Source of the DNA: an uncultured Pelagibacteraceae bacterium
GTDB taxonomy: Bacteria; Pseudomonadota; Alphaproteobacteria; Pelagibacterales; Pelagibacteraceae
DNA length: 58,841 bases
Assembly (NCBI GenBank): GCA_902577625.1
Contig: CACGZX010000002.1
Location: forward strand, 1 to 58,841
Direction of reading: 5' to 3'
Position numbers and translations under genes: made by a program. Shown here piece by piece: positions 1-58,841 of this stretch (the stretch's first letter is position 1; each line of letters opens with the position of its first letter). Below the pieces are notes generated by a model. The model was not told where the DNA came from, searched no databases, and worked only from the letters and a program-made list of their open reading frames with translations.

Positions 1-2
1 TA

Positions 3-734
3 ATTAGATCTAAAATTGAAGTAGCTGTTGGAATGCAAAAGTTTCAAGCTAGAGAAATAGCATTTGGACTAAAAATAGAACCTAATTTAATAGCAAGAGC
101 GGCAGATACAATTATTGGATGTTATAGAGCATTTAGCGAGTTAGATGCAACTATGGTTGAAGTAAACCCATTAGTAATATCAAATCAAGATCAAATATTA
201 GCTTTAGATTGTAAAATGAGCTTTGATAACAATGCTTTATTCAGAAGAAATCAAGTTTCTGAATTAAGGGACAAAACTCAAGAGAACCCCAGTGAAGTAT
301 ATGCATCCGATAGAGGTCTTAATTACGTTAGCCTTGATGGAAATATTGGGAATATAATTAATGGCGCAGGTCTAGCAATGGCTTCAATGGATATGATTAA
401 GTTGGCAGGTGGTGAACCAGCAAACTTCTTAGATGTTGGTGGAGGAGCTACACCTGAAAAAATAGTTAAAGCTTTTAAATTAATTTCAATGGATGAGAAA
501 GTTAAAGTTATACTTGTAAATATTTTTGCAGGTATAAATAGATGTGATTGGGTCGCTGAAGGCATAGTTCAAGCATTAGAGAAAATAGATATAAAAGTTC
601 CAATAGTAATAAGATTAGCTGGAACAAATGTTGAAAAAGGAAACAAAATATTAAAAGAAAGTAAAATAAAATACATTGAAGCAAACACTCTAGAGGATGC
701 TGCAAATAAGGCTGTTAAAGCATTAGGTAATTAA
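3..734 (+). CDS. mtkA: Malate-CoA ligase (malate thiokinase) beta subunit, 5'-truncated by window edge
   Basis: Listed ORF starts at 33, but the frame is open to the window edge (IRSKIEVAVG before MQKFQ). Succinyl-CoA synthetase beta-like C-terminus (NGAGLAMASMDMIKLAGGEPANFLDVGGGATPEKI, LVNIFAGINRCDWVAEGI). CKMSFDNNALFRR and the paired MtkB-like alpha subunit favour Mtk over SucC. Confidence 0.85.
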   Translation: MRSKIEVAVGMQKFQAREIAFGLKIEPNLIARAADTIIGCYRAFSELDATMVEVNPLVISNQDQILALDCKMSFDNNALFRRNQVSELRDKTQENPSEVYASDRGLNYVSLDGNIGNIINGAGLAMASMDMIKLAGGEPANFLDVGGGATPEKIVKAFKLISMDEKVKVILVNIFAGINRCDWVAEGIVQALEKIDIKVPIVIRLAGTNVEKGNKILKESKIKYIEANTLEDAANKAVKALGN

Positions 735-736
735 AA

Positions 737-1627
737 ATGTCTGTATTAATAGATAAAAAAACAAAAATAATAGTACAAGGTTTCACTGGGAAAATGGGAA
801 GTTTCCATGCAGAAGAAATGATCAAATATGGCACTAATGTAGTTGGAGGAGTTACACCTGGAAAAGGTGGAATGAAACATCTTAACCTTCCTGTATTTAA
901 TACAGTTAAAGAAGCAGTCAAAAATACAGGTGCATCAGCATCAATATTATTTGTTCCACCAGCTTTCGCGGCAGACTCAGCAATGGAAGCTGCTGATGCT
1001 GGAATTAAAACATGTGTTGCAATAGTAGACGGAATACCTTCTCACGATATGATCAAAATTAAACGTTATATGAGAAGATATTCAAGAACTGAAAAAATGA
1101 CTTTAGTAGGACCTAATTGTGCTGGAGTGATTAGTCCTGGAAAAGCAATGTTAGGTATTATGCCGGGTCATATATATAAAGAAGGAAAAATTGGAATAAT
1201 TGGAAGGTCTGGTACATTAGGATATGAGGCAGCACAACAATTAAAAAATTTAAACATTGGTGTTTCAACAAGTGTTGGTATTGGAGGTGATCCAATTAAC
1301 GGAAGTTCATTTAAAGATATTTTAGAAAAATTTGAGCAAGACGATGAAACAGAAGCAGTTTTAATGATTGGCGAAATAGGAGGACCACAAGAAGTAGCTG
1401 CAGGAAAATTTGCAAAAGAAAATATGAAGAAACCAGTTATAGCTTATATTGCAGGTTTGACAGCGCCAAAGGGAAGAGTAATGGGTCATGCGGGCGCAAT
1501 AGTATCAGCTTATGGAGAAAGTGCTGTTGAGAAAGTTGAGCTTTTAAAAGAATGTGGAGTTATTATTTCTAAAAACCCATCAGTTATGGGTGAAACTGTA
1601 AAGTTAGCTTTAAATAGTAAAACTTAA
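737..1627 (+). CDS. mtkB: Malate-CoA ligase alpha subunit
   Basis: SSVLIDKKT-like start (MSVLIDKKTKIIVQGFTGKMGSFHAEEMI), RYMRRY, VGPNCAGVISPGKAMLGIMPGHIY, GRSGTLGYEAA, GHAGAIVSAYGESA; resembles methylotroph MtkB. Confidence 0.85.
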   Translation: MSVLIDKKTKIIVQGFTGKMGSFHAEEMIKYGTNVVGGVTPGKGGMKHLNLPVFNTVKEAVKNTGASASILFVPPAFAADSAMEAADAGIKTCVAIVDGIPSHDMIKIKRYMRRYSRTEKMTLVGPNCAGVISPGKAMLGIMPGHIYKEGKIGIIGRSGTLGYEAAQQLKNLNIGVSTSVGIGGDPINGSSFKDILEKFEQDDETEAVLMIGEIGGPQEVAAGKFAKENMKKPVIAYIAGLTAPKGRVMGHAGAIVSAYGESAVEKVELLKECGVIISKNPSVMGETVKLALNSKT

Positions 1628-1629
1628 AA

Positions 1630-1648
1630 TATAAACAAATAGTTTATA
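1630..1648 (+). other. Small inverted repeat between mtkB and ppc
   Basis: TATAAAC-AAATA-GTTTATA, 7-bp perfect stem, 5-nt loop. Confidence 0.4.
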
Positions 1649-1652
1649 CCAA

Positions 1653-4343
1653 ATGATAAAAAGAGATCTCTATTACGAACGTATACCTACAAAATCTTTA
1701 AGAGACGATGTTAGGTATTTGGGAAATATTTTAGGGAGAGTAATAAAAAAACAAGAGGGAGAAAGTTTTTTTAATTTAGTAGAGAGAATAAGACTACTAT
1801 CAAAAGCAAACATTAAAAATAAAAATAATAAAAATAGATTCAATAAAATTACTTCAGAAATTCAAAGACTTAAACCAATTAAAATATTTAAATTAGCAAG
1901 AGCATTTAATCATTTTATGAATTTTATTAATCTTAGCGAATCCATAGATGCCTCTAGAAAATTAGATGAATTTGAAAATTCTGACTTGAAAGATAAACAT
2001 AATAATATTTTCATTGAGGAAATTTTTGAAAAGCTTTTTAAAAATAAAAAAATCAGACCTCAAAAAATTTATAATATTGCAAAAAATCTTCAAATTGGAA
2101 TAGTTCTTACAGCTCATCCAACTGAAGTTAAAAGAAGAACTTTAATACAAAAATACCACAAAATAACTGAGATAATGGACCAAAGAAATCTTTTGAAGGA
2201 CAAGCCATCACGATTAAAAATCTTAGATAAAAAGCTTTATGATGAGTTTACAATTATTTGGAATACTGATGATTTAAAAAGATTTAAACCTACACCTGCT
2301 GAGGAAGCAAGGTGGGGATTAGCAGTAATCGAAGACAGTCTTTGGGAAACAATTCCAAAAGTTTATAGAAGATTAAATGCTATTTTTATAAAACATATGG
2401 GAAGAGGTTTGCCTAAAAATTTTAATCCAATTGAATTTGGATCTTGGATGGGAGGAGATAGGGATGGCAATCCAAATGTAACAGCAACTATAACTAAAGA
2501 AGTAATACTTTTATCAAGATGGGAAGCAGCAAAACTTTATGAGAAAGAATTAACAAAATTAATTAGAGGACTTTCAATGGAAAAATGTTCAAAAAGAATT
2601 CTAAAAACTACTGGAAAAACTTTTGAACCTTATAGAGTTTATTTAAGACCATTAAGAGACCAAATAAGAAAAACACATAGATTAATAGAAAGACATTTAG
2701 TAGCAAAAAAACCATTAGATCAAAAAAAACTTTTATCTTCTAAAGAGGAAATTCTAAAACCTTTGAGGGTCGTACGAGAGTCGTTAGAACAAAACCAAAG
2801 TGAAAATATTGCGAGTAGTGATTTGCTTGATTTAATGAGACGAGCTAAATGTTTTGGTATAAATCTAGCAAAATTAGACATAAGACAAGAGTCATCAAGA
2901 CATTCACAGCTATTAGCAGAATATGTTAAGAAAAAAAATAATTCAAATTATTTAAATTGGGATGAAAATAAAAAAATTAAATATTTAATAAATAAAATGA
3001 AGAAAAATAGAAAAAGTTTCAAAAATTTTAATTTTAAAAATAAAGAAAATAATGAAGTTTGGTCAACTTTTAAAATTTTAGCTGATGAACCTTCAGAATG
3101 TTTAGGAGCTTATGTAATTTCAATGACTTCGGCAGCATCTGATGTTTTGGAAGTTTATTTAATGCAAATGCAGGCAAATATTAAAAGTAAATTAAGAGTA
3201 GTTCCACTTTTTGAAACTTTGCAAGATTTAAAAAATGCAAAATCTATTATGGAAAAACTTTTTTCATTAGGTTGGTATAGAAAATTAATCAAAAACAAAC
3301 AAGAAATTATGATTGGTTATTCTGATTCAAGTAAAGATGCTGGAAAATTATCTGCTAGTTGGCATCAATACAAACTTCAAGAAGAAATTTTAATTATTGC
3401 AAAAAAATACAAAATTGATCTTACTTTTTTCCATGGCAGGGGTGGTTCAGCAGGAAGAGGTGGTGGCCCAATTCAGGCAACGATGAGATCACAACCTCCA
3501 AATTCTGTTTATGGTCGTATTAGAATTACTGATCAAGGAGAGATGATCCAACAAAAATATGGTTATGAACCTTTAGCTAAATATAATTTATGTAGTTACA
3601 TAGGATCTGTAATGCAGGCTACTCTAAACCCGCCCCCACAACCTAAGGAAAGTTGGAGAAAATTAATAGAAGAAATGACAAAAATTTCTACATTAGCTTA
3701 TAGAAAAAATATAAATGAGAACTCAGATTTTATAAGATATTTTAAAACTGTTACACCTCACTTAGCACTTGGAAAATTATCAATAGGATCACGACCTTCT
3801 AAAAGAAAAAATGTAGATAACATTCAAAGTTTAAGAGCAATACCTTGGGTGTTTGCTTGGACACAAATAAGATTAATGCTGCCAGCTTGGCTAGGAACTG
3901 GCGATGCATTAAAATATTCATCAGTTAAAAATTACAAAAATATTATTACAGATATGGAAAAAAATTGGCCATTTTTTAATTCTACAATGGATATTTTAGA
4001 TATGGTTATTTCAAAAGTTGACCCGGAAATATCAGAAGTTTACGAAAATAGCCTTGCTGATAAAAAATTAAGAGAAGTAGGTGATAAACTTAGGGCAGAG
4101 TTTGCTATAATTAAAAAATTAAATAAATACATAACTCCAAGAGAAATAATTAACCAAAGAAAAAAATTTAGAACAACTGTCTTAGTTAGAAACATTTATT
4201 CTGAAGTTTTAAACATACTACAAGCCGTGGTTATGAACAAAATATCAAAGAAAAAATTTAAATCTAAGGATAAGAAATATCTTAATGATGCAATGATGAC
4301 ATCAATAGCCGGCATTTCCGCAGCAATGAAGAATACTGGTTAA
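1653..4343 (+). CDS. ppc: Phosphoenolpyruvate carboxylase
   Basis: 896 aa; VLTAHPTEVKRRT, GSWMGGDRDGNPNVTA, FHGRGGSAGRGGGP, GEMIQQKYG. Confidence 0.95.
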   Translation: MIKRDLYYERIPTKSLRDDVRYLGNILGRVIKKQEGESFFNLVERIRLLSKANIKNKNNKNRFNKITSEIQRLKPIKIFKLARAFNHFMNFINLSESIDASRKLDEFENSDLKDKHNNIFIEEIFEKLFKNKKIRPQKIYNIAKNLQIGIVLTAHPTEVKRRTLIQKYHKITEIMDQRNLLKDKPSRLKILDKKLYDEFTIIWNTDDLKRFKPTPAEEARWGLAVIEDSLWETIPKVYRRLNAIFIKHMGRGLPKNFNPIEFGSWMGGDRDGNPNVTATITKEVILLSRWEAAKLYEKELTKLIRGLSMEKCSKRILKTTGKTFEPYRVYLRPLRDQIRKTHRLIERHLVAKKPLDQKKLLSSKEEILKPLRVVRESLEQNQSENIASSDLLDLMRRAKCFGINLAKLDIRQESSRHSQLLAEYVKKKNNSNYLNWDENKKIKYLINKMKKNRKSFKNFNFKNKENNEVWSTFKILADEPSECLGAYVISMTSAASDVLEVYLMQMQANIKSKLRVVPLFETLQDLKNAKSIMEKLFSLGWYRKLIKNKQEIMIGYSDSSKDAGKLSASWHQYKLQEEILIIAKKYKIDLTFFHGRGGSAGRGGGPIQATMRSQPPNSVYGRIRITDQGEMIQQKYGYEPLAKYNLCSYIGSVMQATLNPPPQPKESWRKLIEEMTKISTLAYRKNINENSDFIRYFKTVTPHLALGKLSIGSRPSKRKNVDNIQSLRAIPWVFAWTQIRLMLPAWLGTGDALKYSSVKNYKNIITDMEKNWPFFNSTMDILDMVISKVDPEISEVYENSLADKKLREVGDKLRAEFAIIKKLNKYITPREIINQRKKFRTTVLVRNIYSEVLNILQAVVMNKISKKKFKSKDKKYLNDAMMTSIAGISAAMKNTG

Positions 4344-4687
4344 AGGGATATTTCTCTTAACTTTTTAAGATAATTTTCAAACTCTTCTACAAAACTTTCA
4401 GTTGGTTTTATATTTTTTTTTCTTTGATCTTCTTGAGCTTTTTCTAAATAAAAAAAACCTTTTTCACATGCTTCGTTAATAATTAATGCAGATTTTGGTC
4501 TAGAAGTTTTAAATAGTTTTGTTTTTAATTCTTCAACAGTAATTGGCAAGTTTTGTTTGTAGTATGCCATAATTAAAAGCATCATATGATAGTGCGAAGG
4601 TGATTTTCTAAAAAAATAATTACTTGAACGATGTGATTGTTTCATCTGCTCTTCCCAAAAATCTAATAAATTTTTTGTACTTTTCAT
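4340..4687 (-). CDS. MarR-like winged-helix regulator (putative)
   Basis: 115 aa with HTH-like pattern (ITVEELKTKLFKTSRPKSALIINEACEKGFFYLEKAQEDQRKKNIKPT). Seven nt downstream of tdm on the same strand. Confidence 0.5.
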   Translation of the reverse strand: MKSTKNLLDFWEEQMKQSHRSSNYFFRKSPSHYHMMLLIMAYYKQNLPITVEELKTKLFKTSRPKSALIINEACEKGFFYLEKAQEDQRKKNIKPTESFVEEFENYLKKLREISL

Positions 4688-4693
4688 AATTAT

Positions 4694-7033
4694 TTAAGAT
4701 CTTACTCTAGATTTAGTTGGATCGTAATGAGGAAAAGGAACTATTTTTGCAGGAATTCTTTTTTGATGTCCATCTATTTTCCCAACTTCGACTTCAGTTT
4801 CTAATTCTGAATGACCAATATCTATTCTACATAGTGCAATATTTTTATTTAAAGTTGGAGAGATACATCCACTAGTTATCACACCAACTTGAGATCTACC
4901 AATATGAACACAATCTCCATGATTTGCTTTTTCTTTTCCAGTAAGCTCAAGACCTACAAGTTTTTTTTGAGGATTTTCTTTTCTTTTAATTAAACTTTCT
5001 TTACCAATAAAATCATCTGTTTTAGTTTTTAATGGAACTGTAAAACCTACGCCAGCTTCAAATGGATCAACTTGACCATCAAATTCATTTCCAAATAATA
5101 TTAATCCTGCTTCGATCCTTAATAAATCTAGCGCACCAAAACCAGCGGGTATAATCCCTTCATCTTTTCCAGCTTCCATAACTTTATCCCATACCTTAGG
5201 AGCATCAGATGGATGACACCAAATTTCATAACCTAGCTCACCTGTGTAGCCAGTTCTCGAAACAATTAAAGGAATACCATTCAAATCTTCAACTCTGCAT
5301 ATAGTGAATCTAAACCACTGCAGTTCAGAAATAGTTGGCTGAGTTGGTGGCGTAAATATAAATTTTTCAAGAATTTTTCTACTATTTGGACCTTGTAAAG
5401 AGATGTTATTAATTTGATCTGTTGAATTTTTTATTAAAACTTTATAATTTTTTTTCTTTGCCTGCTCTTTTAACCATTCTCCAGCATATTCATCACCACA
5501 TACCCACCTAAAGCCATGATCACTCAATTTTAATAATGTTCCATCATCAAACATGAAACCATTTTCATAACACATTGAAGAATAAACCACTTGACCAACT
5601 GAAAGTTTTTTTATATTTCTTGTTAAAGTATAATTCATTAACTCTTCAGCATCAGGTCCTAAGATTTCAAACTTTCTTAGAGAAGATAAATCAATAACAA
5701 CTGATTTTTCTCTACAAGCTGTGTATTCATTGATTACACCATGTTTTGTATAATCATTTGGTAACCAGAAGCCTCTAGCATCAACAAAATTTCTCGTAAG
5801 TTTTGAAGTTCTTTCGTAAAAGCCAGTATTCCTAGTTAACTTTGTTTCTGAGTCTGTTTTCATTCTAAATGCAAAAGATTTTGTAAATTCTTTTTTTTTA
5901 TCATAAGTTCTAACAAAAATATCAGTTGGATTCCATGAATTACAAGCATCAATGTCACTTGGACAAGCTGTTGTTCCGCAAGTTAAATCTTTTAGAGCTC
6001 TAAATGTTACATAGTCACCAGGTCTAGCGAAAGATTCATCTGATAATACTGAATTTAAGCCTCCTGTCGATGTATTAAAAAAAAGGTTTATTGCATGCCA
6101 GCCTCTTTTTTTTTGAACTCCAAACTTTTCCATAGAGGCATTTAAATTATCAGAGCAATTTGGATGTCCAAAATATCCAGCATCTTCATAATATTTAGAT
6201 GTACAGGCTAAATTAAAGGTATCATGTTTTCCCACTGTATCTCTAATTACCTCAACCAAAGGTTCATGATCAGTATCATAAAATTTTGAAAATAATCCTG
6301 GTCCAGGAAAAGTACTTGCCATAAAAGTTCTTGTTGTTTGCCAATCCAAACCTTTTTCAATTCTTTTATCTAATTTTGCTGTGTCAAATGCTACAAAATC
6401 AGAACATTGCCTTCCCGTTGGTGAAATAACCTGAATGTAATCACCTTCTTTTACCTGAAAAGAAACTGCTGTTGCTCTATCGATATTTGTCTCACTAAGC
6501 GGATCAAACATCGGATCAGGAATTACATGGTGTTCTTTATCTTTTGTAATTTTAGCTCTTTTAACAAAAATAGTTAAATCGGTTGGAGGATTTTGTTCAT
6601 GAATTAACATTTCGGTACCAGGAGCAGAAAAGATACAATAACATTTATCTTTTGATTTTATTTTTACTTTTTCACCCCAACTTGTTTCTTTATCAAAAAT
6701 AATTGAAGCTTTAGATTTTGAAATATCTAAATTTCTTTTTTTTAGTTGTCGAAGCGCAATTAGAGAACTCTCATCTTTTTTTGAAAGTATTTTTTTAATT
6801 TCAGAGGAATCTTTATTTTCTTTTAAATTTAAAATTGCTGGTTCTGATTTTCCTTCTTTGTTGAAAACTGATATCTCACATATCTGATTTCCTTCATTAT
6901 TTATAACTTCTATTTCATCATCTGGAAGAATTTGAATACCGGTGAGACCACCACCATTTACTATATATCTTTCAACTCCAGGTGGTAGTACATTTAGTCC
7001 CGGTTCTTTTATATTAGCACTTGTATTTAGCAT
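4694..7033 (-). CDS. tdm: Trimethylamine-N-oxide demethylase (DUF1989-GcvT fusion)
   Basis: 779 aa. Central DUF1989-type region (GRQCSDFVAFD, FNLACTSKYYEDAGYFGHPNCSDN, DLTCGTTACPSDIDACN), C-terminal GcvT-type region (RTGYTGELGYEIW, GFGALDLLRIEAGLILFGNEFDGQVDPFEAGVGFTV). Divergent from a TmoX-like gene. Confidence 0.85.
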   Translation of the reverse strand: MLNTSANIKEPGLNVLPPGVERYIVNGGGLTGIQILPDDEIEVINNEGNQICEISVFNKEGKSEPAILNLKENKDSSEIKKILSKKDESSLIALRQLKKRNLDISKSKASIIFDKETSWGEKVKIKSKDKCYCIFSAPGTEMLIHEQNPPTDLTIFVKRAKITKDKEHHVIPDPMFDPLSETNIDRATAVSFQVKEGDYIQVISPTGRQCSDFVAFDTAKLDKRIEKGLDWQTTRTFMASTFPGPGLFSKFYDTDHEPLVEVIRDTVGKHDTFNLACTSKYYEDAGYFGHPNCSDNLNASMEKFGVQKKRGWHAINLFFNTSTGGLNSVLSDESFARPGDYVTFRALKDLTCGTTACPSDIDACNSWNPTDIFVRTYDKKKEFTKSFAFRMKTDSETKLTRNTGFYERTSKLTRNFVDARGFWLPNDYTKHGVINEYTACREKSVVIDLSSLRKFEILGPDAEELMNYTLTRNIKKLSVGQVVYSSMCYENGFMFDDGTLLKLSDHGFRWVCGDEYAGEWLKEQAKKKNYKVLIKNSTDQINNISLQGPNSRKILEKFIFTPPTQPTISELQWFRFTICRVEDLNGIPLIVSRTGYTGELGYEIWCHPSDAPKVWDKVMEAGKDEGIIPAGFGALDLLRIEAGLILFGNEFDGQVDPFEAGVGFTVPLKTKTDDFIGKESLIKRKENPQKKLVGLELTGKEKANHGDCVHIGRSQVGVITSGCISPTLNKNIALCRIDIGHSELETEVEVGKIDGHQKRIPAKIVPFPHYDPTKSRVRS

Positions 7034-7073
7034 TTTTTAAAGCCTACAACGAACATAATATATCTAACAGTTA

Positions 7074-7104
7074 TTGACTATACATTTAATTAAGCAGATA
7101 CTAT
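7074..7104 (+). promoter_or_regulatory. Putative sigma70-type promoter for tmoX
   Basis: TTGACT (7074-7079) with GATACT/TACTAT about 17-19 nt downstream. Confidence 0.4.
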
Positions 7105-7109
7105 GCGTA

Positions 7110-7121
7110 CTTAATATTAAG
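7110..7121. promoter_or_regulatory. 12-bp perfect palindrome in the tdm/tmoX divergent region
   Basis: CTTAATATTAAG just upstream of the GGAAAGGGG ribosome-binding site of the gene at 7136. Confidence 0.3.
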
Positions 7122-7135
7122 GAAAGGGGAAAAAA

Positions 7136-8083
7136 ATGAGAAAAATAATATCTCTTTTATCTGCTATAGTTATTTCAGTAGTTTCATTTACTGGCATAGC
7201 AAATTCTGCAGATAGTAAGAAACCTATCGTTATCCCGACACACAATTGGTCAAGTCAAATTGTAATGGCTTACGTAATTGGTGGAATTATGGAAAGTATG
7301 GGAAATAACGTTAAATATGTAAACGCTGACTCACAAGCAGTTTATGAATCAATTCGAATTGGTGATGTAACTATATCTCACGAAGTTTGGGAATCTGCTT
7401 TTGGTAAATCATTTACTACAGCTTTAGACAAAGGTGGTTTGCTTGACTGGGGTGATCATGAAGCAAGAACTCTTGAGGATATGGGATATCCAAATTGGGT
7501 TGCTGAAAAAGGTTTATGCCCAGGTCTACCAGACTGGACTGCTTTAAAAAATCCTGACTGTGCAAAAAACTTCACAACACCTGATTCACCAGACGGAAAA
7601 GGAAGAATGTTAGAAGGTCCACAAACTTGGCATGGTGATTTAATTCCACAAAGAGTTGATGCATTAGGCTTAGGTGACCTTTGGTGGGTTAAATTTGCTG
7701 GAAGTGCAGATGCACTTTGGGCAGAATTAGCAGCAGCTAAAAAAGAAGGAAGAGGAACTATCATCTTTAACTGGACACCAAACTTTACAGATGGTGCTGG
7801 TTTTACATTTATAGACTTCCCTCCATACACAGCTGGTTGTAGACCAGAAGATGGTGGAGACGGTAAATGTGGTTCGCCAGATGGTTATTTGAAAAAAGCA
7901 GTTAACGCTGATTTTCCAAAAACTCATCCAAAAGCAGCTGCGATGTTCAAAAAATTGTCATTCTCTACAAGTCAAATTGGTGCAATGGCAGCTTTAGTTG
8001 ACGTTGACAAAATGACTCACGAAGATGCAGCTAAAAAATGGTTAGCTGATAATAAGAGTGTTTGGCAAGCTTTTACTAAATAA
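7136..8083 (+). CDS. tmoX: TMAO/betaine ABC transporter substrate-binding protein (TmoX/OpuAC-type)
   Basis: Signal peptide; IVIPTHNWSSQIVMAYVIGGIMESMGNNVKYV, SHEVWESAFGKSF, EGRGTIIFNWTPNFTD; next to tdm. Confidence 0.8.
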   Translation: MRKIISLLSAIVISVVSFTGIANSADSKKPIVIPTHNWSSQIVMAYVIGGIMESMGNNVKYVNADSQAVYESIRIGDVTISHEVWESAFGKSFTTALDKGGLLDWGDHEARTLEDMGYPNWVAEKGLCPGLPDWTALKNPDCAKNFTTPDSPDGKGRMLEGPQTWHGDLIPQRVDALGLGDLWWVKFAGSADALWAELAAAKKEGRGTIIFNWTPNFTDGAGFTFIDFPPYTAGCRPEDGGDGKCGSPDGYLKKAVNADFPKTHPKAAAMFKKLSFSTSQIGAMAALVDVDKMTHEDAAKKWLADNKSVWQAFTK

Positions 8084-8107
8084 AGGTTAAAGTTAATAAT
8101 TATAAAG

Positions 8108-8139
8108 TCTCCCCCAACAATGTTGGGGGGGATTTTTTT
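8108..8139 (+). terminator. Rho-independent terminator after tmoX
   Basis: TCTCCCCCAAC...GTTGGGGGGGA stem followed by TTTTTTT. Confidence 0.9.
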
Positions 8140-8184
8140 ATTTTAACTTTAGAAAAATGGTTACTTAAAGTTTAATTTAATCTA

Positions 8185-8646
8185 ATGATAAAATATTTTT
8201 TTTATATATCGCTTAGCTTGCTATTTTTAAATTCAGCCTTTGCAAAAGATGTGGATATCCAAGAGGATATTAATCTTAGTTTTGTATGTGATTTAGAAAA
8301 AAAAATACTTAAAAATTCTGAATACAATTATCAAACTTTTCTAGCCAAAGATTTAGATGATAAGGATTTAGATAAATTCGATATTGAGGCAAAAAAACCA
8401 GAAACACTTTTGATTAGTGGATTGTCTTTATTTCTTTCAGATACAGAAAAATTAAATGTTAAAATAGTAAATAAAGATGTTGTTTTATTTAAAGCAATTG
8501 ACCAAAAAAAAAATTACTCAGAGTCTGGTATTATAAATAGAAAATCAGGCGAATTAGTTCATGAAATTACAAGAAATATAAAAAGTGAAAACGCAGAAAA
8601 AGATATTTCTTTTTATTCATGCAGAAAAATAGACACAAATGTCTGA
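8185..8646 (+). CDS. Secreted hypothetical protein
   Basis: 153 aa, N-terminal signal peptide-like sequence. Confidence 0.6.
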   Translation: MIKYFFYISLSLLFLNSAFAKDVDIQEDINLSFVCDLEKKILKNSEYNYQTFLAKDLDDKDLDKFDIEAKKPETLLISGLSLFLSDTEKLNVKIVNKDVVLFKAIDQKKNYSESGIINRKSGELVHEITRNIKSENAEKDISFYSCRKIDTNV

Positions 8647-8681
8647 TTTTTTTTTTAATTAATTTTGTGTAAAGTATTGTT

Positions 8682-9059
8682 ATGAAAAAAATTATTATTA
8701 GCATAATTTTTAGTTTTTTAATTACATCTGAAGTTCTATCTCGTAGCACTGGATGTAAGGAGGGAAATTGCGAAAATGGTTACGGTAAGTGGGTTTATAC
8801 AGATAAAACAACTTATGAAGGTGAATGGGTAAACACAAAAAAACATGGTCAAGGAACAGAAACTTGGCCTAATGGATATATTTATAAAGGCGAATTTAAA
8901 AACAGCGAGTGGAGTGGGCAAGGTACTTTAACTTTTCCAAATGGCGCAACTTATGTTGGAGAATGGGCCAATGGTTTTATGAATGGGAAAGGAACTTTTA
9001 CTTGGTCTGATGGTAAAGAAAAAACAGGCACCTGGGTTAATGGAAAATTACAAGAATAG
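8682..9059 (+). CDS. MORN-repeat protein
   Basis: Signal peptide plus about 4 repeats (TYEGEWVNTKKHGQGTETWPNG, IYKGEFKNSEWSGQGTLTFPNG, TYVGEWANGFMNGKGTFTWSDG). Confidence 0.9.
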   Translation: MKKIIISIIFSFLITSEVLSRSTGCKEGNCENGYGKWVYTDKTTYEGEWVNTKKHGQGTETWPNGYIYKGEFKNSEWSGQGTLTFPNGATYVGEWANGFMNGKGTFTWSDGKEKTGTWVNGKLQE

Positions 9060-9067
9060 TTAAAATA

Positions 9068-9619
9068 ATGATAAAAAATAATTATATAAATAAATTAAAA
9101 GAGTTGCCCGAAGCAACAAAGCAATTTGGAGGTCTTCTTATCTTAACACTTATTATAATTTTATCTTTTGGTATTTTAAATATTTATTGGGGAGGAGGAG
9201 ATGAATTAATTAAAAAAATGAAACTAGAAGAAGAAAGAATTGCAGAAGAAAAAAAACTTAATGCACTTATATCCCAACTTCCATCAGGTATTCTAGTAAC
9301 ATTTGATGGAACAGATAATTTTAGATTGACTGATGAACTATATGAAGCAGTTTGTAATGCAACAAAACTTCTTCCTCAACGTGCTATAATGGCTGCTCAT
9401 TTTTTAAATTATGAAGCTTACGAACTATATACTATCAATGGTAATAAAATTGATGAAACGTATGTTAAATGGGATAAAGAGAAAAATAAATGTTTTGCTG
9501 GTTACACTGTAAGTGGCGCGAATGTAGGAGTAAATAGAACTGCAAATGTAAGTGGAGAGGTTTTAAGTTTTTTAAGCACCGGAATTGATACAAGGGTTTA
9601 TTTTATTAAAAATTTTTAA
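9068..9619 (+). CDS. Membrane-anchored hypothetical protein
   Basis: 183 aa, one N-terminal TM segment (GGLLILTLIIILSFGILNIYWG). Confidence 0.6.
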   Translation: MIKNNYINKLKELPEATKQFGGLLILTLIIILSFGILNIYWGGGDELIKKMKLEEERIAEEKKLNALISQLPSGILVTFDGTDNFRLTDELYEAVCNATKLLPQRAIMAAHFLNYEAYELYTINGNKIDETYVKWDKEKNKCFAGYTVSGANVGVNRTANVSGEVLSFLSTGIDTRVYFIKNF

Positions 9620-9626
9620 GGAGGAA

Positions 9627-9692
9627 ATGAACAAATTATATAGATTTTATTTTATCTTAATTTCGTATAACTTTATTAAAATTTATGTCTGA
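9627..9692 (+). CDS. Possible 21-aa leader peptide overlapping the tmoV start
   Basis: ATG after AAGGAGGAA; MNKLYRFYFILISYNFIKIYV*; stop lies inside the tmoV start region (ATG at 9685). Not in the ORF track. Confidence 0.3.
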   Translation: MNKLYRFYFILISYNFIKIYV

Positions 9693-10716
9693 ACCAGTAA
9701 TTAAATGTGAAGCTGTTTATAAAATTTTTGGAGAAAATGCCAAAAAAATGCTTAAAGATTCAAATGGCAATGTAGACGCAAAAACTTTTCAAGAAAATGG
9801 ATGCATAGTAGGTGTTAACAATGCTTCATTTGAAGTTTCAAAGGGAGAAATGTTAGTTGTAATGGGTTTATCTGGATCAGGTAAATCAACTTTGCTAAGA
9901 TGTATTTCTAGATTAACTGATGCAACAGGTGGAAAAATTTTTATAGAAGGTCAAGATTTACTTCAATTAAATAATAAAGAACTAATAGAGCTTAGAAGAA
10001 ATAAAATGGGAATGGTTTTTCAGAGTTTTGCTCTACTTCCTCATAAAACAGTTGTAGAAAATATTGCTTTCCCACTCCAAATTAAGGGAATTAAAACTGA
10101 AGATAGTATTAGTAAAGCAATGGATATGGTTAAACTTGTTGGTCTTGATGGAAGAGAAAACTATTTTCCAAGAGAACTTTCTGGAGGTCAACAACAACGA
10201 GTAGGTATTGCGAGATCATTGGCTGTAGAGCCAGATATTTGGTTTTTGGATGAACCTTTTTCTGCATTAGATCCATTAATTAGAAAAGAAATGCAGGATG
10301 AATTTTTAAGACTTCAAGATAAATTACAAAAAACAATTATGTTTATTACACATGATTTTGACGAGGCTCTAAAACTTGCTGATCGTATTGCCATTATGAA
10401 AGATGGAATAATTGAACAGCTAGACACACCTGCAAATATTGTTCTAAATCCAGCAACTGAATATGTAAGGAAATTTACAGAAGAAGTACCTAGAGAAAAA
10501 GTTCTATTAATTAAAGATGTAATGGACCCATCTACCACTGATAATTTGGGTGATTTGAAGGTTTTAAAAGATGAAATTATTGAAAATGTTGCTGAAAAAA
10601 TTTTAACACAAGAAAAATCAGTAGCAGTTATAGATAATAACAACAAAATTGTAGGCTCTATTAATCCAACAAAAATAATTAATACAGTTTTTGGAGGAAG
10701 AAAAAATAATAATTAA
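9685..10716 (+). CDS. tmoV: Betaine/TMAO ABC transporter ATPase (ProV/TmoV)
   Basis: Walker A GLSGSGKST, signature LSGGQQQRVGIARSLA, Walker B IWFLDEPFSALD, C-terminal CBS-like region. Confidence 0.8.
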   Translation: MSEPVIKCEAVYKIFGENAKKMLKDSNGNVDAKTFQENGCIVGVNNASFEVSKGEMLVVMGLSGSGKSTLLRCISRLTDATGGKIFIEGQDLLQLNNKELIELRRNKMGMVFQSFALLPHKTVVENIAFPLQIKGIKTEDSISKAMDMVKLVGLDGRENYFPRELSGGQQQRVGIARSLAVEPDIWFLDEPFSALDPLIRKEMQDEFLRLQDKLQKTIMFITHDFDEALKLADRIAIMKDGIIEQLDTPANIVLNPATEYVRKFTEEVPREKVLLIKDVMDPSTTDNLGDLKVLKDEIIENVAEKILTQEKSVAVIDNNNKIVGSINPTKIINTVFGGRKNNN

Positions 10717-10719
10717 ATC

Positions 10720-12873
10720 ATGGAATTAATAAAGAAATATCCAAAGTTATTTCAATGGTTATTTTTATTGATTGTATTTTTTGCTTTATGTTTTGCGATT
10801 GATGTTCCTGAAACATATAAATTTATACGAGGCCAAGCAGAATTTGTTAAAGATCCAAACCAAAGCTCCTTCGTTTTTCTCGGTAAAGAAGTAAGATATT
10901 ATGCTTTTGATGTCTTTTGGAGGTTACCTCCATTACTTGGATGGTTACCTATTTGGATAAATGATTCATTATTTTTTTTAATGAATGAATGGATGCCAAT
11001 TGAATTTTGGAATGAAGATACTCAAGAATTCAGAACTCGACCATTAGTTTTACAAATAAGTAGAAATTTAACTGCTTTTATGACGTTTTTAATAGAACTG
11101 ATTAGAGAGATTTTATTAGGTGGACTTGAAACTATTGTTGCATTTACTAGTTGGGATTGGATAGACAAAAACCCTTGGGCAGAGCTACCAGGTTTACCAT
11201 GGACTATTGTTGCTGCTGGTTCAGCAATACTTGCTTATAAACTAAGTGGTAAAGGTCTAGCTTTGTTTGCAGGTTTAGTTATGGTTTACATTTCTGTATT
11301 TGGTCAATGGAAACCATCGATGCAAACTCTTTCATTTATATTAGTTGCAGCACCATTATCATTTATTTTTGGCTTAGGCTTAGGTATAGCAGCATTTAAA
11401 AGTAAACGTGTTGAGAAAGCTTTATATCCAATACTTTTAGTTATGCAAACAATGCCACAATATGCGGTATTGGTTCCTGCGCTTGTTCTTTTTGGAGTTG
11501 GTGATCATGCTGCAGTAATTATAACTATGGTTGTTGCTGTTCCACCAATGATATTATTAACTATATTAGGTTTAAGAGCAATACCGCCAGAAGTTATTGA
11601 AGCAGGTAGGATGAGTGGATGTAATAATTGGCAACTGATGTTTAAAGTATTAATTCCAACTGCAAGAAGAGATATCTTAATTGGAGTAAACCAAGTCATA
11701 ATGGTTTGTTTTTCTATGGCTGTTATTTCTGCATTTATAGGAGCAAAAGGTTTGGGGTTTAATTTATTATTAGCCTTAAACCAACTCAATATTGGATTAG
11801 CTTTGGAAGCTGGATTATGTATTAGTTTAATTGCAATTCTTTTAGACAAAATGTCTTTGGCTTGGGCAAATAAACAAACAGATTATTTCGGCAATCTGAC
11901 ATTCTATCAAAGAAATAAAAATCTTTTATTTTTTGTTGCAACAGTAATTATAGGAATTGTACTTGCTTATGTTGGAACTTTTTTGTTCAAAGGTGGTTAC
12001 AACTACTTATTTGAAGTTCCACATAATAAAGGAATATCAACAGCAGATTTTTGGAATAAAGGTGTTGATTGGATTTTTGATACATTCTTTGTGTATATAA
12101 AAGCATTTAATACATGGTTGATTCAAGACGTGCTTCAGCCAATGAGAGCTTTATATTTAAGAATGCCTGCGGTTGCCACATTAGTTTTGGTGGTTGGAGC
12201 TGGATATTTAATTGGTGGGATTCGTTCAGCATTAGTTGTTTGCGGATTGACTTTATTTATAGCCTTAAGTCCATGGTGGGATAGAGCATTAGTGACAGCA
12301 TATATGGCAACTTTTGGAGTTATTGTATCTTGTTTAATTGGTTTTACAGTTGGAACTTTATGTTTTCAAAACAAACATTCCGCGAGTTTTATGCTGGGAG
12401 TTTGTGATATATTTCAAACTTTTCCTTCTTTTGTGTACTTAATTCCAGTGATGATGCTTTTTGGTATAACTGATACATCAGTTTTAATTGCAGTTATAGT
12501 TTATGCAACAATACCTGCAACACGTTATACAATTGAAGGTCTTAGAAGTGTTCCAGTTGGTTTGCATGATGCTGCAACAATGTCAGGTGTAAATAAATTC
12601 CAAAGATTGACTAAAATAGAATTTCCTTTAGCATTTCCTCACATGATGCTTGGCTTAAATCAAACAATTGTATTTGCATTGTTTATGGTGATCATTGGAG
12701 CATTTATTGGAACTGAAGATTTAGGACAATATATTCTAAAAGCATTATCAGATAAAAAAGGGGCAGGTATAGGATTTACACTTGGAATTTGCGTTGCTTT
12801 CATAGGTTTAATATTTGATAATTTAATTAGAACCTGGGTAGAGAAAAGAAAAAAACACCTTGGCATAAATTAA
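10720..12873 (+). CDS. tmoW: Betaine/TMAO ABC transporter permease with two fused permease domains (TmoW-like)
   Basis: 717 aa; two BPD-transporter modules (PPEVIEAGRMSGCNNWQLMFKVLIP and VPVGLHDAATMSGVNKFQRLTKIEFP). Confidence 0.8.
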   Translation: MELIKKYPKLFQWLFLLIVFFALCFAIDVPETYKFIRGQAEFVKDPNQSSFVFLGKEVRYYAFDVFWRLPPLLGWLPIWINDSLFFLMNEWMPIEFWNEDTQEFRTRPLVLQISRNLTAFMTFLIELIREILLGGLETIVAFTSWDWIDKNPWAELPGLPWTIVAAGSAILAYKLSGKGLALFAGLVMVYISVFGQWKPSMQTLSFILVAAPLSFIFGLGLGIAAFKSKRVEKALYPILLVMQTMPQYAVLVPALVLFGVGDHAAVIITMVVAVPPMILLTILGLRAIPPEVIEAGRMSGCNNWQLMFKVLIPTARRDILIGVNQVIMVCFSMAVISAFIGAKGLGFNLLLALNQLNIGLALEAGLCISLIAILLDKMSLAWANKQTDYFGNLTFYQRNKNLLFFVATVIIGIVLAYVGTFLFKGGYNYLFEVPHNKGISTADFWNKGVDWIFDTFFVYIKAFNTWLIQDVLQPMRALYLRMPAVATLVLVVGAGYLIGGIRSALVVCGLTLFIALSPWWDRALVTAYMATFGVIVSCLIGFTVGTLCFQNKHSASFMLGVCDIFQTFPSFVYLIPVMMLFGITDTSVLIAVIVYATIPATRYTIEGLRSVPVGLHDAATMSGVNKFQRLTKIEFPLAFPHMMLGLNQTIVFALFMVIIGAFIGTEDLGQYILKALSDKKGAGIGFTLGICVAFIGLIFDNLIRTWVEKRKKHLGIN

Positions 12874-12877
12874 AATT

Positions 12878-14356
12878 GTGAAAAAATTTCTTGTTGCTAT
12901 TGACCAAGGCACGACATCAACAAGAGTAATTTTATTTGATACAAAAGGTAACACAAAATTTGTATCACAGTTTGAATTTAAACAATATTTTCCAAAAAAT
13001 GGCTGGGTAGAACATAATCCAAATGAGATTTGGAAGACAACACTCAAATCATTAAAAAAAGTTACACAAAAAGCTAAGCAGTTAAAAGGAAAAATATTAA
13101 GTATTGGAATTACCAATCAGAGAGAAACAACTATCCTCTGGAATAAAAAAAATGGTAAACCAATTTACAATGCTATTGTTTGGCAGGATAGACGTACACA
13201 ACAATTTTGCCAAAATTTGAAAAAAAATAATTATGAAAATATTATTAGAAAAAAAACTGGCTTATTTATCGATCCATATTTTTCAGCAACGAAAATTAGA
13301 TGGATATTAGATCATGTAAAAGAATCAAAAAGATTATTAAAATTAAATAATTTACTATTTGGAACCATTGATACTTTTTTAATTTGGAAGCTCACTAAAG
13401 GAAAAAGACATTTAACTGAAGCAACTAATGCATCCAGAACAATGTTGTACAATATAAATACAAATCAATGGGATAAAAATATATTGAAAAAATTAAAGAT
13501 ATCACACAAAATTCTTCCAGAAGTAAAAAATTCAGCTGATAGTTTTGGAACTTTAGATAAAAAAATTATCGGAAAAGAAATCCCTATATCTGCTGTTTTA
13601 GGAGATCAGCAGGCAGCAGCAATTGGTCAATCTTGTTTTCAAAAAGGTTCAATCAAAAGTACTTATGGCACTGGTGCATTTGTAATAATGAATACCGGTT
13701 CAAAAAAAATTTTTTCAAAAAATAAATTATTGACCACAATTTGTTATCGAATAAATGGAAAAAATACTTATGCATTAGAAGGTTCAATTTTTATTGCTGG
13801 AGCAGGAATACAATGGCTTAGAGATAAAATAAAACTAATCAATAATGCTTATGAAACAGAAAATATTGCTAAATCAAAAAAAAATAATGAAGGTGTATAT
13901 GTAGTTCCAGCATTTAGTGGAATAGGTGCTCCCTATTGGAGACCAGATGCAAGAGGAGTCATTACCGGTTTAACAAGAAACAGTGATTGGAAAAGTTTAG
14001 TCAGAGCTGTTGTAGAATCTGTTGCTTATCAAAGTTATGATTTGTTTGATGCAATGAAAAAGGATGGACTTAAACCTAAATTGATTAAAGTTGATGGAGG
14101 AATGGTAGAGAACAATTGGTTTGCTCAATTTTTATCAGATATAATAAATTTAGATGTAATTAGACCAAAAACTCTAGAAACAACAGCGTTAGGGGCTGCA
14201 CTTTTAGCTGGATATCAGATTGGAGAATTTAAATCTTTGAATGAAATTCAAGTTAAGTGGAAAAAAGATAGAGTTTTTTCTCCAAAACTTAATAAATCAT
14301 TGAGAAATAATTTATTGCAAGGATGGAAACAAGCAATTAGAAAAACTTTAGCATAA
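12878..14356 (+). CDS. glpK: Glycerol kinase
   Basis: GTG start; AIDQGTTSTRVILFD, GITNQRETTILWN, STYGTGAFVIMNTG, VPAFSGIGAPYWRPDARG. Confidence 0.92.
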   Translation: MKKFLVAIDQGTTSTRVILFDTKGNTKFVSQFEFKQYFPKNGWVEHNPNEIWKTTLKSLKKVTQKAKQLKGKILSIGITNQRETTILWNKKNGKPIYNAIVWQDRRTQQFCQNLKKNNYENIIRKKTGLFIDPYFSATKIRWILDHVKESKRLLKLNNLLFGTIDTFLIWKLTKGKRHLTEATNASRTMLYNINTNQWDKNILKKLKISHKILPEVKNSADSFGTLDKKIIGKEIPISAVLGDQQAAAIGQSCFQKGSIKSTYGTGAFVIMNTGSKKIFSKNKLLTTICYRINGKNTYALEGSIFIAGAGIQWLRDKIKLINNAYETENIAKSKKNNEGVYVVPAFSGIGAPYWRPDARGVITGLTRNSDWKSLVRAVVESVAYQSYDLFDAMKKDGLKPKLIKVDGGMVENNWFAQFLSDIINLDVIRPKTLETTALGAALLAGYQIGEFKSLNEIQVKWKKDRVFSPKLNKSLRNNLLQGWKQAIRKTLA

Positions 14357-14364
14357 TTTAAGCT

Positions 14365-15384
14365 ATGAAAAAAATATTAATAATTGGAGCTGGAGCAATG
14401 GGATCTGCTTTTTCGATTCCGTGTGCAGAAAATAATAATGATGTCACTATAATGGGCTCGGTATTAGAAGATGATTTTATTTCTTTAATAAAATCCAATA
14501 AAAATTTGCACCCAAGTTTAAATGTAATTTTGCCAAAAAAAATTAAAATTGAAAAATTTAGTACAATTGCTGATACCGATTTAGATTTAATCGTAGTTGC
14601 TGTTAGCTCAGCTGGAATTGATTGGGCAGGTGATGAGATTTCAAAATTTTATAAATCTAACACACCTATAATTTTATTAACAAAGGGTCTTTCAATAATT
14701 GATGATCAACTAACAACTTTAACTGAAAAACTAGAAATGATTTTGAAAAAAAATGGTCATAAAAATGTTAATATTTCTTCAGTTAAAGGACCATGTTTGG
14801 CATCGGGCCTTGCAAATAAAATAAGAACAGGAACTATAATAGCAAATAAAAATATTAAGGAGGCTCAAAAAATTCAGAATTTTATTCAAACAGAATATTA
14901 TAAATGTGAAATATCAGATGATATAGAAGGTATAGAAATTTCTTCAGCGATAAAAAATCTTTATTCAATGTTAATTGGTGGTTCACAAGGCTTAAGTAAC
15001 CCAGCTGCTTCAAAAGAAATCCAAGAAAAATATTTTTTAAATACCGCTGCTAGTTTAATTCATAGATCAATTTCTGAAATGGTAGAAATTGTTAATAGTT
15101 ATTCAGGAAAAACAGAAACTGTTTATGGTTTAGCTGGTTTAGGAGATATATATGTAAGTGTGTCTGGTGGAAGAAATAGCCAAATGGGAAAATATTTAGG
15201 ACAAGGCTATTTATACAAAGAGGCAAAAGAAAAATTTATGAAAAATACAACAGTTGAAGGCGCCCAATTGGCTTTTGATATTGGGCCAAAACTTATGGCA
15301 AAATTTGATAAAAGTAAATTTCCACTTTTATTTAGCATTTTGGAATGTATTTGCGAAAACAAAAAATTACAGATCGAATGGTAA
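14365..15384 (+). CDS. gpsA: Glycerol-3-phosphate dehydrogenase [NAD(P)+]
   Basis: IIGAGAMGSAFSIPCAENNN; KGPCLASGLA; SSAIKNLYSMLIG; GLAGLGDIYVSVSGGRN. Confidence 0.85.
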   Translation: MKKILIIGAGAMGSAFSIPCAENNNDVTIMGSVLEDDFISLIKSNKNLHPSLNVILPKKIKIEKFSTIADTDLDLIVVAVSSAGIDWAGDEISKFYKSNTPIILLTKGLSIIDDQLTTLTEKLEMILKKNGHKNVNISSVKGPCLASGLANKIRTGTIIANKNIKEAQKIQNFIQTEYYKCEISDDIEGIEISSAIKNLYSMLIGGSQGLSNPAASKEIQEKYFLNTAASLIHRSISEMVEIVNSYSGKTETVYGLAGLGDIYVSVSGGRNSQMGKYLGQGYLYKEAKEKFMKNTTVEGAQLAFDIGPKLMAKFDKSKFPLLFSILECICENKKLQIEW

Positions 15385-15389
15385 TTATT

Positions 15390-16730
15390 CTATTTTTTTG
15401 GTTGATTTAAAAAAACTTTTGAAGAATCGTCCATTGCTGTCGCCCAAGGTGTATGATGTACTGGGGCAATAGATCCTGTAACAGGTGAAGAAAAAGATTT
15501 GTTTCTATATGTCATAATATCTTCTACTTTATGGTGTTCCCATTCTTTAAAATGTTTTCTAATTAATTCAAAATCAATTTTTGGATAATCAGATAGCCCG
15601 TGAAGTTCTTTAGTATATTCAGTTTGAAAGTCTATCATTTGATCTGGGTTTTCTAATTTTTCCTCTAGAGCAACCCATTTATTTATATCTTTTTCTATTT
15701 CTGAGCTATTTGGAATTTTACTTTTACCCATTATCACATCCCTTGCATACCACGCCTGACAATCAAACATATTAAAAGTATGAAATTGATCTTGCATACC
15801 TAAATAAAGTAATTTGTGATTATCTTGCCATACGACACCTTTATATAATTTTGGTGGATATAATCTATTTCTAGTTTTTAGCTTAAGGTCCTCAGTTAAA
15901 AATGGGAAATGATGAAGATAACCTGAACATAAAATTATTGCATCAGCCTCTTGTTCATGTCCATCTTTAAAGATTGCTTTATTTCCAACCAGTTTATCTA
16001 AATAATGCACTTCTTTTACTCCTTTAGGCCATTTAAAACCCATTGGGTTATTTCTGTAACCTATAGTTACACTTTTAGCTCCATACTTGTGGCATTGAAG
16101 AGCTACATCTTCTGCCGAATAACTGCTTCCTAAAACAATAACATTTTTTCCTCTAAATTCTTCGGCATCTCTAAAATCATGTGAATGCATTATTCTACCT
16201 GGAAAAGATTTCATTCCTGGATATTCTGGAATAAAGGGAACTGAAAAATGACCAGTTGATACAACTACATAATCAAAAGTATCTTTTGAAAATTTATCAT
16301 TTTTTTTATCATGGGAAGTAATTTCAAATTTATCTACATTGAAAATAACTTTAGAAACACTTGTACTAAATCTTACTTTATTTTTTAGATTACCTTTCTT
16401 TACTCTGCCGGTTATATAATCGTATAAAACTTCTCTAGGAGGAAATGATGGGATAGGTTTTCCAAAGTGTTCATCAAATGAATAGTCTGCAAATTCTAAA
16501 CATTCTTTTGGACCATTTGACCATAGATACCTGTACATACTGTTGGGAACAGGGTCACCGTATTGATCAGATCCAGTTCTCCAGCTATAGTTCCACAATC
16601 CACCCCAATCTTCTTGTTTTTCAAAACAAACTATTTCAGGTATTTTTTCACCATTTTTTTCAGCTTGTTCAAAAGATCTTAACATAGAAAGCCCACAAGG
16701 ACCTGTTCCTATAATAGCTACTTTTGTCAT
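15390..16730 (-). CDS. tmm: Flavin-containing monooxygenase, trimethylamine monooxygenase type
   Basis: GTGPCGLS, CFEKQEDWGGLWNYSWRTG, SMYRYLWSNGPKECLEFADYSFDEHFGKPIPSFPPREVL, FRGKNVIVLGSSYSAEDVALQ, MAP-like C-terminus SIAPVHHTPW. Confidence 0.85.
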   Translation of the reverse strand: MTKVAIIGTGPCGLSMLRSFEQAEKNGEKIPEIVCFEKQEDWGGLWNYSWRTGSDQYGDPVPNSMYRYLWSNGPKECLEFADYSFDEHFGKPIPSFPPREVLYDYITGRVKKGNLKNKVRFSTSVSKVIFNVDKFEITSHDKKNDKFSKDTFDYVVVSTGHFSVPFIPEYPGMKSFPGRIMHSHDFRDAEEFRGKNVIVLGSSYSAEDVALQCHKYGAKSVTIGYRNNPMGFKWPKGVKEVHYLDKLVGNKAIFKDGHEQEADAIILCSGYLHHFPFLTEDLKLKTRNRLYPPKLYKGVVWQDNHKLLYLGMQDQFHTFNMFDCQAWYARDVIMGKSKIPNSSEIEKDINKWVALEEKLENPDQMIDFQTEYTKELHGLSDYPKIDFELIRKHFKEWEHHKVEDIMTYRNKSFSSPVTGSIAPVHHTPWATAMDDSSKVFLNQPKK

Positions 16731-16848
16731 ATTATTTTTAAATCCCTCAAATAATTTATTAAATCTATCTTATCTAAATATTAATTCAATGATTTTAATT
16801 CTTGCAATAATTCTAATTTTAATTTTAATTGTCATAAAAAATAACTCT

Positions 16849-17358
16849 ATGCCAAAATTAATCTCTAGTTATGTAAAATTTATTGATTCAATTTGTATTA
16901 AAGTTGGGAGAATAGTTATGTATGGAGTTTTTTTTATGATGTTTGTGCTAATTCTTTCTTTTGTAACTAGAAATATAATTAATTATCCTTTGATGTGGAT
17001 AATTGAGATGGCTCAATTTACAATTACTGCATATTATTTATTGGGCGGTGGTTATTCCATGATTACTGATGATCACGTTAGAATGGATTTATTTTATGGA
17101 AGGCTTTCCGAAAGAGGAAAAGCAAAAATGGATGCTTTTACAAGTATGTTTTTAATTTTCTATTTAATAATTTTATTTTATGGATCTATAACAAGCTTAC
17201 AATACACCATTCAAACTAAACAAAAACTTTTTACAGCGTGGGCACCTTATGTTTGGCCAATAAAAAGTTTAATGTTAATTGGTATTTTATTAATGTTACT
17301 GCAAGCTTTTTCAATGCTTTTTAAAGATATAGCAAAAATAAAAGGTAAAAAAATATAA
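16849..17358 (+). CDS. dctQ: TRAP transporter small permease (DctQ)
   Basis: DctQ-like TM pattern; listed ORF 16789 carries a 20-aa N-terminal extension, Met at 16849 is the more plausible start. Confidence 0.75.
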   Translation: MPKLISSYVKFIDSICIKVGRIVMYGVFFMMFVLILSFVTRNIINYPLMWIIEMAQFTITAYYLLGGGYSMITDDHVRMDLFYGRLSERGKAKMDAFTSMFLIFYLIILFYGSITSLQYTIQTKQKLFTAWAPYVWPIKSLMLIGILLMLLQAFSMLFKDIAKIKGKKI

Positions 17359-17360
17359 TT

Positions 17361-18701
17361 ATGTTAGCACAATACTTAAGTTATGAATTCATTGCATTGT
17401 TTATGTTTATAACAATGTTAACTATGATGTTCACTGGTCAAAGAGTATTTGGTGCAATAGGTTTTGTTGCAGCTGCTTCAGCATTATTGATTTGGGGCGA
17501 AGGATCTATGGAGATGCCCTACACAGCTACTTGGAAATTATTTAAATGGTATCCAATGCTTACTCTTCCTCTTTTTATTTATATGGGGTTTATGATCTCT
17601 GAATCCGGAATAGCAAACGATTTATATAAAATGTTTCATGTATATTTTGGTGGACTAAAAGGTGGTCTTGCTATTGGAACTATGCTTATGATGGTAGCAA
17701 TTTCTGCAATGAATGGATTAAGTGTAGCGGGAATGGCTATAGGAGCAACAATTGCACTTCCAGAAATGTTAAAGAGAAATTATGATAAACGAATGATAAC
17801 CGGGGTAGTTCAAGCAGGCAGTTCTCTAGGTATACTTATACCCCCAAGTGTAGTTATGGTTTTATATGGCATGATTGCAAGACAACCTGTTAGTAAACTT
17901 TGGTTGGCTGGCCTTTTACCAGGAATATTAATGGCTTCTTTGTTTATTATTTATATTTATGTTAGATGCCGACTGCAACCAGAGCTAGGTCCAGCATTAG
18001 ATAAAAAAGAAAGAGACATTCCATTATCAGAAAAATTAAAATTATTAAAAGCCGGAATAATTCCCTTTGTAATTTTCTTCCTTATGACTGGTTTGTTTTT
18101 AATGGGAATAGCTAGTCTAGTTGAATGTTCTGCCGTTGGAGCACTACTTGCTACTATCGCTGCTATTTATAAAAAAAGATTTAACAAACAAGTTCTCGAA
18201 ACTACACTTAAAAAAACACTAGGTGTATCATGTATGTTTATGTGGATAATTTTAGCGGCATTATGTTTCGGGGCTGTCTTTGATGGTTTGGGAGCAGGAA
18301 AAGCAATAGAAAAATTATTTATTGAAAGATGGAATCTAACACCGTGGGGAGTTTTAATTATGATGCAACTTTCTTATATAATTATGGGAATGTTTTTAGA
18401 TGATACTGCAATGCTGGTAATTGTTGCACCACTTTATGTTCCACTAATTATATCTTTAGGATTTGACCCAATATGGTATGGAGTGCTTTATACAATTACT
18501 TGCCAAATAGCATACATGACTCCACCGTTTGGATATAATTTATTCTTAATGAGAGCTATGGCACCAAAAGAAATAACTTTATATGATATTTATAGATCAA
18601 TAATTCCGTTTGTTATAGTTATGGTTATTGGTCTAGCGATAGTTATGGCATTCCCTGAAATTGCTACATACTTGCCTGAAAAATATTTATCAAATAAATA
18701 A
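17361..18701 (+). CDS. dctM: TRAP transporter large permease (DctM)
   Basis: GSSLGILIPPSVVMVLYG, GMFLDDTAMLVIVAPLYVPLI, TPPFGYNLFLMRAMAP. Confidence 0.9.
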   Translation: MLAQYLSYEFIALFMFITMLTMMFTGQRVFGAIGFVAAASALLIWGEGSMEMPYTATWKLFKWYPMLTLPLFIYMGFMISESGIANDLYKMFHVYFGGLKGGLAIGTMLMMVAISAMNGLSVAGMAIGATIALPEMLKRNYDKRMITGVVQAGSSLGILIPPSVVMVLYGMIARQPVSKLWLAGLLPGILMASLFIIYIYVRCRLQPELGPALDKKERDIPLSEKLKLLKAGIIPFVIFFLMTGLFLMGIASLVECSAVGALLATIAAIYKKRFNKQVLETTLKKTLGVSCMFMWIILAALCFGAVFDGLGAGKAIEKLFIERWNLTPWGVLIMMQLSYIIMGMFLDDTAMLVIVAPLYVPLIISLGFDPIWYGVLYTITCQIAYMTPPFGYNLFLMRAMAPKEITLYDIYRSIIPFVIVMVIGLAIVMAFPEIATYLPEKYLSNK

Positions 18702-18795
18702 ATTCAACTTATAGTTTAAATTATTTTAAATAATTACTAGAATCATTCTAAAATTAATAATAACCTTTTGCGTATAAATTAAGTGAGAGGAAGAT

Positions 18796-19872
18796 ATGAA
18801 AAAAGAAAAAAAAATCATAACAAATAAAAGGCGTTCGTTTATTAAGAAAGCCGGTTTGTTAACTTTGGGTGCGGCCGGAGCTACTGTTGTAAAAGCTCCT
18901 TATGTTTATGCGGCGTCAAATCCAATAAAATGGAGACTGCAAACATATTCTGGAGCACCTTTAGGAGCTCATGTTATTAAGCCACAAATTGAAGCTTTTA
19001 ATAAAGCTGCGCACGGCGAAATGGAAATTGAGCTTTACTATGCAGACCAATTAGTGCCAACTGATGAATTGTTTAGAGCAATGCAGGCAGGTACAATTGA
19101 TGCTGTGCAAAGTGATGACGCAACTATGGGTTCACCAGTAGATATACAAGTGTTTGGTGGATATTTCCCATTTGCAACAAGATACAGCTTAGACGTTCCA
19201 TCATTATTTAAATATTATGGTTTAAATGAGATTTGGGATGAAGCTTATAAAGAAGTTAAGGGAGTGAAATGGTTAAGTACTAGTGCTTGGGACCCTTGTC
19301 ACTTATTTACCGTTAAGAAAAAAGTTACTTCATTAGCAGACATGAAAGGTTTAAGAGTTTTTGGCGTTCCTACTGCCGGGAAATTCTTGTCTAGATATGG
19401 TTTAATTCCGGTAATTGTACCATGGGATGATGTTGAAACTGCAATGCAAACAGGTGAACTTGATGGTGTCTGTTGGTGCGGATTTACAGAAGCTTACGAA
19501 GTAGGTTGGGCAGATATTTGTAAATATGCTTTAACAAACGCAGTAACAGGTGCATGGTTTGGTTCTTACTTTGCCAATTCAAAAAGTTGGGAAAAATTAA
19601 GTCCAAAACTTCAAGCTTTATACCGAATGTCTATTAATGATTCTCATTATTATAGACAAGTATGGTATTGGGGTGGAGAAGCAGACCTACGTGTTAATGG
19701 TAAAAAAATGGAACTTACAAGTCTTCCAGCAAATGAGTGGGGCAAAGTAGTAGAAGACTCTAAAGAGTTCTGGGATGATACATCTAAAATTAGCCCACGT
19801 GCTAAAAAAGTTGTTGATGCATTTAAATTATATGCTCAAACAATGGAAAAAGCTGGTTATCCTTATAGATAA
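18796..19872 (+). CDS. dctP: TRAP transporter solute-binding protein (DctP)
   Basis: Tat-like leader (KRRSFIKKAGLLTLGAAGATV), RLQTYSGAPLG, LFRAMQAGTIDAVQ, MKGLRVFGVPTAGKFLSRYG. Confidence 0.88.
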   Translation: MKKEKKIITNKRRSFIKKAGLLTLGAAGATVVKAPYVYAASNPIKWRLQTYSGAPLGAHVIKPQIEAFNKAAHGEMEIELYYADQLVPTDELFRAMQAGTIDAVQSDDATMGSPVDIQVFGGYFPFATRYSLDVPSLFKYYGLNEIWDEAYKEVKGVKWLSTSAWDPCHLFTVKKKVTSLADMKGLRVFGVPTAGKFLSRYGLIPVIVPWDDVETAMQTGELDGVCWCGFTEAYEVGWADICKYALTNAVTGAWFGSYFANSKSWEKLSPKLQALYRMSINDSHYYRQVWYWGGEADLRVNGKKMELTSLPANEWGKVVEDSKEFWDDTSKISPRAKKVVDAFKLYAQTMEKAGYPYR

Positions 19873-19880
19873 TAATATTT

Positions 19881-19909
19881 TTAGGCGCTTCTTTTATAGA
19901 AGCGCCTAA
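19881..19909. terminator. Strong hairpin between convergent dctP and SDR genes
   Basis: TTAGGCGCTTC-TTTTATA-GAAGCGCCTAA, 11-bp perfect stem, but no good U-tract on either side. Confidence 0.6.
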
Positions 19910-19917
19910 TTCTAAGA

Positions 19918-20673
19918 TTAAGGTTTGGCGGTAATGCCACCATCAATAATAATCTCAGTTCCAGTAATATAATTAGATTGTTCGCTTAATAGAAACATAA
20001 CGGTATTTGATATATCTTGTGGTTTCCCAATTCTATTAAGAGGTATTACTCTTGCTAATTTTTTTTTTGCAGTTGGATTTTTTTTCCATCTTTTTTGCAT
20101 ATTAGTGTCGACTGCTCCAGGCAATATACTATTTGATCTAATATTATTTGAAGCAAATTGAATTGCTAGAGATTTTGAAAGTCTAATCATAGCAGCTTTG
20201 GATGATCCATAAGCATCCTGCGGTTTATCATCACCTGACAATGCATCAACAGACGAAATATGTACCATTGATCCAAATTTATTTTTTTTCATTTTAGGTA
20301 TAATAATTTTAGATAAATAAACCATTGATTTTAAGTTTATTTCATAGACTTTATCCCATATTTTGGGGTCAATATTAGTCGATGATATATCTTTATCAAA
20401 CCATAAGACACCTGTTGTATTAATTAAATAATCAATCTGTTTATTTTTTTTGTAAAATATTTCTATAGATTTTTTTAATTTCTTAAAATTAGTAACATCA
20501 ATAGTTTTGTATATGCAATTTTGATTATCTTTTAAAAAATTTTTAGGAGGTTTTTTTAAATCAATCATAAGTACTGCAATATTATTTTTTGATAAATTTT
20601 TAGAAACCTCTAAACCCATACCACCACAAGCACCTGTAACAATTGCTGATTTACCTTTGTAAGTAAGCTTCAT
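19918..20673 (-). CDS. Short-chain dehydrogenase/reductase
   Basis: TGACGGMGLE, YGSSKAAMIRLSKSLA, GTEIIIDGGITA. Confidence 0.9.
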   Translation of the reverse strand: MKLTYKGKSAIVTGACGGMGLEVSKNLSKNNIAVLMIDLKKPPKNFLKDNQNCIYKTIDVTNFKKLKKSIEIFYKKNKQIDYLINTTGVLWFDKDISSTNIDPKIWDKVYEINLKSMVYLSKIIIPKMKKNKFGSMVHISSVDALSGDDKPQDAYGSSKAAMIRLSKSLAIQFASNNIRSNSILPGAVDTNMQKRWKKNPTAKKKLARVIPLNRIGKPQDISNTVMFLLSEQSNYITGTEIIIDGGITAKP

Positions 20674-20677
20674 TTTT

Positions 20678-22054
20678 TTATAATTCTTTCTTTAGGTGAA
20701 AACTTTTTGGTTTTGTAAGATGTTCATATGCTATCTCTGATAAAGAACAGCCTTTTCCTGTTTCCTTTACACCCGTCCAAGATAATCCTGGATCTAAGTA
20801 ATCACATCTATTCATAAATAAAGTTCCAGTATTAACTTTATTACCAAGCTTTTCTGCAGCATCAATATCTTTAGTCCAAATAGATGCGGTTAAACCATAG
20901 GGACTATCATTCATTAAATTTATACCTTCATTGTCATTATCTACTGGCATTATTCCTACACAAGGACCAAAAGTTTCTTCCATCATAAATTTCATTTCAT
21001 GATTTACATTAGTTAGAACTTGAGGGACCATGTAATTTTTATGTTCTTTTGGGTAATCAAATTTTGATTCATCAATCATCATTTTTGCACCTTGTTTTAC
21101 AGCTAAATTCATCTGATCTTTAATAAAATCTGCAGCAGATAATTTAACAACAGGACCAAGGTTGATATCTTCTTTTAATGGATTTCCTAATTTATAGCTG
21201 TATGTTTTATCAATAAATAATTCTAAAAAATTATTATATATTTTTTTATCTACATAAATTCTTTCTATACCGCAGCAAGATTGACCAGAATTAAAAAAAG
21301 AACCATCCACAAGATTTTCTACAGTACTTTCAAGATCAGCATCGTGTCTTACATATGCTGGATCCTTTCCACCCAATTCAAGTGCTATACTTATAAATTT
21401 ATTCATTGTTGATTTTTGAACTTCATAACCCGCACTTACTGATCCTGTAAATGAAACAAACCCAATTCTTTTATCAGAAACTATTTTCAAACTATCATTA
21501 TGGTTAAGATGCAAATAATTAAAAGTATTATTAGGAAGAGTTTTTTTTGCCGATTCATACAATTGCTCAGCACAAAGAGGTGTTTGGGCCGAGTGTTTTA
21601 ATATTACAGAATTTCCTGCTGCAAGTGATGGTATAATTGAATTAACAGATGTTAAATAAGGATAGTTCCATGGAGCTATAATAAAAGAAACACCCATTGG
21701 AATTCTTTTAATATAATTTTTAAAATTTTCTTTTTCTGGTAAATAGATATTTTTTAATTTTTTATCCGCAATTGAAAGCATATAATCAGCTCTTTCTTTA
21801 AAACCTTTTAACTCATTTAATGCTTGTGAGATTGGCCTTCCCATTTGTCTAGTAATTTCTTCAATAATTTGTTTTTCTTTCGATAAAAAGTCAGCAACAA
21901 ATTTTTTTAATAAATCAACTCTTTCCTCTACTTTGAGTGATCCCCATTCATTCTGAGCAATTACTGAATTAGATATAGTTTTTTCAATTATTTTCGAATT
22001 ATACTCTCTTTCGACATATATTGTATTATCTATTGGTGTAATTGTTTTGATCAT
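20678..22054 (-). CDS. Aldehyde dehydrogenase family protein
   Basis: IIAPWNYPYLTSVNSIIPSLAAGN, FTGSVSAGYEV, LELGGKDPAYV, FFNSGQSCCGIERIYV. Confidence 0.92.
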   Translation of the reverse strand: MIKTITPIDNTIYVEREYNSKIIEKTISNSVIAQNEWGSLKVEERVDLLKKFVADFLSKEKQIIEEITRQMGRPISQALNELKGFKERADYMLSIADKKLKNIYLPEKENFKNYIKRIPMGVSFIIAPWNYPYLTSVNSIIPSLAAGNSVILKHSAQTPLCAEQLYESAKKTLPNNTFNYLHLNHNDSLKIVSDKRIGFVSFTGSVSAGYEVQKSTMNKFISIALELGGKDPAYVRHDADLESTVENLVDGSFFNSGQSCCGIERIYVDKKIYNNFLELFIDKTYSYKLGNPLKEDINLGPVVKLSAADFIKDQMNLAVKQGAKMMIDESKFDYPKEHKNYMVPQVLTNVNHEMKFMMEETFGPCVGIMPVDNDNEGINLMNDSPYGLTASIWTKDIDAAEKLGNKVNTGTLFMNRCDYLDPGLSWTGVKETGKGCSLSEIAYEHLTKPKSFHLKKEL

Positions 22055-22124
22055 AGAAAATGTAAGATTAAACTAGATTAATTTGATTTACCATATTAAA
22101 AATCCCGTATAAATAAATTTAAAT

Positions 22125-23294
22125 ATGAAAAATTATAACTGGAACTATCCAACCACAATGTGGGTTGGCGAAAATAGAATTATCGACCTGGGAAATGCCT
22201 GCAAACAACTAAATATTAAAAGTCCTTTGCTAGTTACAGATGGTGGTTTAGCTAAAACTCAGATGGTTTTAAATATATTAGAAAAATTAAAAAGTGATGG
22301 GTTAAAAATTAGTATTTTTTCGAATGTTGTAGGCAACCCTACTGGCACAAATGTTAAAGAAGGAGTTGATATTTATAATAAAGATAATTGTGATGGTGTT
22401 ATAGCATTTGGTGGTGGTAGTGGATTAGATGTTGGAAAGGCCATAGCATTTATGTCAGGACAAACTCTTCCAATCTGGGACTTTGAGGATGTAGGAGATA
22501 ACTGGACAAAAGCAAATCATGACAAAATTTCTCCAATCATAGCCGTTCCAACTACTGCTGGCACAGGATCTGAAACAGGTAGAGCTTCTGTAATTTTAAA
22601 TGAAGAAACAGGTGTAAAAAATATTATTTTTCATCCAAAATTTTTACCATCAATTGTAATATTAGATCCAACCTTAACCATTGGTCTACCAGCAAAAATT
22701 ACAGCTGCTACAGGAATGGATGCTTTAGCTCACAACCTAGAAGCTTTTTGCGCACCTGGGTTTCATCCAATGGCTGATGGTATCGCTTTAGAAGGAATGA
22801 GAATGATTAATCAATGGTTGTTAAAAGCTGTCAAAGACGGATCTAATATTGAAGCGAGAATGAATATGTTAGCAGCAGCAAGTATGGGTTCTACTGCATT
22901 TCAAAAAGGCTTGGGAGCAATTCACTCATTAAGTCATCCTGTAAATGCATTAAATAATCTTCACCATGGTTTATCAAATGCGATTTTTATGCCTTATGTT
23001 TTAACTTTTAATAAAGATGTGATCGAGGATAAAATTATTAAAATTTGTGATTATTTAGAGTTAAAGAATAAAACATTTGATGGATTTATTAGTTGGATTC
23101 TAGATCTGAGAAAAAAATTAGAAATACCTCACAAACTATCAGAAGTGATTAAAGAAAAAGATTTACAATTAGACCGTCTATCAAAAATGGCTTTAGAAGA
23201 TCCTTCTACAGGAGGTAATCCTAAAAAATTAACTGAAGCAGATATGAAACTTATGTACCAACACAGTATGTCGGGTACTCTTTTTAATGACTAA
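22125..23294 (+). CDS. Iron-containing alcohol dehydrogenase
   Basis: AFGGGSGLDVGKAIA, VPTTAGTGSETGRASVI, GMDALAHNLEAF, GAIHSLSHPVNAL, HHGLSNAIFMP. Confidence 0.92.
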   Translation: MKNYNWNYPTTMWVGENRIIDLGNACKQLNIKSPLLVTDGGLAKTQMVLNILEKLKSDGLKISIFSNVVGNPTGTNVKEGVDIYNKDNCDGVIAFGGGSGLDVGKAIAFMSGQTLPIWDFEDVGDNWTKANHDKISPIIAVPTTAGTGSETGRASVILNEETGVKNIIFHPKFLPSIVILDPTLTIGLPAKITAATGMDALAHNLEAFCAPGFHPMADGIALEGMRMINQWLLKAVKDGSNIEARMNMLAAASMGSTAFQKGLGAIHSLSHPVNALNNLHHGLSNAIFMPYVLTFNKDVIEDKIIKICDYLELKNKTFDGFISWILDLRKKLEIPHKLSEVIKEKDLQLDRLSKMALEDPSTGGNPKKLTEADMKLMYQHSMSGTLFND

Positions 23295-24084
23295 TTTAAA
23301 TATTCTCATAGTAGAGGGAAACGATCCTAGGAATAATGAATTTTTTGTAAAAGCTGCTAAGGCATCTTGTTCCGAAAATTTAAAAAATTTAGTTCTAAAA
23401 TTAGAACCAAATTCAAAAATTAAGATTATTAACCCAGCAAATGACAACGAAACAAAAGCTGTTTTAGGCAATATTTCAAATTATCATGGCATAATTTTTA
23501 CAGGTGGAGCTATGAGATTAAATGATATGACAGATGAAATTAAAAAACATTTAGATTTTGCATCTAATTGTTTTAAATATGAGAATAAAATTTTAGCAAT
23601 TTGCTGGGGATTACAAGTTTGTTCTACAGTAGCAGGAGGAAAGGTGGCTCCAGGAAAAAATGGAGCACATATAGGCATAGCTTCAGATATTGAAATTAAT
23701 GAAGAAGGAAAAAAAAATCCTATATATAAATATAAAAAATTAAAATTTACATCTCCTGCATTTAATTATGATGAAGTATGTAAAATCCCTGATTGCGCTA
23801 CTTTATTATCTAGTGACAAAGTTAATAAAGTAATGGGATTATATTTTAGATCAGGAAAATCTGAAATTTGGGGATTACAATACCATCCCGATTACGAATA
23901 TTGGCAGATGCTAAATTTGTGTAATGGAAGAAAAGATCGCATATTGCAAAACAATCATTTTGATAATGAAACTGATTTTCAAAATCACTTAAATTATATT
24001 AAAGAAGAAGATAAGAAATTAGACTTTGAAAATAGAACATGTGAAATAAGAAATTGGCTTAATCATCTAACTCTAGTAAAGTAA
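23287..24084 (+). CDS. Class I glutamine amidotransferase-like protein
   Basis: ILAICWGLQVCSTVAGG nucleophile region and GLQYHPDYEYW; 8-nt overlap with the upstream ADH. Confidence 0.8.
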   Translation: MTNLNILIVEGNDPRNNEFFVKAAKASCSENLKNLVLKLEPNSKIKIINPANDNETKAVLGNISNYHGIIFTGGAMRLNDMTDEIKKHLDFASNCFKYENKILAICWGLQVCSTVAGGKVAPGKNGAHIGIASDIEINEEGKKNPIYKYKKLKFTSPAFNYDEVCKIPDCATLLSSDKVNKVMGLYFRSGKSEIWGLQYHPDYEYWQMLNLCNGRKDRILQNNHFDNETDFQNHLNYIKEEDKKLDFENRTCEIRNWLNHLTLVK

Positions 24085-24123
24085 AAAAAATCTAATTATT
24101 AAAAAATTTAGTACAAAATTTTA

Positions 24124-25377
24124 ATGGAAATTACATCAAAAAATCAGATAATTGATTATTTTTCATCTGGATGTAAAGCAGATTTATTAATAGGAGTAGA
24201 GAATGAAAAATTTCTATTTAGAGAAGAAGACCAGCAAAGAGTTAATTATTCAGACATAAAAAAAGTATTAAATTTGTATTCAAAAAAATATAAATGGGAA
24301 AAAATATTCGAAAATGAAAATTTAATTGGCTTAAAGTTAGGTGGAAAATCAATTTCTCTTGAACCCGGAAATCAAATCGAATTATCAGGTGATAAATATA
24401 AAAATATTCATGGGGTTTGTTCAGAGTCATATGATTTTCAATCAAAACTTAACGAAATCTGCAAAAATTTAAAATTAAAAACTATTGCCGTAGGGCATGA
24501 TCCTTACTCACAATTAAGTGATGTGCCTAATAATCCAAAACAAAGATATGAGATAATGACCAAAGAAATGCCAAAAAATGGAAAACAGAGTTTAAATATG
24601 ATGTATCAAACATCAGGAACACAAATAAATATCGATTACTCATCAGAAGAGGATTTTAAAAAAAAATTTAAAGTAATTTCTTTCTTAACTCCAATCAATA
24701 TCGGGGTTTTTGCCAATTCTGCAATTTCAGAGAATAAACCAAGTGGATACTTATCACTAAGATCTAAAGTTTGGCAAGAAACCGCAAGAGGAGGACTGCC
24801 AGAAATTTTTTTAGAGGACATGGATTTCGAAAAATATGCTGATTTTGTAATCAACTTTCCACTTTTGTTTTTAAAAAAAAATAATTTATATACATCAGCT
24901 AATGGAAAAAAATTTAAAGATTTTATGGAAGGTAAAATTGAAAATATAAAAAATTTACCAAATTTAGATGATTTAGAATTACATCTCAGCACCATATTTA
25001 CAGAAAATAGATTAAAAAAGTATATTGAGATTAGATCGTTAGATGCATGTGAATGGGATTGCCATTGTGCTGGACCAGCTTTTTTAATTGGACTAATCTA
25101 TGGTAATTTAGAAAGTACAATTAGTATAATCAATAAATGGAAAAAAGAAGATGTCCTAAATGCTTACATAGAGGCACCAAAAAAAGGATTAAATACAATT
25201 ATAAATAATAAAAAAATTCTTGATTGGCTAAAGATTTTTTATGACATCTCAAAAAATGGTTTAGAAAAAAGAAAAGAGTTAAATAAAACAAAAAGAGATG
25301 AAACAATTTTTTTGAATAATATTAAACAGATATTAAATGACAAAAAAACTAAGGCTGATAAATCTTTAGGAAACTAA
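24124..25377 (+). CDS. gshA: Glutamate-cysteine ligase (GCS2/plant type)
   Basis: GVENEKFLF, SLEPGNQIELSG, AVGHDPYS, MMYQTSGTQINIDY, IEIRSLDACE. Confidence 0.8.
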   Translation: MEITSKNQIIDYFSSGCKADLLIGVENEKFLFREEDQQRVNYSDIKKVLNLYSKKYKWEKIFENENLIGLKLGGKSISLEPGNQIELSGDKYKNIHGVCSESYDFQSKLNEICKNLKLKTIAVGHDPYSQLSDVPNNPKQRYEIMTKEMPKNGKQSLNMMYQTSGTQINIDYSSEEDFKKKFKVISFLTPINIGVFANSAISENKPSGYLSLRSKVWQETARGGLPEIFLEDMDFEKYADFVINFPLLFLKKNNLYTSANGKKFKDFMEGKIENIKNLPNLDDLELHLSTIFTENRLKKYIEIRSLDACEWDCHCAGPAFLIGLIYGNLESTISIINKWKKEDVLNAYIEAPKKGLNTIINNKKILDWLKIFYDISKNGLEKRKELNKTKRDETIFLNNIKQILNDKKTKADKSLGN

Positions 25378-25380
25378 TAA

Positions 25381-26310
25381 ATGAATAAAATTGTTGCAAT
25401 TCAAGCTGACCCTATTGAAAAAATAAATCCAAAAACAGATACAACTTTATTGTTAGCTTTAGAAGCTCAAAAAAGAAAACACAGAATATATTGGTTTGAG
25501 TCAAAAGATTTAAGCTTTATAAATTCAAAATTATTTGCAGATGTGAAAGAATTAAGATTGTTTGGTAATGACAAAAAATATTTTAAAATAATTAGGAAAA
25601 AAAAGTTTAATTTATCAAGTTCTAAAGTAATTTTAATTCGGCAAGATCCACCCTTCGATATAGATTATATTAATTCTACACTTTTACTAGATTCAATTAA
25701 AAACAGAACGGAAATTATTAATAATCCAGAATCAGTAAGAAATATATCTGAAAAATTGTTTTCAATTAAATTTATGCAATTAATGCCACCAACTATTTTT
25801 ACAAAAAATTTAAATGAGATAATAAATTTTTATCAAAAACATAAGAAAATAGTACTTAAACCCGTAAATGGATATGCGGGAAAAAATATTTATTTTATTA
25901 ATAGAAATCTAAATCTAGGTGCATTAAGGAAATATTTAAGAAAAACAGGTTTTGTAATGGTTCAAAAATTTCTACCTTTAGTAAAATATGGAGATAAAAG
26001 GGTTTTTATTATTAATGGCAAAGTTGTTGGTGCTATCAAAAGAGTCCCATCTAAAAATTCAATTTTATCAAATATATCACAAGGTGGAAAAGCATTTAAA
26101 ACAAATTTAAATAAATTCGAAAAAAAAGTTTCTAACCATGTAGCCAAAGTATTGAAAAAAAATAATATTTATTTTGCAGGAATTGATTTAATTTCTGGAA
26201 AATTAATTGGGGATATCAATGTAACATCTCCCACAGGTTTAATTCAATTCAAACAATTGACTGGAATAAATCTGGCAGAATATTTTTGGGATAAGTTAAA
26301 ATTAAAATAA
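25381..26310 (+). CDS. gshB: Glutathione synthetase
   Basis: ATP-grasp; [41 protein letters not shown]. Confidence 0.85.
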
Positions 26311-27984
26311 TCCTTCTATTTCACCTTTATCATTTAATTTAATTGAATCTGCGGCAGGAACTCTTGGAAGGCCTGGCATTGTCATTATTGCTCCACAAAC
26401 AACAACAATAAATTCTGCTCCTGAAGATAATCTTACTTCTCTTATTGGAACTACATGCCCTGAAGGAGCACCTTTTAAACTTGGGTCAGTTGAAAAACTG
26501 TATTGAGTTTTAGCAATACATATTGGAAGATTTCCATAACCTTTTGATTCAAAATCTTTAAGCTGATCTCTAATTTTTGTATCAGCCACTACTTCACTTG
26601 CATGATAAATTTCTTGTGCGATCGTTTCAATTTTTTTAAATAGAGGTATTTTATCTTCATATAAAAATTTAAAAGTATTTTTGATATTACATATATCCAC
26701 AACAATGTTTGCTAGATCTTTTGTTCCTTCACCACCATCTGACCAGTGTTTACAAATAGATGATTTTACACCTAGAGTTTTACAAAAATCCATAAGTGCA
26801 TTTACTTCTTTATCTGTATCTGTGATAAAATGATTAACAGCCACCGCAACCGGTAAACCAAATTTTCTAACGTTATTAATATGTCTTTCAAGGTTTACCA
26901 ATCCTTTTTTTAAAGCTTTAACATTCTCATTTTTAAGATCATCTTTATCTACACCACCATGCATTTTTAAAGCTCTTATGGTTGCAACAATAACCACACA
27001 ATCAGGTTTCAAATTTGATTTTCTACATTTTATATCTAAAAATTTCTCAGCTCCCAAGTCAGCACCAAAACCAGCTTCAGTTACAACGTAATCTGCTAAT
27101 TTTAATCCTGTTTTTGTTGCAATAACAGAATTACATCCATGAGCAATATTTGCAAATGGTCCTCCATGAATTATTGCTGGGTTGTTTTCTAATGTTTGTG
27201 TCACATTAGGTCTAATTGCATCTTTTAATAAAACAGTCATTGGACCGTTAGCGTTTAAATCTTTTGCATAAATTGGTTTTTTATCTCTAGTGTATGCGAC
27301 TGTAATATTTCCAATTCTATTTTCTAAATCTTTTAAATCATTTGATAAGCAAAAAATGGCCATTATTTCAGAAGCAACCGTAATATCAAAACCATCTTGC
27401 CTAGGATATCCATTCGCTACGCCTCCTAGATCTACCACAATTGATCTCAATGAACGATCATTCATGTCCATAACTCTTTTCCAAACAATTCTTCTGACAT
27501 CAATGTTTAATTTATTACCCCAATAGATATGATTATCTATTAAAGCAGAAAGAAGATTGTGAGCTGAGGTTATTGCATGAAAGTCTCCTGTAAAATGTAA
27601 ATTTATTTGTTCCATAGGAACTACTTGTGCATAACCTCCACCTGCAGCTCCACCTTTCATTCCAAAAGAAGGTCCTAAGCTAGGTTCTCGGAGACATACA
27701 ATTGATTTTTTTCCAATTTTATTTAAACCATCATTTAGACCAACTGATGTAGTTGTTTTTCCTTCACCAGCAGGAGTTGGAGTAATTGCAGTTACTAAAA
27801 TTAATTTTCCATCTTTTTTATTTTTTAAAGTATCTAAGTACTCAGTTTTAATTTTGGCAATATATCTTCCTATTGGGCTATATACTTCAGCTTTATCAGG
27901 TACGTTTAGTCCATTAAGGACTTCTTGAATGGGCTTCATTTTTGCTTGTCTTGCTATTTCAATATCAGATTTTACTTTGCCCAT
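26302..27984 (-). CDS. fhs: Formate-tetrahydrofolate ligase
   Basis: [63 protein letters not shown]. Confidence 0.97.
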
Positions 27985-28123
27985 TTTAGCTTTCTTTAAT
28001 TTTATATATTCAAACTCATTTGAAGCTGGATTAATATCTTCTTTTATGGATTTTTTAAAGTTCTAAAAAATATATATAAAAAAAATAAAGAACTATTTAT
28101 ACTAATTACGATAAAATTTGATC

Positions 28124-29380
28124 ATGCAAAAATATTCAGTCTTCAGCCTTATTAAAAATGCTTTTAAAGGTCATAAAGAATGGGAAGTGGCCTGGAAAGA
28201 CCCAACACCAAAATCTGAATATGATGTTATTATTATAGGAGGCGGAGGTCATGGTTTAGCAACAGCATATTACCTTGCTAAGGAACATAATATTACAAAA
28301 GTTGCTATTATCGAAAAAGGCTGGATAGGGGGAGGTAACGTTGGAAGAAACACCACTATAATCAGATCAAATTATATGCATGATGAAAATGGATTGTTTA
28401 GTGAGTTCGGTATGGACTTGTGGAGAAATATGAGTCAGGATTTAAATTTTAATGTAATGTTTTCTCCAAGAGGAATAATTAACCTCGCGCATTCTGATGC
28501 ACAAATGAATGTTTACTCTAGGAGAGGAAATTCAATGCGTTTAAATGGAATTGATGCAGTTCTGTTAAATAGAGAAGAAGTCAGAAAGATTATTCCTATG
28601 GCAGATTTTTCTGAAAATGTAAGATTTCCAATTTTTGGTGGACTGATGCAACCAAGTGCAGGAACAGCAAGACATGACGCGGTTGCCTGGGGGTACGCAC
28701 GTCAAGCAGATTCGATGGGAGTAGACATTATTCAAAATTGTGAAGTTACAGGGTTTGACGTTTATAATGGAAAAATTTTAGGAATAAGAACTTCAAAAGG
28801 AGATATTAAAGCAAAAAAAATTGGTCTTTGCGTTGCCGGAAGTACAAATATTTTAGCAGAGAAATTAAATATGACATTACCTATAGAAACACATCTTTTA
28901 CAGGCATGTGTTTCTGAACCAATCAAGCCAATTTTAGACAATGTTGTCACATTTGGAGCTGGCCACTTTTATTGCAGTCAATCTGATAAAGGTGAAATGG
29001 TTATGGGTGGAGATCTTGATGGCTACAACAGTTATGCTCAAAGAGGAAATCTTCCAACATTGCAACATGTTTTAACTGAAGGAATAGCAATGTTTCCATT
29101 TCTAAGTAAATTAAAAATGCTTAGAACATGGGGAGGAATTATGGACATGTCTATGGATGGATCACCTATTATTGATAAAACACATATTGAAGGTTTATAT
29201 TTAAATTGTGGATGGTGCTATGGAGGATTTAAAGCAACTCCTGCATCTGGCTGGACTTTTGCTCATACAATTGCTCAAGACAGACCTCACAAACTAAATG
29301 CAGGTTATAGTTTAAATAGATTTAGTACTGGACATTTAATTGACGAAAAAGGTCTTGGAACTAAAACTTGGATTTCTTAA
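28124..29380 (+). CDS. soxB: Sarcosine oxidase beta subunit (or N-methylglutamate dehydrogenase homologue)
   Basis: VIIIGGGGHGLATAYYLAKEH, WIGGGNVGRNTTIIRSNY; ATG at 28124 (listed ORF begins with TTG at 28118). Confidence 0.88.
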   Translation: MQKYSVFSLIKNAFKGHKEWEVAWKDPTPKSEYDVIIIGGGGHGLATAYYLAKEHNITKVAIIEKGWIGGGNVGRNTTIIRSNYMHDENGLFSEFGMDLWRNMSQDLNFNVMFSPRGIINLAHSDAQMNVYSRRGNSMRLNGIDAVLLNREEVRKIIPMADFSENVRFPIFGGLMQPSAGTARHDAVAWGYARQADSMGVDIIQNCEVTGFDVYNGKILGIRTSKGDIKAKKIGLCVAGSTNILAEKLNMTLPIETHLLQACVSEPIKPILDNVVTFGAGHFYCSQSDKGEMVMGGDLDGYNSYAQRGNLPTLQHVLTEGIAMFPFLSKLKMLRTWGGIMDMSMDGSPIIDKTHIEGLYLNCGWCYGGFKATPASGWTFAHTIAQDRPHKLNAGYSLNRFSTGHLIDEKGLGTKTWIS

Positions 29381-29647
29381 ATGTTACATATTAAATGTCC
29401 TCACTGTGGATTAAGATCTCAAAATGAATTTTCATATGGTGGTGATGCAACAGTAAAAAGACCTGAATTAAATAAAGAAGTTTCGGATAAAGATTGGGAC
29501 AATTTTGTTTATTTACGTAAAAGTCTGATAGGAAAACATCTTGAATTATGGCAACACATTTCTGGATGTAGACAATGGATTAAAGTCGAAAGAGATACAT
29601 TAACCCACGAAATATTTAAAACATTAAAAGCAAACGAAGAAGTATAA
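29381..29647 (+). CDS. soxD: Sarcosine oxidase delta subunit
   Basis: 88 aa; IKCPHCGLRSQNEFSYGGDA, HISGCRQWIKVERDT. Confidence 0.9.
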   Translation: MLHIKCPHCGLRSQNEFSYGGDATVKRPELNKEVSDKDWDNFVYLRKSLIGKHLELWQHISGCRQWIKVERDTLTHEIFKTLKANEEV

Positions 29648-29649
29648 AG

Positions 29650-32646
29650 ATGTCAGAAAAATTTAGATTAGATAAAGGTGGATTAATCAATAGAAATAAA
29701 AAAATTTCATTTAAATTTAATGGAAAAAAATATTTTGGTTATGAAGGCGATACTTTAGCTTCAGCTTTAATTGCAAATGGAGTTCATTTAGTTGGTAGAA
29801 GTTTTAAATATCATAGGCCTAGAGGTTTTTTTGGAGCAGGTGTAGACGAACCTTATGCAATAGTTCAAATGAATAGAAATAATGAAGTTGATCCCAATGT
29901 AAGAGCAACAGAACAAGAGTTATTCGAAGGTTTAGAGGCAAAAAGTGTAAATTGTTGGCCAAATGTAAATTTTGATATTGGAGCGATAAATAATTTTTTA
30001 GGAAAATTTTTTCCTGCAGGTTTTTACTATAAAACTTTTATGTGGCCTAAAAGCTTTTGGTATAAGGTTTACGAGCCAATTATTAGAAAAGCAGCAGGTT
30101 TTGGAGCAGCTTCAATAAAGCATGATAAAGAAAAATATGAACACAAATATGAATATTGTGACCTATTAATTACAGGATCTGGTCCTTCCGGTTTAGCAAG
30201 CGCCTATGCTGCAGCTCAAAATGGAGCAAAAGTAATTTTAGCTGAAGACAAATCGAGGTTTGGTGGAAGTCTTCTAACCAGCGAAGTTACAATTGGAAAT
30301 CAAAGTGGACAAGAATGGGCAGAAAAAATAATATCTGAACTTAAATCAATGCCAAATGTAGTTGTCAAAAATAGATCACAAGTTTTTGGTTATTATGATC
30401 ATAACATGCTTGTTATGTCTGAGAGAATTAGTGATCATTTGCCCAAAACAGAAAAATATATTCCAAAACAGAGACTTTGGTATATCCGTGCAAAAGAAGT
30501 TATTATTTCATCTGGATCAATAGAAAGACCTTTGGTTTTTGGAAATAATGACACTCCAGGTGTTATGCTTTCCTCGGCAGCTAAAGAGTACTTAAAAATT
30601 TATGGAGTATTAGTTGGAAAAAAACCATTAGTATTTACAAATAATGATAGTGGATATGAAACTGCTATAGAATTCAAAAAAAATGGAATAGATCCTATCG
30701 TATTAGATACAAGAAAAAATCCTAATTCAGAAATTATAAAAGAAGCAGAAGACTTAAATATAAATATAAAAAATTCTTATGTTGTTGTAGCGGCCAAAGG
30801 TTACAAAAAAGTTAAATCTGCAGATATTGCCAAAATATCAGATGATAAAAAAAATATAAATAACATTGAAAATATAAAATGTGATTGTATTTGTGTCTCA
30901 GGATTTTGGACACCAACAATTCATTTAGCATCACAATCAGGCAATAAAACTAAATTTAATGAAGAAATAGATGCATTCATTCCAAGCAAATCAAAACAAA
31001 AAGAAACAACTCTTGGATCAGCCAATGGTACTTTTACACTTGAAGAAACATTAAAAACATCCTTCAAAAAAGGAAATGAATTATCGAAACAAATAACAAA
31101 TAAAGAAAATAAAGTTTCTATTCCTTCTGTTGTGGAAAAAAAGTATTCCAATCATGATAAATTTTGGTGTGTACCATTACCAGAAGGTAAAAATTATAAA
31201 AGATTCCTAGATTTTCAAAATGATGTTGCTGTCTCTGATATACAGCTCGCATTAAGAGAAGGTTATAGATCAATCGAACATGTTAAAAGATATACAACAT
31301 TAGGAATGGCCACAGATCAAGGCAGGACAAGTAATCTAAATGGATTACAATTAGTCTCTGATATAGAAAATAAAGTTGTACCTCAAGTCGGTCATACTAC
31401 TTTTAGACCTCCTTATTCACCTGTTTCAATCGGAGCTATTGTTGGAAGAGAAATTGGAAAACATTCAAAACCAACAAGAAAATCACCAATGCATTATTGG
31501 CACGAAAAGAATAATGCCGTCTTTGTAGATGCAGGCGTTTGGCTGCGTCCGAGATATTATAAGCAGGGAAATGAAAACTTATTTGAGGCTTCAAAAAGAG
31601 AAGCAAGAAATGTGAGACAAAACGTAGGCGTTTGTGATGTTACAACTTTAGGTAAAATTGATATTAAAGGACCTGATGCTGCTGAATTGTTAAATAGGGT
31701 TTATACTAATGCTTGGCTTAAGTTACCAGTTGGGAAAGCAAGATATGGAGTAATGTTAAGAGAAGATGGAATTGTAATGGATGACGGAACAACCACGAGA
31801 ATTTCAGAAAACCATTATCATATGACAACTACTACTGCTCAAGCTGCAAATGTTTTATCTCATTTAGAATATTATTTGCAACTTGTGTGGCCTGAGCTGA
31901 ATGTAAATGTAGTTTCAAGTACTGAACAATGGGCAGGTGCAGCAATAGCTGGACCAAAGTCTAGAGATGTATTGCAAAAATTATTTCCAGATTTAGATGT
32001 TTCAAATGAAGGTTTGCCATTTATGGGATATATGGAAGGCAATTTATTTGGTGTAAATGCAAAAATTTTTAGAATTTCATTTTCTGGTGAACTTGCTTAC
32101 GAGGTAAATGTTGAGTCTGACAATGGTAACTTTATGTGGGAAAAAATAATGGATGTCGGAAAAGATTTTAATATTCAACCATATGGAACAGAGGCATTAT
32201 CAACATTAAGAATTGAAATGGGACACGTTGCAGGGTCAGAATTAGATGGACGTACTATTCCATATGATAATTCTTTAGAAGGTTTAGTTAGCAAAAAGAA
32301 AGATTTTATCGGAAAAAGATCTTTAAGTAAATTAGCTTACGTTGCTCCAGATAGACAAAAAATAGTTGGTGTTGTTCCCTTAGATAAAAAAACAAGTATA
32401 CCTGAAGGTTCATATATAGTTAAAGATGCAAAAGCAAAACTTCCAAATCCTAAATTAGGTCATGTATCAGCATCATGTTGGAGTGTTGAATATGACAATC
32501 CTTTTTCGCTTGCAATTATCAAGGATGGAAAAAATATGATAGGACAAAAACTTTTTGCACTATCTCCATTAAAAAATAAAACAATACCTGTTGAAATTGT
32601 ATCATCACATTATGTTGATCCAAAAGGGGAAAGAGTTAGATCATGA
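29650..32646 (+). CDS. soxA: Sarcosine oxidase alpha subunit
   Basis: 998 aa; SFKYHRPRGFFGAGVDEP, ITGSGPSGLASAYAAAQNGAKVIL, C-terminal GcvT domain. Confidence 0.9.
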   Translation: MSEKFRLDKGGLINRNKKISFKFNGKKYFGYEGDTLASALIANGVHLVGRSFKYHRPRGFFGAGVDEPYAIVQMNRNNEVDPNVRATEQELFEGLEAKSVNCWPNVNFDIGAINNFLGKFFPAGFYYKTFMWPKSFWYKVYEPIIRKAAGFGAASIKHDKEKYEHKYEYCDLLITGSGPSGLASAYAAAQNGAKVILAEDKSRFGGSLLTSEVTIGNQSGQEWAEKIISELKSMPNVVVKNRSQVFGYYDHNMLVMSERISDHLPKTEKYIPKQRLWYIRAKEVIISSGSIERPLVFGNNDTPGVMLSSAAKEYLKIYGVLVGKKPLVFTNNDSGYETAIEFKKNGIDPIVLDTRKNPNSEIIKEAEDLNINIKNSYVVVAAKGYKKVKSADIAKISDDKKNINNIENIKCDCICVSGFWTPTIHLASQSGNKTKFNEEIDAFIPSKSKQKETTLGSANGTFTLEETLKTSFKKGNELSKQITNKENKVSIPSVVEKKYSNHDKFWCVPLPEGKNYKRFLDFQNDVAVSDIQLALREGYRSIEHVKRYTTLGMATDQGRTSNLNGLQLVSDIENKVVPQVGHTTFRPPYSPVSIGAIVGREIGKHSKPTRKSPMHYWHEKNNAVFVDAGVWLRPRYYKQGNENLFEASKREARNVRQNVGVCDVTTLGKIDIKGPDAAELLNRVYTNAWLKLPVGKARYGVMLREDGIVMDDGTTTRISENHYHMTTTTAQAANVLSHLEYYLQLVWPELNVNVVSSTEQWAGAAIAGPKSRDVLQKLFPDLDVSNEGLPFMGYMEGNLFGVNAKIFRISFSGELAYEVNVESDNGNFMWEKIMDVGKDFNIQPYGTEALSTLRIEMGHVAGSELDGRTIPYDNSLEGLVSKKKDFIGKRSLSKLAYVAPDRQKIVGVVPLDKKTSIPEGSYIVKDAKAKLPNPKLGHVSASCWSVEYDNPFSLAIIKDGKNMIGQKLFALSPLKNKTIPVEIVSSHYVDPKGERVRS

Positions 32647-33230
32647 CATCCATATCAGCTTTAAACCATATTCATAAAACTGGTCTTTTTGGAAATCATG
32701 AAAGTAAAAGTGAAGAAAATTTACTAAAAGTTTCAGAAATTAAAAACATGCTTATTGTTCAAATAGTTCAATATAAAAATTCTACAGTTTCAATTGAAAA
32801 TATTGATATTAATAGTTTAAAATTAAAAGATGAACCATTAAGCGTGGTTACTAATAATGATACTAGAATTTTATGGAATGGTCCAAAAAATTGGCTTTTA
32901 GTATCAACAAAAAAAGATTTACTTAAAAATATTTTAGAAGTTCTTAAAGAAACAGATTTTGCTATAACTGATTTGTCCCACTCTAGAGCTATAATTGAAA
33001 TAGAAGGGAATGATGTAAAAGAAGTTTTGAAAAAAGGATGTCCATTTAATTTTAATATTTTAGAAAAAAATAATTCAATAAATTCTACATATAATGGAAT
33101 AGCATTTACAGTAGATATGATAGACGATAATCCCAACAAAATTAGATTGTTTGCTTTAAGAAGTTTTGGAGAATCTTTGTATCATTCGATAACAGATTCT
33201 TCGTTGGAATTTGGTTATAAAGCAATTTAA
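32643..33230 (+). CDS. soxG: Sarcosine oxidase gamma subunit
   Basis: 195 aa; TDLSHSRAIIEIEG...KKGCPFN; overlaps soxA by 4 nt. Confidence 0.85.
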   Translation: MTSISALNHIHKTGLFGNHESKSEENLLKVSEIKNMLIVQIVQYKNSTVSIENIDINSLKLKDEPLSVVTNNDTRILWNGPKNWLLVSTKKDLLKNILEVLKETDFAITDLSHSRAIIEIEGNDVKEVLKKGCPFNFNILEKNNSINSTYNGIAFTVDMIDDNPNKIRLFALRSFGESLYHSITDSSLEFGYKAI

Positions 33231-33342
33231 TTTACCCTTTAAAATCAATAAAATTACTCAATTTGGATAGTTTAGTTATTTTACTCTCTTGAGTTGAATA
33301 AAAAATACCTTTAATATTCAACTATAGGGATAATTAAAAGTT

Positions 33343-33660
33343 ATGGGAATCAAAAAGATATTAAGTTTTATTTTGGTGGGAATAATTTTATCAGGTTGTG
33401 CCCAGTCCACAGCGATGATTGGCCCAGCTCTTACATTAGCTTCAACAGGAAATGCGTCACAAGCAGGATTAACGTTTTTTACTAATAAGGCTGTAGAAAA
33501 AGAAACTGGAATGGACACAGTTTCATATGTTTCAAAAAAAATCGAACAACAAAATACTAAAACTAAACTAAGACGAGATTTTAAAAGCTTAGTAGAAAAT
33601 AATTTTGTAAAAACTAGAGAAAAACTAATTTTACAAGATAAATCTAATACATTTAACTAA
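33343..33660 (+). CDS. Small putative lipoprotein
   Basis: Lipobox-like LSGC (IILSGCAQSTAMIG), 105 aa. Confidence 0.65.
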   Translation: MGIKKILSFILVGIILSGCAQSTAMIGPALTLASTGNASQAGLTFFTNKAVEKETGMDTVSYVSKKIEQQNTKTKLRRDFKSLVENNFVKTREKLILQDKSNTFN

Positions 33661-33678
33661 AAAAACATTTACTCTGAA

Positions 33679-34134
33679 CTATAAATCCAGCGTGTAGTAG
33701 CAAGAGTTAGGATCGTCTTTGTAATGAGCAAAAGGAGGACATGATTTAAAACCAAATTTAGAAAACAAATTTCTAGCAGGTAAAAAGAAATCTCCCGCTC
33801 CTGTTTCAATACTTAATTTTGAAATTTTTAATTTTTTTGCTTCCTCTATTAGATGATTTATTATTCTTTCACCAATACCTTTTTTTTTAAACTCATCTGC
33901 AACTCTAATAGATTTAAATTCGCCATGGTTTTTTTCTAAAAATTTTAATGCTCCGCAGCCAACAAGATTATTGTTTTCCCATAAACTCCAAAATTTTATA
34001 CTTGGATCTTTTAAACCATCAATATCAAGTACATGAGTACTGCCTGCTGGTGAAACTGATCTAAGTTCAATAAAATGTTTTTTTAATAAATTATTAACTT
34101 CTGAATTATCAAAATTTCCTTCTATGGATTTCAT
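33679..34134 (-). CDS. GNAT-family N-acetyltransferase
   Basis: FKSIRVADEFKKKGIGERIINHLIEEA; LFSKFGFKSCPPF. Confidence 0.85.
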   Translation of the reverse strand: MKSIEGNFDNSEVNNLLKKHFIELRSVSPAGSTHVLDIDGLKDPSIKFWSLWENNNLVGCGALKFLEKNHGEFKSIRVADEFKKKGIGERIINHLIEEAKKLKISKLSIETGAGDFFLPARNLFSKFGFKSCPPFAHYKDDPNSCYYTLDL

Positions 34135-35186
34135 TTTAATATATTTTGAAGTGTTTCTACTTGTCCAATTTTGAAAATAATAGCATCATCGCTATGGTAG
34201 CCATATTGATTAGAGGAATTTTTAAAACGTTTGGGTGGTTCAAATATTGGTTCTAAAGATAAAACTACAGTTCCCCAATGCATACCTAGAACTTTTTTGC
34301 TTTTTAAATCTTGACCAATATTTAATGCCTCTTCAGGATTTGTATGATAAACCGATTTATCTTTAATTGGAGACATAGGATAAAAATTATATGCCCCAAT
34401 ATTAATGAAAGTTAAATCTATAGGACCATATTTATTTCCAAGTTCCTTATAAATATTTCCATAACCAGTATCACAAGCAAAGAATATTTTTTTGTTTTTA
34501 TACTCAATTAAAAAATTTCCCCATAATGTTTTATTTGTGTCCCACAAACTTCTTTTTGACCAATGAACTGCAGGTAAAAATGTTATTTTCAAATCGTTAA
34601 CTTTTATTTCATCATACCAATCCATTTCGATAACATCTCTAAATCCATTTTTAGTGAAGTATTTTCCAAGCTTTAATGGAGCTAAAACTTTTGATTTTTT
34701 ATAAGGAAACCTTTGTATAGTTCTAGTGCTTAGATGGTCATAATGATTATGTGTTAATAAAAATAAGTTTACCTCTGGTAATTCATTAAGAGTAACTGCG
34801 GGATCTACATATCTTTTAGGACCAAATATCAAAGGTCCCATATTTTTTTCGAAAACCGGATCAGTAATAATAGTTGTATTACCAAGTTTTATTAAAAAAG
34901 TAGCATGACCTATCCAAGCGATATAATCATTGTTTTTATTTTTTTTTAAATTTTCTAAAACTTCTTTTTTATCTACAACATGATCTTCTGGAATTTCTAT
35001 TTTAAGTTTTCTTTTCTCTTCGTTAAAAACTTTAAAACTCCAGTTAAATGAAGCATTTCTTTCTGGAGAGCCCTCGGGGTTTCTAAAGGTTCCATTTGGC
35101 AGATGATGATAAGGTTTATTGTCCATAGCTAATAAAGAACTGTTATAAACAAAAAAAACCAATATAAAACTTAATATTTTAGGCAC
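34131..35186 (-). CDS. Metallo-beta-lactamase-fold hydrolase (NAPE-PLD/UlaG-like)
   Basis: WIGHATFLIKLGNTTIITDPVF, LLTHNHYDHLS, FACDTGYGNIYKELG, GMHWGTVVLS; signal peptide. Confidence 0.88.
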   Translation of the reverse strand: MPKILSFILVFFVYNSSLLAMDNKPYHHLPNGTFRNPEGSPERNASFNWSFKVFNEEKRKLKIEIPEDHVVDKKEVLENLKKNKNNDYIAWIGHATFLIKLGNTTIITDPVFEKNMGPLIFGPKRYVDPAVTLNELPEVNLFLLTHNHYDHLSTRTIQRFPYKKSKVLAPLKLGKYFTKNGFRDVIEMDWYDEIKVNDLKITFLPAVHWSKRSLWDTNKTLWGNFLIEYKNKKIFFACDTGYGNIYKELGNKYGPIDLTFINIGAYNFYPMSPIKDKSVYHTNPEEALNIGQDLKSKKVLGMHWGTVVLSLEPIFEPPKRFKNSSNQYGYHSDDAIIFKIGQVETLQNILK

Positions 35187-35196
35187 TACGATTATT

Positions 35197-36243
35197 TTAC
35201 TTTTCGATTATTGTTAAATGGCCCATTTTTCTTTTTTCTTTTACAGTATTTTTTTTATAATCAAAGAAAAATTCATTCTCTTTAAAAGTTTTTTTTCTAT
35301 AAACCAATATATCCTCACCGATTAAATTAATCATTTTGGCATTATGTAATTTTTTTGTTTCAATTTTGTCTAAACCACATACTGCTCTTATATGATTTTC
35401 AAATTGACTCACGTTATAAGCATTTATTGTAAGATGTCCTGAATTATGAACCCTTGGTGCTATTTCGTTAACAAATAAATTATCATTTTTATCAATAAAA
35501 TATTCAACACACATAGTTCCGATATAATCAAGTTCCTCTGCAATATACTTTGCCCATTCTTTAGATTTATTAAACAAGTCTTCACTAATCTCAGCTGGTA
35601 TTTTTGAATATTTTAATATTTGATCTTCATGAACATTTTCTATTGGGTCATACACTTCATATTTCTGTTTTCCAAATCTTGTAATTATTACTGAAATTTC
35701 TTTTCTAAGTTTAACAAATTTTTCTAATATGTAATGATTTTCAAAATCAACTTTTAAATTATCTAGTTCTTCTTCATTATTAATTTTATATTGACCTTTT
35801 CCATCATAGCCCAATGTGCAAGTTTTAAGTATACCTGGTATAAAATCTTGACTAGACTTAAGTTCACTTTCATTTTTGACAGAAATATATGAAGTAGTTT
35901 TAATATTATTTTTATTTAAAAAATCTTTTTCACTGAGTCTATTTTGAATAATTTTATTTATTGAAGGTTTTGGATTAACTTTTTTAATATTATCTATTTT
36001 AGACAAAGTGCCATAGGGAATATTTTCAAATTCAAAGGTTACAAAATCAACTTTATTAGAAAATTCTTCAATTTTTAAATCATCATCATATTTACAAAAA
36101 ATAAACTCATCAGCAAAAAATTGTGCCGGCGCCTTCTCATCGTCAGAAATAATTACAGTTTTTATATTTAAATTTTTAGATGCCGAGCAAAGCATGCTTC
36201 CTAGTTGTCCACCACCAATTATTCCAATAGTAGGATTTGACAT
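35197..36243 (-). CDS. purK: N5-carboxyaminoimidazole ribonucleotide synthase
   Basis: GIIGGGQLGSML, LGYDGKGQY, EKFVKLRKEISVI, NEIAPRVHNSGHLTINA. Confidence 0.93.
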   Translation of the reverse strand: MSNPTIGIIGGGQLGSMLCSASKNLNIKTVIISDDEKAPAQFFADEFIFCKYDDDLKIEEFSNKVDFVTFEFENIPYGTLSKIDNIKKVNPKPSINKIIQNRLSEKDFLNKNNIKTTSYISVKNESELKSSQDFIPGILKTCTLGYDGKGQYKINNEEELDNLKVDFENHYILEKFVKLRKEISVIITRFGKQKYEVYDPIENVHEDQILKYSKIPAEISEDLFNKSKEWAKYIAEELDYIGTMCVEYFIDKNDNLFVNEIAPRVHNSGHLTINAYNVSQFENHIRAVCGLDKIETKKLHNAKMINLIGEDILVYRKKTFKENEFFFDYKKNTVKEKRKMGHLTIIEK

Positions 36244-36248
36244 TTAAT

Positions 36249-36740
36249 TTATTTCGGTTTTTTTTTTACTGAAGAACTTTGTTTAATACGCCACTTATTT
36301 AGATTTTTTTTTAATTTTTCATCACTTAAAGCAACTATAGATGCTGCTAATAATGCGGCATTAATTGCACCATCTTCACCAATTGCAACAGTACCAACTG
36401 GTATTCCTTTTGGCATTTGTGCAATAGATAATAAGCTATCTAAACCCTTCAATTTTTTGCTTTCGATTGGAACACCAATAACAGGCAATGTAGTAAGTGA
36501 TGCAATCATTCCTGGTAAATGTGCAGAGCCTCCTGCGCCAGCTATAATTACTGAAATATTATTTTTTTCTGCTTTTTTTGCGTAATCATACATTCTATTA
36601 GGCGTTCTATGAGCTGAGACAATTTTTGTTTCAAATTGAACTTTTAAAATTTTTAATACTTTTTGACAGAGCTTCATAGTTTTGAAATCTGATTGGCTTC
36701 CCATTACAATAGAAACCTTATGTGTTTTTTTTGATTGCAT
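36249..36740 (-). CDS. purE: N5-carboxyaminoimidazole ribonucleotide mutase
   Basis: [45 protein letters not shown]; likely start MQSKK at 36740 rather than 36767. Confidence 0.93.
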
Positions 36741-36832
36741 AAGAACTAATAAACGAACAGTCCTCAACTTATTTCAAATTAAATTAACTTTTTCAATAAA
36801 ATTAGTAATGTAAGTGAAAATAAAACAAAAAT

Positions 36833-37225
36833 ATGTTAATTAGAAATATAATGAAAATATTGGCTTTTTTTATACTGTTAATTTCAACCAATTCTTTTGC
36901 GGATGGGTATAAGACAAATTTTGATATCGAAAAATTTAAATTTGCTCAAAAAAATGGCAAAATAGTTATTATTCATTCATGGAATAAATCTTGTAGCACT
37001 TGTGCAAAACAAAAACCCATTCTTGAAAAGGCAAAAAAAGAATTCGAAAATGTCATTTTTATGAATTTTGAACAGACTAAAAATAAGGATATTGCAAAGC
37101 TTCTTAAGATTAATTATTGGACAACAATTGTTGTTTATAAGAACAATAAAGAAATAGTTAGGGAAATAGGACTATATACAGAAAAAGATATTTACAATCT
37201 TATTCGAACAGGTATTCAATCTTAG
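36833..37225 (+). CDS. Secreted thioredoxin-like protein
   Basis: Signal peptide, HSWNKSCSTCAKQKPIL (CxxC). Confidence 0.8.
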   Translation: MLIRNIMKILAFFILLISTNSFADGYKTNFDIEKFKFAQKNGKIVIIHSWNKSCSTCAKQKPILEKAKKEFENVIFMNFEQTKNKDIAKLLKINYWTTIVVYKNNKEIVREIGLYTEKDIYNLIRTGIQS

Positions 37226-37230
37226 ACAAA

Positions 37231-38196
37231 ATGAATTATAAAATTGATAATTTACAATATTGCAATTGGTCTAGAGAAGTTTTCGAAATAAATAGGGAAG
37301 CCGAACTTGATGCTGTTCATGTTACAATAGTTTATCATGAAGATTATGACGAATTATTAAAAAGAGTAGATGAATGGAATATTCGTTTTAAAGATAATTC
37401 TGATTTAATTTTTCATGGAAAAAATTTCAAAGATATAGAAAAAGCTAAGGATCAAAAAAAAACTGCAATATTTTTTGGCTTTCAAAACTGTTCTCCAATT
37501 GAAGACGATATTGGCTTAGTTGAAAAAGTTCACCATTTAGGATGTAAATTTATGCAGCTTACTTATAATAACCAATCACTTTTAGCCACAGGTTGTTATG
37601 AAAAAATAGATAGTGGAGTTACACACTTTGGCAAAGAAGTAATTAAAGAGATGAATAGGGTAGGTATTGTAGTTGATATGTCCCATTCAGCAGAAAAAAG
37701 TACCTTTGATGCAATTGATATAAGTGAAAAACCAATTGCGATAACTCATGCTAACCCTTCATTTTGGCATGAAGCAATCAGAAATAAATCAAATGACCTA
37801 ATAAAAACTTTAGCAAAAAGTGGAGGCATGATAGGTCTTTCACTATACCCTCATCATCTTAGAGAAGGAACAAATTGTAGTTTGGAAAGTTTTTGTGAAA
37901 TGACCGCGAAAACTGCTGAATTAATTGGAGTAAAAAATATTGGGATAGGTTCAGATTTATGCTTAAAGCAACCTGATACGGTTGTTGAATGGATGAGAAA
38001 TGGTACCTGGACTAAAACAAAAAATTATGGAGAAGGTTCAAAAAAAAAACCTGGCTTTCCAAAACAACCTGATTGGTTTGAGGATGCAAGAGGGTTTAAA
38101 AACTTAGAAAGTGGTTTAAAAAAAATTGGATTTAACCAATCAGAAGTAGAAGGAATTTTAGGAAATAATTGGTATAATTTTTATAAAAATATTTAG
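37231..38196 (+). CDS. Membrane (renal) dipeptidase family protein
   Basis: VVDMSHSAEKSTFDAIDISEKPIAITHANPS, IGIGSDL, GILGNNWYNFY. Confidence 0.85.
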   Translation: MNYKIDNLQYCNWSREVFEINREAELDAVHVTIVYHEDYDELLKRVDEWNIRFKDNSDLIFHGKNFKDIEKAKDQKKTAIFFGFQNCSPIEDDIGLVEKVHHLGCKFMQLTYNNQSLLATGCYEKIDSGVTHFGKEVIKEMNRVGIVVDMSHSAEKSTFDAIDISEKPIAITHANPSFWHEAIRNKSNDLIKTLAKSGGMIGLSLYPHHLREGTNCSLESFCEMTAKTAELIGVKNIGIGSDLCLKQPDTVVEWMRNGTWTKTKNYGEGSKKKPGFPKQPDWFEDARGFKNLESGLKKIGFNQSEVEGILGNNWYNFYKNI

Positions 38197-38197
38197 T

Positions 38198-39856
38198 ATG
38201 AAAGTTGAATTAAGAGATCCAAAAATTATAATGAAATTATCAAGACTTGGGTCTTTTCATCAATCAAAATTGTCTTTTTTAAGATCATTTTTAAAAGAAT
38301 TTAAAGATTGGGATTATAATAGAAACTTATTTGAATTAGATGAAAATGGATATGGAAAAGCAGTTTATTCATTTTCAAAAAAAAACAGAACTTATTCTCT
38401 AGTTTGTTTTGCAAATAAAATTAATGATGAAGAGAGATCAGATAGAGTAATTGCTACAAAATGGGACGCTGCTTTTGTATTGCATGATGGAATTCCCACA
38501 AAAAAAGATATTGAAAGATTAGAGTTAAATGTTCCTAAACAAGAAGTAGGAAGACTTTCTTATAAAGAATTAACTCTTTCAAGGGCAAACAAATCAGTTA
38601 GACTTTTTGAACATGTTATTGAGAATCTTTCAAAAGGAAAGCAACCCGACAAAGAATTTCTAACAAAAGTTGGTTACTTGTACAGAACTACTGCTGTGTA
38701 TGGATCAGGAAAATTTGGACTTGCAGATAGATTTAGAATTAAAAATAGAGACGAAATTTGTGGACCATTTAGGCTAGAAATGATGTTGGTTTACCTAGTA
38801 AGACAATTTACCTTTGATCAAGTTAATCATATAGCAAAACACAGAAGTCCAAAAAATTTTGTTGAATTAGATAAAGAAATTTCTAGAAATTTAGGGATTG
38901 GAAATTCTACAGGTCTTGGAATGGCACCTTTTATTGTCAATCATCCAACACTTTTAAATAATTGGATCCTTGCTAGAGAGAAAGCTTTAAAAAAAGTTCG
39001 AGAAATAAAAATTATAAGAAAAGAGGATTCTGATATATTTATTAAATGCTTAAAAAAATCTCTGAAAAATGTAACCTCTTGGAATACTGAGAGTGAATTT
39101 CAAAAAAATAAAATTAAACGATTAATAGCAGATTTAAATAAATTATTATTATTTATTGATAGTTTTAATTTTCAAGAAGAATTCGGTTTTAATAAGTTAT
39201 ATTTATGGATTGAAAAAAATCTAGATCTAGAATGTTCTGAATATATTGTTTCTATGATGTTAGAACCATACGATTATATTGTTGAACCTTTAATACATGA
39301 AATGAGCTCTGAAGAAGAAAAATATTTTAATATTCCAGGAGATAGAACTGTACTAGATTTAAGAAATATTTTAGAAGAAAAATATTCAGATATTTTAAAA
39401 ATTGATTTTAGCAAAAAAGAAAGTAATGAAAATTTTTGGTTTATTTCAAAAAATAAAGAAGAACCAAGGCTTGCAAAAAGATATAACGAACAAGGTTCAG
39501 ATTTAGAACAACCTCTTGCTATAGCAAGAGATATAAAAAAATTGTATGAAAGAATATCAAATCAAAAAAATAGTTTAAAAATAGGAAGATTTTTAATTGA
39601 AAATAACGACCTTAGACATGTTGTTAGAAGAGCATTTATATCTGAAAAGTTTCCTTACTCTGAAATTCAAGATAATACAATTGGATCTAATTTGATGCCC
39701 ATAGACATGTTAAGATTAAAATTGTCATTTTTTGGTGCGGTTAAGTTTGATCCAAAATCTGATAAGTGGTTAAGAATATCTATGTTTCAGGGAGCACCAT
39801 TACCCAATGAATTAAAAAATTTTAATGATTATTGGGTTTATAATTCTTTAAATTAA
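38198..39856 (+). CDS. Conserved hypothetical protein (possibly DUF6638-like)
   Basis: 552 aa; one nt after the dipeptidase gene; no catalytic motif I can name with confidence. Confidence 0.6.
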   Translation: MKVELRDPKIIMKLSRLGSFHQSKLSFLRSFLKEFKDWDYNRNLFELDENGYGKAVYSFSKKNRTYSLVCFANKINDEERSDRVIATKWDAAFVLHDGIPTKKDIERLELNVPKQEVGRLSYKELTLSRANKSVRLFEHVIENLSKGKQPDKEFLTKVGYLYRTTAVYGSGKFGLADRFRIKNRDEICGPFRLEMMLVYLVRQFTFDQVNHIAKHRSPKNFVELDKEISRNLGIGNSTGLGMAPFIVNHPTLLNNWILAREKALKKVREIKIIRKEDSDIFIKCLKKSLKNVTSWNTESEFQKNKIKRLIADLNKLLLFIDSFNFQEEFGFNKLYLWIEKNLDLECSEYIVSMMLEPYDYIVEPLIHEMSSEEEKYFNIPGDRTVLDLRNILEEKYSDILKIDFSKKESNENFWFISKNKEEPRLAKRYNEQGSDLEQPLAIARDIKKLYERISNQKNSLKIGRFLIENNDLRHVVRRAFISEKFPYSEIQDNTIGSNLMPIDMLRLKLSFFGAVKFDPKSDKWLRISMFQGAPLPNELKNFNDYWVYNSLN

Positions 39857-40467
39857 TGAAAACATTAAGTGAAATAGACACAACTTCAAAAAGAGCAACT
39901 AGAGGGGCAGGTTTTTCATGGGGAATTGCTGAAGAGGTTGGAAAAAATATGAGATTATTAGAATTGTACGGCCTCCCAGGTATAAAAAATTTAAATAAAT
40001 TTTTAAAAGATTATAAGGAAAAACAGTTTCAAAAAATTACTTTGATTTCAGAAACTAATTATGCAAGTAAAAATCCTTTCTGTCCAATTACGTTAGGAAC
40101 AAACTTTATAGACCAGGTTAATTTACTAGATAAAAAACTTAATATCCAAATATCAAATTTAGCTTTTCCAATATTATTTATACCCTTCGTAAGTAGGGCA
40201 TCAGAGATAGTTGGAAAAAAAATTTTTTTAAAAGTTGATGATAAAGAATTTTTATTTAATCTAAACCAGTCTATTTATTCTAATTATTTAAAAAATGAAA
40301 TTTTAGAAAATTGCAATAATATAAACATTAGTTTTTTAGAAAATAATAATTCATTTAACGAAGATGAATGGAAAGAACTTTATAAATTATCTGAAGATAC
40401 ATTTGTTGAAGAGACCGAGTCTCTTAAAATTGGTGCAGCTGGCGCAGGATTAACAGACAATGATTGA
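39856..40467 (+). CDS. DUF3726-like hypothetical protein
   Basis: 203 aa; LSEIDTTSKRATRGAGFSWGIAEEVGKNMRLLELYGLPG; start overlaps the upstream stop. Confidence 0.6.
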   Translation: MKTLSEIDTTSKRATRGAGFSWGIAEEVGKNMRLLELYGLPGIKNLNKFLKDYKEKQFQKITLISETNYASKNPFCPITLGTNFIDQVNLLDKKLNIQISNLAFPILFIPFVSRASEIVGKKIFLKVDDKEFLFNLNQSIYSNYLKNEILENCNNINISFLENNNSFNEDEWKELYKLSEDTFVEETESLKIGAAGAGLTDND

Positions 40468-40621
40468 AGACATTGATAAAAATAAAATAGTTGAAAGTGA
40501 CCTAGATAATATTTGCTATGAATGCAAAAGTGAAGATAACAGTGTAACTGAAAACTTAATTCTCACAGGATTTAAGATTTGTAAATCTTGTATAATTTCT
40601 AAAACTTTATTCCCAATTTAA
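40460..40621 (+). CDS. 53-aa microprotein with paired CxxC motifs (not in ORF track)
   Basis: MIEDIDKNKIVESDLDNICYECKSEDNSVTENLILTGFKICKSCIISKTLFPI*; start overlaps the 40467 stop by 8 nt. Confidence 0.6.
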   Translation: MIEDIDKNKIVESDLDNICYECKSEDNSVTENLILTGFKICKSCIISKTLFPI

Positions 40622-41163
40622 CTCATATTGCTAATTGGCAATGAATCCATCCTACTCATTACAAATGAGATTGATAAAAACGCAATAATTAAAAAAGATA
40701 AAAAAACAATTCCAAAAGCTTTAAAGCTTGATTTTAAATTAAGCACTTGTTTTGTAGCAATTATTAATGATGCAAAAATCCAAAATTGAGTTAAAAAAAT
40801 TATAGGAATAACAAACTCTGGTGTAACTGCAAAAAATCTTATTAAACCTGGAGCGTGAGCATACCCTACTGCAACAAGTATTTTTTTGAAAGTAACTTTT
40901 GACTCTTTATCAGAAAACAATTTTACTCCAACAACATAAATAAATATTGCCCAAATAAACCACGTTAATATTGCGGTTAAACCTGAAATTCCTATAGATG
41001 TTTTTACTATAGAGTTTGCAGCAACAGCTCCTGCTACTCCATCTAGAATCATTATTAATAAAGCAAAATATATTCCTGCTTCACCAAAAAATTTATTATC
41101 TTTGTATAAATTCTTATCAAGTTTTATTGAACTAAATACAATATTTAAAAATTGTGCAAACAT
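40618..41163 (-). CDS. YIP1-family-like integral membrane protein
   Basis: 181 aa, about 5 TM segments, VAVGYAHAPGLIRFF. Confidence 0.7.
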   Translation of the reverse strand: MFAQFLNIVFSSIKLDKNLYKDNKFFGEAGIYFALLIMILDGVAGAVAANSIVKTSIGISGLTAILTWFIWAIFIYVVGVKLFSDKESKVTFKKILVAVGYAHAPGLIRFFAVTPEFVIPIIFLTQFWIFASLIIATKQVLNLKSSFKAFGIVFLSFLIIAFLSISFVMSRMDSLPISNMS

Positions 41164-41177
41164 TTGTAAAATTGAAT

Positions 41178-41204
41178 ATAGGGGAAATTAATCATTTCCC
41201 CTAT
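41178..41204 (-). terminator. Hairpin after the GcvT-family gene
   Basis: ATAGGGGAAAT-TAATC-ATTTCCCCTAT, 11-bp perfect stem; weak U-tract on the minus strand. Confidence 0.6.
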
Positions 41205-41214
41205 TAAAAAATTA

Positions 41215-42573
41215 TTAACCTTTAACTACTTCTCTTGTATTTGCGTTAAAAGATTCTTTGAATGGTATGTCAACCACCACAGCATCTACAGGCGTTCCGG
41301 GTGTATCCGAATATTTTGCAGGTAAATGAACTTTATATTTAGTTCCAACTTTTCCTTTTGGAAATCCATTAGCATTTAGAGTTCCATCAAAAGGGACATA
41401 ACCCATTGCAATATTTTGTTTTTTTTCTGGGTGATACCATGGCGATGTAATAAATCCTACCGGATCTCCACCATCAGCATTTGAAATTAACCAAAAATCT
41501 GGCGCATATTCTTCAATAGGTTTTCCTCCTAATTCAAGACCAACTAATTGAAGTTTGTAAGGTTTTTTTCCAGCTTTAATCTCTGCTCCCATTTTTTCTA
41601 AAGCTGCTTTACCAACATAATCAGTCTTCTTATTCCATTCACCTTTTCCTGATAATGAAACTTGATATCCAAGATTACACTGGAAAGGATTATGTTGGTG
41701 ATCCATGTCTTGTCCCCATGAGAGAATACCTGCTTGTATTCTTCTATGGTGAGCTGGAGCAATAACCATTAAATTATGTTTTTTTCCAGCTTCAAGAACA
41801 GCATTCCACATATCGTCAGCATACAATGTTGCATTTCTTAAATATATTTCATATCCCGCTTCTCCAGAGAAACCAGATTGTGAAATTACACAACTTCTTC
41901 CTGCAACTTTAACTTCAGCTAAACCATAGAAAGGCATGTTGTCTAGATCAACTTGATCGCCAAGTAAATCTTTCATTAAAGCTTTTGATTTTGGGCCTTG
42001 AATTTGTACAGGGCAAGCGTCGATTTCTTCAACTGTACAATTAAATCTTCCATCATGATTAACACCTTGAAGATACATTCCAATATCAGAGTCTGATAAT
42101 GAAAACCAAAATTCATCTTTTGAAATTCTAAGAAGAATTGGATCATTCAAAACACCACCATAAGAGTTACACAAAATTACGTATCTAGCTCTCATTGGAG
42201 AGATTTTAGTTGCATCTCTGGTAATTACGTAGTCAGTAAATTTTTCTGCATCAGGACCTTTAACTCTGATTTGTCTTTCAACTGCAACATTCCACATTGT
42301 TACATGATTAACAATTGCATCATACTCAACCATTGCTCCACCATCTTCAGGTTTTACATATCCTCTAGGATGGTAAATTCTGTTATAAACTGTTGCTCTC
42401 CAACAACCTGCCTGCATAGATAAATGCCAGTAAGGTGACTTTCTTACTCTTGTCGAAATTAACATTTCAACTTTTGTTGGCCCACTTTGTCTTAAATTAT
42501 ATGGAACTTCTCGATCAGATTGATCAACTGAAGTTACATGTTTTAGTTTTGTATAGTCAAATTCATTAGACAT
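41215..42573 (-). CDS. GcvT/aminomethyltransferase-family THF-dependent methyltransferase, DmdA-related
   Basis: 452 aa; QSGFSGEAGYEIYLRN, HRRIQAGILSWGQDMDHQHNPFQCNLGYQVSL. Confidence 0.8.
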   Translation of the reverse strand: MSNEFDYTKLKHVTSVDQSDREVPYNLRQSGPTKVEMLISTRVRKSPYWHLSMQAGCWRATVYNRIYHPRGYVKPEDGGAMVEYDAIVNHVTMWNVAVERQIRVKGPDAEKFTDYVITRDATKISPMRARYVILCNSYGGVLNDPILLRISKDEFWFSLSDSDIGMYLQGVNHDGRFNCTVEEIDACPVQIQGPKSKALMKDLLGDQVDLDNMPFYGLAEVKVAGRSCVISQSGFSGEAGYEIYLRNATLYADDMWNAVLEAGKKHNLMVIAPAHHRRIQAGILSWGQDMDHQHNPFQCNLGYQVSLSGKGEWNKKTDYVGKAALEKMGAEIKAGKKPYKLQLVGLELGGKPIEEYAPDFWLISNADGGDPVGFITSPWYHPEKKQNIAMGYVPFDGTLNANGFPKGKVGTKYKVHLPAKYSDTPGTPVDAVVVDIPFKESFNANTREVVKG

Positions 42574-43294
42574 ATTTGTTCTCCATCAACCACTTGTTAG
42601 TTTCCTTCAAGCCGCCGAATGTATAAATGTGGAAGAAATCAGTATGCGATTTAACTTTCCCAATTAAGTCATTTGGGTCTTTAGGTTTCAATAAATCTAA
42701 CGCCTTACTAAAATTAGATTTAAGAAAGTTTATGGAATTTTTTGCACCTACAATATTAGCAAACTTAATTAAGCTAGTTATTTTTAGTGGCCCAGTAATT
42801 CCGACATGAACTGGTACTGTTTGTTTAGAAATAAAGTCTACAATTAATTGAGGATCTAATAACCATTGAGTCACTATATAGTCCGCATAAGGCTTTTTAT
42901 CTTTCATAGCTTCTTCTAACTTTGAATCGGATATATCAGGACTCCCCTCTGGATGTCCAGCGATTCCTATCTTCATATCTTCAAAATATCCTGTCTCTAA
43001 AAGTTGAATTGAGCTATCGAATTTTCCTATGGGATCTCTACTGCCCCCTATAACTAAAGCTTGCTTTACACCCTCATTTTTACATCTATTTACAAAATCT
43101 TTTAGTTGTTCTTCATTTTCTATAGATCTAGCAGGAAAATGAGGTATTGGATTAAAGCCTTTTTTGACTAGTTTAGCAGCTTGTTCAGAGGTTTCTTTAT
43201 AGTCACCACCAGGTAGCATAGTTACATATACATCCTTTAATGCTGGTAAAGTATCTAAATCAGTTTTAGGCCCAATTTCTAAAGAAAAATTCAT
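42566..43294 (-). CDS. Methylenetetrahydrofolate reductase-like protein
   Basis: 242 aa; VTMLPGGDYKETSEQAAKLVKKGFNPIPHFPARSI, GIAGHPEGSPDI, ADYIVTQWLLDPQLIVDF; overlaps the GcvT-family gene by 8 nt. Confidence 0.8.
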   Translation of the reverse strand: MNFSLEIGPKTDLDTLPALKDVYVTMLPGGDYKETSEQAAKLVKKGFNPIPHFPARSIENEEQLKDFVNRCKNEGVKQALVIGGSRDPIGKFDSSIQLLETGYFEDMKIGIAGHPEGSPDISDSKLEEAMKDKKPYADYIVTQWLLDPQLIVDFISKQTVPVHVGITGPLKITSLIKFANIVGAKNSINFLKSNFSKALDLLKPKDPNDLIGKVKSHTDFFHIYTFGGLKETNKWLMENKYV

Positions 43295-43357
43295 TCAGGG
43301 ATATTTATTTATTTTAAAAAGACTGTCTATAAAAATCGAAGAGACAAATTGTTCAGC

Positions 43358-44242
43358 TTATCTTTTTATTCCTCTATGCTTTTGTATCCTTCGACCATAT
43401 TCTTGAGCTGCTCTATCAAAAATTATCGCTAAAGCAACAATTGCTAAACCGTTAAACAATCCTAGAGCTAAATATTGGTTTAAAACAGCTCTTAAAATAG
43501 GCACTCCTAAACCTTTTACTCCAATCATAGAAGCAATAACAACCATTGCTAAAGCCATCATAATTGTTTGGTTAACACCAGCAAATACAGTTGGAAGAGC
43601 CAAAGGTATTTGTACAGTTCTTAATTTTTGTAGTTTTGTAGCTCCAAAAGCTTCGCTTGCTTCTATTGTCTCTTTATCTACTTCTCTTATACCTAAGTTT
43701 GTTAACCTTATAATAGGCGGAACTGCATATATACAAATAGCTATTAAACCAGGAACTTTACCAATACCTAACAACATAAGTATTGGAATTAAATAAACGA
43801 AACTTGGAATTGTTTGCATCATATCTAAAACGGGTAATATTGTTCTTTCAGCCCTGTTAGAACGAGCCATTATAACGCCCATAGGTATTCCTATAGCCAT
43901 ACAAATTATTACGCATACAGTTATGATAGCAACTGTTGCCATACAATCTTTCCACATTCCAAAATAACCTATTAAAAAGAAAGATATTGCTGCTCCTAAA
44001 ACAAGTTTCCAACTTTTTGATGCAATCCAAGCCAAACCACAAATTATACCTATGATTATTGGCCATGGAGAATTCATCATCAATTTTTCTAACCAGACTA
44101 AAAAGTATAATAATGGATCAAAAAATGATTCTATACCATCACCATATGCTCTTGAAAAATCTCTAAAAGCAAAATCGATACCTTTTCTAAATTCAGCAAG
44201 CGCCGAACGCTCCATAACAGGAAACTTAGTAAAAAATTCCAT
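43358..44242 (-). CDS. Glycine betaine/proline-type ABC transporter permease (ProW-like)
   Basis: 294 aa; MDMMQTIPSFVYLIPILMLLGIGKVPG, EASEAFGATKLQKLRTVQIPLALPTVFAGVNQ. Confidence 0.9.
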   Translation of the reverse strand: MEFFTKFPVMERSALAEFRKGIDFAFRDFSRAYGDGIESFFDPLLYFLVWLEKLMMNSPWPIIIGIICGLAWIASKSWKLVLGAAISFFLIGYFGMWKDCMATVAIITVCVIICMAIGIPMGVIMARSNRAERTILPVLDMMQTIPSFVYLIPILMLLGIGKVPGLIAICIYAVPPIIRLTNLGIREVDKETIEASEAFGATKLQKLRTVQIPLALPTVFAGVNQTIMMALAMVVIASMIGVKGLGVPILRAVLNQYLALGLFNGLAIVALAIIFDRAAQEYGRRIQKHRGIKR

Positions 44243-44251
44243 TAAATTCCT

Positions 44252-44288
44252 AAAAAATTAACGAGCCTATTTTTTATAGGCTCGTTAA
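44252..44288 (-). terminator. Intrinsic terminator/attenuator between the SBP and permease genes
   Basis: TTAACGAGCCTAT-TTTTT-ATAGGCTCGTTAA, 13-bp perfect stem; on the minus strand it is followed by TTTTTT. Confidence 0.88.
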
Positions 44289-44300
44289 ATAATTTATATA

Positions 44301-45320
44301 TTAAAGACCAGCTTTGATTTTTTTCTTAGCTGATGAAGATACCCATTTACCCCACAGGTCTTCATGCTTTTTCAAAAACTCAACTGCTGCATCTGAACCC
44401 TTCGCTTGATTGTCTGCCATGTATACAAGCATTCCGTTCATAATATCACCTGGATAAGTACGTTTTTCAACATATGCTACAGCTTCTTTTCCACCATTGT
44501 CTACGAAGCTTTTAGTAATAAGTGAATTTACTTCTGATTTTGTCCAAGCAGTTTGTTTTGGATTTGCACACTCGCCAGCCGGTTTCATTATGCAATTGTC
44601 CCAGTTATCTCTTCCAGCAAAATCTACACCAAAAGGAACTGGAATTAATCCATATTTTCCAACCATTGAAGTTGGGTTCCAGTAATAACCAAACCATGGT
44701 TTTCCTGAGTCTGATGCTTTTGAAATTGTTCCATCTAGACCTGCAGCAGAACCTGGATCAATTAAATTCCAACCTTTTTTCTCCATTTCGTAAGCTACAA
44801 ATAAATTTGCATTTGCTAACTGACATCCCCATCCAGCAGGACAACCTACAAAAGCTCCTCTAGAAGGATCTTCTTTATCTGGAAACCATTCAGGATGCTC
44901 AAGTATTTCAAGAGCTGTCATTCCTTTTATCTGAGGATACTTCTCAACAGTTCCAGGAGTTATCCACCAACCTTCTCCAAGTCCAGTAATAGGAGCTTTG
45001 TTTGCTACGAATATTCTTTTTTCACTTACTGCTACTTTTAAAGGTTCGTAAACAGCATTTGCCCATTGTTCAGGGTTCATGTCTGGTGTTCCTTTATCAT
45101 TCATTGAAGTAAAAGTTGGCATAGTTGCACCAGGCACTAATTCAACCTCACAACCATATCCTTTTTCTAAAATGATCTTATCCACGTTAGCCATCAATTC
45201 AGCTGACGCCCAGTTTTGCTCTGCAATAACCAGCTTTCCACATCCTGCATTAGCAACACCACTAAATGAAGTGAAGCCAAAAATCACAAGAGCTGAAAGA
45301 ATTATATTTCTTATTTTCAT
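44301..45320 (-). CDS. Glycine betaine/proline-type ABC transporter substrate-binding protein
   Basis: Signal peptide; KLVIAEQNWASAELMANVDKIILEKGYGCEVELVPG, PWFGYYWNPTSMVGKYGL. Confidence 0.9.
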   Translation of the reverse strand: MKIRNIILSALVIFGFTSFSGVANAGCGKLVIAEQNWASAELMANVDKIILEKGYGCEVELVPGATMPTFTSMNDKGTPDMNPEQWANAVYEPLKVAVSEKRIFVANKAPITGLGEGWWITPGTVEKYPQIKGMTALEILEHPEWFPDKEDPSRGAFVGCPAGWGCQLANANLFVAYEMEKKGWNLIDPGSAAGLDGTISKASDSGKPWFGYYWNPTSMVGKYGLIPVPFGVDFAGRDNWDNCIMKPAGECANPKQTAWTKSEVNSLITKSFVDNGGKEAVAYVEKRTYPGDIMNGMLVYMADNQAKGSDAAVEFLKKHEDLWGKWVSSSAKKKIKAGL

Positions 45321-45373
45321 TATTTATTTCCCTTTTAATTAATTAAAATAACATCAGAACATATTGAAAAAAA

Positions 45374-45459
45374 AAATGCAAATGTATTTCAACTATCAGT
45401 TGTAGACAAAATGTTTTTGCAAAGGTTTTAATTTAAAAATAAGATTTAAAATTGCATTT
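45374..45459 (+). promoter_or_regulatory. Candidate structured leader (SAM-II/SAM-V-type riboswitch?) of bhmT
   Basis: Hairpin CAACT-ATC-AGTTG (45390-45402) nested in TGCAAA/TTTGCA (45377-45382 with 45416-45421). The same 5' arm, AAATGCAA (45374-45381), is perfectly complementary to TTGCATTT (45452-45459) abutting the ATG at 45460. Confidence 0.5.
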
Positions 45460-46500
45460 ATGAAAAAAGATTTAATTACAAGACTAAATGAAGGTCCTGT
45501 TCTTTGTGCAGAGGGTTATCTTTTTGCAATGGAAAGAAGAGGATATTTATCGGCTGGAGGATTTGTTCCAACAGTAGTTTTAGAAAATCCAGAAGTAGTT
45601 ACTCAATTACATAGAGAATTTATTAGAGCAGGATCTGATGTCGTTCAAGCATTTACTTATTACGGTCATAGAGAAAAATTGAGAATTATTGGAAAAGAAG
45701 ATTTACTTGAACCAATGCAGAAAAATGCACTTAAAATTGCAAAAGATGCTGCAGATGAATTCAAAGATTTAGATTTAATGGTATGTGGTGATGTTGCTAA
45801 CACAAACATTTTTGATCCAAAAGACAGATCAACATTTAAAGAATGTCAAAAAATGTATGAAGAACAAATTAGATGGGCTAAAGAAGCTGGAGTTGATTTT
45901 GTTGTAGCAGAAACAATTAATTGGGTTGATGAAATGAAAATTGCTCTAAAAGCCATTAAGGATGAAGGTTTAATAGCAGTTGCAAATTACGCAATACCAA
46001 GAGGTGATTTAACGAGAGATGGATACACGGCTGAAGATGCTTGTAAAATAATTGAAGACCTTGGAGCAGATGTTGTTGGTTTAAATTGTTATAGAGGTCC
46101 AAAAATGACTATGAAATTGCTTAAAGAAATTAGAAAAAAAGTTTCTTGTAATGTAGCAGGTTTACCTGTTCCATACAGAACTACCGAGGAAGAGCCAGGT
46201 TTTTTAAATCAAACAGACCATGGTTGTGATTGTATACCTGGGGGAAATGCTTTTCCTGTAGCTCTGGATAATTTATTTTGCAATAGATTTGAAATGGCAG
46301 AATTTGCAAAAGATTGTTTAAAACAAAATATTAATTTTATTGGAATTTGTTGTGGTGCGGAAGCTCACCATGTAAGGGAAATGGCAGTAGCAATTGGAAA
46401 AAAACCAATTTCTATGAAGTATATGCCTGACATGAGTAAACATTTTCATCATGGAACTGATAAAACTTTAAAAGAAGTTAATAAAGAAATTAAATATTAG
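45460..46500 (+). CDS. bhmT: Betaine-homocysteine S-methyltransferase family protein
   Basis: AGSDVVQAFTYYGH, VVGLNCYRGP, FIGICCGAEAHHVREMA Zn-binding cysteines. Confidence 0.88.
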   Translation: MKKDLITRLNEGPVLCAEGYLFAMERRGYLSAGGFVPTVVLENPEVVTQLHREFIRAGSDVVQAFTYYGHREKLRIIGKEDLLEPMQKNALKIAKDAADEFKDLDLMVCGDVANTNIFDPKDRSTFKECQKMYEEQIRWAKEAGVDFVVAETINWVDEMKIALKAIKDEGLIAVANYAIPRGDLTRDGYTAEDACKIIEDLGADVVGLNCYRGPKMTMKLLKEIRKKVSCNVAGLPVPYRTTEEEPGFLNQTDHGCDCIPGGNAFPVALDNLFCNRFEMAEFAKDCLKQNINFIGICCGAEAHHVREMAVAIGKKPISMKYMPDMSKHFHHGTDKTLKEVNKEIKY

Positions 46501-46502
46501 TT

Positions 46503-48908
46503 ATGGAAAATCATGCCAAAGTAGTAATAATTGGTGGAGGAGTTGTTGGTTGTTCAATTCTTTATCATCTTTCAAAATTTGGAATGAAAGATTGTATTTT
46601 ACTTGAAAGAAACGAATTAACATCTGGTTCATCATGGCATGCAGCCGGAAATGTTCATGTAATCTCTAATGATCCAAATATTTCTAGAATGATGGCCTAC
46701 ACGATAGGTCTTTATAAAGAAATAGAAAAAGAGTCAGGACATTCTTGTGGGTTTAAACCAAGTGGAGGGTTCTACTTAGCTTCAAATGATGTTTGGGCTG
46801 AATATCTTAAAAGAGAAAGATCAAAAGCAAGATATATGGGTCTAGATCAGGAATTTATTTCTCTTGAAGAAGTAAAAAAGAAAAATCCACTAATTGATCC
46901 ATCTAGATATTTATTAGCATTATGGGATCCAATAGACGGGGAGGTTGACCCATCGGGTGTAACATATGCTTTTGCTAAAGCCGCTAAAGTTCATGGTGGA
47001 AAATATTACACCCATACAGTTGTTAAAGACACCAAACAAAAAGAAGACGGTTCATGGAATGTTGTTACTGATAAAGGAAATATTAATGCTGAGATTGTAA
47101 TCAATGCTGGGGGTTTATGGGCAAGAGAAGTTGGTAATTTAGCTGGATTAAATTTACCAGTACAGCCAATGGAGCATCACTATTTAATTACTGAAGCTAT
47201 TCCAGAAATTGAAGCATTAGGAGATCAAAGACTTCCGATTGGAACAGATTTTGAAGGTAACATTTATTTTAGACAAGAAGGAAAAGGTATGTTGCTTGGA
47301 ACTTATGAACAAAGATCTACACCATGGAAGGTAGAAGGAACGCCTATGAATTTTGGACACGAACTTTTAGAGCCTAAGCTTGATAACATTCAAGACAGGT
47401 TAGCTATTGGATTTGAGAGAATGCCTGCTTTAGAAAAAGCAGGAATAAAAAATATTGTAAATGGACCATTTACTTTTGGTCCTGATGGAAGTCCTTTAAT
47501 TGGTCCAGTTCCTGGTATGAAAAATTATTGGGTAGCTGTTGGAGTTATGGCAGGTTTCTGTCAAGGTGGCGGAGTTGGAAAATGCATTGCCGAGTGGATT
47601 ATAGATGGTGAACCATCAATAGATGTTTGGGCAATGGATGTTGCAAGATTTGGAGATTACGCATCTCCACAATACGGAACAATTAAATCATCGGAAAATT
47701 ATGAAAGAAGATTTATAATGACTTTTCCGAACGAGACTTTACCAAAAGGTAGAAAACAAAAAACAACAGCCTTATACGATCGATTTGTTGAACAAGGAGC
47801 TGTGATGGGAGACTCTTTTGGTTTAGAAAATGTTTTGTGGTTTGCTAACAATAAAGAAGATGCTTATGAAGAACCAACAATTAAAAGATCAAGATCTCAC
47901 AATTACGTCTCAAAAGAAGTAATAAATGTAAGAGAAAATGTTGGTATAACTGAAGTAGCCAACTTTTCAAAACATGAATTCAAAGGTCCAGATGCTAGAA
48001 AATTTTTAGATCATATCATGGCCGGCAAATTACCAAAACCTGGAAGAATTTCCTTAACACCAATGCTTACATACAGGGGAAAACTTTATGGTGATTTAAC
48101 TGTTGCATGTTTAGACGAAAATGAATTTATGGTTTTTGGATCTGGAGCAGCACAAGAAATGCACAGAAGATGGTTTGAAAGCCATCTAGAAAAATTTAAT
48201 TTACAATACAAAAATAGATCTGATGAATATCATGGCCTTGGTATTGCAGGTCCAAAATCTAGAGAGCTTTTGCAAAAAATTGTTAGAGAAAGTGTTTCTA
48301 ATGATAGTTTTAAATTTCGAGATTCTAGAAAAATGTTTGTTGCAGGCGTTCCCGCTATAGTAAACAGAATATCTTTTACGGGAGAGCTTGGATATGAAAT
48401 TTATGTAGCTCCTCATTTTCAATTAAAATTGTATGAAGAATTAACTAATGCTGGAAAAGAATTTAACATAAAACCGTTTGGCGGAAGAGCACTAATGTCT
48501 ATGAGATTAGAAAAAAATTGGGGAGCTTGGACATTAGATTATCGTCCTGATTTTACAGCAAAAGAAACTGGTTTAGATGTTTTTATAAATTGGGATAAAG
48601 ATTTTATTGGAAAAGATAGCGCTCAAAAAGATGAAAGTAAAAATAAATTAGTTCCATTGATAGTTGAAACAAACGATATTGATGTGACTTATAACGAAGC
48701 TGTATTAAAAGGTGATAAAAGTATTGGATACATAACTTCTGGTGGTTTTGCACATTTTGTAAATAAAAGCGTTGCATTTTCTTATATTGATCAAAATGAA
48801 ATAAAATCTGACAAAGGTATACAAGTCGAAATAAATGGCGACTTTTTTAACTGTTCAATAATTAAAGAACCACTTTATGATCCTACAGGACAAAAAATGA
48901 GGAGCTAA
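46503..48908 (+). CDS. Dimethylglycine/sarcosine dehydrogenase family (FAD + GcvT)
   Basis: 801 aa; VVIIGGGVVGCSILYHLSKFGMKDCILLERNELTSGSSWHAAG, C-terminal GcvT domain (RISFTGELGYEIYV). Confidence 0.9.
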   Translation: MENHAKVVIIGGGVVGCSILYHLSKFGMKDCILLERNELTSGSSWHAAGNVHVISNDPNISRMMAYTIGLYKEIEKESGHSCGFKPSGGFYLASNDVWAEYLKRERSKARYMGLDQEFISLEEVKKKNPLIDPSRYLLALWDPIDGEVDPSGVTYAFAKAAKVHGGKYYTHTVVKDTKQKEDGSWNVVTDKGNINAEIVINAGGLWAREVGNLAGLNLPVQPMEHHYLITEAIPEIEALGDQRLPIGTDFEGNIYFRQEGKGMLLGTYEQRSTPWKVEGTPMNFGHELLEPKLDNIQDRLAIGFERMPALEKAGIKNIVNGPFTFGPDGSPLIGPVPGMKNYWVAVGVMAGFCQGGGVGKCIAEWIIDGEPSIDVWAMDVARFGDYASPQYGTIKSSENYERRFIMTFPNETLPKGRKQKTTALYDRFVEQGAVMGDSFGLENVLWFANNKEDAYEEPTIKRSRSHNYVSKEVINVRENVGITEVANFSKHEFKGPDARKFLDHIMAGKLPKPGRISLTPMLTYRGKLYGDLTVACLDENEFMVFGSGAAQEMHRRWFESHLEKFNLQYKNRSDEYHGLGIAGPKSRELLQKIVRESVSNDSFKFRDSRKMFVAGVPAIVNRISFTGELGYEIYVAPHFQLKLYEELTNAGKEFNIKPFGGRALMSMRLEKNWGAWTLDYRPDFTAKETGLDVFINWDKDFIGKDSAQKDESKNKLVPLIVETNDIDVTYNEAVLKGDKSIGYITSGGFAHFVNKSVAFSYIDQNEIKSDKGIQVEINGDFFNCSIIKEPLYDPTGQKMRS

Positions 48909-49537
48909 TGGCACAAAAAGATGTAGGAAATAAAGTACCAATTTATAAATTAAAAAAAACTGATGAGGTCATGAAATACTATGATGAGTGGGGCGAAGGA
49001 AATAAATATGATCAAGATATGGTTGACTGGAATTATACTGGTCCCAAAGAAACTTCAGAAGTTTTTATTAAATATCAAAAAAACAAAGATGCTAAAATTT
49101 ATGATGCCGGGTGCGGAACTGGTCTTGTGGGTGTTGAATTAAAAAAATATGGATTTTCAAATTTTTATGGAGCAGACTTATCTCAAAAATTATTAGATTT
49201 AGTCCCAACTGACCTATATCAAAAATTAAATAAAGTAGACTTAAACAAAGCTATTGAAGAAGAAGATAATTTTTATGATTCGGTAATGTGTGTAGGTACA
49301 TTTACATTTGGACATGTAAAACCACCTGCATTAGATGAATTTATTAGAATTACCAAAAATAAAGGTCTTATTTGTTTTACAATTAATGAAGGAATTCACG
49401 AGGAGTATGGTTTTGATAAAAAAATAGAACAACTTAATAAAGATAATAAATGGAAAGAAATAGAATTTTTTAAATCAAACTATATTGCCAGTAAAGATGT
49501 TAACGCATGGCTTGGTCTTTACGAGGTTATAAAATAA
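48908..49537 (+). CDS. Class I SAM-dependent methyltransferase
   Basis: IYDAGCGTGLVGVELKKYGFSNFYGADLS; start overlaps the upstream stop. Confidence 0.82.
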   Translation: MAQKDVGNKVPIYKLKKTDEVMKYYDEWGEGNKYDQDMVDWNYTGPKETSEVFIKYQKNKDAKIYDAGCGTGLVGVELKKYGFSNFYGADLSQKLLDLVPTDLYQKLNKVDLNKAIEEEDNFYDSVMCVGTFTFGHVKPPALDEFIRITKNKGLICFTINEGIHEEYGFDKKIEQLNKDNKWKEIEFFKSNYIASKDVNAWLGLYEVIK

Positions 49538-50712
49538 TGTCTGAAATTTATAATATTGTTGATAAAAAAAAATTAGATGTAGTAAAAAAACCTATTAGTA
49601 AAGCACATGGTCTTCCAAATGAATGTTACACAAGCAAAGAGTACACATTAATTGAAAGAAAAAAACTTTTTGAAGATAAGTGGGTCGTAATAGGCGTTGC
49701 AAGCTCCATACCTAATATTGGTGACATTAAACCTTTTGATCTTTTAGGAATTCCATTGCTTTTAGTAAGAAACAAAAATGATCAAATTAAAGTATTTCAC
49801 AATATTTGCAGTCACAGAGGATCTAAACTTGTTACAGAATTATGTAAAAAAAAAAATATTATAAGATGTCCTTATCATTCATGGTCATACAATTTAGATG
49901 GCAATCTAATAGCCACTCCACATATTGGTGGAATGAATAAACATAAAAGCCCAGGGTTTAAAAATTCTAAAAGCAATTTGAAAGAAATTAGTTCATATGT
50001 GTGGCTAGATTTAATTATGATAAATATTAATGGTAATGAAATATCTTTTGATAAATATATAAAACCACTAGATGATAGATGGTCAAAGTTTTGGCCTAAA
50101 AAAGATAGAAAATTAATAAGACATTCAAATGATTTTGGATATTTCAAACTAGAAGCAAAATGCAATTGGAAATTTGCAATTGAAAATTATTGTGAAAGTT
50201 ATCACCTACCATGGGTTCACCCTGGTCTAAACTCTTATTCTAAGATAGAAGATCATTATCATATCCAAGGTTTACCCAATCGTTTTGCTGGACAAGGCAC
50301 TGTAGTTTATAATCCAAGACTTAAGGGTAAAAATAAATTTCCATGCTTTCCTAATTGGCCAAAAAATAAAGAACATATAGCTGAGTATGTGGCATTATTT
50401 CCAAATGTAATGCTAGGAATACATAAGGATCATTATTATGCTTACTGGTTAGAACCAATTAATCATGAATATACTATAGAACATATGGAATTGTATTACG
50501 TCGGAGAACAAGCAGCTAATTCAAAAAAGTTTAAATCATTAAGGAAACAAAATCATAAATTATGGGAAGATATTCAAAGAGAAGATGTCGACATAATCCA
50601 AAGAATGCAGATTGGAAGAAACTCTCCAGTTTATAATGGTGGAAATTTTTCCCCAATTATGGATAATCCAACACACCATTTTCATAAATGGGTAGCTACG
50701 AACTTGATATAA
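49537..50712 (+). CDS. Rieske non-heme iron oxygenase, quaternary-amine (GbcA/CntA-like) type
   Basis: CSHRGSKL...CPYHSW Rieske cluster, ENYCESYHLPWVHPGL iron site; ATG at 49537 preferred over 49507. Confidence 0.85.
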   Translation: MSEIYNIVDKKKLDVVKKPISKAHGLPNECYTSKEYTLIERKKLFEDKWVVIGVASSIPNIGDIKPFDLLGIPLLLVRNKNDQIKVFHNICSHRGSKLVTELCKKKNIIRCPYHSWSYNLDGNLIATPHIGGMNKHKSPGFKNSKSNLKEISSYVWLDLIMININGNEISFDKYIKPLDDRWSKFWPKKDRKLIRHSNDFGYFKLEAKCNWKFAIENYCESYHLPWVHPGLNSYSKIEDHYHIQGLPNRFAGQGTVVYNPRLKGKNKFPCFPNWPKNKEHIAEYVALFPNVMLGIHKDHYYAYWLEPINHEYTIEHMELYYVGEQAANSKKFKSLRKQNHKLWEDIQREDVDIIQRMQIGRNSPVYNGGNFSPIMDNPTHHFHKWVATNLI

Positions 50713-50716
50713 AATT

Positions 50717-51157
50717 ATGTACAGACCTTTACCAAAAGAATTAACAATAAAAAACTCACCAATAGAGGGATTGGGTCTTTTTACTACTCAAGATATTAAA
50801 GCAAATACTTTTATTGGAGTTACTCATATTAGAGATGAGCAGTTTGAAAACAAATATATAAGAACACCTTTAGGAGGTTTTTATAATCATTCAAATGATC
50901 CTACTGTAATGAGAATGGTTTCCAATATGTTGCCAACTTTAAAATTTGGTGATCCAATTGACACAAAAGCTAAAGCAAAAAGATTTGATGAGAATGATAC
51001 TAATAGAGAAAATATGTATTACAATTTAAGTGAAAAACCTGATGCGAAATATATGTTTATGGTATCAGTTAAAGATATAAAATCTGGCGAAGAGCTTACA
51101 GCTAATTACAATTTATATACATATCCTAAAACTGGTGTTGGCATACAAATGCTTTAA
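50717..51157 (+). CDS. SET-domain protein
   Basis: SPIEGLGLFTTQDIKANTFIG, FYNHSNDPTV, SGEELTANYNLYTY. Confidence 0.8.
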   Translation: MYRPLPKELTIKNSPIEGLGLFTTQDIKANTFIGVTHIRDEQFENKYIRTPLGGFYNHSNDPTVMRMVSNMLPTLKFGDPIDTKAKAKRFDENDTNRENMYYNLSEKPDAKYMFMVSVKDIKSGEELTANYNLYTYPKTGVGIQML

Positions 51158-51161
51158 TTGA

Positions 51162-52397
51162 ATGAAGTTTAATAGAAAAATTAATCCCAATATTAAACAA
51201 AACCAAAATTTCATAACAAAAAAAAGATTAAGAGAGGATGAAATTAATTTTCAGAAACTTAGATCTTATAGGCTGGATAGAGTTAAAAAAGAACTAGAAA
51301 AAAATAATTTAGAAGCTTGTATATTGTTTGATCCTGTAAATATTAGATATGCTTTAGACACCGTTAACATGAGTGTTTACAATATGCACAATCTTACAAG
51401 ATATTGTTTTGTGCCAATAAATGGACCAGTAATACTTTATGAGTATTTTAATTGCGAAATATTGTCCAAAGATTTAAATTTAATTGATGAAATAAGACCT
51501 GCGATAACTTGGGATTATTTTAGCAATGGAGACCAAGCAAGTTCACAATTAAAAAAATGGATTAATGAAATCAAAGATTTATCAAAATCTTATTTTAATA
51601 GTAAAAAAATAGCGATTGACGTTATAAATGGACCAGCGGTAACTGCTTTAAATAAAATTGGCATTGAAGTTGTAGATGCTAAATTAATTCTTGAACAAGC
51701 AAGAGTTATAAAATCTGCCGAAGAGTTAAAATGTATGAAGGCTGCAATTGAAGTTGCTGAAATTGGTGTTGCTAAAATGCGCAATGAATTAAAAGCAGGC
51801 ATGACTGAAGATGAACTTTGGTCTATTTTACACAAAACAAATATAGAGAATGGCGGTGAATGGATAGAATGTAGAATACTTTCATCAGGTGAAAGAACAA
51901 ATCCATGGATGCAAGAAAGTAGCAATAAAGTTATTCAAAGTGGAGAAATAGTTGCATTCGATACTGATATGGTTGGTCCATATGGATATTGTGCTGATAT
52001 ATCAAGAACTTTTGTTGAAGGGCATAGATTTAACAATGAACAAAAACAGTTATATAAAATGGCTACAGATCATATTAATCATAATGCTAGGATAATTAAA
52101 AATGGCTTATCGTTTAAAGAGTTTACCGAGAAATCATGGAAACTTCCTGAAGAATATTATGGTAATAGATATTCATGTGTTGTTCATGGAATAGGTCTTT
52201 GTGATGAGTGGCCACAAATAAAGTACCCAACTGACGGTGGTCAAAGAGAAGGTTTTTTTGAAAAAAATATGACCATAACAATTGAGACATATATTGGTAA
52301 AGTAGGTGGTAAAGAAGGCGTCAAACTAGAACAACAGTACTTAGTTGGTGAAAATAATCTTGAACTGATGTCACATCATCCTTTAGAAGATATTTAA
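51162..52397 (+). CDS. M24 metallopeptidase-fold protein, DddP-like
   Basis: FDPVNIRYALDTVNMSVYNMHN, GGEWIECRILSSGERTNPWMQE, VAFDTDMVGPYGYCADISRT, VVHGIGLCDEWPQIKYP, VKLEQQYLV. Confidence 0.75.
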   Translation: MKFNRKINPNIKQNQNFITKKRLREDEINFQKLRSYRLDRVKKELEKNNLEACILFDPVNIRYALDTVNMSVYNMHNLTRYCFVPINGPVILYEYFNCEILSKDLNLIDEIRPAITWDYFSNGDQASSQLKKWINEIKDLSKSYFNSKKIAIDVINGPAVTALNKIGIEVVDAKLILEQARVIKSAEELKCMKAAIEVAEIGVAKMRNELKAGMTEDELWSILHKTNIENGGEWIECRILSSGERTNPWMQESSNKVIQSGEIVAFDTDMVGPYGYCADISRTFVEGHRFNNEQKQLYKMATDHINHNARIIKNGLSFKEFTEKSWKLPEEYYGNRYSCVVHGIGLCDEWPQIKYPTDGGQREGFFEKNMTITIETYIGKVGGKEGVKLEQQYLVGENNLELMSHHPLEDI

Positions 52398-52804
52398 TGA
52401 AAATAATTTTAATTATGGGATTACCAGGTGCAGGTAAAACAACTTTAGCAAATGAGTTGGCAAAATTAATTGATTGTAAAAGATTAAACGCGGATGAAAT
52501 CAGAAAAGCAGCAAATGATTGGGATTTTTCAGAAGAAGGAAGAAAAAGGCAAGCAAAAAGAATGTCTGATGCAGCTCTTAAAATAAAAAAAGAAGGCAAT
52601 AATGTTATTGCTGATTTTATTTGTCCAACACCAGAAGCAAGAGAATTGTTTCCTGCGGATTACATTATTTGGGTAGATACAATTAAAGAAGGAAGATTTG
52701 AAGATACAAATCAAATGTTTGTAAAACCAGAAAAATTTAATTTTCATGTTACAACACAAGATGCTAAGCTATGGGCATCTAAAATAAAAGAGGATTTAAA
52801 TTAA
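52397..52804 (+). CDS. Small P-loop kinase (adenylylsulfate kinase-like)
   Basis: IILIMGLPGAGKTTLANELA, LNADEIRK, VIADFICPTPEARELF; 135 aa. Confidence 0.75.
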   Translation: MKIILIMGLPGAGKTTLANELAKLIDCKRLNADEIRKAANDWDFSEEGRKRQAKRMSDAALKIKKEGNNVIADFICPTPEARELFPADYIIWVDTIKEGRFEDTNQMFVKPEKFNFHVTTQDAKLWASKIKEDLN

Positions 52805-53178
52805 TGTCTTATCAATGGGATAATAAAAAACCAACAGCGCAAATGTTAGGAAGATGGCAACCTTTTCATGATGGTCACTTCGCTTTATTTGAAGAAATAA
52901 TAAAGAAAACTGGTCAAGTTTGCATTCAGATAAGAGATGTTCAAGGAGTAGATGACAATCCATTTGATTTTGAAACAGTTAAAAAAAAAATAGAAGAAAG
53001 ATTAAATCCAAAATACGAAGGTAGATTTAAAATTATCTTAGTACCTAATATAACTAATATTTGTTATGGTAGAGGTGTTGGTTACAAAATAGAAGAAATA
53101 GTTATGCCCGAGGAAATACAAAAAATTTCAGCAACAAAAATTAGAGCAAAAATGCGAAAGGATGGAGACCTGAAGTGA
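52804..53178 (+). CDS. Cytidylyltransferase/nucleotidyltransferase-like protein
   Basis: GRWQPFHDGHFALFEEII (HxGH-type motif), KISATKIRAKMRKDG. Confidence 0.8.
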   Translation: MSYQWDNKKPTAQMLGRWQPFHDGHFALFEEIIKKTGQVCIQIRDVQGVDDNPFDFETVKKKIEERLNPKYEGRFKIILVPNITNICYGRGVGYKIEEIVMPEEIQKISATKIRAKMRKDGDLK

Positions 53179-54026
53179 ACGAAAGACTTAAGTCTATTGT
53201 AGATTTAGAAAAATATCCTATTCACGACTTAAATTCTCCAAATATTAAAAATTTAGTTAAAAGATGCAAAGAAGAGCTAGATCAATTTAGTTGTTCTACA
53301 ATATCAAATTTTATTTTACCAAAATCTTTAGAAATAATGAATTTAGAATTAGAAAAACAATTAGATCAAGTCTACATGTCTAAAGAAAGTATAAATCCAT
53401 ATTTGTATGCTGAAGATAATCAAAAGTTGCCAAAAGATCATCCAAAAAGAACTTTTATGAATAGATATAATGGTTATTTAAATTCCGATTGTTTTCCTAA
53501 AAATTCTGAAATGAAATATCTATATGAAACAGATGAGTTATTAAAATTTGTATCAGCATGCTTGGGTGTTTCTCCAATTTACAGATGGGCAGACCCTTTA
53601 GCATGCCATGCTTATAATGTTATGAAACCCAAGGGTGTACTTCCTTGGCATTTTGATAGTTGTGAATTCACTTTAAGTATAATGATACAAAAACCTGAAA
53701 AAGGAGGAATATTTGAATACTGCCCCAATATCAGAGAACCGGGCAATGAAAATTTTGATGAAGTTAAAAAAGTTTTAAACGGTGATAGAAAAAGAGTACA
53801 ACAATTAAAACTAGAACCTGGTGATCTTCAAATATTCAAAGGAAGATTTACTTTGCATAGGGTTACAGAAGTTGAAGGTAGAAAATCTAGATACATGTGC
53901 ATTCCAGCTTATGTATTAGATCCTTGGAGAGTTAATACACCAGAACACTCAAAAGCAATATATGGAAAAGTATTACCAATTCATCTTGAAAGAAACATTG
54001 CTAGATCAGATGGCTTAGCAGATTAA
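53175..54026 (+). CDS. 2-oxoglutarate/Fe(II) oxygenase-like protein (ArpA/BesD-like fold family)
   Basis: VLPWHFDSCEFTLSIMIQKPEKGGIFEYCPNIR, LEPGDLQIFKGRFTLHRVTEVEGRKSRYM; HxD...H triad candidate; GTG start. Confidence 0.7.
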   Translation: MNERLKSIVDLEKYPIHDLNSPNIKNLVKRCKEELDQFSCSTISNFILPKSLEIMNLELEKQLDQVYMSKESINPYLYAEDNQKLPKDHPKRTFMNRYNGYLNSDCFPKNSEMKYLYETDELLKFVSACLGVSPIYRWADPLACHAYNVMKPKGVLPWHFDSCEFTLSIMIQKPEKGGIFEYCPNIREPGNENFDEVKKVLNGDRKRVQQLKLEPGDLQIFKGRFTLHRVTEVEGRKSRYMCIPAYVLDPWRVNTPEHSKAIYGKVLPIHLERNIARSDGLAD

Positions 54027-54965
54027 ATGATTAAAAAAATTGCTGTTATTGGGACAGGAGTCATAGGAACTGGGTGGATTATTAGGTGTCTAGCACACAA
54101 TAAGAAGGTTATTGCTTTCGATAAAGATTTAAAATTAGAAAAAAAATTAATTGTTGAAATAAAACGTGCTTGGCCATTTATAAAAAAATTATTCAACAAA
54201 AAAAAACTTAATCTTAAAAATTTTAAATATGTAACCTCTATAGAGGAAGCTGTTAAGGATGCAGATTTTATTCAAGAATGTGCAACTGAAAATTATAAAT
54301 TAAAGATAAATTTAATGAATAATATTAGTAAGAAGGCAAAATCTAACGCAATAATTTCATCAAGCTCATCAGGTTTACTTCCAACTAGAATATATTCTAA
54401 ATGTAAAAATCCTGGACGAGCGATGATAGGTCATCCATTTAATCCTGTTTATCTATGTCCTGGTGTTGAGATTGTTGCAGGAAAAAAAACTAAGAAAAAA
54501 TTTTTAAATAAAGCTAATCAATTTTACAAATCAATTTCTATGAATCCAATCATGGTTAAAAAAGAACTTCCCGGATATCTAGCTGATAGATTACAAGAAG
54601 CCTTATGGCGAGAAGCCTTACATATAATTAACGAAGGTTATGCTACTACTAAAGATTTAGATAGAGCAATAGAAGATGGGCCAGGCTTAAGATGGTCGTT
54701 AATGGGAACTTTTTTAACATTTCATTTAGCTGGAGGTAAGGCAGGAATGAAGCATATGTTAAAACAATTTGGACCTGCGTTAAAATTACCTTGGACTAAA
54801 CTTAAAGCTCCAAAACTTTCTAAAAAATTATCAGCAAGAGTTATTAAAGGCACTAAACAACAAGCAAAAGGCAAATCAGTTTCAAGCATATCTAATATTA
54901 GAGACGAATATTTAGTTAATCTTCAAAAGTTAAGAAAAAAATATGCAGACAAAATAAGAAAATGA
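54027..54965 (+). CDS. 3-hydroxyacyl-CoA dehydrogenase family, carnitine 3-dehydrogenase-like
   Basis: GTGVIGTGWIIRCLAHNKKVIAFD, IISSSSSGLLPTRIY, IGHPFNPVYLCPGVEIV, LADRLQEALWREALHIINEGYATTKDLDRAI, GLRWSLMGTFLTFHLAGG. Confidence 0.82.
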   Translation: MIKKIAVIGTGVIGTGWIIRCLAHNKKVIAFDKDLKLEKKLIVEIKRAWPFIKKLFNKKKLNLKNFKYVTSIEEAVKDADFIQECATENYKLKINLMNNISKKAKSNAIISSSSSGLLPTRIYSKCKNPGRAMIGHPFNPVYLCPGVEIVAGKKTKKKFLNKANQFYKSISMNPIMVKKELPGYLADRLQEALWREALHIINEGYATTKDLDRAIEDGPGLRWSLMGTFLTFHLAGGKAGMKHMLKQFGPALKLPWTKLKAPKLSKKLSARVIKGTKQQAKGKSVSSISNIRDEYLVNLQKLRKKYADKIRK

Positions 54966-54980
54966 TAGTAATAAAATATT

Positions 54981-55754
54981 ATGGTTATTCTGGTCAAAAA
55001 TTTAGGTAATGGAATAAAAAACATAACAATCAATGATCCAAAAACTTATAATTCATTATCTTTTGCAACTTTAAGATCTCTTTTAAATACTTTCAAAAAA
55101 CTTGATAAAGATAGCACTACTAAAGTAATAATTTTAGAAGGCGCTGGAAAAGGTTTTAGCGCGGGTCATAACTTAAAAGAAGTAAAAAGTTTAAAGAAAA
55201 GATCAAAATATCTTAAACTATTTAATCTTTGTTCAAAGTTGATGCTTCAAATAGTTGAAGGAAGAAAACCAGTTATTGCAAAAGTGCATGGAGCTGCTTA
55301 TGCAGCTGGATGTCAATTAGCAACAAGTTGTGATTTAGCTTACAGCACTAAAGATGCTACATTTGCTACACCTGGAGTTAACATTGGATTATTTTGTAGT
55401 ACACCAATGGTTGCTGTTAGTAGAAAAATCAGTAGAAAAAGAATGATGAAAATGCTTTTAACCGGCGAACCTATAAATGCTAATTATGCAAAAGAAATAG
55501 GATTGATTAATGATTGTTTTTCAAAATCAAATCTCAATAAAGAAGTCTTAAAGGTTGCAAAAACAATTGCCTCTAAATCAAATTTAACAATAAAAATTGG
55601 AAAGCAAGCATTTTATAAACAATTAGAAATGCCTTTAAGAAAAGCTTATGTATATACAAGTAAAATGATGACTTTAAACATGATGTCCATAGATGCTCAC
55701 GAGGGAATATCAGCGTTTTTAAATAAGAGAAAACCTAAATGGAAAAATAAATGA
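54981..55754 (+). CDS. Enoyl-CoA hydratase/isomerase family
   Basis: GKGFSAGHNLKE, AKVHGAAYAAGCQLATSCDLAY. Confidence 0.88.
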   Translation: MVILVKNLGNGIKNITINDPKTYNSLSFATLRSLLNTFKKLDKDSTTKVIILEGAGKGFSAGHNLKEVKSLKKRSKYLKLFNLCSKLMLQIVEGRKPVIAKVHGAAYAAGCQLATSCDLAYSTKDATFATPGVNIGLFCSTPMVAVSRKISRKRMMKMLLTGEPINANYAKEIGLINDCFSKSNLNKEVLKVAKTIASKSNLTIKIGKQAFYKQLEMPLRKAYVYTSKMMTLNMMSIDAHEGISAFLNKRKPKWKNK

Positions 55755-56218
55755 GTGATGAACAAATAAAAGAAATTCTTAAAAATTCAAAAACAATTGC
55801 AATGATTGGAGTAAGCTCTGAAAAAAAAGGAGAGGATCCTAAAAATTTAAAAAGAAAACCAGCCAATGTTGTGATGAAATATATGCAGGACTTTGGATAC
55901 AAAGTAATACCCGTTAATCCTTTTGCAAAAGGGGAAGTTATAAATGGAGAAACTGTTGTTGAAAGTTTAGATAAAATTTCTGAAAAAATAGATATAGTCG
56001 ATATATTTCGACCATCAAAAGAAACGCCTGGTTTTGCAAAAGAAGCTGCGAAGATTGGTGCTAAAACCTTGTGGCTACAGTACGGTATTCAGCATGAAGA
56101 AGCTAAAAAAATTTCTGAGAAAGCTAATATAAAATACATAGAAAACAAATGTATTAAACAAGAATATCAAAAGTTGTTTCAAAAATCTAACCCAGTATTT
56201 CCATTACTTAAAAATTAG
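55751..56218 (+). CDS. CoA-binding protein (YccU-like)
   Basis: IAMIGVSSEKKGEDP, PVNPFAKGE, LWLQYGIQHEEA. Confidence 0.85.
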   Translation: MSDEQIKEILKNSKTIAMIGVSSEKKGEDPKNLKRKPANVVMKYMQDFGYKVIPVNPFAKGEVINGETVVESLDKISEKIDIVDIFRPSKETPGFAKEAAKIGAKTLWLQYGIQHEEAKKISEKANIKYIENKCIKQEYQKLFQKSNPVFPLLKN

Positions 56219-56787
56219 TGAAAAGAATTTTATTTTTCATTTTTTTATTTCAATCATCCTTGTTTGCTCAAGATCTAGAAAAAGCATATTTTGCTGGAGG
56301 TTGCTTTTGGTGCATGGAAGAATCGTTTGAAAAATTTAAAGGAGTTTCGAAAGTTATTTCAGGATATTCCGGAGGTTCGACTGAAAATCCTACTTATGAA
56401 GAAGTTACTTACTCCAATACTGGGCATTTCGAAACTATAGAAATAATCTATGATAAAAACATTACAAACTATAATAAAATATTAGATCATTTTTGGATAA
56501 ATATTGATCCTTTTGATGCAGTAGGCCAGTTTTGTGATAAGGGATATAGTTATAGATCTGTTGCTTTTTTTAAAGATGACGAACAAAGAAAATTAATAAA
56601 CAAAAGTAAGAGAAAAATTGAGCAAAAATTTAAAAAAAAAGTAGTAACTTACGTAATAAAATTTGATAAATTCTATAAAGCTGAAGATTATCATCAAGAT
56701 TATTACAGAAAAAAATTTTTGAATTATCTAAGATATAAAAAAGCCTGTGGAAGAGAGAAAAAATTGGATAGTATATGGAGTAAATGA
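56218..56787 (+). CDS. msrA: Peptide methionine sulfoxide reductase with signal peptide
   Basis: YFAGGCFWCMEESFEKFKGV, YSGGSTENPTYEEVTYSNTGHFE; GTG start. Confidence 0.93.
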   Translation: MKRILFFIFLFQSSLFAQDLEKAYFAGGCFWCMEESFEKFKGVSKVISGYSGGSTENPTYEEVTYSNTGHFETIEIIYDKNITNYNKILDHFWINIDPFDAVGQFCDKGYSYRSVAFFKDDEQRKLINKSKRKIEQKFKKKVVTYVIKFDKFYKAEDYHQDYYRKKFLNYLRYKKACGREKKLDSIWSK

Positions 56788-57349
56788 CAAAAATTTTTTT
56801 AATATATGGACATTATAATGAAAAATCATTTAATGCAGCGATAAGAGATACTTTTATTAAAACAGCAAATGAAAATGGAAACGAAGTAGATTGTGTTGAT
56901 TTGTATAAGGAAAAGTTTAATCCAGTTTTTGCAGGTGAAGAACCAGATCATGTTGTAACTGATCACCAAAAAAGAATAGAAAAATCAGATGTAATTGTTT
57001 TAATTGCACCAATTTGGAATTTTAGAATGCCAGCTATCGTTGAAGGTTGGATAGATAAAGTTTTAGCACCACCTTGGGCATTTAAATTTAAAAAGTTATT
57101 TGGAAATTATGGATATCCAATTGGAAATCTTAAAGGAAAAAAAGCGATTGTCTTTTGCACTTATGGATCACCACAATTTGCAATCAGGACTTTTTTTTTA
57201 AATATGCCCACAAAAAGATTGAGAAGAGGTGTGTTTAATATATGTGGAATAACTGATGTAATTTACAAAAGATATTTTGCGGTACCATTTGTCTCAGCAG
57301 AAAAAAGAAAAAAATTTTTAGAAGATGTTAAAAGTACAGCATTGAATTT

Positions 57350-57353
<4 letters not shown>
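56784..57353 (+). CDS. NAD(P)H dehydrogenase (quinone)/flavodoxin-fold reductase
   Basis: FLIYGHYNEKSFNAAIRDTF, VIVLIAPIWNFRMPAIVEGWIDKVLAPPWAFKF. Confidence 0.85.

Positions 57354-58841
<1,488 letters not shown>

Follow-up and report, generated by a model that had tools for sequence, protein, structure and literature searches.

SAR11 bacteria are the commonest cells in the ocean, and whether any of them assimilates one-carbon (C1) units is a long-standing question. Some SAR11 carry a compact set of genes for malyl-CoA lyase (mcl) and malate-CoA ligase (mtkA and mtkB), in some cases with phosphoenolpyruvate (PEP) carboxylase (ppc), by which methylotrophs turn one-carbon compounds into biomass. 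In Methylobacterium these genes are organized as mtkA-mtkB-ppcA-mcl, and a plasmid of Aminobacter niigataensis carries the cluster sga-mcl-mtkA-mtkB-hpr-gck, which adjoins N-methylglutamate/methylamine-type genes. A modified serine cycle has been engineered in E. coli, where Ppc, Mdh, Mtk and Mcl yield acetyl-CoA and glyoxylate and where Agt, serine dehydratase and PEP synthase are used in a bypass of the Sga-Hpr-Gk branch (Yu and Liao, 2018, PMC6162302). For SAR11 itself 'methylovory' has been described, with C1 units oxidised and no net assimilation predicted for strain HTCC1062, in a paper whose main text does not contain the word 'malate' (Sun et al., 2011, PMC3160333). Our literature search found no report of a malate-splitting mcl-mtkAB module in SAR11.

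The window analyzed here (58,841 nucleotides) is an entire contig, C2, of an uncultured Pelagibacteraceae bacterium with a genome assembly that is 78% complete. Its start falls within mtkA, so the upstream neighbour (mcl) is absent, and the three genes at this edge would be what remains of an mcl-mtkA-mtkB-ppc operon (Table 1). The SAR11 cassette has the mcl-mtkA-mtkB order in common with Aminobacter (64-69% protein identity) and likewise adjoins methylamine genes, but it is not flanked by sga, hpr and gck, and an unrelated ppc may follow. MtkA, MtkB and Mcl are orthologous to their Methylobacterium counterparts and a PEP carboxylase gene follows mtkB in both, yet mcl is located downstream there and upstream in SAR11, PpcA represents another PEP carboxylase lineage, and SAR11 has no gck. 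The TMAO, methylamine and THF genes of methylovory are shared, whereas the oxidation without net assimilation described for HTCC1062 differs from the module proposed below. This module can be likened to the engineered E. coli cycle, although the latter is synthetic and depends on Agt, serine dehydratase and PEP synthase, whose joint operation in SAR11 would be conjectural.

Table 1. Predicted features of the window and the basis of their assignment
Feature	Coordinates	Strand	Basis or remark
mtkA, malate-CoA ligase beta, C-terminal 243 aa	3..734	+	NF010647 best model; A320/N323 in NIFAGINRCD loop
mtkB, malate-CoA ligase alpha, 296 aa	737..1627	+	GHAGA phospho-His motif, residue 250; tree; residues
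ppc, phosphoenolpyruvate carboxylase, 896 aa	1653..4343	+	NF000584, 937 bits vs cut-off 815; E. coli-like branch (tree)
conserved 115-aa gene, convergent with ppc	4340..4687	-	no NCBIfam match; between cassette and tdm in window-type loci
tdm, trimethylamine N-oxide demethylase	4694..7033	-	NF053776, 1102.8 bits vs cut-off 1100
tmm, trimethylamine monooxygenase	15390..16730	-	NF058570, 744 vs 675
fhs, formate-tetrahydrofolate ligase	26302..27984	-	PRK13505, 918 vs 652
sarcosine oxidase beta and alpha subunits	28118..32646	+	profile matches
small ORF between sarcosine oxidase beta and alpha	29381-29647		delta subunit by position only

Malate-CoA ligase and malyl-CoA lyase

An earlier note on this DNA had read the two ligase subunits as malate-CoA ligase and not as housekeeping SucCD, and the phylogeny of both subunits bears this out. 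In the beta tree the SAR11 sequences, and in the alpha tree the SAR11 and window sequences, group with Mtk and away from SucCD, each with a support of 100/100; Mtk was represented by Aminobacter, Sinorhizobium, Paracoccus, Ruegeria and Methylobacterium, and SucCD by eight sequences including the genome's own. The MtkA fragment, open at the contig start with its N-terminal ~144 amino acids past the edge, reaches 394 bits (over 243 amino acids) with the malate-CoA ligase beta model NF010647 vs 323 bits with SucC. The full-length MtkA of a close relative (L016, 99-100% identical), which stands in for the truncated protein and is ~99.6% identical to it in the overlap, passes the NF010647 cut-off of 604 with 634 bits, while the genome's own SucC stays below it with 520 bits. 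Also retained are residues that never vary in Mtk and that none of the tested Suc proteins shares (among them beta G320A and V/M323N, alpha T158G and V162A, E. coli numbering). The pair is not the sole ligase copy: a second one, 52% identical, lies on contig C12 beside sucA and an mdh-like ORF and is the separate, housekeeping sucCD.

Malyl-CoA lyase, which the earlier note proposed to search for, is the adjacent gene in relatives: mcl immediately precedes mtkA in every one of the 76 SAR11 loci that extend upstream of mtkA, which identifies the gene cut away at the start of the window as this lyase. In the window's own genome the sole PF03328 match is an HpaI-type aldolase on contig C1; no Mcl was found there because the contig edge cuts the locus before mcl. 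Neither of the outcomes that the note had named as contradicting its reading, a SucCD clade as the only copy or a missing malyl-CoA lyase, was thus encountered. The best solved relative of SAR11 Mcl, a member of the CitE-like fold family, is the malyl-CoA lyase 5UGR (E 3.5e-116), followed by R. sphaeroides Mcl (4L9Y). Alignment shows that the catalytic Arg, the Mg-binding Glu/Asp and the lid Asp, as named in PMC3832036, are kept, the lid residue being the Asp of lyases and not the Glu of thioesterases. A kinship with Mcl proteins from f2, the sister family, which are 52-57% identical, was rejected, since the f2 genes adjoin accA, are not accompanied by mtk and branch elsewhere.

The cassette has a patchy distribution (50 of 248 Pelagibacterales genomes), being conserved in about a fifth of the sampled genomes beside methylamine/TMAO genes and in places with ppc. 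It is tightly packed, with gaps of mostly 0-8 nt within mcl-mtkA-mtkB; in the window the ORF calls give 2 nt between mtkA and mtkB and 25 nt between mtkB and ppc, all on the same strand. The cassette is under purifying selection (dN/dS 0.02-0.08), and a search at the operon for a glycine riboswitch or other known RNA found none.

PEP carboxylase and the C1 gene neighbourhood

The ligase genes lie directly upstream of a PEP carboxylase gene, as the earlier note stated. Its view of the trio as the arrangement of serine-cycle methylotrophs does not hold in terms of inheritance. SAR11 ppc is ~27-28% identical to serine-cycle PpcA and is placed by the tree in the E. coli-like branch, a placement that rules out, for ppc, a common origin with the mtkA-mtkB-ppcA trio of Methylobacterium. 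In 38 of 66 scored cassette loci the slot behind mtkB does not contain the gene. Where the slot is filled, ppc comes from two lineages (51% identical), the ppc state changes at least five times along the cassette tree, and third-position identity of ppc reaches as much as 0.90 in comparisons that give about 0.61-0.65 for mtkA. The gene has moved recently, and it both enters and leaves the slot; its repeated arrival would have tied the supply of C4 acids to the cleavage of malate time and again.

The C1 genes reported for the same window (fhs, sarcosine oxidase, demethylase) are recovered by profile matches. The SAR11 cassette is divergent from gamma-glutamylmethylamide-synthetase-like/glutamate-synthase-like genes and adjoins tdm; in the window's lineage its neighbours are methylamine and TMAO demethylation genes.

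Proposed malate splitting and alternative readings

Of the serine cycle suggested for SAR11 by the earlier note, malate-CoA ligase and malyl-CoA lyase stand, as does PEP carboxylase, though from a non-serine-cycle lineage, whereas the complete cycle does not. Glycerate 2-kinase (gck), searched as the PF13660 family only, is absent from all 20 SAR11 genomes examined, including the single-contig carriers G013 and G015. A serine/aspartate-glyoxylate (BhcA-like) aminotransferase occurs in 4 of 29 cassette carriers vs 7 of 19 non-carriers and is unlinked to the cassette; in the window's own, 78% complete assembly only SufS was seen. The same genome encodes three D-2-hydroxyacid dehydrogenases, none diagnosable as Hpr. 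A full textbook serine cycle is not supported and the SAR11 version is probably partial or modified. Genomes with the cassette also have isocitrate lyase and malate synthase, which led us to reject Mtk/Mcl as a replacement for the glyoxylate shunt.

We consider it reasonably probable that the cassette specifies a module converting malate to glyoxylate and acetyl-CoA, tied to C1 metabolism and operating within a modified serine cycle. MtkAB would form malyl-CoA from malate, ATP and CoA, Mcl would cleave it to glyoxylate and acetyl-CoA, and PPC would replenish the C4 pool from PEP. With splitting as the most likely direction, glyoxylate would be converted by a presumed transaminase to glycine and, by addition of a C1 unit from TMA, TMAO, methylamine or sarcosine, to serine. 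Such a module would correspond to the second half of the serine cycle, also yielding acetyl-CoA, and serine would reach PEP by a route that avoids the canonical Sga-Hpr-Gck branch, like that of the engineered E. coli cycle. Part of SAR11 is thus predicted to have the enzymes for converting C4 acids to acetyl-CoA and glyoxylate, a step required for assimilation of C1 units and bicarbonate. Several observations run against this reading: the missing gck and linked sga, the many loci with no ppc in the slot, the C1 oxidation described for HTCC1062 and the glycine requirement of HTCC7211 (see below), and the presence of isocitrate lyase and malate synthase, by which the shunt could supply glyoxylate. 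Malate synthase beside a splitting module would also form a futile cycle unless regulated.

The Mtk and Mcl reactions are both reversible in principle. For Mcl reversibility has been described (PMC3832036), and the cassette might run backwards. Acetyl-CoA would then be joined with glyoxylate that stems from glycine, sarcosine or the shunt to give malyl-CoA, from which MtkAB would recover ATP and release malate, so that the module would dispose of glyoxylate in the manner of a malate synthase that saves energy. Carriers are rich in demethylation genes that produce glycine or sarcosine, which agrees with such a role, as does the strict glycine auxotrophy of HTCC7211, probably a carrier, in which the module seems not to make glycine. 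We nevertheless regard reverse running as unlikely: malate synthase G is already present in 16 of 16 g1 genomes tested, carriers included, a ppc recruited behind mtkB supplies C4 and does not drain it, and the homologous Aminobacter cassette lies in a serine-cycle cluster.

Mcl enzymes are promiscuous (PMC3832036), and the best NCBIfam match of SAR11 Mcl is RipC, an itaconate C-C lyase, albeit with 185 bits far under the cut-off of 375. Homologues of shifted specificity could accordingly serve another CoA-ligase/lyase route, such as breakdown of itaconate or citramalate (citramalyl-CoA to pyruvate and acetyl-CoA) or beta-methylmalyl-CoA chemistry. This is improbable given that the nearest relatives are serine-cycle Mcl and Mtk, that the Mtk-specific residues are retained, and that neither the operon nor the genes flanking it include an itaconyl-CoA hydratase or CoA-transferase. 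A complete canonical cycle, with sga, hpr and gck merely missing from an incomplete assembly that has already lost mcl at a contig edge and does contain hydroxyacid dehydrogenases, is nearly refuted by the absence of the Gck family even from single-contig carriers and by an aminotransferase gene that is at least as common among non-carriers. Least credible is the reading of the pair as an additional succinyl-CoA synthetase for the TCA cycle. The score of the alpha subunit does suffice for the general SucD model, but SucCD identity is rejected by the trees and profile models, including the NF010647 cut-off, and is further opposed by the adjacent mcl and by the separate sucCD beside sucA.

The splitting module could be extended, as a speculative proposal that we hold to be rather doubtful, to a modified serine cycle that occurs naturally in some SAR11. 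In these cells TMA, TMAO or methylamine would supply C1 units for addition onto glycine, serine would be converted to PEP without hydroxypyruvate, and PPC, Mdh, Mtk and Mcl would regenerate glyoxylate and export acetyl-CoA. If true, such cells would assimilate methyl carbon and bicarbonate instead of merely burning methyl carbon, and lineages with and without ppc would differ in assimilation.

Cultured strains

Two genomes connect the cassette to cultivated SAR11: L139, a complete genome with the cassette and no ppc in the slot, is presumably HTCC7211, and G011 probably represents HTCC1062, a strain that probably lacks the cassette. In medium without glycine HTCC7211 does not grow (-0.11 per day; PMC8437039). 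This auxotrophy, in a strain that probably has the cassette, implies that the cassette alone gives no glycine synthesis in that medium, and the idea of a simple glycine prototrophy conferred by it is weakened by the growth data. Since the cassette seems to be present in a cultured strain (probably HTCC7211) and missing from the one with which the classic experiments were done (probably HTCC1062), C1 assimilation in SAR11 becomes directly testable.

Identity of the ligase and its partner lyase

The window corresponds to contig C2 of its source genome, a 78% complete SAR11 genome of 1.01 Mb that holds a second ligase pair on contig C12, 52% identical to the first and located beside sucA and an mdh-like ORF. 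The C12 pair is the housekeeping sucCD. In maximum-likelihood trees of each subunit, Mtk sequences (SAR11, Aminobacter, Sinorhizobium, Phyllobacterium, Paracoccus, Ruegeria, Methylobacterium, Paraburkholderia) split from eight Suc sequences with 100/100 support. Both trees and the separate sucCD thus uphold the reading of the earlier note that the window encodes a malate-CoA ligase and not SucCD. Full-length MtkA of the near-identical relative L016 (99-100%) passes the NCBI malate-CoA ligase model (634 against a cut-off of 604), and the genome's own SucC fails it (520). Six columns in beta and eleven in alpha are invariant in Mtk and differ in all Suc sequences tested, including the beta loop NIFAGINRCD, which reads NIFGGI(M/V)(R/K)CD in Suc. 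Going by SucCD structures, this loop would be dicarboxylate-binding.

The malyl-CoA lyase proposed earlier as a check is indeed present in relatives, where a gene for a 312-aa CitE-like protein directly precedes mtkA in 76 of 76 SAR11 loci with upstream sequence. Its best solved relative is malyl-CoA lyase 5UGR (E 3.5e-116), and in the alignment it keeps the residues described for Mcl (PMC3832036): an Arg, the Glu/Asp that bind the metal, and an Asp in the lid. In the tree, the cassette Mcl is sister to that of Aminobacter, Sinorhizobium and Phyllobacterium, which share the gene order mcl-mtkA-mtkB. A PF03328 search of the window's own genome matched only an HpaI-type aldolase and no Mcl. Because mcl stands in front in every one of these loci, the genes nearly abut and purifying selection on all three is strong (dN/dS 0.02-0.08), they form an mcl-mtkA-mtkB operon whose first gene was lost from the window at the contig edge. 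No known riboswitch was found at the operon. As judged by sequence, the enzyme identities predicted for the cassette are close to certain.

PEP carboxylase and the C1 surroundings

Features of the window and of related loci
Feature	Position	Remark
Ligase beta subunit (mtkA)	3-734	window opens inside gene
Ligase alpha subunit (mtkB)	737-1627	2 nt after beta gene
PEP carboxylase (ppc)	1653-4343	25 nt after alpha gene
115-aa conserved gene, no assigned function	4340-4687	convergent with ppc
Homocysteine-methyltransferase-like gene	45460-46500	adjoins fused oxidase gene
Fused FAD oxidase-aminomethyltransferase (dimethylglycine/sarcosine dehydrogenase type)	46503-48908	
BhcA-like (aspartate-glyoxylate) aminotransferase, 390 aa	L165:1300-2472	also L162, L164

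The methylotroph-like mtkA-mtkB-ppc order noted earlier is present in the window. Among 66 scored loci, the slot behind mtkB contains the window-type ppc in 20, a 51%-identical lineage in 8 and no ppc in 38. Both lineages fall on the E. coli-like branch, at about 27-28% identity to serine-cycle PpcA; the SAR11 trio is therefore built in parallel to that of methylotrophs and not inherited from them. On the cassette tree (FastTree, moderate support), parsimony requires five changes of ppc state. In the most discordant pairs, third-position identity is 0.82-0.90 for ppc versus 0.58-0.65 for the adjacent mtkA, showing that ppc was exchanged between SAR11 lineages recently, far later than the flanking mtkA. 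Across the window and loci L016-L095, the ppc value reaches 0.90 against about 0.61-0.65 for mtkA. Such repeated assembly of the trio suggests functional coupling. The second ppc lineage has a start that overlaps mtkB.

The TMAO demethylase gene (tdm) is convergent with ppc, and TMA monooxygenase, fhs, sarcosine oxidase and betaine-type transporter genes lie farther along, which confirms the earlier C1 assignments for fhs, sarcosine oxidase and a demethylase. The oxidase and methyltransferase-like gene pair extends this methylated-amine island. In nearly all window-type loci, the 115-aa gene separates the cassette from tdm, in the same direction as tdm.

Distribution in Pelagibacterales

Of 248 Pelagibacterales genomes with at least 85% completeness, 50 encode a close Mcl (86-100%), and all of these belong to the window's genus. 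The cassette has two main neighbourhoods: gamma-glutamylmethylamide-synthetase/glutamate-synthase-like genes and tdm, as in the window, or else hisF together with a HIT-family gene. We found no SAR11 reports of the cassette genes in the open-access literature searched. A SAR11-type mcl-mtkA-mtkB-tdm locus (L062) also appears in a MAG titled 'uncultured Dokdonia', a record that is probably mislabelled or contaminated.

A more distant Mcl (52-57%) is encoded in 18 genomes of another Pelagibacterales family. In the three loci read (L136, L137, L138), this Mcl/CitE-like gene lies directly upstream of an accA-like gene, without mtk. Isocitrate lyase and malate synthase gave no match in the sister-family genomes tested, and the gene possibly has another glyoxylate or citramalyl-CoA role.

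Direction and role of the cassette

Genome G011, from which mcl is absent, is probably HTCC1062, and G013, with mcl-mtkA-mtkB beside tdm and no ppc, is presumably HTCC7211. HTCC1062 oxidises methyl groups, and net assimilation is not predicted (PMC3160333). HTCC7211 does not grow without glycine (PMC8437039), a requirement also seen in co-culture work (PMC6775983). If G013 is HTCC7211, cells in pyruvate medium do not obtain glycine from the cassette alone, which may then depend on C1 substrates or on ppc, or operate in the opposite direction. We favor operation in the malate-splitting direction with a C1-linked role as the probable reading. Its main rival, the condensation direction with ATP recovery, appears rather unlikely.

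A full textbook serine cycle is highly improbable. Glycerate 2-kinase (PF13660) was found in none of 20 SAR11 genomes, including two single-contig carriers of the cassette, and the sole SGAT/BhcA-like aminotransferase, which scores best with BhcA yet under the cut-off, is present in just 4 of 29 carriers (7 of 19 non-carriers). The canonical Sga-Hpr-Gck return branch thus appears to be absent. An engineered modified serine cycle returns instead via a transaminase, SHMT, serine dehydratase and PPDK (PMC6162302). Isocitrate lyase and malate synthase are both encoded in the window's own genome. The BhcA-like gene occurs in 11 of 49 SAR11 genomes independently of the cassette, and it lies beside nuoA/nuoB-like genes at two or more of L162, L164 and L165.
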